A stretch of DNA of 39,441 nucleotides from Opitutaceae bacterium. Its GTDB lineage: Bacteria > Verrucomicrobiota > Verrucomicrobiia > Opitutales > Opitutaceae. The translations under genes were made by a program, and so were the position numbers. Of this stretch, positions 1-39,441 are shown one piece after another. The stretch covers positions 1 to 39,441 of the forward strand of contig JAISGL010000077.1 in the NCBI GenBank assembly GCA_031263125.1, read 5' to 3'. The notes under the pieces were generated by a model that was given only the letters and a program-made list of their open reading frames with translations, was not told the origin of the DNA and did not search any database. Each line of letters begins with the position of its first letter. Positions within the stretch are counted from its first letter, which is position 1.

Positions 1-5
1 CCGTC

Positions 6-28
6 CACGGGCAAGATGCCCGTGCTAC
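6..28 (-). repeat. REP-like hairpin with GTAG head (GTAG-CACGGGCA-TCT-TGCCCGTG on minus strand)
   Basis: Plus strand CACGGGCA-AGA-TGCCCGTG-CTAC: perfect 8-bp stem followed by CTAC. Confidence 0.6.
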
Positions 29-50
29 TCGATCCGGCGGCTTCGCCGTC

Positions 51-73
51 AGCGGGCGGGACGCCCGCTCTAC
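51..73 (-). repeat. REP-like hairpin with GTAG head (GTAG-AGCGGGC-GTCCC-GCCCGCT on minus strand)
   Basis: Plus strand AGCGGGC-GGGAC-GCCCGCT-CTAC: perfect 7-bp stem followed by CTAC. Confidence 0.6.
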
Positions 74-130
74 TCCAGAATTGGCGGCATGCCCTGTCCC
101 GTTTTTGAGATGCGCCCCGTCAGTTAGTAT

Positions 131-256
131 CTGATGTTACGCGGACGGCAGATTTCGTAGGGCCTGACCTTGTGTCAGGCCGCAAATTACCAGCGCGGCA
201 TCCCACGCATGCGCGGCCTGACACAAGGTCAGGCCCTACGCACCGCGTCACATCAG
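131..256. repeat. REPIN-type element, copy 1: two inverted GTAG-headed REPs inside TGATGTTACGCG-type terminal inverted repeats
   Basis: CTGATGTTACGCG at 131; GTAG-GGCCTGAC-CTTGT-GTCAGGCC at 157-181; inverse copy at 215-239; GCGTCACATCAG at 245-256. Confidence 0.8.
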
Positions 257-329
257 TTAAATCACTTAAATCGATCCAACTCGACCCAAGCCGGGTGGCG
301 CAAACGCCGCGCGAATGCCTTTCCTGGGA

Positions 330-351
330 GCGCGGGCATCCCTGCCCGCGC
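330..351. repeat. Isolated hairpin repeat GCGCGGGCA-TCCC-TGCCCGCGC preceded by GGGAG
   Basis: Perfect 9-bp inverted repeat with 4-nt loop. Confidence 0.5.
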
Positions 352-496
352 GCCGCCCTGCAAACCGGCTCACTTTGGAGGCGAATTGGAAATAACCGCA
401 AAAATCATCCCTTTGGACGATTTACGCCGGGGGCGGTTTTTTGATATTTTCACAATGTGATCCGATGAGCTTCCGCTCTTATGCGAAACCATCACA

Positions 497-609
497 CAAC
501 CTCCACCTCCCAGCCTCCACCTCCCAACCTCGCCTCCCAACCGCCTCCCAACCTCGCCTCCCAGCCTCACCTCCCAACCGCCACCCTCACTTCTCCTCCA
601 ATCCCACCT
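497..609. repeat. Degenerate C-rich/pyrimidine-rich short tandem repeats (CCTCCCAACCTCG-like)
   Basis: Repeated CCTCCCAACC / CCTCCCAGCC units directly upstream of the autotransporter ATG at 610. Confidence 0.75.
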
Positions 610-3600
610 ATGACAACACTACGCCTGCCTTTGTCCAAGACCGCCCGTCTGACTGCCCTGTTACTGTTCTGCTGCTGCACCCTGCCCGTGGCCCATGCCT
701 TCGAGTGGGTCATTTCACCCACGGGTTCGACCGCGCTGCCCGTCGGAGGCAACACAACCGCAGGCTCCAATTTGATAAAAGACGGTGACATCATCACCCT
801 GTACACGGACCCGACCAGCGGCGGACCGACAGGCCCCGCCGCCCTCGGCAATGCGCTGATCACCTACCAGGACAACGGCGCCCTCACCCCATTCCCCCCG
901 AGCTTCACGATACGCTCGGGCGCCGGCCCCGACGATCCCGATTGGGACGGCACTTGGTACACCATCACCCATAAAAAATCACCGGCGCCGACTAACTTGA
1001 CCAGGGCCATTTCCACCTTCTCCGGCAATTCCACCATTACCCTCGTCAACGTCATTTTTGCCGAAAACATCACGGCAAACGGCTCCGGCGCGGCGATCTT
1101 TTTCGCGGCGGGCAACGCGCAACTCACCGACATGACGACCCTCACCGGCACGGCGATTTTCAGGGGCAACGGCGGCAGCAACAGCGCCATGCTTGGCGGC
1201 GCCATCCACAACGCCGCGGGCCATTTCACGCTTTCCGGCTCGTTCATCTTCGACAGCAACTTCTCCGGGCGCGGTGGCGCGATCAACACCGCCGCCAACG
1301 CCGGCAACGATTACATCCGGGGCGACATCCTGTTTGTATCGAACACCACGCAAACCCTCGGAGGCGCGTTCAACTTCACACAGTATCTGGCGACCTCCAC
1401 GGCTTTTTTTGACGGCAATATCCGGTTCATCGGCAACATGGCCAACAACGGCGGCGCCTTTGCCTCCAACATCGACGCAAACGCCAGCGCGTCCGCCGCG
1501 TGGGTGGTTTTTTCGGGCACGACCCTGTTCAAGGACAATGAGGCCACGGCAAACGGCGGCGCCATCCAGCAAGGCGCCCAGGGTCTGGTCATCGGTGGCA
1601 ACACCACCTTTGACGGCAACAAGGCCGGCGGCCTCGGCGGGGCCATCTACCAGTTCAACAACAAAAGCGGCGTGCAGGTTGCGGGCGGCGCCTTCGTCAC
1701 CCTCGACGCCACGACCGGCGACATTCTTTTCCAAAACAATCTCCATAACACGGCCATGTCCCCCGACGAACACAACGCCATGGTGCTCTATTCCGGAAAC
1801 GCCTATGTGGACGGCGGCACGACGACCGTCACGCTCAATGCCACCGGCGGCAACGTCATCTATTTCCACGACCCCATCGCCGTCTCCGACACGAACGACT
1901 ACGGCGCGCAGCAAGCCTACGTCAACGTCACGCAGACCGGCGACGGCACCGTTTTGTTTGACACCTACCAAAGCGTCATCACCCACACGACCACCCTTCA
2001 ATCGGGCACTTTCCTCCTCACCAACCGCGCCGTCTACGGCGCCTCCAACGACAAAGGCTGGTTCCAAATCGAGGACGGCGCCACGGTTGCCGGAAACGGC
2101 ACGGTGCAGGCCGGTGTCATCGGCTTCGCCGACGGCGCGCGCGTCAACGTGACCGCCGGCGGCACCCTCTCGCTCCTCGCGACCACATTCACCGGCACGG
2201 GTCTGCGCATTTCAGGCCACGGCACGATTGACGGCGCCGGCGGGCCGCCCATCCCCGCCTCGCTGGTAAGCGTCGGCTCCACCGTCTCGGAAATCCCCGG
2301 CGCGTCCGTCGGCGCCAACACCGCGCAAACACTCACCTTCGCCGCCTCGGCGCCCCTCGCGCTCGAAACCGGCGGCACCCTCGCCTTCGACATGTTTGGC
2401 GGCACAACGTCCGATCATCTTTATGCCGACGCGCTCACTTTCACCTCCGGCTCCGCCTTCATCAACCTCACCGGCATGTCGGGCACCTACAACATTCTCA
2501 CCACGCTCAGCTCCACCTTTGCCCCGGGCGATTTCACCATCCTCATCAACGGCTACATCCCCACCCAGCGTTATGCCGCCACCCCCACGATCACACCCTT
2601 CGACGTCGCGGGCAGCGAACTCAGCGTCGAATACGCGACAAAAAACATCAACATCGCCTGGACGGGCGCCGCGCAGGGCGGCATCTGGAGAAACGTGCAA
2701 ACCAGCGACTCCAACTGGACGGACAACGACGCCATCGCCCCCGAGCTGTTCTTCCTGGACGGCGACGGCGTCCTCTTCGACGACACCGCGGCATCCAGGG
2801 ATGTCTCCATCGATGCCGCCGGCGTGGTGGCGACATCGATGACCGTGGCCATCACCACCGGCAACAACTACACCTTTGCGGGATCGGGCGGCATCCGCAT
2901 CAGCAGCACCTTTGCCTTTGCCGGCACGGACGTGACACCCACCGGCAAACTCACCAAAAGCGGCGACGGCGCGCTCAACTTCACCAACACCGGCACGAAC
3001 ACCTTTGAGGACGGCATCGGGATTTCCGGCGGCGCCATCGGCTTCACCCGCGCCGCCCAGCTCGGCGACGGCGGCAACGGCATCCACTTCACCGGTGACG
3101 CCACGCTCCGCGCCAACGCCGCCGGCATCACCCTCGCAAACACCCTCGACGTCGACGCCGGAAAAACCGCCACGCTCGACACCGCCGCAAACACGCTCAC
3201 CTATGCCGGCATCTTCAATCTCAACAACACCGGCACTCTCGCCAAGACAGGCGCCGGCACACTCCGCCTCACCGCCGACAACTCCGCCAGCACCGGCGGG
3301 ACAGTCGTCAGGCAAGGCACGCTCACGCTCGACGGCGCCGATGCCAAAATCGGCGGCAACATCGACATCGCCGCCGGCGCGACCCTCGCGGGCAGCGGCT
3401 CGGCGACTGGCACGGTCAACGCCGGCCCCGGCGCATTCATCGCGCCCGGCGCCTCCAGCCTCACGACGCCCGTCACGCTCAACCTCAACAACCTCAACCT
3501 CGATTCCTCCATCCTGAGCTTCAACCTCTTCTCCACCGGCTCCAACGACACCATCAACCTCGCCGGCGCCCTCACGCTGGCCGGTACCAACAAAATCAAC

Positions 3601-6600
3601 ATCAGCCTGTTCCAGGCCGGCGTCTACAACCTCGGCAACCTCGACGCGCTCGCCGGCGTGGAAGTCACCATTGCGGGCATCGCCCAGGTCGCCGGCGCCC
3701 GCCAGACTGCCGCCGTCGTTGCCGATGGCGGCAACCTCCTGCTCCAAACCGGCGCGGACATATCGCGCGTCCTTCGCTGGACAGGCGCGACCAGCGGCAC
3801 ATGGATTTCATCCGACTCCAACTGGACCGACGGCGGCCCGACCACGCTTTACGCCGGAGGCGACCGCGTCATTTTTGACGACACCGCCCCCGCCGCCTCC
3901 CCGCACGACATCGACATCGCCGGCACCGGCCTGATGGTTTCCGACATGTTTGTGCAAGGCACATCCAGTTACTCTTTCTCCGGCGCCGGCATCACCGCCG
4001 ATCCCGCCAGCATCATATCGGGAGCAGTCATCACCACCGGCTCCGGCAGACTTATAAAGGAAGGCAGCGGCACGCTCGCCTTCACCAACGCCGCCAACAA
4101 TTTCCTCGGCGGCATCGAAATCGACGGCGGCGCGATTACCTTCACGGACGTCGCCCAGCTCGGCGGCGGCGACATCCTCTTCGGCGGCGACGCCGCGCTC
4201 GTCTCGCTCACCGGCGCGCAAACGCTCGCCAGCAACATCACGGTCGCCGCGGGCAAGACCGGCGTCATCGACGCCGGCGCAGGCGATATCGCGCTCTCCG
4301 GTTTGCTCGCCGCCGCCGGCGGATCGGGCACGCTCGCCAAACTCGGATCGGGCATGCTCGCGCTCGCAGCGGACAACACCGCCGGCGCGGAAAATCTCGT
4401 GCTCAATATCGCCGAAGGTTCCCTCCTGCTTGACAACGTCACATTCGCCGGCGCGGTTGACCTTGGCGAAAACACGACGTTCATCGGCGCCGGCGACGCC
4501 GGCACAGTCGGCGCGATGCGCGCGGCCGCCGGTTCCACGGTGCAGGTCAACGCCGGCGAATTGAATATCGGCAGTCTCCAGCTCGCCGGCGGTTCCACGC
4601 TCATCCGATCAGACACCGGGGCAGGCGTGCTTTCCAGCGCGGCCACGCTCGACGGTCTCGTTTCCGCCAGCATCACCGGCGGCACACTCGCGTTCAACGG
4701 CTCTATCAACGGCGCGGGCGGCTTCCTCAAGACCGGCGACGGCGAATTGCAGCTCTCCGGCGCCGCCGCGCTCGGCAACACCGGCGTCACGCAAATCGAC
4801 CAGGGCGCCGTGCGCATCACCGGCATATCCGGCGTCACCGCCCCCACCATTACCGAAAGTGACACCATTCCCGGCATCAACATCGCCGGCACCGTTTCGC
4901 AAAATATCATGCTCAACGGCGGCGACCTCATCTTGTCTTCCGGCACGGGTGCTGACGAGGCCACCGCCAACAACTGGTCCGGCCTGCGCCTCATCCAGGG
5001 CGCCGACTCCGCCGCGAGCACGATATCCGGCGGCAACGAAATCATCCACGTGGGCAGCGGCACGCAGGAGTACGCCATTCTCCAAGGCATCCACGTCGCC
5101 GTGAACGCCGGCAACGACACCGCCGTCCTGGGCAACACCGCCAACAATTTCACCGGCATCGTCCGCGTCGACAGCGGCACGCTCCAGGTCACCGACACCC
5201 TGCAACTCGGCGCGTTCGGCGCCGCGACCACCGCCAAGGTCGCCCTCAACGGCGGCGCGCTCCAGATCAGCGGCACCATCAACACCACCCGCGCCATCGA
5301 GCTTCGCGCCGACGCCACCGTGACGGTTGACGACGACGCAAACTCCCAGTGGAGCGCCATCACCAAACCCGCGGCCTACCCCGCGGCCAGCTTCACCAAG
5401 GCCGGCTCCGGCACGCTCACCATCGCCGGCAACAATCAGGCCACCGGCATGACCGTCGCCGAAGGCCGCTATGTCGCGTTTACGGGCAACAGCGTGAACA
5501 CGAGCGCCACGGTCAGCGTCAGCAGCGGCGCGACATTCGAGTTCAGCGCCACCACCACCGCGAACGGCGGCACGATGGGCTACGTCGGAGGCCAGCTCTT
5601 CGCGAACTCCAGCGCAGGCACGGTGAGCGCCCCCGTTGTTGGCAGCGGCACGTTGGAAATCACCAGGGGCAGACTCGTCTTCACCTCGCCCAACACGACC
5701 ATTGCAAACATCAACATCACGGGCACGGACTCAGCCGTGGTTATCAACAACAACCGCCCCGTGGCCGACTTCTCCCCCAACGGCGCGATCACCGTTGACC
5801 AAGGCGCCCTGATTCTCGCCTCGACCGGCCACAACATCGGCAACGTCGTGCTCAAGGACGGCGCCTCGCTCTCCTTCCTGATGCAGGGCACGCTGGTGGC
5901 GGCGCAGGTGACGGAGACCGGCACCATCCCCGCCTACTTCACGACCAACGGCCAGGGCTTCAAGACCGCCACGCTCGCCTCGCTCACCGCCACGGGCACC
6001 GACGGCAACCTCAACTTCAACACCAACCTCGCCTTGGGCCGCGCCGATCATCTCACGGTCAGCGCCCCGGTTTCGGGCGACTTTGTCATCGGCGTCAACA
6101 ACCACGGCGTCCTCCCCGAAACATATGCCGCGCCCCTCACGCTCCTCACCGCGCCTGACGCCAGCGACGCCACCTTCCACACGCCTCCCGACATTGATGT
6201 CGGCCTCTATAAATATGCCGTCACCACGCAAACCGGCGACGGCAAAATCGGCATTGTTGTCACCGGCACCGGAGCCATGAGCAACTCCGCCTCGCTCATC
6301 AACACCATGGCGGGCGCGCTCCCCCTCAGCTGGTTCGCCGAACTCAACAGCGTCACGCAGCGCATGGGCGAGCTGCACATGGAAACCCGCATCGACGAAG
6401 CCGGTCTCGCCACGTGGGTGCGCGGTTATGGACAGGCGTTGGAGTTCAACCGCAAAGTCAACGGCACGCCGTTCGACGAACGCCAGTTCGCCGTCGAGGG
6501 CGGCGCCGACTACAAATTCGGAGGCACGCCGCACAACATCTACGCCGGCGTTTTCTTCGGCTACGGCGAAAGCGAGCGCGACTATAACGTCGCCGGCGAG

Positions 6601-7218
6601 GGCCGCAACGAAAGCGTCTTTGGCGGCCTCTACGAAACCGTCAGCACAAAAAACGGCTGGTACCTCGACGGCGTGATCAAGCTCAACGGCTTCAAGAACA
6701 CGTTCACCGCCGTCTCCCCGACGGGCGAAACCATGACGGGCGAATACCACAACTGGGCGGCCGGCGGCTCGCTCGAATTTGGCAAATACTGCGACGTCGG
6801 CTTCGGCTGGTATCTCGAACCGCAAATCCAGGGCGCGATCACCGCCATCATGGATTCGCATTACGTGACCAGCAGCGGCATGCAGGTCGAGCTTCGCTCC
6901 GGCACCACCACGCAAGGCCGCGTCGGTTTTATGTTCGGACGCATCTTCCAAACCGGCGCCAACGGTCTCCTCCACGTTTATATCAAAGGCCACGCCGTGG
7001 CGCAGTGGACAACCAACGGCCAGATTTACGTCGTCACCCCGCACGGCGAGCACAAGCGTTACACGCCCACAATCAAGGGCGACCGCCTCGAAGTCGGCGC
7101 GGGCATCGCATGGCGCGCCTCCCGGCGCATGCAATATTTCTTCGATTTTGAAACCGCCGACGCCGATTATTATATAAAACCCTGGGGCGTGAATTTCGGC
7201 ATCCGTTGCAGTTGGTAA
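610..7218 (+). CDS. Giant autotransporter (about 2200 aa): signal peptide, Pmp-like GGAI/FxxN repeats, PATR-type passenger repeats, C-terminal autotransporter beta-barrel
   Basis: Internal ATG at 610 gives signal peptide MTTLRLPLSKTARLTALLLFCCCTLPVAHA (the ORF track starts at 481). Passenger has GGAI, FxxN, and many LxKxGxGTLxLxxxNxxxGGxxxxxG motifs; C-terminal barrel-like region ends ...GVNFGIRCSW. Confidence 0.88.
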   Translation: MTTLRLPLSKTARLTALLLFCCCTLPVAHAFEWVISPTGSTALPVGGNTTAGSNLIKDGDIITLYTDPTSGGPTGPAALGNALITYQDNGALTPFPPSFTIRSGAGPDDPDWDGTWYTITHKKSPAPTNLTRAISTFSGNSTITLVNVIFAENITANGSGAAIFFAAGNAQLTDMTTLTGTAIFRGNGGSNSAMLGGAIHNAAGHFTLSGSFIFDSNFSGRGGAINTAANAGNDYIRGDILFVSNTTQTLGGAFNFTQYLATSTAFFDGNIRFIGNMANNGGAFASNIDANASASAAWVVFSGTTLFKDNEATANGGAIQQGAQGLVIGGNTTFDGNKAGGLGGAIYQFNNKSGVQVAGGAFVTLDATTGDILFQNNLHNTAMSPDEHNAMVLYSGNAYVDGGTTTVTLNATGGNVIYFHDPIAVSDTNDYGAQQAYVNVTQTGDGTVLFDTYQSVITHTTTLQSGTFLLTNRAVYGASNDKGWFQIEDGATVAGNGTVQAGVIGFADGARVNVTAGGTLSLLATTFTGTGLRISGHGTIDGAGGPPIPASLVSVGSTVSEIPGASVGANTAQTLTFAASAPLALETGGTLAFDMFGGTTSDHLYADALTFTSGSAFINLTGMSGTYNILTTLSSTFAPGDFTILINGYIPTQRYAATPTITPFDVAGSELSVEYATKNINIAWTGAAQGGIWRNVQTSDSNWTDNDAIAPELFFLDGDGVLFDDTAASRDVSIDAAGVVATSMTVAITTGNNYTFAGSGGIRISSTFAFAGTDVTPTGKLTKSGDGALNFTNTGTNTFEDGIGISGGAIGFTRAAQLGDGGNGIHFTGDATLRANAAGITLANTLDVDAGKTATLDTAANTLTYAGIFNLNNTGTLAKTGAGTLRLTADNSASTGGTVVRQGTLTLDGADAKIGGNIDIAAGATLAGSGSATGTVNAGPGAFIAPGASSLTTPVTLNLNNLNLDSSILSFNLFSTGSNDTINLAGALTLAGTNKINISLFQAGVYNLGNLDALAGVEVTIAGIAQVAGARQTAAVVADGGNLLLQTGADISRVLRWTGATSGTWISSDSNWTDGGPTTLYAGGDRVIFDDTAPAASPHDIDIAGTGLMVSDMFVQGTSSYSFSGAGITADPASIISGAVITTGSGRLIKEGSGTLAFTNAANNFLGGIEIDGGAITFTDVAQLGGGDILFGGDAALVSLTGAQTLASNITVAAGKTGVIDAGAGDIALSGLLAAAGGSGTLAKLGSGMLALAADNTAGAENLVLNIAEGSLLLDNVTFAGAVDLGENTTFIGAGDAGTVGAMRAAAGSTVQVNAGELNIGSLQLAGGSTLIRSDTGAGVLSSAATLDGLVSASITGGTLAFNGSINGAGGFLKTGDGELQLSGAAALGNTGVTQIDQGAVRITGISGVTAPTITESDTIPGINIAGTVSQNIMLNGGDLILSSGTGADEATANNWSGLRLIQGADSAASTISGGNEIIHVGSGTQEYAILQGIHVAVNAGNDTAVLGNTANNFTGIVRVDSGTLQVTDTLQLGAFGAATTAKVALNGGALQISGTINTTRAIELRADATVTVDDDANSQWSAITKPAAYPAASFTKAGSGTLTIAGNNQATGMTVAEGRYVAFTGNSVNTSATVSVSSGATFEFSATTTANGGTMGYVGGQLFANSSAGTVSAPVVGSGTLEITRGRLVFTSPNTTIANINITGTDSAVVINNNRPVADFSPNGAITVDQGALILASTGHNIGNVVLKDGASLSFLMQGTLVAAQVTETGTIPAYFTTNGQGFKTATLASLTATGTDGNLNFNTNLALGRADHLTVSAPVSGDFVIGVNNHGVLPETYAAPLTLLTAPDASDATFHTPPDIDVGLYKYAVTTQTGDGKIGIVVTGTGAMSNSASLINTMAGALPLSWFAELNSVTQRMGELHMETRIDEAGLATWVRGYGQALEFNRKVNGTPFDERQFAVEGGADYKFGGTPHNIYAGVFFGYGESERDYNVAGEGRNESVFGGLYETVSTKNGWYLDGVIKLNGFKNTFTAVSPTGETMTGEYHNWAAGGSLEFGKYCDVGFGWYLEPQIQGAITAIMDSHYVTSSGMQVELRSGTTTQGRVGFMFGRIFQTGANGLLHVYIKGHAVAQWTTNGQIYVVTPHGEHKRYTPTIKGDRLEVGAGIAWRASRRMQYFFDFETADADYYIKPWGVNFGIRCSW

Positions 7219-7336
7219 ACCGCCCCCAAGGCCAGCGCATATTCCCGTCACACTTAGCACTTAGCCCGTTAGCCCGGCAACCCTTCCCATGTGTCCCTGC
7301 ATCGACAAAATCCCATGCCGCGTAACTGACGCAGCT

Positions 7337-7477
7337 GTAGGGCCTGACCTTGTGTCAGGCCGCAAATTACCTGTGAGCCTCTTGCGCGAGCGCGGCCTGA
7401 CACAAGGTCAGGCCCTACGGCGGCACGCATGGCGGCGGGGGCACGTAGGGCGCGACCTTGTGTCGCGCCGCGCATGG
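7337..7477. repeat. REPIN-type element, copy 2, with an extra variant REP; fused to the 5' end of the downstream TonB-receptor ORF
   Basis: GTAG-GGCCTGAC-CTTGT-GTCAGGCC at 7337-7361, inverse copy at 7394-7418, GTAG-GGCGCGAC-CTTGT-GTCGCGCC at 7445-7469. Similarity to the copy at 15385-15520 runs to about 7477. Confidence 0.8.
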
Positions 7478-10400
7478 CTCCTGTTGACCGGCATGATCAT
7501 AAGCGGCGTCCTTGGCGCACAGGCCGTCGCTCCCGTTTCATTGGAGGAAACCGGTGATTCATCCCCGCCGGTGAAGGTGGAAACGTCAGCCCGGTCAGCT
7601 CCCGCGAAACCCGCCGAAAAAGTGGACGACGAAATCGTCGAACTCTCCCCATTCGTTGTGCAGGCGGGTGATGACGACGGCTACCAGGCCGCCAACACCA
7701 CCAGCGGCAGCCGCCTGAACACCTCCCTCAAGGACACCCCCGCGTCCATCTCGCCCTTCACCGAGGAGTTTCTCAGCGACGTCGGCGCGACCTCCGTCGA
7801 GGACATGCTCGCCTACACGGGAAACTCTGAAGGCGAATTTGAGGACGGCTCCGGCTTCAACGACTCGGCCTCCCGCTGGGCCAACACCACCAGCGGCCGC
7901 TTCCGCATACGCGGCATGAGCGGAAGCTCCTCGCGCGATTTCGTCAACAGCTCCATCCCCAACGACACCTACAACATTGATCGCGCCGAGGTGGCCAGCG
8001 GCCCCAATTCCATCCTCTTCGGCCTGGGGTCGCAGGGCGGCACCGTCCTCCTCTCATCAAAACGCGCCAACACGAGACGAAACACCTTTCGCGTCAAAAA
8101 CATCATGGGCACCTGGGACGGCTTCAGCACCTTGCCCTACGAACGCCTCGAAGCCGACGCAAACCTCGTGCTCATTCCCAGGAAACTCGCGTTCCGCCTG
8201 ATGGCGCTTTATCAAAACTCGGGCAGTTGGATGCGCTATTGGGTCAACGATCAAAAACGCATCTCCCCGGCGCTGACCATAAAACCCTCCAAAAACACCA
8301 CCATCCATCTCAACTACGAGCGCGGTGTTGTCGACGGCAGCACGCGTTTGAACTGGCCCGCCTACGATTCCGTCTCCGGCTGGCTCGCCGCAGGCCGCCC
8401 CCTCGTCAGCAGCCTGACCGCGCCCGTGCTCGGCGCCGCCCCCGCCGGCATGGTCCTGCTCGCTCCGGATAACAACAACGTTGACCACTACGTCTTTAAC
8501 GAAAACGACGGCACCGTTAATAATTACCGCCAGGCCTATGCGGGCGCCAGCCTTCATCCGGACTCAAATAATACAGTCCTCGCATCGCCCTCGCTCCTGT
8601 CCTACCGCGTCAGCACGCTCGGGCCGGGATCGCAGCGCAACCAGACCTTTGAAAGCTGGTCCGCCATCGTCGATCAGCGCGTCGGCGCCTTTGACTTCGA
8701 ACTCGGTTATTATCATAATCACAACGACTCGCAGGTTCTCACGGCCAGCGGCGCCGACGGACGCAGCAGCGGCCTCACCGCCGATCCCAATGTTTATATA
8801 TCAATGCCGGTCTGGAGTTCGCCATCCGATAAAGTCCCCAATCCCCGCGCCGGCCAGCTCTACATGGAGGAACAATGGTACAAAAACACCTTTGATGATA
8901 CAAACAACGTCATCCGCCTCACCATATCCAGTGATATCCAACCCGGCAAAGCGTGGGGACGCCACCGCCTGATGGGCCTTGTCGAACACGCGAAGAACGA
9001 AAGCGTCTTTATACAAAAAAATGAAATCTGGGCCGACGACAATAATGTTGTCATCAACTATAATCCCAACAGCCCCACGCCCGAAGGCAACCAGAACAGC
9101 GTCTGGCGCCGCCGCTACATCACCGAGGGCGATTTCAACACGTATTACGCGGGCGACGGACGCATCCCGACCCCTACCTTCGTCGCGGGCGACAAAACCT
9201 ACCACGGCACTTTTGTCACCCGCAAAAACGCCAGCTATCACACCACGCAGGAGACCAGCTCCTACGCGCTGGCCATCCAAAGTTACTGGTTCAAAAACAG
9301 GCTGATCACCACCCTCGGCGCGCGCATCGACAACCTCAAATTCACCAACGAAAAACAAGCCCGCATCCTCGATCCGAACGACCCGCGAATACTCAGCGGC
9401 GACAAAGTGCTCGGCGAAATGGCATTTTCCGGCGAATATAAAAAAGACAAGTACAAACCCTCCACCTATGCGGCCGGCGCGGTTTGGCACCTCTCGAAAC
9501 ATTTTTCCCTGTTCGGCAATTACAGCACCAACATCGGCCCTCCGCGCTTTGACCGCAACGTGCTGCCCTATGGCGACATCGCGCAGGCCCCCAAGGGCAA
9601 AACGACGGAGGAGGGCATCCTCGTTGACTTCCTCGGCAACGACAAAATCTTCCTCCGCATCACCCGCTTCGACACCCGCCAGCTGGGCGACAACCCCATC
9701 ATCCCGGGCAGCACTGATGCCATAAACTCCGCCCCGCTCGGCAACACGGATGTCATAACCATAAGCACCGCCCTGCATGACGCCGGCCTCATCACCGACG
9801 AACAATATCAATGGGAAGCCGTCGATTTTTCGTTCAATTCAGCCTGCCTGAACACCTATACAAAAGGCTGGGAATTCAGCCTCATCGCCAATCCCACAAA
9901 AAGAATAACATTCTCCGCGGCGGCCTCCTATAGCGATCGCAACCGCTACGACGTATTCTCGGAAGGCTTTGCCTACTTCGGTCAAAAGTTCCCGGAATGG
10001 TTTGCCCTTGCCAATGCGATGCCGGAAAGCGAACAAAAACAAACACTCCTCGACCTCCTCAATGATGAGAAGGTCATTGTTGATGGAAAACTCCAGAGTA
10101 TCGTTAATAATAACAGCGGCCAGATGGGGTCGCGCATGTGGAAAGTCGTTATAAACACCCGCTACAGGTTTCCGGACAACTTCCTGAAAGGCTTCGCCAT
10201 CGGTGGCGCCATGCGTTATCAAAGCGGCCCCGTCATCGCTTGGAACAACACAACGAAGCAAAAGACCATCGGCCAGCAAACGCTCTTCTTCGATGCCTTC
10301 ATAACCTACAGGCGCAAGATTCTGCGCGGAAAGTCCGGCATGACCATTCAGCTCAACATCAGGAATCTGACCAACAGCGACACCGTGACCATGGGCCGGC

Positions 10401-10489
10401 TCGCCTCCGGGGCCGACGACGGAGACACCCACCGCGTTTATCTCAACGAACCCCGCAATATCCGGCTCACCACCACCTTCGATTTTTAA
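7460..10489 (+). CDS. TonB-dependent receptor (Opitutaceae-like, SusD-less type)
   Basis: Plug and barrel features: EIVELSPFVVQAGDDDGYQAANTTSGSRLNTSLKDTPASISPFTEEFL, VASGPNSILFGLGSQGGTV, C-terminus IRLTTTFDF. The start is uncertain: GTG 7460 gives (M)SRRAWLLLTGMIISGVLGAQA, alternatives are TTG 7484 or ATG 7493. The ORF-track start at 7289 lies upstream of the REPIN and is unlikely. Confidence 0.88.
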   Translation: MSRRAWLLLTGMIISGVLGAQAVAPVSLEETGDSSPPVKVETSARSAPAKPAEKVDDEIVELSPFVVQAGDDDGYQAANTTSGSRLNTSLKDTPASISPFTEEFLSDVGATSVEDMLAYTGNSEGEFEDGSGFNDSASRWANTTSGRFRIRGMSGSSSRDFVNSSIPNDTYNIDRAEVASGPNSILFGLGSQGGTVLLSSKRANTRRNTFRVKNIMGTWDGFSTLPYERLEADANLVLIPRKLAFRLMALYQNSGSWMRYWVNDQKRISPALTIKPSKNTTIHLNYERGVVDGSTRLNWPAYDSVSGWLAAGRPLVSSLTAPVLGAAPAGMVLLAPDNNNVDHYVFNENDGTVNNYRQAYAGASLHPDSNNTVLASPSLLSYRVSTLGPGSQRNQTFESWSAIVDQRVGAFDFELGYYHNHNDSQVLTASGADGRSSGLTADPNVYISMPVWSSPSDKVPNPRAGQLYMEEQWYKNTFDDTNNVIRLTISSDIQPGKAWGRHRLMGLVEHAKNESVFIQKNEIWADDNNVVINYNPNSPTPEGNQNSVWRRRYITEGDFNTYYAGDGRIPTPTFVAGDKTYHGTFVTRKNASYHTTQETSSYALAIQSYWFKNRLITTLGARIDNLKFTNEKQARILDPNDPRILSGDKVLGEMAFSGEYKKDKYKPSTYAAGAVWHLSKHFSLFGNYSTNIGPPRFDRNVLPYGDIAQAPKGKTTEEGILVDFLGNDKIFLRITRFDTRQLGDNPIIPGSTDAINSAPLGNTDVITISTALHDAGLITDEQYQWEAVDFSFNSACLNTYTKGWEFSLIANPTKRITFSAAASYSDRNRYDVFSEGFAYFGQKFPEWFALANAMPESEQKQTLLDLLNDEKVIVDGKLQSIVNNNSGQMGSRMWKVVINTRYRFPDNFLKGFAIGGAMRYQSGPVIAWNNTTKQKTIGQQTLFFDAFITYRRKILRGKSGMTIQLNIRNLTNSDTVTMGRLASGADDGDTHRVYLNEPRNIRLTTTFDF

Positions 10490-10528
10490 TAAATATGGTC
10501 AGGGTAAACTTCAGCAACATCCCCTCAC

Positions 10529-13500
10529 ATGCAAACCACACACCCGCACAATAAAAAATGGATACTGTTTCCAGGCGCACTGCTGCTTTCAGCCGCGCTT
10601 GTCGCCCAGCAAGTCGCTCAACCTTCGCTCGAGGACGCGGCCGCTCCACCCGCGCCCCCGATAAAGGTCGAAACCACACCCCGCCCGGCGCTCCCGGCCA
10701 CATCCGGGACGGACGACGATGACATTGTCGAGATGTCCGTCTTCGAGGTGAACGCCGGGAAGGACGACGGCTACTCCGCCGCCAACTCAACCAGCGGCTC
10801 CCGTGTCAACACACCTCTCAGGGACCTCGCCGCCTCCATCTCCGCCTTCACGCCGGAATTTCTGGATGACATCGCCGCCAGCACCATCGACGACATCCTC
10901 AGCTACGCCGGCAACGTCGAGCTTGAATTTGAGGATGCCACCAACGGCTTTAACAACAACGAAACCCGCCGGGCCGGCAACAACAACGAACGCTTCCGTG
11001 TCCGCGGCATCGCCGCCGCCGTGCTGGTTGACGGCGTCAAGACCGCCGTTCCCATTGATGCATATAACATGGGCCGCGTTGAAATTGCCAGCGGCGCCAA
11101 TTCCATCCTTTTCGGCATTGGCGCCCAGGGCGGCGTCGTCACCTGGGCCACCAATCGCGCCAACGCGCGTCGCAACAGGCTCATCATAAGAAACACCATC
11201 GGCACTTGGAGCAGCCCCGCCGTTGACGGCATCCCCAACGAACGTCTTCTGCTGGACTATAATGTCGTCCTCATTTCCAAAAAAATGGCCTTTCGCCTCA
11301 ATGGCCTCTATCAAAACAACGGAAGCTGGCGCTACCGCCAGTTCAACGACGACAAACGCCTCGCCCCCTCCTTCATGGTGAAACCTTTCAAAAACACCAC
11401 CATCCACCTCAGCTATGAAAGCGGACGCCTCCAAAACGCCACCTCACGCTCCTTCAACAGCTACGACGGCTACTCTGCCTGGGATGCGGCCGGGCGCCCC
11501 GTAATGGACGGCTTTGGTTCAGCCTATGCCGTCCCCGGCACCTCCCAGATCAACTCCGGCGGCAACAACCCCAATTATATTTACGTGGACAACAACAGTA
11601 CAATCTATGATTTCCGCCAGGCCTACCAGGCCGTGCAGAGTGGGTCCGGCGACGTCGCTCTCGATCCCGGCATCTCCTCCTTTTATTACAGCACCGTCGG
11701 GCCTGGCGGCGTGCGCGACCAGAAATTCCACGACTACTCGTTCATCATCGAGCAGACCATCGGCAAGTTCAACTTGCAGCTTCAATACACCCACAACCAA
11801 AACGACTCCAGCGCCGTGGCCCCCGGCAATATCCGCTCTGTAATAAAGGGCGACCCCAATCTCTATCTCTCCTCCGTCAACTGGGCCACTGCCACCGGCG
11901 CCACCCTGACCAACCCTTATGCCGGCCAGCTCTACATGCAAGCCAACTGGAACCGCAACGTCAGATTTGAGAAAAACGACGCCCTCATCCTCACCGGCGA
12001 ATACACACTCAACCTCAAAAAATACGGACGTCACCGCATCATCGGCCTCCTCCAATATGCAAAAAACGAACTCAGCAGAAACATCTATGACGAAATCCTC
12101 GTCGACGACAACCAGGTTGCCATCAACAATCCCACCGATCCCCTCAATTCGTATAACAATCTCATCCGCCGCAACTATCTCAACGAGGGGGATTTCACCA
12201 CCTACTACGACGGCGCCTACTCTGGCCCCGTCTCCGGGATTGTCATAGGCGACAAAACCTACCACAGCGCCTGGGTCTCGGAAGACTCGGTCGAGGCTCA
12301 TACAAAAGCATCAATCAAATCATACATGCTCGCCGTCCAAAGTTACTTGTTCCGCGGCAGGCTCGCCACCACCATCGGGGCGCGCATCGACGAAGTCTCC
12401 TTCAAGATGGAACAACCCGGCATAATCGACAACCCCAACGATCCCCGCATCCTCGACAAAAGCCGCGTCCTCTACGACACCTGCCTCGACGGCACCTATG
12501 GTCCCTCCTACAGCATGCAACCCTTCACCTTCAGCGCCGGCGCCGTCTATCACACGCCTTTGTTCTCCGACCGCTTTTCACTCACCGCCAACTACAGTAC
12601 AAACCGCGGCATGCCCTATCTCGACAGCCGCACCGTCCTGCCCACGGGCGGGATTCCCCCGCTCACCGAAGGCAGGACCTTCGACTACGGCATCAGGGCC
12701 GACATTTTTGGCAACAACAAGCTCGTCGCCAGGCTCGTGCGATTCGACACCCAGCAGATGGGTGACGCCACCATCACCCCCAATGGCATCGGCAACGCCA
12801 GCAACGACGCCCTCGGCAGCACCAATCTCTATCGTATCTATGACGCCATGTTTTTCCTCTATCCCACCAGCCTCAATGGCGGCACCAAGCAGGCCAACTG
12901 GGGCAAGGCTCCGGCAGGCGGCTGGCTCCCCGGCACCGGCCCCGGCATGGGTCCCATGCCCGCCGGCATGTATGCCGTCGTTCCCGCATCCGGCAGGTAT
13001 CCCTACGGCACACCGCCCCAATATAATGCCGCCATGGTTGACGTGCAATCACGGGGCTTTGAATTTTCGCTCGCGGGCAGACCTGGCAAAAACATGGAAA
13101 TCCGCTGGGAGTTTTCATACTCCGACCGCAACCGCGAAAAGATATTCCAGGAGATAATCGATTATTATAGCGCCAGCATCGCCGCATGGATGGACATGGC
13201 GGACCCCGCCAAAAACGGAGGCACCACCTATCATGTCACAACCGACACGGCGGGAACCACGCAGGTGACGCTTCAGGATTTTATATGGGATCAATTATAC
13301 GGCCAGCCGCAGCTGAACGGCGACTGCCTCTACGGCGGCACCACCAGTGTCAGGAAAGGTCTCTCCAACAACCTCTACAACCAAACAGGCCGCCTCGGCG
13401 CCCGCCCGTGGAAAACCAACCTTTCCATTCGTTATAATTTTCCCAGAAACACTTTCCTGAAGGGCTTCACCGTGTGGGCCGCCGTGCGTTATCAATCCCC

Positions 13501-13846
13501 CAACTATTATCCATCCGCCGACAATGTGAATCCCAACAATGCGGATGGCTCGCTTCTTCTCACCGATGTGCCCCCGCAAACTGATACTCAGTTTGCTTTT
13601 GACCCCGATGCCTATTACGGCAGGGATATGAGCAAAGGCGCCGCGAATACCTATGTTGACGGCATGATACGCTACACACGCAAAATATTCAAAGGTCGCG
13701 CAACCATGAGCATCCAGCTTAATGTTGCAAATATCTTCGATGCAAACAATGCGGGCGTGGGCCGCCGCAATGCCGACGGCACATTAGCCCGCACCTATAC
13801 AATCACTCCCCGGCAGTTCCGCCTTACCACGACCTTCGATTTCTGA
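10529..13846 (+). CDS. TonB-dependent receptor, paralogue of the preceding gene
   Basis: Signal peptide MQTTHPHNKKWILFPGALLLSAALVAQ; IVEMSVFEVNAGKDDGYSAANSTSGSRVNTPLRDLAASISAFTPEFL; IASGANSILFGIGAQGGVV; C-terminus FRLTTTFDF. Confidence 0.92.
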   Translation: MQTTHPHNKKWILFPGALLLSAALVAQQVAQPSLEDAAAPPAPPIKVETTPRPALPATSGTDDDDIVEMSVFEVNAGKDDGYSAANSTSGSRVNTPLRDLAASISAFTPEFLDDIAASTIDDILSYAGNVELEFEDATNGFNNNETRRAGNNNERFRVRGIAAAVLVDGVKTAVPIDAYNMGRVEIASGANSILFGIGAQGGVVTWATNRANARRNRLIIRNTIGTWSSPAVDGIPNERLLLDYNVVLISKKMAFRLNGLYQNNGSWRYRQFNDDKRLAPSFMVKPFKNTTIHLSYESGRLQNATSRSFNSYDGYSAWDAAGRPVMDGFGSAYAVPGTSQINSGGNNPNYIYVDNNSTIYDFRQAYQAVQSGSGDVALDPGISSFYYSTVGPGGVRDQKFHDYSFIIEQTIGKFNLQLQYTHNQNDSSAVAPGNIRSVIKGDPNLYLSSVNWATATGATLTNPYAGQLYMQANWNRNVRFEKNDALILTGEYTLNLKKYGRHRIIGLLQYAKNELSRNIYDEILVDDNQVAINNPTDPLNSYNNLIRRNYLNEGDFTTYYDGAYSGPVSGIVIGDKTYHSAWVSEDSVEAHTKASIKSYMLAVQSYLFRGRLATTIGARIDEVSFKMEQPGIIDNPNDPRILDKSRVLYDTCLDGTYGPSYSMQPFTFSAGAVYHTPLFSDRFSLTANYSTNRGMPYLDSRTVLPTGGIPPLTEGRTFDYGIRADIFGNNKLVARLVRFDTQQMGDATITPNGIGNASNDALGSTNLYRIYDAMFFLYPTSLNGGTKQANWGKAPAGGWLPGTGPGMGPMPAGMYAVVPASGRYPYGTPPQYNAAMVDVQSRGFEFSLAGRPGKNMEIRWEFSYSDRNREKIFQEIIDYYSASIAAWMDMADPAKNGGTTYHVTTDTAGTTQVTLQDFIWDQLYGQPQLNGDCLYGGTTSVRKGLSNNLYNQTGRLGARPWKTNLSIRYNFPRNTFLKGFTVWAAVRYQSPNYYPSADNVNPNNADGSLLLTDVPPQTDTQFAFDPDAYYGRDMSKGAANTYVDGMIRYTRKIFKGRATMSIQLNVANIFDANNAGVGRRNADGTLARTYTITPRQFRLTTTFDF

Positions 13847-13911
13847 TACATCCGCTTCCAAAACAATCCGCCACGCACCCGCCTCACACGCCACACACCG
13901 ACGCTCACACC

Positions 13912-15348
13912 ATGAAGTTTCCATTCCTCCTCACCGGCGCCGCCGCCTGCCTGCCCGTTGCGACTCTCCACGCCGCCACCGCTCCCGCCACCGCCAGTCC
14001 AAACAATACAAAGCCCCCCAACCTCGTCCTCATCATCGCCGACGATTGCACCCGGCATGACACCGAACTCTACGGCGGGCAGGCCAGGACGCCCAACATG
14101 ATGCGCCTCGCCCGCGAGGGCATGACCTTCTCGAAATGTTATCAAGCCGCCCCCGTTTGCTCTCCCACGCGGCACGCCCTCATGACGGCCAAATATCCCG
14201 TGAAAACCGGCGCGTATCCAAACCACACCTTTGTCAAAAAAGGCATCACCAGTTGGGCGAAATGGTTTCAGGATGCCGGCTGGCGCGCGGGTCTTTCCGG
14301 GAAAAAACATGTCAATCCGGTCAGTACTTTCTGCTTCGAACACGTCATGCCCAAAAACATCGCCAGGGACGACCAGAAAGAGCGCAATCCCGACTTCGGC
14401 GCCGTGGATGTTTTTCTCCGCGATTGCGTGAAAAAAAACGAATCCTTCGGCCTCTTCATTTGTTCCACCGAACCGCATTCGCCGTGGAACAAAGGCGACG
14501 CGTCAAAATATCCCCCCGCCCGGCTCAAGCTGCCCCCGATTTTTGTGGATACGCCCAAAACCCGCGACGCCTATTCGCGATACCTCGCCGAAATCACCTA
14601 CTTCGACGCGCAGGTCGGCGAAATGCTCGCGCTCCTCGACAAACACAAACTCGCCGGCAACACATTGGTCATCGTCCTCACCGAGCAAGGGAACGGCTTC
14701 CCTTTCGCGAAATGGACTTGTTACGATGCCGGCGTTGGCAGCGGCTGCGTCATCCGCTGGCCCGGCCATGTCAAACCCGGAAGCGCCACCGACGCGCTTG
14801 TTGAATATGTCGACATGATTCCGACATTCTGCGATGCCGCCGGTATCAAGACGCCGGACGACCTCGACGGGCGCTCGTTCCTGCCGCTGCTCGAAGGCAA
14901 AACGGACAAACACAAGGATTATGTCTTTTCGATACAAACATCGCGCGGCATCTTTGCCGGTCCCGACTATTATGGCATCCGCACGGTGCGCGACGAACGT
15001 TATCGTTATATACTCAACCTCACGCCCAAGGCGACTTTCAAAAACACAGCGATAAAAACCCCTTGGTACAAGGAATGGACAGCCGCCGCGCGCGCGGGCG
15101 ACGCACATGCCGGGCAGCTCACAAAACGCTACCAGCACCGCCCCGCCGAGGAACTCTACGATTGTGAAAAAGACCCCTGGAACACGCACAACCTCATTGA
15201 CGATCCCGCGCTCAAGGAGCGGACGGCAAACCTGCGCAAGCAACTCGCCGCATGGATGAAAGACCAGGGCGACAAAGGCCAGGCCACCGAAATGGCGGCA
15301 ACGCGGCATCTCTGGAAAAATGCCGGCGGCAACGGCGGCGAAGATTGA
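13912..15348 (+). CDS. Secreted sulfatase (Cys-type, formylglycine-dependent family)
   Basis: Signal peptide MKFPFLLTGAAACLPVATLHA; PNLVLIIADDCTRHDTELYGG metal-site start; CSPTR motif (PVCSPTRHALMTAKYP) matching the sulfatase C-x-P-x-R signature. Confidence 0.93.
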   Translation: MKFPFLLTGAAACLPVATLHAATAPATASPNNTKPPNLVLIIADDCTRHDTELYGGQARTPNMMRLAREGMTFSKCYQAAPVCSPTRHALMTAKYPVKTGAYPNHTFVKKGITSWAKWFQDAGWRAGLSGKKHVNPVSTFCFEHVMPKNIARDDQKERNPDFGAVDVFLRDCVKKNESFGLFICSTEPHSPWNKGDASKYPPARLKLPPIFVDTPKTRDAYSRYLAEITYFDAQVGEMLALLDKHKLAGNTLVIVLTEQGNGFPFAKWTCYDAGVGSGCVIRWPGHVKPGSATDALVEYVDMIPTFCDAAGIKTPDDLDGRSFLPLLEGKTDKHKDYVFSIQTSRGIFAGPDYYGIRTVRDERYRYILNLTPKATFKNTAIKTPWYKEWTAAARAGDAHAGQLTKRYQHRPAEELYDCEKDPWNTHNLIDDPALKERTANLRKQLAAWMKDQGDKGQATEMAATRHLWKNAGGNGGED

Positions 15349-15357
15349 TATTATTAT

Positions 15358-15640
15358 CTGATGTTACGCGAAAGCCAGTTTTTTGTAGGGCCTGACCTTG
15401 TGTCAGGCCGCGCACGCATGGGAGGCCACGCAGGTAATTCGCGGCCTGACACAAGGTCAGGCCCTACGGCACGCATGGCGGCAGGGGCACGTAGGGCGCG
15501 ACCTTGTGTCGCGCCGCGTATGGCGGCGGGGGCGCGATTGGCGGAAACGTCACGCATGGCGGCAGGCGCTGCGCCAAGGGACGCCTGTGGACGTTCGCGG
15601 CCTGACACAAGGTCAGGCCCTACGCGCCACGTAACATCAG
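15358..15640. repeat. REPIN-type element, copy 3, enlarged (four REP units including the GCGACC variant) inside TGATGTTACGCG / GTAACATCAG terminal repeats
   Basis: CTGATGTTACGCG 15358-15370; REPs at 15385-15409, 15443-15467, 15491-15515 (variant GGCGCGAC-CTTGT-GTCGCGCC), 15599-15623; GTAACATCAG 15631-15640. Confidence 0.85.
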
Positions 15641-15655
15641 TTATTATGATGACAA

Positions 15656-16016
15656 CTGATATTACACGGCAGCCAGCTTTAGGTAGGGCGGTCTCGCCGA
15701 GACCGCCGAAGCAAGCCGGAGTCTCGCCGAAGCAAGCCGGAGGCTTGCCAGAAATTAGCCGGTGGTTAAGCGAGGCTTTGCGAGCGACACCACCGGATAT
15801 CATCACAAACAATAACCGCATCCCGGAGGGCTGCCAGAAATCCATGTCACACGCCTCTGGCATCCCTCCGGGATGCGGTGCTTTTTATGTTGGGTTCCGG
15901 TGGTGTCGGTCGCGTTGCGACCTCAACCACCGGCTTATATCTGGCAAGCCTCCGGCTTGCTCCGGCGGTCTCGGCGAGACCGCCCTGCCAAAAAAACCTC
16001 TTCCGCATAACATCAG
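15656..16016. repeat. 361-bp nested palindromic element of the same terminal-repeat family with different inner hairpins
   Basis: CTGATATTACACGG at 15656 and CGCATAACATCAG at 16004-16016; GTAG-GGCGGTCTC-GCC-GAGACCGCC at 15683-15707 and its inverse at 15964-15984; internal IR GCATCCCGGAGGGCTGCCAGA (15818-15838) / TCTGGCATCCCTCCGGGATGC (15856-15876). Confidence 0.85.
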
Positions 16017-16030
16017 ATGATAAAACAAAG

Positions 16031-17140
16031 ATGATAAAACAATATTCACACAAAAGCGCCTGTGCAACCGGTCCGCGGCCCGCCCGGAAACTTTGCCGCC
16101 TTGCCGTATATTATGCGGCGCTGTCCTTCTTTGCCATTGCGCTTCCGCTCTGCGCGCAAGACGCCAAAAACAAATCCGGCGGCGCTGGCAATGCCAGGGA
16201 ACTCAAGGCGGCCCAAAAACCCAAGTCCGACACATGGGCCTTCTCGTTTCTCCCCGCCGGACTCCAGCGCAACCCGCAAGTCGATTTTACCATAATCACT
16301 GAAATGACCGCGGACGGCAAAAAACTGTCACCGCCGTCGTTTGAAAACCCGGTGTATTATATTTCGCATTCAGTCGGCCAGCACGACGTGGGCGACAGTT
16401 ACGGCGGGACAAAACCGATCCATTACAAATATCTGGAGGATCAGCTCAACCGCGCCCTTGCCTCCAATGGCTACCGCCTTGCCGGCGCGGAACACCCGGC
16501 CACCCAGGTGCTCTTCATAGCCTGGGGCATGCATAACAGGGTCGTGGCAGCCGAGGACATGGACGACGGCGGCGGCGAGGGCGAGGGCGAAGGTTCCGAT
16601 GATGCCGGTGACGAGCGTCACTATGTTGTGGATTCGGAAGACATACAAAACCTCCTCTCGCGCGCAAAAGTCGTGGGCGGGCAGAAATTCGCGGACGAAT
16701 TTGCCGGCGCGCTTTCCGATCAGCTTGATTGGACCACCAATCTCCGCGCCAAGGGTCCGCTCAGCCGCTTCGCCGAGCGCGATGACCTCACTGAAACGCT
16801 CGTGGAGCAAATTTTCGATGATTGTTATTATCTCCTCGTCACGTCTTTCGAGGTGGAGGCTCTCAAGCGCAACGAGAAAAAAATCCTCTGGACGACAAAA
16901 ATATCAACGACCGCGCGCGGCATTTCCTTCGAGGCGACGATTCCCAACATGATTGAAAACGGCGCCTATTATTTTGGCCGCGAAATGACCGTGCCCGACA
17001 TCGTCAGAAAACGCGCCAGCAAAAAAGGCACGGTTGAAATCGGCGAGGCAACGGTGCAGGAATATTACATGCCCGGCACGGCGATTCCCTCCGGCACGAC
17101 TTCACCCTCGACCAGCGGCTCCTCAGCCGGCAAACCTTGA
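16031..17140 (+). CDS. Secreted protein of unknown function
   Basis: ATG 16031 gives MIKQYSHKSACATGPRPARKLCRLAVYYAALSFFAIALPLCAQD, a signal-peptide-like N-terminus. Coding continues colinear with galM at a 23-bp gap. No family recognised. Confidence 0.72.
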   Translation: MIKQYSHKSACATGPRPARKLCRLAVYYAALSFFAIALPLCAQDAKNKSGGAGNARELKAAQKPKSDTWAFSFLPAGLQRNPQVDFTIITEMTADGKKLSPPSFENPVYYISHSVGQHDVGDSYGGTKPIHYKYLEDQLNRALASNGYRLAGAEHPATQVLFIAWGMHNRVVAAEDMDDGGGEGEGEGSDDAGDERHYVVDSEDIQNLLSRAKVVGGQKFADEFAGALSDQLDWTTNLRAKGPLSRFAERDDLTETLVEQIFDDCYYLLVTSFEVEALKRNEKKILWTTKISTTARGISFEATIPNMIENGAYYFGREMTVPDIVRKRASKKGTVEIGEATVQEYYMPGTAIPSGTTSPSTSGSSAGKP

Positions 17141-17163
17141 TAATCCATTGATAAACACATCCC

Positions 17164-18312
17164 ATGAAACATAAATATCGCAACGCCTTCACCGGCGCGC
17201 TCCTCAGCATCACCACCGCGGCCTCACTCGCCGCGGCGCAACCGGTCATTACCATGACATCATTCGGCACACTGCCCGACGGGCGCTCCGCCCAGCTCTA
17301 CACACTCGCCAACTCCCAGGGCGCGAAAGTGTCCATCACCAACTACGGCGGCATCGTCACGCACATCATTGTGCCCGACCGCGAGGGCCGCATGGCCGAC
17401 GTCGCGCTTGGTTACGATATGGTTGAAAAATACGTTGCCGGCTCGCCCTATTTCGGGGCGCTCATCGGACGTTACGGCAATCGCATCGCCGGCGGAAAAT
17501 TCACCCTCGATGGCAAAACCTACACACTCCCCACCAACGATGTTCCGGGCGGTGTCCCCTGTTCGCTCCACGGCGGCAAGACCGGCTTCGACAAAGTCCT
17601 CTGGGACGCCACCCCGCTCCTCGCCAGTGATGCCGCCGGCCTCAAACTCCGCCACCTCAGCAAGGACGGCGAGGAAGGCTACCCCGGCAATCTCGACGTG
17701 ACTGTCACGTATTGGTTTAACAACAAAAACGAACTGCGCATCGAATACAGCGCGACCACCGACAAAGCCACCCCGGTCAACCTCACCAACCACTCCTATT
17801 TCAACCTCGCCGGCGAAGGCGCCGGCACGATTCTTGATCACATCCTTACGCTCAATGCCTCCAATTACACACCGGTTGACAAGGGCCTGATCCCCACCGG
17901 AAAAGTCACTCCCGTGTCAGGCACCCCGTTCGACTTTACCACGCCGCATGCCATCGGGGAGCGCGTGAATACTGTCGATGAGCAACTCAAGTTTGGCGGC
18001 GGTTACGACCACAACTTTGTGCTCGATCGCACAGGCAAGGGACTCGTCAAGGCCGCCGAGGTTTACGAACCCGTATCGGGCCGCGTGATGGAAATCCTCA
18101 CTGAGGAACCCGCGATTCAATTTTATTGTGGCAACTTTCTCGACGGCACGAATGTCGGCAAAAGCAACTGCCCCTACACGTATCGCACCGGCATCGCCCT
18201 GGAGACGCAGCACTCGCCCGACTCGCCAAACCAACCGGCGTTCCCAAGCACAATCCTCCGCCCCGGCCAGCGCTACGAAACCGCAACCCTATATCGCTTC
18301 TCCGCCCGCTAG
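17164..18312 (+). CDS. galM: Aldose 1-epimerase (mutarotase), with signal peptide
   Basis: ITNYGGIVTHIIVPDREGRMADVALGYD, FGALIGRYGNRIAGGKFTLDGKTYTLPTND, LHGGKTGFDKVLWDA, NLTNHSYFNLAGEG: characteristic GalM sequence blocks. Confidence 0.94.
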   Translation: MKHKYRNAFTGALLSITTAASLAAAQPVITMTSFGTLPDGRSAQLYTLANSQGAKVSITNYGGIVTHIIVPDREGRMADVALGYDMVEKYVAGSPYFGALIGRYGNRIAGGKFTLDGKTYTLPTNDVPGGVPCSLHGGKTGFDKVLWDATPLLASDAAGLKLRHLSKDGEEGYPGNLDVTVTYWFNNKNELRIEYSATTDKATPVNLTNHSYFNLAGEGAGTILDHILTLNASNYTPVDKGLIPTGKVTPVSGTPFDFTTPHAIGERVNTVDEQLKFGGGYDHNFVLDRTGKGLVKAAEVYEPVSGRVMEILTEEPAIQFYCGNFLDGTNVGKSNCPYTYRTGIALETQHSPDSPNQPAFPSTILRPGQRYETATLYRFSAR

Positions 18313-18355
18313 AACAGAGAGCACAGCGCGGCGAAGCCGCAACCAAAGGAACAGG

Positions 18356-18594
18356 CCCAAGCCAACAATCCAATTGCCACAAAAAACACAAAAAAAGCCT
18401 CTTCGCATATGACGTCTCCCGTGCGCTTATAAGCGCCGCGAACCGGTTTCCGGCAAAATATGATTTTGCAGGAAAGGAGACCGCAGCACCTATAGGCGCT
18501 CTGTTGATTACCGAAAGCACACAACGCCTTTTTGTCAGGCCACTCGCCAAACCTCGTAGAGTGTTTTTTGTGGCAATTGGTTTGTTGTTTTGGG
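18356..18594. repeat. MITE-like inverted-repeat element (239 bp), 34-bp terminal inverted repeats with a perfect 20-bp core
   Basis: CCAATTGCCACAAAAAACAC (18370-18389) and exact reverse complement GTGTTTTTTGTGGCAATTGG (18561-18580). Extending outward to 18356 and 18594 gives about 31/34 matches. Confidence 0.8.
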
Positions 18595-18603
18595 TGAGTC
18601 GCG

Positions 18604-18859
18604 TCATAGGGAAATCATACGCAAAAAAATCAATGCTCAAGGTTAGTAGCACGGATTATCACGGATAAGAAAAAGACTGGTCGAGTGCCTGGTTTTATCC
18701 GTGTAAATCCGTGTAATCCGTGGTTAATTTATTGGTTTGGTTTTTAAACTGTTTTTCAAAGTGCCCTAAAGACGTTTTTCCTTAATTAAAATAACCATAT
18801 TATTATTACTTTATTTCTAAACTTAAAAATTGATTTTTTTGCGTATGCTTTCCCTATGA
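18604..18859. repeat. Second MITE-like inverted-repeat element (256 bp), about 43-bp terminal inverted repeats
   Basis: TCATAGGGAAATCATACGCAAAAAAATCAAT... (18604-18646) versus the reverse complement of 18817-18859, TCATAGGGAAAGCATACGCAAAAAAATCAAT...; 5 mismatches in 43. Confidence 0.8.
18650..18723. repeat. CACGGAT-type iterated hairpin repeat
   Basis: CACGGATTATCACGGATAAG ... TTATCCGTGTAAATCCGTGTAATCCGTGG. Confidence 0.7.
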
Positions 18860-18880
18860 GCCAACCCAATCCAAGCCAAC

Positions 18881-18950
18881 TCACCACGGAGAACACCGGA
18901 GACACGGAGTCAAAAGCATTTCTCCGTGTTCTCCGTACCCTCCGTGGTGA
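18881..18950. repeat. CACGGAG-type iterated hairpin repeat
   Basis: TCACCACGGAGAACACCGGAGACACGGAG (18881-18909) pairs with CTCCGTGTTCTCCGTACCCTCCGTGGTGA (18922-18950). Confidence 0.8.
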
Positions 18951-18958
18951 ATTAATAA

Positions 18959-19090
18959 CTGATGTTACGCAGCGCGGCTCCGTAGGGCCTGACCTTGTGT
19001 CAGGCCGCGAATTACCAGTGTGGCTTCTCACGCATTCGCGGCCTGACACAAGGTCAGGCCCTGCAAAATCCGCTGGTCGCGTAACATCAC
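18959..19090. repeat. REPIN-type element, copy 5 in TGATGTTACGC / GCGTAACATCA terminal repeats
   Basis: CTGATGTTACGC at 18959-18970; REP at 18982-19006; inverse REP at 19040-19064 (head variant CTGC); CGCGTAACATCAC at 19078-19090. Confidence 0.85.
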
Positions 19091-19171
19091 TTAATAATCA
19101 TTCCATCTTTGGTTGCGGCTTCACCGCGCCGGAATAGTTGACGTAATCTGGAATTGAGCGGCATGAATTTA

Positions 19172-20425
19172 TCAAGATGCCGGCTCGCCCGGAATCCAGA
19201 ACGTGGTCTGGCAAGTGAGCGGCTCAGGGGTGCCTTCGACGACAAGCTCAATCGTGCTCGAAATGGGATCGGGCAGCGGCACGGGCAAGTCACGCAAAAA
19301 CAGGCGCTCCCCTTTTTGCTCAAACACCACGGGCGCGCCATCGGCGAGCCAGCGCGCGGCAATCACCTTGTTCTTCAATTCAGCCCAGCAAAGTTCGCGC
19401 CCTGTGCTGTTGCGAATATGCAGATAAACAAGGTTCCCGTTCACCGTCACGCGGCCCCAGTTGTTCCAGGTGAAGGGCGAGCGTCCGCAGCCGTGTATCG
19501 CCGCCCCGTTGCGCCGCATCCACGCGCCCGCCTCGCGCAATATGCGCGCCGACTCCTCCGGAATCGTGCCGTCGGGCCGCGGTCCGACATTGAGCAGCAG
19601 GTTGCCGCCACCGGCGGCGGTTTCGCAGAGCATCTTGACGACCTCGCGCGCGGATTTCCAATTCATGTCCCCCGCATGCCAGCCCCAGTTGTCATTGAGC
19701 GTCATGCATGCCTCCCAGCGAATTCCCCATTCTTTGGGTGGGTTGATGGCCTGCTCGGAAATGCGCACATGCCACGGCGCACCGTTGCGCTCGTTAATCA
19801 ACATGCCCGGCTGGAGGCGCAGCATCTCCGCGTTGATTTCCGGCGACGCGAGATCGGATGGGATGCAGCCATCATACCAAAGATAGTCGATTTTTCCGTA
19901 GCCGGTCATCAGCTCGACCAGTTGTTCGCGATAATAAGCGATCATGCGCGCCCGCGCCTCGTTGGACTGCCAGTCGTTCACGCCCGGCCAGTCACGGAAC
20001 CAAGGCCCCGGATAATCGGGATGACGCCAGTCCGCAGGCGAATAATAAAAACCGACCTTCAATCCCGCCGCGCGCGCCGCCTCGACAAACGGCTTGAGCA
20101 AATCGCGTTTCGGCCCGATGCGTCCCGCATGGAAATCGCCCGTTCGCGTCGGCCACAGCGCAAATCCGTCGTGGTGGCGCGTCGTAATGACCATGTATCC
20201 CATGCCCGCCTCCCTGGCGAGCGCCGCCCACGAGGCGGGATTGTAGTTTTCAGCATGGAAATTTTCCGCGTATAATCGCGAGTATTCATCAGCCGGGATG
20301 CGCTCGCGGTTGCGCGCCCACTCGCCGCGAGCGGCAACCGAGTAGGCGCCCCAGTGGATGAACATCCCGTAACGGGAATGATCAAACCAGGAATAATCCG
20401 GTGCAGGTGATTTCTGTTGTTTCAT
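19172..20425 (-). CDS. Alpha-L-fucosidase (GH29-like)
   Basis: WFDHSRYGMFIHWGAYSVAARGEWARNRERIP, GMGYMVITTRHHDGFALWPTRTGDF, YGKIDYLWYDGC, NLLLNVGPRPDGTIP: typical GH29 blocks. ORF track start 20440; internal Met at 20425 also possible. Confidence 0.93.
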   Translation of the reverse strand: MKQQKSPAPDYSWFDHSRYGMFIHWGAYSVAARGEWARNRERIPADEYSRLYAENFHAENYNPASWAALAREAGMGYMVITTRHHDGFALWPTRTGDFHAGRIGPKRDLLKPFVEAARAAGLKVGFYYSPADWRHPDYPGPWFRDWPGVNDWQSNEARARMIAYYREQLVELMTGYGKIDYLWYDGCIPSDLASPEINAEMLRLQPGMLINERNGAPWHVRISEQAINPPKEWGIRWEACMTLNDNWGWHAGDMNWKSAREVVKMLCETAAGGGNLLLNVGPRPDGTIPEESARILREAGAWMRRNGAAIHGCGRSPFTWNNWGRVTVNGNLVYLHIRNSTGRELCWAELKNKVIAARWLADGAPVVFEQKGERLFLRDLPVPLPDPISSTIELVVEGTPEPLTCQTTFWIPGEPAS

Positions 20426-20451
20426 GATATGAAAAATCAAATATTATTATG

Positions 20452-21342
20452 TCAGCGATCGCGCCGTGCGCAAGGCAGCCAGCCGTTGGCGCGCATCCAG
20501 TCCGCGCAACGCGCGGTCCACGTGGCGGCGTTGCCGGCGCCAGTTTTCATTCCGAAACCGTGCGTGCCGTTTTGATACAAATGCATCTCGGCAGGAACGC
20601 CTTCGCGGCGGAGGGCAAGGTAAAAACGGATGCAGTTTTGCACGGACACTATTTTGTCGTCGCTGCCGGAAACAAGAAAGGCGGGCGGGGTGTCCGGGGT
20701 GATATGCTCGTCGGTTGAATAAAAGGCGATAAGCGCGTCGGACGGTTTTTTGCCAAGAAAGTTTTTGCGCGAGCCAAGGTGGCCGATGTCGTCGCGCATC
20801 GAGATGACGGGATAAACCAGCATGGCAAAATCCGGCCGCGCGCTGGTGGCGTCGGGCGGCGCGCCAGTCCTGCCCGCCTTGGTGTTGAAAAGCGTGGCGG
20901 CGCATGACGCGACATGCCCGCCGGCGGAGAACCCGAGCACGCCGATGCGATCCGCGCGCACGCCGAATTTATCCGCGCTGGCGCGGACGGTGCGGATGGC
21001 ACGGAGCACATCCTGAAGCGGCGCCGGCGGGCCGTATTCCTTCATGCGATACTTGAGCACGAAGGCGGACACGCCGATGGAATTGAGCCATGCGGCGACA
21101 TCGCGCCCCTCGTTTTGCATGGAAAGGCGGACATAACCGCCGCCCGGACATACGACGACGGCGGTGCTACCGGCATTGTTTCCCGAGGGATAAAATGCCA
21201 TGGAGGGGTGATGGACAGCCGACGAATACAAAGGCGCGTCCTTGTCGGGCGCGGCGTCGGCGCGAAGGCCGGGCACACCCTCAGGCCAGAGCGGGATGAC
21301 GGTGGGTTGGGCGGCGGCGAGGGCGGTCGAGAGCAGTGGCAT
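20452..21342 (-). CDS. Alpha/beta-hydrolase, acetyl-esterase/acetylxylan-esterase-like
   Basis: VVVCPGGGYVRLSMQNEGRDVAAWLNSIGVSAFVLKYR oxyanion region; GVLGFSAGGHVAS nucleophile elbow; PAFLVSGSDDKIVS; NGTHGFGMKTG. The N-terminus is short. Confidence 0.88.
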   Translation of the reverse strand: MPLLSTALAAAQPTVIPLWPEGVPGLRADAAPDKDAPLYSSAVHHPSMAFYPSGNNAGSTAVVVCPGGGYVRLSMQNEGRDVAAWLNSIGVSAFVLKYRMKEYGPPAPLQDVLRAIRTVRASADKFGVRADRIGVLGFSAGGHVASCAATLFNTKAGRTGAPPDATSARPDFAMLVYPVISMRDDIGHLGSRKNFLGKKPSDALIAFYSTDEHITPDTPPAFLVSGSDDKIVSVQNCIRFYLALRREGVPAEMHLYQNGTHGFGMKTGAGNAATWTARCADWMRANGWLPCARRDR

Positions 21343-21381
21343 GGCGGTGGCGGACAGAGAAGCCGCGCGGGGAGGCGGAGT

Positions 21382-23961
21382 TCAGAACTTATATCCGATG
21401 GTTGCGTGGTAGTTGTATTGCGTGTCGAAGCCGGCGTCGCGCTGGGCGGTCGCGCCAAACTGGAAAGTCCACCGGTGGTTGAGCGCGGCGGACATGCCGA
21501 GGGTGGCGCGGACGCCGCTGGCGCTCATCTCCGGCACGACCGCATCGACGGAGTAGCCTTCGAGCGACGTCCGCACTGTGCGCGAGTCGGCCCCGGACAG
21601 CAGGCAAATCCATGCCGCGTCGAGAAACAGATGAAACAGGGAATTTTGGTGATTCTGCGCAAACAAGGCTTTTTCCATACGCAGGCCAAGGCGCGATTGT
21701 ATCAAATCCTCCTGTTGTTTTTCAACGGCCAGAGCCACGGTTGACGGCCCTTTTTCCTCAAAACGATTCATGGTCCAGTTCATCCAATGCATGGCGCCAT
21801 ACGGACGGAATGTGAAACTTCCAACATCGTGTCCATAGGCCAGCCATGCGCCAAGCCCGTTGCGGGAGCCGTCAATATCGGCGTAAACATAATCCGCCTG
21901 CCCCGTCTTTTGAACGGAACGTTTTGCATCGTAACTGTCGGAGCCGAACAGGGCCAGCCCGCCCAGGATGAGTTTTTTGTATTTCCAGGCCCCGAAAATG
22001 CCCACGGTGTAGCTGTTTGCCTTGGTTCTGGAGCCGTCATTGCCGTCAATATAATTGCCGTCACCAACGGTCAGCTCGGCGCCAATCATGAAGTTTTCAC
22101 CAACAGACTTGGAGCCGCCAATTGTATAATAAGAGGTGTCCAGTTTTGCGCTTTCGGTGTCGAGGGTCGCCTCCGTTCTCGAGGCGCTGTATTCATAATT
22201 GGAATACAGGCTGAACATGTCCCTGAAGGGCTGCATGAACGCCAGGCCGACGCGGTTCCCGACGCCCTCGGCCAGCGTGTTCATCCCCGCCACGGCGGCT
22301 TGATATATGGGTGTGTATGCCATTGGCGTGAGCTGGTTCATGGCGTCGGCCAGCAGCACCAGCGAAGCCTCGCGGTCAATGGCATCCTCGTAAAATCCAC
22401 GGCTCGCCTTGCCGTTCATCACGCCGATCAGCGGACTGGATGACCCGGGGTCGTCCGAATCAACCAAAGAGACCAGATAATCGAGATAACCAGCCACTTT
22501 CATCTGCCCCGCCGAAAGTCCCTCCACTTCGGAAAACGGAAGCTGCACCATTCTTACGCTCATGGTCTTTCTGTCCGCGGACAGGGTGACTGGATTCCCG
22601 GAATCGGCGGGCGCCAAGGTCAGCGACTCGGGAATCAATACTTTGCTTTTTGCAAACGTGCCGGAGATGACCGCATCCGAGGTCAGGAATTTATAATCGC
22701 CGGCGACGATGGAACCGTCCGCCACCCAGAGGCGCAGAATCGGCTCGATTCCCGACGTCCCGCTCCCGCCAATGACCGCCGATCCGCTCACGTGGATATG
22801 GTCATAGGCGCCGTTTTTTCCTATATCTATCCACATGGTGGTGGTGCCGGTGTCCCGCATCTCGAAATTGCCGTCCACAGTCAGCGTGCCGACATCGGGG
22901 CTGTTCCTGCCGGCGCCGCCGGTCACGGTGCCCAGTTCCACGATCAACGACCCCGTCCGCCCATGCCCGGCAAGGATGGCATTGGCGCCGGCGACACGCG
23001 TGTCACCAATGTTACTGTCCATCACCATGACGCCATTGGCCACTTGAGACATGATAATGTTGCGGGTGGCGTTCCTGGCATCGGATACCGTGCCCGTGAC
23101 AAGAAATCCGTTGTCATCCAGAAGATTGTTATTTCGCAAGTCCGTTTCGTACTCACCATAACCGAAATAATTCTGGCCGGATATAATCAATGTTCCAGGG
23201 TCGGACTTGATCAATATTCCGCCATCGGCAGCCTCCATGCTACCGGCAATTTCGGCGACGCTGACCGCCCGCGCACTATAATTGTCACCGATTCGCAAGG
23301 GGTTTCGCCCCAGCTTGATGGTGGTCCCGGCAGCAGCTTGCAACATGCTCACGGCAGCCTGCGCCCGCCGGGGCGCGGACGTGCCCGAGCCGTCGGAATC
23401 CACCCATATGCGCTCTGAAATGTCGAAAACCGCATTGTCAGTCAGCCGCACATGAACGACATCGCCATTATAGCGACTGAAATCATTTCCGCCCAGCGTG
23501 CCGGAGCTGATCATGCTAAATTTCAACACACCGTTTTCACCGATGTTAAAGATGACCTGCGGCAGATCGTCTATATTAATGCCGGAAGTGGGGACGCCGC
23601 CGCTATGCAAATACCACATGGCCGTGGGACCGGTGAAATCCATGGTAGCCGTTCCGGTATCGACGCCCCGGATGTTCACGATGGCGCCATTGGCCCTGTC
23701 ATTCAGGTCGAAGTGGTGCGCCTGAAATGTCCCGGTCATGTCTGTGAGGTCGAAAGTGATTGGATGCAGCCCCGGCTTGATATTGATGTAAGTATTTGCG
23801 TCGGGCACGGCTCCGGTGAACCAGTTGGCGGGGTCGTCCCAGCGGTTGTTCCCGCCCGCTCCAGTCCAAATGTTTTCCGTGACATATGTTATCTGCCCGG
23901 ACAAGGGCGGGATGTTTGCAAGACAGAACAAGGCAAAAAACAGGGGAATGTAAGTTTTCAT
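21382..23961 (-). CDS. Autotransporter (about 860 aa) with C-terminal beta-barrel
   Basis: Signal peptide MKTYIPLFFALFCLANIPPLSG; IWTGAGGNNRWDDPANWFTGAVPD passenger start; C-terminal barrel-like region ending in ...YNYHATIGYKF. ORF track start 23985. Confidence 0.82.
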   Translation of the reverse strand: MKTYIPLFFALFCLANIPPLSGQITYVTENIWTGAGGNNRWDDPANWFTGAVPDANTYINIKPGLHPITFDLTDMTGTFQAHHFDLNDRANGAIVNIRGVDTGTATMDFTGPTAMWYLHSGGVPTSGINIDDLPQVIFNIGENGVLKFSMISSGTLGGNDFSRYNGDVVHVRLTDNAVFDISERIWVDSDGSGTSAPRRAQAAVSMLQAAAGTTIKLGRNPLRIGDNYSARAVSVAEIAGSMEAADGGILIKSDPGTLIISGQNYFGYGEYETDLRNNNLLDDNGFLVTGTVSDARNATRNIIMSQVANGVMVMDSNIGDTRVAGANAILAGHGRTGSLIVELGTVTGGAGRNSPDVGTLTVDGNFEMRDTGTTTMWIDIGKNGAYDHIHVSGSAVIGGSGTSGIEPILRLWVADGSIVAGDYKFLTSDAVISGTFAKSKVLIPESLTLAPADSGNPVTLSADRKTMSVRMVQLPFSEVEGLSAGQMKVAGYLDYLVSLVDSDDPGSSSPLIGVMNGKASRGFYEDAIDREASLVLLADAMNQLTPMAYTPIYQAAVAGMNTLAEGVGNRVGLAFMQPFRDMFSLYSNYEYSASRTEATLDTESAKLDTSYYTIGGSKSVGENFMIGAELTVGDGNYIDGNDGSRTKANSYTVGIFGAWKYKKLILGGLALFGSDSYDAKRSVQKTGQADYVYADIDGSRNGLGAWLAYGHDVGSFTFRPYGAMHWMNWTMNRFEEKGPSTVALAVEKQQEDLIQSRLGLRMEKALFAQNHQNSLFHLFLDAAWICLLSGADSRTVRTSLEGYSVDAVVPEMSASGVRATLGMSAALNHRWTFQFGATAQRDAGFDTQYNYHATIGYKF

Positions 23962-23981
23962 AATATGCTTTTTATTAAATA

Positions 23982-26666
23982 TCAAAAACGGATGGAAAGC
24001 CCCGCGTAACCGCTGACGTTGTCCACGCCATGCAGGCCGTCCTCCTTGCCCGCGCTCAGGTAGAGGGTGAGCCTGCCGGGCAGGTCGATCTCGAAGGCGG
24101 CCCGCAGCACGTAACCGTTGCCATCATTGGTCAAATCCAGCGCATAGTCGCGTCCGTTCAATCTGGCATGGACGGTTCGCTCCGCGTCCCCCATTTCAAA
24201 CTGCCAGCCGGCGTTGAGCACTGTGCGACAGGACAATTTCCACATGTCAAACGGATATATAAACCGAATGCCCGCCTTCCCGACCAGCGAGACCTCGCGC
24301 TGGTCACCCACGCTCATGGGCAGGCTGGCGCCGGTCTCGGCGTATCCATCGGCAGCCCACTTCACATACAGCAAACCGGCATAAGGGCGCAGGGCGCCGC
24401 CGATGACATCCTCGAAACCGTAGCTGACATTCAACGCGCCGCCAAGCCGCGTGCCAGAGCTTGTTGAGCGCACCCAGTCGCCCGCGCCGGCGAGCGCGAC
24501 GCTGCGTGTCGATTGATAGTCATCGGCGCCGTAAAACGCCATCGCCTTGAGTTCCCATTTCCCTCCGCGCCAATCCATATGAACGCCAAAGGTGTCACCT
24601 TTGATTTTGCCCTCACTGCCGAGCGGATCGAGGTCGGAACTGGTTTCGTCCCTCGTATAAAAGACGGTGGCCGATAGGTTGCTTGTGGCATAAAAATCCA
24701 CGCCGCCGAGAAAACGAATCATGCCGCCGGCCCAGCTCTCCGCGCCATCGGTTGCGGACATGTCCATATCGAGCGCGGATACCCCGGCAAAAATGGCGAA
24801 ACGATGCCGCGCGTCATCAGGCGGCCAGACCACCCGCTCCTCCAGCCGTTGGGCCAGGTCGCCCGCGCCGATCACCGCGTTGGTAAACCAATAGCGGTCC
24901 GCCAGCGGCGTCAACTGGGCGATTGCGCGGTTCAACTGGCCCAGCCCGGTGGCGGCGTTGAGCGTGCCGACGACGCCGTCCGCCCCGGCATTGCCAATCA
25001 ATGCGTCCAACACCGGAGCCATTCTTTTGGAAACCTCCGACAGCCCCTGGATGCCGGTGAAAGGAAGCTGTGTCATAACCACGTCGACATGCCGGCTGGA
25101 AACCCGCACATCGCAGTCAAGCGACAGCAGACCGGGCTTTGACACATCAAAAAATTCCCCCACGACGCCACCATCCGCCTCAATGATACGATAGGTTCCG
25201 GAAAGCAACACCGAGCCGGGCGTGGGTGACAGTTGCAAATGCCCGTCGAGCGCGACCACGCCGCCCGCCTTTATCACATCATGGCTTTCCAGACTCTTTA
25301 TATCCACGAGGGTCCATGCTTCCGTCGATGCCATGATAAAATTGGTTCCGATACGCAGCTCGCCAACCGCGCCGCCCGTGGCACCGGCGGAGACATAGCC
25401 ACGGGTGTTGACCAGGCTTCCGGAAACAGTCCAGTAACCCTGCGGCCTGCCCGTTGAGTCGCCGCCAAACGATGTCACCCGGTTTCCCGCCATGCCAACC
25501 GAGCCAGCCACCTTTCCATATATATAAAGCGCGCCCTCCTGGACAATGGTGTTGCCAATATAGGTGTTTTCCCCGCCGAGATAGAGAGTGCCCAGCCCGT
25601 ATTTTTGCAATGTTTGCGTGCCCGTCACCGTGCCCGTGACCCCGGCGATTATGTCAGAATCAATCCGCATGTCATAGCGCGTGCCCTGGCCGTTTGTAAA
25701 GGCGCCCACAATTATGTTGGGCGACCCTCCGGGCAGCAGGATTTGAGAGCCTTTGACACCGTCCACTTTATAAAAGTAGCAGTGCGTCGTGTCCACCAAC
25801 TCGCTCATGTCGAACACGGCGGAGGAATCGGTCAGGTTTATCATCGAGTTCACATTGCCCCAATTCTGCCGGTATCCCTGCTCCCACTGGTCTATTCTGT
25901 CCCTGCCCACCACGCTGTTGGCGCCAGATGTGGGGCAACTGTATTTCAAAGTCGCGTTTTTCCCGATATTTATAAGCAACGGCGGCATTCCGGTCGGGCC
26001 GCGGGGATTGGAAGATCCGGTGAACTCCGGGGCCACGGACGAGGTGCCGTCGTTGTCGGTGTTCCAGCGCACGATCCCCATGCCATTTATGTCGAGCGTG
26101 TAGCGACCGCTGTCGTTGCCGCTCAAATCCAGTGCGTAGCCATCAATATACTGGATGTGGTCTATGTTTTGATAAAAATCACCGGAACCGGACCAGGCGA
26201 GCTGGAGGTGGACGCGCTCGTATTTATTTCCGCCATACCATTCCACCTTGGTGGGGTCCAGCGTGTCGGGAATGGCATAGCCGCCCGATTGGGTCTTGTA
26301 GGGCAGAACCAGCACCGTGCCGGGGATGAAATCAGGCGAACCTGGAGGCGGCGGGCCGGCCAGCGTGCCCGAGACATAATAACCCGTGCCCGAATATCCG
26401 GTGCCGTAAGTCCTCGCGCCCTCCGGGTCGTTGGGCACCGTGCCCGTGCTCCATGCCGCGGCATCGAGCAGGTTGGTGGTGGAGCCGGTCCAGCGCGCCT
26501 CGATAAAGAGCCGTGTCGTGCCATCGCTGTAATACGGTTTGTTGGGATCGCGGAGATTGCCGCCATACGAGTTGGGCGCCGGTATCTGCGCGTGCAGCGA
26601 CGCCGCCAGAACCATGCACCCTGCGAGGACGGCGCGGGCGCAAAAAATCTTGAAAGGGTTTGTCAT
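23982..26666 (-). CDS. Autotransporter (about 890 aa), paralogue of the downstream autotransporter
   Basis: MTNPFKIFCARAVLAGCMVLAASLHAQ signal peptide; RWTGSTTNLLDAAAWSTGTVPND; LQKYGLGTLYLGGENTYIGNTIVQEGALYIYG (PATR-like); C-terminal barrel ending YAGLSIRF. ORF track start 26732. Confidence 0.82.
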   Translation of the reverse strand: MTNPFKIFCARAVLAGCMVLAASLHAQIPAPNSYGGNLRDPNKPYYSDGTTRLFIEARWTGSTTNLLDAAAWSTGTVPNDPEGARTYGTGYSGTGYYVSGTLAGPPPPGSPDFIPGTVLVLPYKTQSGGYAIPDTLDPTKVEWYGGNKYERVHLQLAWSGSGDFYQNIDHIQYIDGYALDLSGNDSGRYTLDINGMGIVRWNTDNDGTSSVAPEFTGSSNPRGPTGMPPLLINIGKNATLKYSCPTSGANSVVGRDRIDQWEQGYRQNWGNVNSMINLTDSSAVFDMSELVDTTHCYFYKVDGVKGSQILLPGGSPNIIVGAFTNGQGTRYDMRIDSDIIAGVTGTVTGTQTLQKYGLGTLYLGGENTYIGNTIVQEGALYIYGKVAGSVGMAGNRVTSFGGDSTGRPQGYWTVSGSLVNTRGYVSAGATGGAVGELRIGTNFIMASTEAWTLVDIKSLESHDVIKAGGVVALDGHLQLSPTPGSVLLSGTYRIIEADGGVVGEFFDVSKPGLLSLDCDVRVSSRHVDVVMTQLPFTGIQGLSEVSKRMAPVLDALIGNAGADGVVGTLNAATGLGQLNRAIAQLTPLADRYWFTNAVIGAGDLAQRLEERVVWPPDDARHRFAIFAGVSALDMDMSATDGAESWAGGMIRFLGGVDFYATSNLSATVFYTRDETSSDLDPLGSEGKIKGDTFGVHMDWRGGKWELKAMAFYGADDYQSTRSVALAGAGDWVRSTSSGTRLGGALNVSYGFEDVIGGALRPYAGLLYVKWAADGYAETGASLPMSVGDQREVSLVGKAGIRFIYPFDMWKLSCRTVLNAGWQFEMGDAERTVHARLNGRDYALDLTNDGNGYVLRAAFEIDLPGRLTLYLSAGKEDGLHGVDNVSGYAGLSIRF

Positions 26667-26748
26667 GCGCAGGCGGGTTTGAAACCCTGTGTCGCGGAAT
26701 GTGTTTTGACCGTGTGTTTTCATAAATGCCATGCCTTCTGTCTTATGG

Positions 26749-29700
26749 TTAAAACCTGCCCCTCAGCCCGATTGCTATGTTGGAAAGCCCTCTGTGGTAT
26801 TCGCGCATCACATTGGAATAATTCCAACGCCGCACCGCGGCCTCGCTCGTGAGATTGCGCCAGTCAAAATACAGTGTCCACACCCGGGAGAACGCGCAGG
26901 ATGCCCCAATGTCAAACTGGAGCGTCTCGTCCCATTTGTAGAAGGAATAGGGTATTGTGGTCGGCCTGTTTGTATTCTGCCCCCAATAATACATCTCGTT
27001 TATATAGTTGCCGCGCCAGTTGCATTTCACCTGCCATGAGAAGCGGCGTCCGGAATAGGCGATCATGGCGTTGGCCGTGTCGCGGGGCGAGCCGTAGTTC
27101 TTTGTCTCCAGCCATGTGCCCGGCGAATTTAACTGGGTGCGCTTGCTCTCGTTGTAGGTGTAATTGCAGACCAGGCGCAGGTTTTTAAACAGCCAGGGCA
27201 GATAATGCAAACGCTGTGAGAATGAAAACTCGAACCCCTGGATTTTCACATGGGTCGCGTTTATATTTTGATACACGGTGTAATTTTCATACATGCCGTC
27301 GAACCCGTTGTCCATGCCGGCGCCGACCACGTATTGAATGTTTTCGATGCGGTTTTTCTGGTCCTTGTAAAACCCGGCCAGGGAAATTACGCCATTTTTT
27401 ATATAATATTCGATGCTCAGATCACAGTTGCGCCCGGCCTGTGGAATGAGGTCGGGATTGGATATTCGTATGCTCCGCCCCTGATGGTCAACCGCCGAGG
27501 CCGCGATCATGTTTTCCACGGACGGACGCCCGATGTCGTTGGTGATGCTTCCGCGCAGGATGAAGTTTTTCAAAGGCTCGTATTTCAAATGCAGGCTGGG
27601 CAGCCAGTTGTCATAGGATTTCGAGACGGACCGCGGCTGCCAGCGCCCGAAGGCGCGTTCGGCCGCGTCGGGTTCATAGGAGGGATCACTGCTGGAACCC
27701 TGCTCGGCCATCCTTATATAACCGTGGCTCTCGCCGTCCGTCCGTTCCCAGCGGGCGCCGGCGAGGACGGTCAGGCTGGCCAGCTTCCATGTGCCCATGA
27801 AGTAGGCGGCGGTGACCTCCTCCTTGAAGGACCTGCTGTTTTGCATCACCGCCTGCGCGTTGTTGGCGTGCTGGCCCCAGAACATGTCCGGATTGGATTG
27901 GAAAACATCCCACACCGCGTCCGGGCTTGCCCAGGCGATTTCCGGCAGACGGTCGCCGTAAAAAAATTCAGACGAGGTTCGGTTGCGGTCCAGATAGCTG
28001 CCCAGGCGCGGGTCGTCCGGCGTGCCCAGCAATTTGTCGGCGCCGGTCATGTCATATCTGTAATCCGGGCGCTCGTATGCGCTTTCGCGCACATTATGGG
28101 CCGCGCCTGACTGGAGCTGGAGCGGGAAGCGGAAGAGCAGGCTCTTTTTGGCGTCGATTTTTCCGCCATAGCGCTTGTCGTCCACGGATTGCGGCTGATA
28201 GCCCAAGGTGAGGGAATTCCAGCTGTCGAGGTCCGCCGGATCGGCGCCGGAAATGATTTTCAGGTTCGCGCCGTCGCCCCCGCTTGCAAGGATATTATCA
28301 ACCACGAATTTCACGCGCGAGGCGGCATTCTCGGAGTTGTCGGCCAGATAATAATCCACCCGCTTTGCATCACGATCACTGGTCGATTTGCTATAATAGA
28401 TATCATAGTTAAGCGAAAGGCCGCTCCAATTGTGTTTCACGCCCGGGTTTATCCTGAAATTTTTCTGCTCAAATCGAAACAAGCCGACAGACGCGTTTAT
28501 ATTCACGCCCTGCGCCTCCGACGCCTCCATCCTGTCCATGTTGGTGCCGGGGAGGATGGCGCCCGCATTTGCGATCAACCGGCGGTAGCCTCCGTCGGAT
28601 TGCTTTTGCCTGTCCCAGCCAAACACGAGATAGGCGCTGGTATAGGGCGACACCTTGTAATCCATCGTGAGCGCCGCCCGCACTGAATCATAAATGGCGT
28701 CCTCATCCTGCCATCGGTAGCTTGTGGCGGGCACGGGGACATCGGAAAGGTCCGGCTGCCCCCAAGGCAGTTCGCTTTGCACGGCCGCATACCCCGCATA
28801 CAGACGGGGGCCATACCGGGCGCTTCGATTCGCTCCAAGCGTGAGCGAGATGCCGACCGGATGGGGTGTATTCTGAAAAAATGCCTCGGAATAGCTGAAT
28901 GTCGCCCCCGGATAGAACTCACGCGTGCGCTCGGGATTGCTGTGCAGGCGGCTGCCGAAACCCCAGTAGCCCTCGATAAAATTCAACTGCGTGTCGAGCG
29001 TGAGCCGCCTGCCTTTTTGCTGAAACGCGCTCCTGGTGGTGAAATTGACCAGCCCGCCCAGCGTGTTTCCGGGATGCGCGGGCGTGGATGCCTTGAAAAT
29101 TTCCAGGCTCTCAATATTATCCACATTAAAACCCTTCAGGGCGAATGAGCGGGAGGCCGCGCCGATGGACGAGGCGCTGCTGGCCTCGTTGCCGTTCAAT
29201 GTCACCAGCGCGGACTGGTCGCCCATCGCGCCGCGGATTTTGATGCCGGTCAGCTCGCCGGGCGCGCCCTCGCCCTCAACCGCCGCGCTGGAGTCGAACA
29301 CCATGACACCCGGCAGTTGCTTGAGCAACTCGCCGACGTTGCCATCCTGGATGTTCCCAAAGCTGTCGGCGGCGAGGACGTAGCGGCTGTCCACGGCCAT
29401 TTTTTGCTCCTGAATCGCCTGCGCCTGGCCTTCGCGATCGGAGGAAACGACGAAGGTTTCGAGGTGATACACATCGGAGGTCATCTCGATGTCGCGCGTC
29501 ACGGTTTTGCCCGGTTCGACCTGCACGGGAACACGCATTATATCAAGACCCGTATATTCAAATATAAGCGAATATGAACCCGGCTGGAGATTACGAACCG
29601 CATAATTGCCATCCTGGTCGGTGACTGTCCGGATTGGCGTGTCCACCACGGTGACGGAGACGTTGATGAGGTATTTTTTCGTGGCCTTGTTGGTAATCCG

Positions 29701-29838
29701 GCCCGTGATGGCGCCGGGGTCCTGCCGCGCCGGTTCCTGCGCGACGGCAAAGGCGGAAATCACTGTGAGTGCCGCGAGGAAACAGAGCAGCCGCGCGCAA
29801 GAATTGAACACAGGGAATATTTTTTGGGCGAAGTTCAT
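26749..29838 (-). CDS. TonB-dependent receptor with N-terminal carboxypeptidase-regulatory-like domain
   Basis: MNFAQKIFPVFNSCARLLCFLAALTVISAFAVAQ signal peptide; GAITGRITNKATKKYLINVSVTVVDTPIRTVTDQDGNYAVRNLQPGSYSLIFEYTGLD; plug domain GNVGELLKQLPGVMV...GIKIRGAMGDQSALVTLNG. ORF track start 29979. Confidence 0.92.
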   Translation of the reverse strand: MNFAQKIFPVFNSCARLLCFLAALTVISAFAVAQEPARQDPGAITGRITNKATKKYLINVSVTVVDTPIRTVTDQDGNYAVRNLQPGSYSLIFEYTGLDIMRVPVQVEPGKTVTRDIEMTSDVYHLETFVVSSDREGQAQAIQEQKMAVDSRYVLAADSFGNIQDGNVGELLKQLPGVMVFDSSAAVEGEGAPGELTGIKIRGAMGDQSALVTLNGNEASSASSIGAASRSFALKGFNVDNIESLEIFKASTPAHPGNTLGGLVNFTTRSAFQQKGRRLTLDTQLNFIEGYWGFGSRLHSNPERTREFYPGATFSYSEAFFQNTPHPVGISLTLGANRSARYGPRLYAGYAAVQSELPWGQPDLSDVPVPATSYRWQDEDAIYDSVRAALTMDYKVSPYTSAYLVFGWDRQKQSDGGYRRLIANAGAILPGTNMDRMEASEAQGVNINASVGLFRFEQKNFRINPGVKHNWSGLSLNYDIYYSKSTSDRDAKRVDYYLADNSENAASRVKFVVDNILASGGDGANLKIISGADPADLDSWNSLTLGYQPQSVDDKRYGGKIDAKKSLLFRFPLQLQSGAAHNVRESAYERPDYRYDMTGADKLLGTPDDPRLGSYLDRNRTSSEFFYGDRLPEIAWASPDAVWDVFQSNPDMFWGQHANNAQAVMQNSRSFKEEVTAAYFMGTWKLASLTVLAGARWERTDGESHGYIRMAEQGSSSDPSYEPDAAERAFGRWQPRSVSKSYDNWLPSLHLKYEPLKNFILRGSITNDIGRPSVENMIAASAVDHQGRSIRISNPDLIPQAGRNCDLSIEYYIKNGVISLAGFYKDQKNRIENIQYVVGAGMDNGFDGMYENYTVYQNINATHVKIQGFEFSFSQRLHYLPWLFKNLRLVCNYTYNESKRTQLNSPGTWLETKNYGSPRDTANAMIAYSGRRFSWQVKCNWRGNYINEMYYWGQNTNRPTTIPYSFYKWDETLQFDIGASCAFSRVWTLYFDWRNLTSEAAVRRWNYSNVMREYHRGLSNIAIGLRGRF

Positions 29839-29896
29839 GACAGGGTCGGAGTTTTTATACATAAAAAGATTGGTTCCGGTCGAATCGGGGAGTGCG

Positions 29897-32800
29897 TCAC
29901 CAGTGCCAGGCGACACCGAGGTTGATGCCGTGGCTTTCCATTTTGCCGCCAAAGTGGGAACTGGCGTCGGCCCAGGCATCGAAGCGGTCGCGGATGCGCA
30001 GTGTCACGCCGACGGAAAGGATGCCGGAACCGCCGCCAAAGTTGTCATCGAAATCGTAACGGTTGCGCAGGTATCTTCTGGTTTCGTCGGTATATTGCAT
30101 GACAATCACGTTATTCCTGCCCTCGAGTTCCCGCACGAAGCTGGCGCGAACATAAGGGCTGACACGGACGCCGTTTTTCAGGGCAATTTGTTTTGAAATC
30201 TGGCCGCCCACACGCGCGCGGAAGGACGCGATTGTATTCACCTTGAAGAGGCGGAAGCCCGGATCGAGGGTTTCGTCCACGCTGGTGCGGTGCCATGTCA
30301 ATTGCACCTGCGGCTCAACGTTCCAGCCGGAGCGGGTCTTGATTTCATAGCCATACATGGCGGACACGCCAAAGCCATTTGCGTCCATGTCGAAATCCGC
30401 CACGCCGGGCAGCGATACCGTGTGCGTGCTGGTATGGGCGCGCAGGAGCACATCGACATACCAAGCCGGGGCGGGGCGCATGGTGAGATAAGCGCCGCAG
30501 CCCGTGACGCCGGTGCGGGTTCTGCCGCCGGGCATGTCCATGTCGGTGTTCATATAATCGGCAAAAAGGCCGGCGGCGTAGCGTTTGCTTTCGCCTGTGT
30601 AATCGAATCCGGCCTGCACACCCTGCGTGTTGGTCCTGGCGCCATCATAAAGCGGCTCGCTGATTTCGTCACGCCGGTAAATGCCGTTGAGCCAGACATC
30701 GAAGCCCTGGCGCGCCGCGTTTCCGCTTGCGAGGCGCATCGAGCCGAGACGCTGGCCGAGTGCGTCGAACGCGGCCTGCGTGCTGACGAGCACGGCGGCG
30801 TCGATGCCGACCACGCCGGGGATGAGTGGCGAAAGCGGGCTGCGTGTCAGGACATAGTCGTTTTCGATTTTTTCAACCGCCCAGCCGTAAACATCGGTGA
30901 TGTGCCCGCCGTCAATGACGATGTCGAAATCAGACGTGTTGCCGAGACCGCTTATGAGTATCGCCTGCCCGGAGCCGGCCGTCACGGTCGGGGCGACGTC
31001 GATGAGCCGGAGATTGAGCGTGCCCCCGCCGGTGATATCGCCGGCGACGGCGAGCAGGTCGGAGCGATTCACGAGGCCGAGACGCGAGTTCACATCCGCC
31101 GTGAGGAGAATGGAGCCGTTGTTGTCGAGGCCGGCCACCGATTGCCGGGTGCCGCGCATGTCGAGGATCGCGCCGGTGGAAATCGAATGCGCGGAGTTTG
31201 CGCCGAGGATATTGTCCGAGCCGACCTTGAGCGTGCCGGCGACGATACGCGTCGCGCCAGTGAGCGCGCTGACCGCGGTCATCGTGAGAATGCCCGCACC
31301 GCGTTTCTCAAACGCGCCCGCGCCCGAGATGATGCCGGTGTATTGGCCGTCGGTCTCCTGGGCAAAAACAACGGCGCCAGCGGCGGCGGTTGCGATGTCG
31401 TTGCGCAGGCTGCGCGTGTTTCCCTGGAGCGTGCCTTCGGCGACGGCGAACGTGAGCGCGGCGTCATTGCTTCCGGTAAGGACAAGCGTGCCGGCGCCGG
31501 TTTTTGAGAAGACGCGCGAGGAGCCGGTGATGACGCCGCCCCACGTGACGGTGGCGCTGGCGACGACGCCAATGCCGCCATCGGCCCGGAGTTCGATCTC
31601 GCGGGTGCTGGAATAGCCGTCGGTGGTGATTTCGAGATTGGCGCCAGCGCCTTCAAAACGGATTTCGCGATTGAGCGAGGCGAGGCCGAGCTGGCTGTCG
31701 GACGAAACGCGGAGCGTGCCACTCCGGAGCACGGTGGCGCCGGCGTAGCCGTTGGAGCCGGTCATGGTCGCGAAGCCCGCGACTCCGGCATCCACGACAA
31801 CAAAAAGCCCGGCGCCGGAGCCGGCAGCGCCGATGCCGCCGAGGGCATCACCGGCGCGCAGCGTGATTTTGTCGTTGCCGCCGATGACGCCGCCGAGGGA
31901 GCCGGTGATGGTCAGCCCGGTCCAATCGTTGGCGCCGGCGCTGTCATCGGGATCGAATCCGGTGGCGTCGGAAAGGTCGAGCCAGCCACCGTTGATGATG
32001 AAAGCATGGTTAAGCGCGGGAATGTCGGCTGCGGCGAAGTCGCGCAACGCCACGTAGCCGGCGTCGATGCGCGTGGTGGCGGCGGCGGCGAGAAGCCCCG
32101 TGCCGGAAGTCGCTCCGGAATAGGCAAGCCCGCCGCCGCCGAGTTTCACCAAGGTGCCGGAGCCGGTGAGCGCGCCGCCGAAAGTGACGGTGTTCGCGCC
32201 GGTGTCGAGCGCGCCGGCTGCGCCGGGCGCGAGGTTGATTGTGTGCGCAATCTCCATCGCGGCGTTTGCGCGAAGCGTGCCCGAGCCGGTGAGGTTGACC
32301 GCGGCGCCGGACGTGTTGATTTGCGCGGTGTTGCTGAAGGCGAGCACGCCCCCGGAAAGGTCGATTCCGCCGGTGAAATTATTGGCAACGTTGTCGAGCA
32401 CGAGCGCACCCGCGCCGGCCTTGACGAGCTTGGATTCGGGGTTGCCGATGAACGTGCCGGTTATGAGGCTCGCGTCCATCGTGATGGCTTCGCCGGTGAA
32501 GGCGAGCGTGCCGGTGTTGTCGACGACGAGATCGGAAACATAGGCGGTCGAGTCAATCGCGACGGTGGTGTTTCCCGACGTGGCGAAGCGGACTGTGTCG
32601 CCATCCTGGAAGTTTTGCTCGCCACTGATGTCACCGTTGTAGCCCACCCAGTTGGACAACGCGGGATTCCAGTTAAAAGTCCCCGATGCGCCGGTCCACT
32701 GCATGTAGCGCGAATCGTCCATGCCGTAATACAGGAACAGAGTGCCGCCCGTGGCGGCGAGGTCGTAGCGGGCGCGCAGCGCGGTGTTCACGGCGACATC

Positions 32801-35800
32801 GTTGATCAGGATATTTTTTATCCCGGCAAGACCGGCGGCCTGCCCGAGAAAATAGGTGCCGGAAGCAAGCGAACCGTAGTGCAGGCTAACGATATTGGTG
32901 TTGGTGTCAGCCGAGATAACGCCGCCGACGTTGAGCGTGTCGTTCGAGCCGGGGCCGAAAATACGGAAGTTCACACGCGCGCCGCCGGTGAGCGTGAGAT
33001 TGCCGCCGATGAAGAGCACGCCCGCGCCGCCGCTCTCGCCGGCATCGCCCGTGCCCGCGCGAAGCACGCCGCCGTCGCCGACGGTGACATTGCCGGCAAA
33101 TGAGCCGTTGCCTCCGGCGAGCGCGCCATTGGCGATGGTGATCGCGCCGCCGAGTTTCGCGGAATCCGCCAGAAGGAGTTTGCCGGCGCTGACATTGAAC
33201 GCGCCCGCGTAGCCGCTGTTGTCCGTGGCACGGAGAATGAGCGAACCCGGACCGGTTTTCGCGAGGGCCGAGACCGTGTTTCCGCTGGTGATCGCGCCGG
33301 TGTATTCGAGCGTGTGACCCTGTGTGTCGATGACGCCGGCGGCGCTCACAGCGACCGCGATGGCGCTGGCGAGCGTGCCGGATGCGCCGAGGATATCCGC
33401 GTCGACGCGAAGCGTGCCGGAGCCGGTGAAAGTGATGGCAGTGCCGGTGGTGACGAGTTGCGAGGCGTTGTTGAACGAGACAATGCCGGCATCGATGTCG
33501 AGACCACCGGTGAAGTCGTTGCCGGCATTGGCGAACGTGAGCGTGCCCGCGCCAGCCTTGACGAGTTTGCCTTGCGAGGCGATGGAGCCGGAAGCGTCGA
33601 TGGACGTATCAACAAAAACATAACCGGTCGCGCCCGCGATATCGGACGAGCTTGCCCTGGTCGCAATCATGCCGCCCGTGAATGTATGCACACTGGCGGC
33701 GTCGGCGACGTTCACCGTGATGTCGCTGGTAACAACGCCCGCCGCCGCGACGTTGACCGTGCCGGAGGCCGCTGGATTAAATACCACAAAGTCACCCGCG
33801 CGGAAAATGATTTCCGCGGGCAGTGCGCTGGCTGGCTCGGACCAGTTGGCGACCTGTGTGTCCCAGAGCAATGGTGCGCCGGCGTCGCCGCCTGCCCACC
33901 GCATCATGAGGCTGCGGACGGCGGGTGTGAGGACGATGTCGTTGCCGGAGACAGCGAGCGAGGGTGAGGCGCGATTGGTGAGGGCGCGTCCGCCGAGCGT
34001 GAAGGAGAAGTTGCCAAGATTGGCGCCTGTGAGATCGCCCGCGGTGATGATGGTGTATTGGAGCGCCGTGCCGAAGTTGGACAGGTCGATGACGCTGGCG
34101 GAGTTTGAGGCAAACGCGTCGGTCACGGAGAACGCATCGTGGGTGCCCGCCGCGCCGTTGCTGCCGCGCAAGTCGAACAGCAGGCTGCCGCCGCCAAGTG
34201 TCAGGTCACCGGCGATCGTGCCCGACGAGACGGCCAGCGTCCGACCAGTGGCGCGGGTGAGATTGCCGGCAAGCACGGACTGATTGGCGATGACGACGGC
34301 GAGGCTGGAGTTGATGTCACCCGCGAGCGTGCCGCCAAGGACCGAAGTCGTGCCGGTGTGCGAAACTGCGCCGGAAAGCGTGAGCGCGCCCGCGCCGGTC
34401 TTGGCAAAGCCGCCTGCGCCGGAGATGTCGCCGGAGAGCGTGGCGGTGTAATTCCCGGTGTCCATGACCGTCTGCGCATAAGGCGTATTAAAACTGACTG
34501 CGTTGCCGACATTCAACGCATCCGCGGAAAAGCCCACGCGCGTCGTGCCTGTTGGCTGAATATAAAATGTGCCGCTGCCGAGAGCGGTATTTGCTCCGAT
34601 GACAAGTGAGCCTTCCTGCAAAATCACGCCTCCAAAAGTATTGGCGCCGGCAAGCTCCAGCGTGCCGGCACCCTGTTTCCAAAGACTGCCCAAGCCACCG
34701 ATGGCGCCGGCAATCGTCACAGTCCTGGCGTCGGCAATGCCTGCATAAACCGCACCGATAATTGTGGCATTGCCTCCCGTCACATCGAGAATGCCATCGC
34801 CGGTGACAGTGCTGGTGCCCACAAGATAAAGTGAACCCGTGAAAGCGAGTGTCTGCGACTGGCCGCTGGTGTTGTCCAAGCCGATTTGCAAGACGCTGCC
34901 TGCATCCATCCTGACATTTTTGTTGACCCCGGTTTTGACGGCGACGGCGCCCTGACCGCCGAATGTCGCGTCGGCGTCGACGTTGATCAAACCGCCCAGC
35001 ATGGCGTCGCTGTTGCCGAGCAGCAGCTTGCCGCCGAGCACGTTCACGGTGCCGGTGTAAGTGGAGTTGTCGGCGTTGAGGATAATTGTGCCCTGCTCCC
35101 CGCCGGCATTGACTTCAACCCGAACCGTGGCGATGCCGCTGGAGATGTTGTCCTTCGAGACATCCGAGGCGCTGCCAACGGTCATCGTCGCGCCGGCGTT
35201 CGCGCTCAAGCCCAGATAACCACCGGCCGTGAGCATGTGGGCGAAGCCGCCGGTGCCGCTGCCGGTGGCGTTGCCGGAGTGCGTGATGTCGCGCGTGGCG
35301 AGCAGGCGCACGGTGCCGGTCTCCCTGAGATGCATGGCGCCGCCGAGCAAGACCGCGTAGTTGTCGGTGAACGTGACATCGGTCAGGTCCATCACGGCGG
35401 GGCTGTTGTTATTCCCTGCCCAGATGGCGCCACCGGAAGTGCCGGCAGAATTGCTTATAAAAAGCGTATTATTGATGCTGGCTCTGACAGTCGCCTCGAT
35501 CCATATCGCCCCGCCTTGGGCTTGCGCGTAGTTTTCGCTGAACGTGCCGCTGTTTATTATGGAGAGGGTGCCGCCGCGCATGTAGATGCCGCCACCCTGC
35601 CCGTTGGCTCCCTGGATGGTTTTGTTTTTATCAAATACGACATTGTTAAAACTGATGACGGCGTCGGCGTAGTTGCAAATCGCGCCGCCGGTATTGCCGG
35701 TGCTCATGGTGGCGTTGTTGCGAAACACCACCGTGCCGTCGCCGGTGAACGAGAGCGTGACGACGCTGGCGCCGCTGTTCTTCGTGCGTATCACGCCGCC

Positions 35801-36052
35801 GCGATAACTATTACCGTCGGCGTCCGAGGAAAACATGTTTTCAAAGGTATAAGTCATGCCGTCCTCGATCTCGCGCAGGTATTGCGCGCCGGGGTTTATG
35901 CTCAAGCGCGTGCCCGTGGTGACCGACTCGGATATGGTTGCCGAATCCACGACGTTGGCGGCGATGATCTGCGTGGGCGACCTCACCTGCCCGCACAGCG
36001 GGCCGGCAATGCCAAGGGTGAATGCGAATGCGGACAGAAGTTTTGCGTTCAT
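29897..36052 (-). CDS. Giant autotransporter (about 2050 aa): Pmp-like GGAI/FxxN N-terminal part, PATR repeats, beta-barrel
   Basis: Signal peptide MNAKLLSAFAFTLGIAGPLCGQ at internal Met 36052; GGAI/FxxN repeats; multiple GTLxLxGxNTFGGxxLxxG passenger motifs; C-terminal barrel ending GINLGVAWHW. ORF track start 36532. Confidence 0.87.
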   Translation of the reverse strand: MNAKLLSAFAFTLGIAGPLCGQVRSPTQIIAANVVDSATISESVTTGTRLSINPGAQYLREIEDGMTYTFENMFSSDADGNSYRGGVIRTKNSGASVVTLSFTGDGTVVFRNNATMSTGNTGGAICNYADAVISFNNVVFDKNKTIQGANGQGGGIYMRGGTLSIINSGTFSENYAQAQGGAIWIEATVRASINNTLFISNSAGTSGGAIWAGNNNSPAVMDLTDVTFTDNYAVLLGGAMHLRETGTVRLLATRDITHSGNATGSGTGGFAHMLTAGGYLGLSANAGATMTVGSASDVSKDNISSGIATVRVEVNAGGEQGTIILNADNSTYTGTVNVLGGKLLLGNSDAMLGGLINVDADATFGGQGAVAVKTGVNKNVRMDAGSVLQIGLDNTSGQSQTLAFTGSLYLVGTSTVTGDGILDVTGGNATIIGAVYAGIADARTVTIAGAIGGLGSLWKQGAGTLELAGANTFGGVILQEGSLVIGANTALGSGTFYIQPTGTTRVGFSADALNVGNAVSFNTPYAQTVMDTGNYTATLSGDISGAGGFAKTGAGALTLSGAVSHTGTTSVLGGTLAGDINSSLAVVIANQSVLAGNLTRATGRTLAVSSGTIAGDLTLGGGSLLFDLRGSNGAAGTHDAFSVTDAFASNSASVIDLSNFGTALQYTIITAGDLTGANLGNFSFTLGGRALTNRASPSLAVSGNDIVLTPAVRSLMMRWAGGDAGAPLLWDTQVANWSEPASALPAEIIFRAGDFVVFNPAASGTVNVAAAGVVTSDITVNVADAASVHTFTGGMIATRASSSDIAGATGYVFVDTSIDASGSIASQGKLVKAGAGTLTFANAGNDFTGGLDIDAGIVSFNNASQLVTTGTAITFTGSGTLRVDADILGASGTLASAIAVAVSAAGVIDTQGHTLEYTGAITSGNTVSALAKTGPGSLILRATDNSGYAGAFNVSAGKLLLADSAKLGGAITIANGALAGGNGSFAGNVTVGDGGVLRAGTGDAGESGGAGVLFIGGNLTLTGGARVNFRIFGPGSNDTLNVGGVISADTNTNIVSLHYGSLASGTYFLGQAAGLAGIKNILINDVAVNTALRARYDLAATGGTLFLYYGMDDSRYMQWTGASGTFNWNPALSNWVGYNGDISGEQNFQDGDTVRFATSGNTTVAIDSTAYVSDLVVDNTGTLAFTGEAITMDASLITGTFIGNPESKLVKAGAGALVLDNVANNFTGGIDLSGGVLAFSNTAQINTSGAAVNLTGSGTLRANAAMEIAHTINLAPGAAGALDTGANTVTFGGALTGSGTLVKLGGGGLAYSGATSGTGLLAAAATTRIDAGYVALRDFAAADIPALNHAFIINGGWLDLSDATGFDPDDSAGANDWTGLTITGSLGGVIGGNDKITLRAGDALGGIGAAGSGAGLFVVVDAGVAGFATMTGSNGYAGATVLRSGTLRVSSDSQLGLASLNREIRFEGAGANLEITTDGYSSTREIELRADGGIGVVASATVTWGGVITGSSRVFSKTGAGTLVLTGSNDAALTFAVAEGTLQGNTRSLRNDIATAAAGAVVFAQETDGQYTGIISGAGAFEKRGAGILTMTAVSALTGATRIVAGTLKVGSDNILGANSAHSISTGAILDMRGTRQSVAGLDNNGSILLTADVNSRLGLVNRSDLLAVAGDITGGGTLNLRLIDVAPTVTAGSGQAILISGLGNTSDFDIVIDGGHITDVYGWAVEKIENDYVLTRSPLSPLIPGVVGIDAAVLVSTQAAFDALGQRLGSMRLASGNAARQGFDVWLNGIYRRDEISEPLYDGARTNTQGVQAGFDYTGESKRYAAGLFADYMNTDMDMPGGRTRTGVTGCGAYLTMRPAPAWYVDVLLRAHTSTHTVSLPGVADFDMDANGFGVSAMYGYEIKTRSGWNVEPQVQLTWHRTSVDETLDPGFRLFKVNTIASFRARVGGQISKQIALKNGVRVSPYVRASFVRELEGRNNVIVMQYTDETRRYLRNRYDFDDNFGGGSGILSVGVTLRIRDRFDAWADASSHFGGKMESHGINLGVAWHW

Positions 36053-36576
36053 AAAAGCGGTTTGGGACGAAATCGGTTCAGGGAATGATGGTTTGGAAAA
36101 GGAGATGTCCACGACGCGCCCATTCCGTCCGGGGAACGGACGGCTGACAAACACTGGCGCCATGAGGAAGAGGGGCAAATCATCGGGGAGATGGAAATGT
36201 GGAAAATGTAGTGACGTGTGAACGAAGCACCATTTCTCATACATCGGAAAGCCACACACTTTGAACACACATACCGCCGGGCCGCTCACCGCCGCCGCGC
36301 CGGGCCGCCAATGGAACACAAAGCATACTGGAATCCGCTGCTTGCCCTCCCGCCCATTCCCGCCGGCAATGGCGCGGTCCTTTGCCCTCGCCAAAACAGA
36401 ATGATGCCAAAACACGCCCATCCCGCACTGCATGCGATTATGCCGATTATCAATGAAATCATCGCGCCCGGGCGTTTCCCCGAAAATACGGGCATCCAAA
36501 ACGCAATCGCGCCATTGCCCCGGACAAGCCAATAAATGTGCCCGCCGCCCGCCCTGATTTTAATCATTCATCCGAC

Positions 36577-38793
36577 ATGCCCGCCTCCCTCATTCACATC
36601 ACCGGCTCCCAGCCGCTCTTCTTCCTCCAATCCGCCGCGTCAAGCTACGTGATGGGCGTCCATCCGCAAGGCACGCTCTGTCATCTCCATTGGGGGCCGA
36701 AAGTCTCCGACACCGCGCATGACGACTTTGCCGCTTTGCTTGATATTCCCCAACGTCCCTTCAGCACCGCCGTTCTTAATGCCGAAGGCAAACACGTCCC
36801 GCTCGATATTCTCCCCTGCGAATATCCGACGGCCAACACCGGCGACTTCGCCCCGCCCGCGATCGACATCGAGCACGCCGACGGCACGCGCGGTTTCCGA
36901 CTCGCCTACGAAAGCCACCGCGTCATCCCCGGAAAACCCTCCCTGCCCGGCCTGCCGGCAACCTACGTGGAAAACGACAACGAAGCCGCCACGCTCGAAA
37001 TCACCCTCCGCGACACGCCCTCAAATATCGCCGTCATCCTTCGATACACCGTCTTCGCAAACCATGACGCCATCGCCCGTTCCGTCCGCATCACAAACGC
37101 CGGCACGCAGTCCGCCACGCTCCGGCGCGCACTCAGTGCCGCGATCGATTTCCCCGATGCATCCGCGCATTCCCTCGACATGATTCATCTCCCCGGTTCA
37201 TGGGCGCGCGAACGCTGGCTCGAACGCCAGCCGCTTCACTCCGGCGAACAATGGATCGCCAGCCGCCGGGGCGTAAGCAGCCACCAGCACAATCCCTTCT
37301 TCGCGCTTGCATCCTCCGGTGCCGGCGAGGATCACGGCGAGGTTTTCGGATTCAGCCTTGTTTACAGCGGCAACCATGTCGGCGGCATTGATGTTGACCA
37401 ATATGCGCGCCCGCGCGCCCTCACTGGCATTCACCCCGACGGTTTCGCGTGGCGCCTCGCCCCGGGCGAAACTTTTCATGCGCCCGAGGCCGTCCTCGTT
37501 TACTCCTCGCGCGGCCTCGGCGGACTTTCACGCACCTATCACCGCCTTTACCGCGAACGTCTCGTGCGCGGCCCGTGGCGCGATCGCGAGCGCCCCGTTC
37601 TTATCAACAACTGGGAGGCCACCTATTTCGAATTCACCGAGGACAAACTCGTCGCCATCGCCGCCGGTGCAGCCAAAATTGGGTGCGAGCTTTTCGTGCT
37701 CGACGACGGCTGGTTCGGCCACCGCACCGCCCCCGACCGTGCCCTCGGAGATTGGACAACCAACACCGGCAAACTTCCCAATGGCCTCCTCTCCCTCGTC
37801 AAACGCATCAATGACCACGGCCTTTCCTTCGGCCTCTGGTTCGAACCGGAGATGGTTTCCGTCAAAAGCACGCTCTATGAAACCCATCCCGACTGGTGTT
37901 TGCATTTCCCCGGTCGCCCGCGCACCGAAAGCCGGTCACAACTCGTTCTCGACTTCTCCCGCCCCGAGGTCGTGGACAACATCTTCGCGCAAATGGAGGC
38001 GGTCATTTCCTCCGCGCCCATCCGTTACATCAAATGGGACATGAACCGGCACCTTGCCGAAATTGCCTCGGCTGCGCTTCCCCCGGAGCGCCAGGGCGAA
38101 ACCGCGCACCGCCACATCCTCGGTGTCTATGCCCTGCTTGAACGTCTTCTTGCGCGCTTTCCCGACCTGCTCATCGAAGGCTGCTCCGGTGGAGGCGGAC
38201 GCTTCGATCCCGGCATGCTCCACTACACCCCGCAAATCTGGACCAGCGACAACTCCGACGCCATCTCCCGCCTCCGCATCCAGCATGGCACCTCTCTTGT
38301 CTACCCGCCCTGCACGATGGGCGCGCACGTCTCCGCCGTTCCCAATCACCAAGTCCGTCGCACCACGACCCTGCGCACGCGCTGCCACGTCGCGCTCGCG
38401 GGCGTCTTCGGGTTTGAACTCGATCCCAATACGCTCGGCGAAGCCGATCTCGCCGAGGTCGCCGCCCTCACCGCCCTCGCCAGGAAAACCCGCCATCTCG
38501 TCCGTCACGGTGACCTCCACCGCCTCGCCGATCCATTTGCCTCCGACGAAGCCGCGTGGATGCTCGTGCTTCCCGATGGCAGCGAAGCCCTCGTCACGCA
38601 CGTCGTCACGGTCATTCACGCCAACCGGCCCGGCAAACGCCTCCGGCTCCGCGGCCTCACGCCCGACACTTCCTATCGCAACGAACTCAATCCTGCCGAA
38701 CAATGGCGCGGCGATTTCCTGCTCAATGTCGGCCTGCCCGTGAAATACGAGGCGGACTTTGGCAGTGTCCTCTGGTACCTGCGTCGTGTCTGA
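36577..38793 (+). CDS. Alpha-galactosidase (GH36)
   Basis: LINNWEATYFEFTEDKLVAIA, FVLDDGWFGHRTAPDRALGDWTTN, FGLWFEPEMVS, YIKWDMNRHLAEI (nucleophile motif), IEGCSGGGGRFDPGML (acid/base region), WTSDNSDAISRLRIQHGTS. Confidence 0.95.
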   Translation: MPASLIHITGSQPLFFLQSAASSYVMGVHPQGTLCHLHWGPKVSDTAHDDFAALLDIPQRPFSTAVLNAEGKHVPLDILPCEYPTANTGDFAPPAIDIEHADGTRGFRLAYESHRVIPGKPSLPGLPATYVENDNEAATLEITLRDTPSNIAVILRYTVFANHDAIARSVRITNAGTQSATLRRALSAAIDFPDASAHSLDMIHLPGSWARERWLERQPLHSGEQWIASRRGVSSHQHNPFFALASSGAGEDHGEVFGFSLVYSGNHVGGIDVDQYARPRALTGIHPDGFAWRLAPGETFHAPEAVLVYSSRGLGGLSRTYHRLYRERLVRGPWRDRERPVLINNWEATYFEFTEDKLVAIAAGAAKIGCELFVLDDGWFGHRTAPDRALGDWTTNTGKLPNGLLSLVKRINDHGLSFGLWFEPEMVSVKSTLYETHPDWCLHFPGRPRTESRSQLVLDFSRPEVVDNIFAQMEAVISSAPIRYIKWDMNRHLAEIASAALPPERQGETAHRHILGVYALLERLLARFPDLLIEGCSGGGGRFDPGMLHYTPQIWTSDNSDAISRLRIQHGTSLVYPPCTMGAHVSAVPNHQVRRTTTLRTRCHVALAGVFGFELDPNTLGEADLAEVAALTALARKTRHLVRHGDLHRLADPFASDEAAWMLVLPDGSEALVTHVVTVIHANRPGKRLRLRGLTPDTSYRNELNPAEQWRGDFLLNVGLPVKYEADFGSVLWYLRRV

Positions 38794-39079
38794 CCGGTGG
38801 TTATCGTAGCCTTGAATGCCTGGACCTGATCTGCACGCGCAACCAGTCGGAAAACACTCTCTGGTTGTTACGTGCAACATTGGCGTCGTGTGCGCCAAGG
38901 AAAGATTGGTGCCTCTTGCGGGATGAGAGACCCCGTCGGGCAAGGTATGGTCAACCGCCCCACGCCTGTCCGATTAAGAAGAGATGTTAGATTCATAACA
39001 TGTTTATAATTAAGCTATTATGAAATAAAACCCATGTGATCGATTTGATTTTTTTCGAGCGTTTTGACGGGCTATCACC

Positions 39080-39441
39080 ATGAATCCCGGCAAAACCATC
39101 CTCTCTCAAATTCTTGATGGTCTCGATCCCAAGGAATTCCGATGTTGCGCATCGTAACATCCCACTCTCAGGCAAACGCACGCCCTGTCGGCTTATGATC
39201 ATTTTGCAGCAATGATATTCGCGCAACTGACCTATCGCGAGAGCTTGCGCGACATCGAGGCGTGCTTGAACGCCCGGCGCAGTTTACTTTATCATTCGGG
39301 CTTTCGCGGCAATATAACACGCACCAATCTGGCTTACGCCAACGAGCATCGTCCGGCGCAACTCTTCGCCAGTGTGGCCGCGCTTCTGATGCGTCGCGCA
39401 CGCAAACTTTACGCCGGCCTCAAGGATGTGCTTGATCTCGA
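39080..39441 (+). pseudogene. IS4-family-type transposase N-terminal part with an in-frame stop; runs off the window
   Basis: MNPGKTILSQILDGLDPKEFRCCAS*HPTLRQTHALSAYDHFAAMIFAQLTYRESLRDIEACLNARRSLLYHSGFRGNITRTNLAYANEHRPAQLF. Reading frame is continuous except TAA at 39155-39157. Confidence 0.8.

Follow-up and report, generated by a model that had tools for sequence, protein, structure and literature searches.

The window analysed here is a stretch of 39,441 nucleotides from the draft genome of an Opitutaceae bacterium (G000; 3.9 Mb in 489 contigs, 66% complete). It contains GTAG-headed hairpins of two types and copies of a short element with CTGATG ends, MITE1, in which such hairpins are enclosed. 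The first-type REP unit reads GTAG-GGCCTGAC-CTTGT-GTCAGGCC and is present in nine copies within the window. The second-type unit, GTAG-GGCGCGAC-CTTGT-GTCGCGCC, is present at positions 7445 and 15491. The features are listed below, with the strand where one was assigned.

131–256: MITE1 copy with the ends CTGATGTTACGC and GCGTCACATCAG around a REP doublet (157–181 plus, 215–239 minus); no clear target duplication
157–181, plus strand: REP unit GTAG-GGCCTGAC-CTTGT-GTCAGGCC, exact match
215–239, minus strand: REP unit, inverse partner of 157–181, exact match
7337–7418: REP doublet (7337–7361 plus, 7394–7418 minus); enclosing ends decayed, no TIR at up to 2 mismatches
7445–7469, plus strand: second-type unit GTAG-GGCGCGAC-CTTGT-GTCGCGCC, exact match
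15351–15357: target-site duplication TTATTAT, left, 7 bp, flanking the 283-bp MITE1 copy
15358–15640: 283-bp MITE1 copy containing three first-type units and one second-type unit
15385–15467: REP doublet in the 283-bp copy (15385–15409 plus, 15443–15467 minus), exact match
15491–15515, plus strand: second-type unit GTAG-GGCGCGAC-CTTGT-GTCGCGCC in the 283-bp copy, exact match
15599–15623, minus strand: first-type REP unit in the 283-bp copy, exact match
15641–15647: target-site duplication TTATTAT, right, 7 bp, flanking the 283-bp MITE1 copy
15656–16016: tentative related element with decayed ends, a different GTAG hairpin at 15683 (GGCGGTCTC-GCC-GAGACCGCC) and the near-duplication ATGACAA/ATGATAA
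18952–18958: target-site duplication TTAATAA, left, flanking the 132-bp MITE1 copy
18959–19090: 132-bp MITE1 copy with a REP doublet (18982–19006 plus; 19040–19064 minus, head GCAG)
19091–19097: target-site duplication TTAATAA, right, flanking the 132-bp MITE1 copy

All nine GGCCTGACCTTGTGTCAGGCC units of the window (161–181, 215–235, 7341–7361, 7394–7414, 15389–15409, 15443–15463, 15599–15619, 18986–19006 and 19040–19060) are exact, against an average of 0.01 in shuffled sequences. Every unit named in the initial annotation is present, except that the head of the unit at 19040, given there as GTAG, is GCAG. The paired units form inverted doublets 57–58 bp apart. At up to three mismatches, 676 first-type units were found in G000 and none in the reversed control, compared with 19 units of the second type; 65 first-type copies are present at the same threshold in G046, the complete genome of another genus of Opitutaceae. 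REPs normally occur as inverted doublets, which are termed REPINs. The hairpins of the window combine a GTAG head (GTAG or GTGG being typical of this REP class) adjoining a GC-rich palindrome with a high copy number in both genomes, and two inverted REPs a short distance apart were seen in 48 doublets of the G000 sample and 42 of G046. The REP architecture proposed from head and hairpin is thereby borne out, with the addition that the units are arranged as REPINs. The matches listed for the exact REP also include named Opitutaceae, another member of the Verrucomicrobia and one Lentisphaerae assembly. The exact 25-base REP was seen once each at L183 (Lentisphaerae), L182 and L188, with no adjoining CTGATG ends. 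Two more GTAG hairpins, belonging to other REP-like families, lie at positions 6–28 and 51–73 of the window (CACGGGCA-TCT and AGCGGGCG-TCC).

A RAYT gene flanked by the same hairpins, which the initial annotation led one to expect, is present in G046. The cognate RAYT of this genome is about 187 aa long, with one full-length match, and scores 84.3 bits against the NCBIfam REP-transposase cut-off of 80. It is flanked by GGCCTGAC and GGCGCGAC units upstream and by GGCTCGAC and GGCCTGAC units downstream. Homologues sharing 48% identity in the alignment are encoded in G002 and G051, which belong to the same genus as the window; there, doublets of the sister REP GTAG-GGGCGCAC-CTTGC-GTGCGCCC (about 35 units per genome) stand on both sides of the gene. 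The PDHxH motif and the tyrosine are conserved in the homologues, in agreement with the HUH motif, catalytic tyrosine and profile that characterise a RAYT. The search for the cognate RAYT gave no match in G000; as this assembly is only 66% complete, the gene may sit in the missing part. Among the 42 PF01797 matches in G000, the large group encodes an IS-like protein of 345 aa whose GTAG flanks are not consistent. This Y1/HUH protein of about 37 copies was rejected as the cognate RAYT, since it falls below the REP-transposase cut-off and its GTAG hairpin flanks are inconsistent. Its copies (L002–L020 and L051–L068) carry a conserved AGGGACAG motif directly upstream, and some hold MITE1 in their 3′ region. 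Another RAYT-like gene, at L177 of G051, is flanked by GTAG-GGCGGTTTC-GCC, a near-match to the hairpin at 15683 of the window, which suggests that the genus has a second REP/RAYT pair.

The two stem halves were originally described as changing together around a conserved loop. This holds across the relatives, where the evidence is broad; in the window, which has only two stem types, the covariation amounts to one discrete switch. Both variable pairs are complementary in 97 of 99 units of G046 (shuffle mean 40.4, maximum 53), and four stem types have a GTAG head and a CTTGY loop in common. In 17 distinct unit sequences drawn from four genomes, 25 cells changed on both sides compared with 8.3 in shuffles. 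The search pattern had fixed the head, both the outer and the inner pairs of the stem, and the greater part of the loop; only stem positions 3–6 and two loop bases therefore give an unbiased test, and the invariance elsewhere is partly by construction. G000 again shows a single switch, from CTG to GCG; none of the other 28 non-Watson-Crick cells is compensated, which is what passive carriage by a MITE would lead one to expect. Broad covariation emerges only when the relatives are added.

The correction of quasipalindromes is a known mutational process, and the stem types might have arisen by such mechanical correction of imperfect palindromes, through template switching at hairpins, instead of by selection for a folded recognition structure. 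The small number of discrete stem types and the lack of compensation in all G000 changes other than the GCG type speak for this explanation, which we consider a real but minor possibility. However, from one genus to another the RAYT relatives have different stem types but an unchanged head and loop. In assays of the TnpAREP proteins of Stenotrophomonas and Marinomonas, specific loop bases are essential and the stem sequence is moderately important, and a stem mismatch is harmful in both systems, with reduced cleavage (PMC8266576). The conserved loop and pairing of the present REPs fit this group 3 TnpAREP biochemistry. Correction and selection for pairing can also act together. Since the hairpins are real, their stems covary and a RAYT is flanked by them on both sides in the relatives, the REP/RAYT reading of the repeats is right as to their origin.

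What that reading missed are the inverted repeats that enclose the hairpins. In the alignment of the G000 copies, conservation extends 17–30 bp past the GTAG on each side, up to the inverted ends CTGATGTTACGC...GCGTAACATCAG. The exact 12-mer end occurs 715 times in G000. Of 60 further genomes of the family, most have it once or not at all; it is more frequent in G046 (19), G005 (34) and G053 (41). The REP-holding elements are mostly 125–127 bp long, about 126 bp, with 12-bp ends. Exact target duplications of 7–9 bp with the consensus TTANNAA flank 22 of 42 two-ended copies, where about 0.2 would be expected from swapped flanks; approximately half of the two-ended copies are without a detectable duplication. 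In the G000 loci, picked largely for containing REPs or Y1 genes, one or both CTGATG ends accompany 46 of 48 sampled doublets, and the spacing of the hairpins is 57–58 bp in 45 of the 48. Filled and empty paralogous sites were seen in one multicopy gene family. The REP-enclosing 126-bp element is a MITE: it is short, bears terminal inverted repeats and is flanked by target duplications. The inverted ends, the size and the 7–9 bp duplications point to the movement of a MITE and not to a movement of the RAYT type. The initial view that a RAYT spread the copies in the window's genome is disfavoured by their position inside a TIR-bearing MITE with 7–9 bp duplications and by their fixed spacing.

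We infer the transposase class of MITE1, as a search of about 0.8 Mb of fetched sequence turned up no autonomous element with CTGATG ends and exact duplications. The sole match of this search, a 425-bp CTGATG-ended case, was discarded as too short for a transposase gene. By-eye inspection of the unpaired CTGATG ends in the complete genome G005 revealed interiors consisting mostly of hairpins and decayed sequence.

Two ways of spreading can be seen side by side in G046. There, 27 of the 42 doublets are bare REPINs (L151–L253) with spacings of 27–103, and two different stem types are combined in 24 of these 27. Five doublets lie inside the CTGATG MITE, with a spacing of 58–60 and identical stems in four. 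Seven more are enclosed by a second, unrelated MITE with the ends GAGCATTTCCTATTTATTCTG, spaced by 39 in six cases; a TA is found at the right of all copies checked of this element and at the left of most. Copies of it enclosing a REP doublet were noted at L151, L154, L158 and L159. The remaining doublets have one end only. G000 and G046 share the captured doublet in recognisable form, spacer included. The presence of this doublet in both genera, together with the two modes, indicates that a REPIN was captured by a MITE and then spread with it in the window lineage.

We therefore propose, with high confidence, that REPINs were captured by MITEs and spread as their cargo in the window lineage. 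The hairpins are REPs, single strands folded into hairpins that bear a GTAG head; a RAYT (Y1 HUH) transposase recognises them, reading the sequence of head and loop but chiefly the pairing of the stem. In the window lineage, a doublet of two GGCCTGAC units 58 bp apart would have entered the interior of the 126-bp MITE with the ends CTGATGTTACGC/GCGTAACATCAG. A transposase acting in trans on these ends, probably of the DDE type, would then have distributed MITE1 to hundreds of sites; DDE chemistry is attributed to MITE1 from general knowledge of target duplication. If the spread proceeded through the MITE ends, the REPs hitch-hiked and the RAYT was no longer needed. The second MITE of G046 would have captured another doublet independently.

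It could be argued that a RAYT spread the G000 copies and that the inverted repeats around them are incidental, given that bare REPINs are common in G046, that the RAYT of this genome is flanked by the same REPs, and that a sister REP flanks the RAYT homologues of G002 and G051. This is improbable, as the conserved G000 unit reaches 17–30 bp beyond the GTAG to exact inverted ends with 7–9 bp duplications, the spacing in G000 is fixed, and the cognate RAYT was not found in the 66% complete G000. Target duplication is not known for HUH Y1 transposition. An ordinary MITE whose internal palindromes have nothing to do with REPs or RAYTs would agree with the TIRs, duplications and size, but is hardly credible because the same GTAG hairpins stand on both sides of the G046 RAYT gene and are also found bare in that genome, a REPtron that contradicts it.

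Capture by MITE1 may have gone beyond one REP family. Most of the 156 CTGATG ends sampled in G000 are followed by a hairpin within about 20–33 bp, the types being GGCCTGAC (about 80), CGCGGGCA (about 13), GCAGGCT-GCCA (9) and GGCGGTCTC (3). In G005 and G053, CTGATG elements have REP-like hairpins of other kinds in their interior; one of these, GGGCTTCGC-TT, is the type that flanks the RAYT of G053. No fewer than four hairpin families of G000, as well as further ones in G005 and G053, lie roughly 20–33 bp inside the same ends. It is conceivable, though we find it doubtful, that the CTGATGTTACGC-ended MITE recurrently takes up the REP family of its host in a standing partnership between MITE and REP/RAYT, the GTAG-type hairpins aiding transposition. 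If this were true, folded hairpins of this type just inside the ends would help the MITE to transpose.

The copy numbers of REPs are usually credited to RAYTs. Capture by TIR/TSD MITEs is a second, unrelated route, which appears to account for most copies in G000, and G046 displays both routes together with a second capture by another MITE. The system offers a natural means to separate RAYT action from hitch-hiking, and REP abundance alone is no evidence of RAYT activity. The present repeats share with the REPINs and REPtrons of Pseudomonas and Stenotrophomonas (Bertels and Rainey 2011, PMC3116915; Nunvar et al. 2010, PMC2817692, and 2013, PMC3686654) the GT[AG]G head, the GC-rich palindrome, the inverted doublets, a RAYT flanked by cognate REPs and the divergence of REPs at related RAYTs with pairing kept. 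Unlike the free REPINs of those genera, the G000 doublets form the interior of a TIR/TSD MITE. Opitutus terrae, a related member of the Verrucomicrobia, is reported to show a high enrichment of GTAG repeats belonging to several families, and the TIRtrons of Pseudomonas are described as hundreds of composites that join degenerate GTAG-1 units to unrelated palindromes (PMC3733652). In its account of these two cases, that source describes no REP doublets enclosed by a MITE with target duplications. With TIR/TSD MITEs such as MITEAba12 (PMC6382973), MITE1 shares the short non-coding form, inverted ends, target duplications and many copies. Unlike in MITEs of that kind, the interior of MITE1 consists of RAYT-type REPs, and the REP-like families found between its ends differ from genus to genus.

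Follow-up and report, generated by a model that had tools for sequence, protein, structure and literature searches.

Autotransporters beside a TonB-dependent receptor in a candidate glycan-uptake locus of Ereboglobus (Opitutaceae)

Could autotransporters (ATs) serve as the surface partners of a TonB-dependent receptor (TBDT) in glycan uptake? This question is raised by contig C205 of a 65.8%-complete Ereboglobus MAG (Opitutaceae, Verrucomicrobiota; a gut-associated lineage), a stretch of 39,441 nucleotides that we analyzed whole and refer to as the window. An earlier note on this DNA had described six closely spaced minus-strand genes without a SusD, and had proposed that ATs occupy the SusD slot in an alternative glycan-capture architecture.

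The six-gene block and its surroundings

To assign protein families, we used Pfam and NCBIfam models, and for comparison we used the complete genome G001, which belongs to the same genus. All six genes were found with the coordinates and starts proposed earlier, separated by gaps of 58, 82, 20, 39, and 26 bp as claimed, and the family models upheld the identities of the three ATs, the TBDT, the esterase, and the fucosidase. A seventh gene, encoding a GH36 enzyme, had been missing from the earlier gene list. The block and this neighbor are as follows:

36538–38793, plus strand: GH36 alpha-galactosidase, divergent from AT1 (PF02065 512 bits; 78% ortholog in G001)
29897–36052, minus strand: AT1, long autotransporter of 2051 aa with a PATR beta-helix passenger, Chlamydia-Pmp-like repeats, and an AT barrel (TIGR01414 117 bits, TIGR02601 x8, Chlam_PMP 27 bits, PF03797 126 bits)
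26749–29838, minus strand: TBDT of 1029 aa with a CarboxypepD_reg N-terminal domain, TIGR01782 class (PF00593 114 bits, PF07715 42 bits, TIGR01782 315 bits)
23982–26666, minus strand: AT2, short autotransporter directly 3′ of the TBDT, in a TBDT-linked family (PF03797 104 bits; family adjacency and co-divergence)
21382–23961, minus strand: AT3, tandem paralog of AT2 (PF03797 103 bits; alignment)
20452–21342, minus strand: esterase, alpha/beta hydrolase, PaeX/BD-FAE-like (Pfam and NCBIfam; without a counterpart in the G001 block)
19172–20425, minus strand: GH29 alpha-L-fucosidase (PF01120 258 bits; 82% ortholog in G001)

All three ATs end in a PF03797/TIGR01414 barrel, as type Va autotransporters do, and have hydrophobic N-termini with plausible Sec cleavage sites (judged by eye); the fucosidase N-terminus shows no obvious signal peptide. 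AT2 and AT3 align as full-length paralogs with 25% identity. The TIGR01782 score of the TBDT lies barely above the cut-off of 310. The six genes may be co-transcribed; promoter and terminator scans found sites no more numerous than in shuffles and were uninformative. N-terminal GGAI/FxxN repeats of the Chlamydia polymorphic membrane protein type occur in AT1 (32000–36052), where the PF02415 match scores 27 bits, and in a second long AT of the window, ATp (481–3000), which may link chlamydial Pmps with the autotransporters of Verrucomicrobiota. The contig ends in an IS4-type transposase remnant or start (DUF4372, PF14294; 39130–39441).

Gene order is conserved within the genus. With GH36 on the same side and divergent, the order AT1-TBDT-AT2-AT3-GH29 is kept in G001 at 74–82% protein identity (AT1 74%, TBDT 82%, GH29 82%, GH36 78%). 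The esterase is absent from the G001 block, so it is not a core part. dN/dS between the window and G001 was 0.11–0.22 for every gene compared, and the block genes are therefore under purifying selection.

We also found a second AT-TBDT block, omitted from the earlier note, on the plus strand (481–18312), comprising an AT, two TBDTs, a sulfatase, an unknown protein, and GalM:

481–7218, plus strand: ATp, long autotransporter upstream of two TBDTs (PF03797 117 bits)
7289–10489, plus strand: TBDT TB1, as ORF (PF07715 32 bits)
10529–13846, plus strand: TBDT TB2 (PF07715 42 bits)
13912–15348, plus strand: sulfatase (PF00884 111 bits)
17164–18312, plus strand: aldose 1-epimerase, GalM (PF01263 299 bits)

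The palindromic repeat GTAGGGCCTGACCTTGTGTCAGGCCGC is clustered at 7331–7473 and 15385–15624; because the first cluster falls within the 5′ region of the TB1 ORF, the true start of TB1 is probably downstream of the ORF start.

Coupling of autotransporters and TonB-dependent receptors

To determine if ATs lie near TBDTs more often than expected, we took TBDT positions from Pfam plug matches, as a home-made TBDT HMM missed many receptors. ATs adjoin TBDTs much more often than chance would predict, both in three genomes of the genus and in a second genus. G001 (43 ATs, 28 TBDTs) has four TBDTs with a same-strand AT directly upstream within 1.5 kb (0.21 expected) and 12 TBDTs with an AT within 8 kb (4.05 expected), and neither value was reached in any of 5000 circular shifts. 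In the two other genomes, where expectations are analytic approximations on broken assemblies, we counted eight TBDTs with an upstream same-strand AT within 1.5 kb (0.26 expected) and an AT within 8 kb of 14/48 TBDTs (5.4 expected) in G000, and an AT within 8 kb of 5/14 TBDTs (1.4 expected) in G003. G333, from an independent genus (85 ATs, 122 TBDTs), has 16 TBDTs with an upstream same-strand AT within 1.5 kb (0.99 expected; reached in 1/5000 shifts) and 38 TBDTs with an AT within 8 kb (19.6 expected), the nearest AT being on the same strand in 36 of these 38 pairs. Of the 85 AT barrels in this one Opitutaceae genome, some lie in open frames as long as 10,954 and 16,953 codons. Other family members have 45–73 TBDTs and 0–1 AT per genome, so the coupling is a feature of some lineages and not of the whole family.

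The coupling takes two forms. In one, a long AT precedes a TBDT, as with ATp-like genes (49–54% identity to each other) in the window and on three more contigs of its genome (C294, C391, and C430), and with many other long ATs; in the other, a TBDT is followed by a short AT2-like AT. The six-gene block combines both. AT1, long and upstream, belongs to a different coupling pattern than AT2 and AT3, and the placement of ATs in the SusD slot, as first suggested, holds for AT2, directly 3′ of the TBDT, and for its tandem paralog AT3, not for AT1.

These distributions also bear on SusD. No SusD-family match was found in the window ORFs scanned, as the earlier note had expected, and SusD (PF07980) was found in 0/57 genomes of the order searched. 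The TBDT itself is not of the SusC/RagA type (TIGR04056 50 bits against a cut-off of 368, over the N-terminal part only). SusD is missing even from members with 45–73 TBDTs and 0–1 AT, so its absence is no sign of replacement by ATs, and we rejected such a replacement as a family-wide rule. The proposed architecture is partly supported, by conserved synteny, non-random AT-TBDT coupling, a dedicated AT gene right after the TBDT, co-divergence, and carbohydrate-active enzyme (CAZyme) context.

A profile search across 250 family genomes recovered full-length AT2-like genes in three genera. In all 16 loci with the upstream side on the contig, a TBDT lies directly 5′ of the AT2-like gene on the same strand; these include one TBDT broken by frame shifts, one locus with a short intervening ORF that is probably an out-of-frame AT start, and one AT located by profile search rather than ORF calling. 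None of 10 distant, partly matching AT genes of other genera directly adjoins a TBDT detectable with TBDT models of limited sensitivity, and one of them has a TBDT three genes away. In G006, the sole AT of the genome adjoins a TBDT that was the closest homolog recovered from beyond the genus; the pair lies next to an ABC ATPase gene, with no neighboring CAZymes. A search of genome contigs with the window TBDT as sole query gave no matches, and an alignment-based contig scan gave five close loci and two weak Bacteroidetes matches.

AT2-like proteins and their TBDTs diverge together. Pairwise identity matrices of 14 pairs correlated at r = 0.977 (0/20,000 label shuffles), as did those of the nine pairs left after near-orthologs were removed (r = 0.977, 0/20,000), and the passenger alone tracked the TBDT at r = 0.934 (0/20,000). 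This co-divergence shows a long-term partnership in sequence, not a mechanism, as block inheritance without contact can produce it too. One could accordingly suppose that ATs and TBDTs co-occur only through the block duplication of CAZyme-rich outer-membrane clusters, with no functional link, which would produce both adjacency and correlated trees and is compatible with the pattern observed. We regard this as highly improbable, since linkage, order, and strand are kept at 23–31% identity across three genera and the lone AT of G006 adjoins a TBDT with no CAZymes nearby.

Glycan context, passenger fold, and fused ORFs

The window block encodes GH29, GH36, and an esterase. The neighbors of AT-TBDT loci include GH2, GH28, GH42, GH88, GH92, GH106, GH127, PL11, and PcRGLX rhamnogalacturonan lyases, together with sulfatases and acetylesterases, and most such loci are flanked by CAZymes and sulfatases. 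Given these neighbors, the substrates overall are likely to be pectin-type glycans; in the case of the window block, the GH29, GH36, and PaeX-like esterase point to a fucosylated, galactosylated, and possibly acetylated plant glycan. One sister locus carries ECF sigma/FecR genes and another a LacI gene. The former, an ECF sigma factor and a FecR anti-sigma gene directly upstream of an AT-linked TBDT (L123, 16582–18427, minus strand), suggest surface signaling.

When full-length AT2 was modeled with AlphaFold from 10 sequences, the passenger came out poorly (mean pLDDT 68), and fold searches with this model returned mainly barrels, matching those of EstA, NalP, and EspP. For this reason, we modeled the passenger of the G006 homolog instead, which is predicted to be a beta-helix (pLDDT 86.7, pTM 0.84); a beta-helical passenger is thus indicated by this model and by the PATR repeats. 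Its top PDB match was 7JVI, a CBM89 (E value 2e-7, TM 0.46, rmsd 10 Å, a weak match), and lower-ranked matches included Ssp, pertactin, Hap, and Ag43. Because beta-helices readily resemble one another in fold searches, we treat the CBM89 match as a hint only. The 7JVI domain is a xylan-binding beta-helix (PMC8810776).

The same fold matches raise the possibility that the ATs are adhesins or fibers co-regulated with glycan uptake, which would anchor the cell to fiber or mucus without handing substrate to the TBDT. The long PATR passengers of AT1 and ATp, the matches to Ag43, pertactin, and Hap, and the distant family ATs that occur without TBDTs are in keeping with this, and attachment is advantageous to insect-gut bacteria. 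We consider it rather unlikely: the short AT2-like family invariably adjoins a TBDT and keeps pace with its divergence, neither of which would be required of free adhesins.

Further support for a coupling of surface proteins with TBDTs comes from eight AT2-like loci of two genera, in which the TBDT forms the C-terminal part of one long ORF of 2,823 to 3,364 aa. Each of these encodes a surface-type protein plus a TBDT and is followed by an AT2-like AT (two of the eight are truncated or uncertain at the 5′ side):

L072, 1675–11430, plus strand: fused ORF
L118, 8711–18031, minus strand: fused ORF
L137, 3227–13321, plus strand: fused ORF
L121, 8782–18003, minus strand: fused ORF
L144, 8246–17395, minus strand: fused ORF
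L147, 8064–17633, minus strand: fused ORF
L139, 3773–12985, plus strand: fused ORF
L138, 2–8473, plus strand: fused ORF

Domain scans covered three of the eight, and the others were recognized by receptor profile, length, and, where inspected, the junction. The N-terminal part carries, in order, PATR and He_PIG Ig-like repeats, NHL repeats, and an I-set Ig domain; its PATR part matches the AT1 and ATp repeats weakly (best 6e-9). The junction resembles a sorting-signal tail (a Gly-rich stretch with W-Y-L, a hydrophobic span, and an Arg cluster) and is followed by a second, signal-peptide-like hydrophobic span and then by CarboxypepD_reg, plug, and barrel. Two of five junctions tested passed the GlyGly-CTERM cut-off (one of the five being from the long TBDT L135); the other three passed no curated sorting-signal model. 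The simplest reading is that surface protein and TBDT would be made as one chain and split by processing. The fused surface part occupies the position 5′ of the TBDT that AT1 has in the window, and this in-frame fusion lends independent support to surface protein-TBDT coupling. At G333:1582640 the same fused-type organization occurs, with the frame broken at the junction. Another class of very long TBDT ORFs is represented by L135 (1–8355, plus strand), in which the receptor part lacks CarboxypepD_reg, and by three plug matches known only from the length of their open frames, 3675–3858 aa (G000:C488:8345, G333:3395971, and G333:6586974).

These fusions also invite comparison with Oar, a Myxococcus TBDT that exports the protease PopC and has the same N-terminal CarboxypepD_reg domain, though no autotransporter partner (PMC6434023). 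The window TBDT might likewise be an exporter that secretes a surface protein or sets it in place, the fused PATR/Ig/NHL protein being an example, with the AT as part of that surface layer; the shared domain and the existence of fused ORFs would fit. Of the readings weighed here this is the least likely, given that the window TBDT has no fused cargo, AT2 and AT3 have export barrels of their own, and the block lies in a glycan-enzyme context.

Proposed function and relation to known systems

On balance, we think that the block is probably a glycan-uptake locus whose TBDT works with dedicated self-exported surface proteins, and the AT2-like proteins are best read as surface proteins dedicated to glycan TBDTs. 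In the proposed mechanism, AT2 and AT3, its tandem copy, would be exported through their own C-terminal barrels and would present a compact beta-helix to capture oligosaccharide beside the TBDT, while AT1 would form a longer fiber reaching or adhering to the substrate. By contact with these partners, the TBDT would take over the captured glycan and import it at the expense of TonB energy; its breakdown would fall to the fucosidase, the esterase, and the alpha-galactosidase. Several observations weigh against this explanation: operon co-inheritance alone also yields correlated trees, the CBM89 match is weak, the G006 pair adjoins an ABC ATPase gene and not CAZymes, and most family TBDTs function without any AT.

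The proposed locus resembles SusC/SusD loci of Bacteroidetes in that a dedicated, co-diverging gene lies directly 3′ of the TBDT and is followed by carbohydrate enzymes. It differs in that SusD is a helical lipoprotein whereas AT2 appears to be a beta-helix autotransporter with its own outer-membrane barrel, and in that the window TBDT falls below the SusC/RagA cut-off in an order where all 57 genomes searched lack SusD. The CUT loci of Xanthomonas and Caulobacter are SusD-less TBDT carbohydrate loci of Proteobacteria (Blanvillain 2007; PMC1790865) and share a TIGR01782-class TBDT with plant-carbohydrate enzymes; however, autotransporter partners are not part of their description, and an inner-membrane sugar transporter or regulator, a CUT feature, was not found among the window ORFs scanned. 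Another functional parallel may be Haemophilus heme uptake, in which HxuA, a surface type V beta-helix protein, feeds the adjacently encoded TBDT HxuC (PMC4873976). Both systems encode a surface-exposed type V beta-helix protein beside a TBDT, with feeding known for HxuA and presumed here; HxuC/HxuB/HxuA uses two-partner secretion and heme-hemopexin, whereas the window has type Va ATs and a presumed glycan, and the resemblance is put forward as an analogy.

No account of ATs coupled to glycan TBDTs turned up in the open-licence literature searched. New here is the apparently dedicated, co-diverging partnership of a type Va autotransporter with a glycan-type TBDT. We suggest only tentatively that AT2-like ATs, though not homologous to SusD, could fill its role as dedicated partners that are bound to TBDTs and capture glycans; with the fused ORFs, they would then define a distinct type of glycan-uptake locus among gut Opitutaceae.

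If true, unrelated surface proteins would have been enlisted for TBDT glycan uptake on more than one occasion, in this case a type V protein in contrast to the SusD lipoprotein. The AT2-like family would give a testable partner to many TBDTs of unknown substrate and, together with the TBDT, a marker for finding such loci, and the fused ORFs would be a rare natural case of a surface protein and an outer-membrane receptor made as one chain. For the biology of the group, it would go part of the way toward explaining how complex plant glycans may be captured by Verrucomicrobiota that lack SusD.
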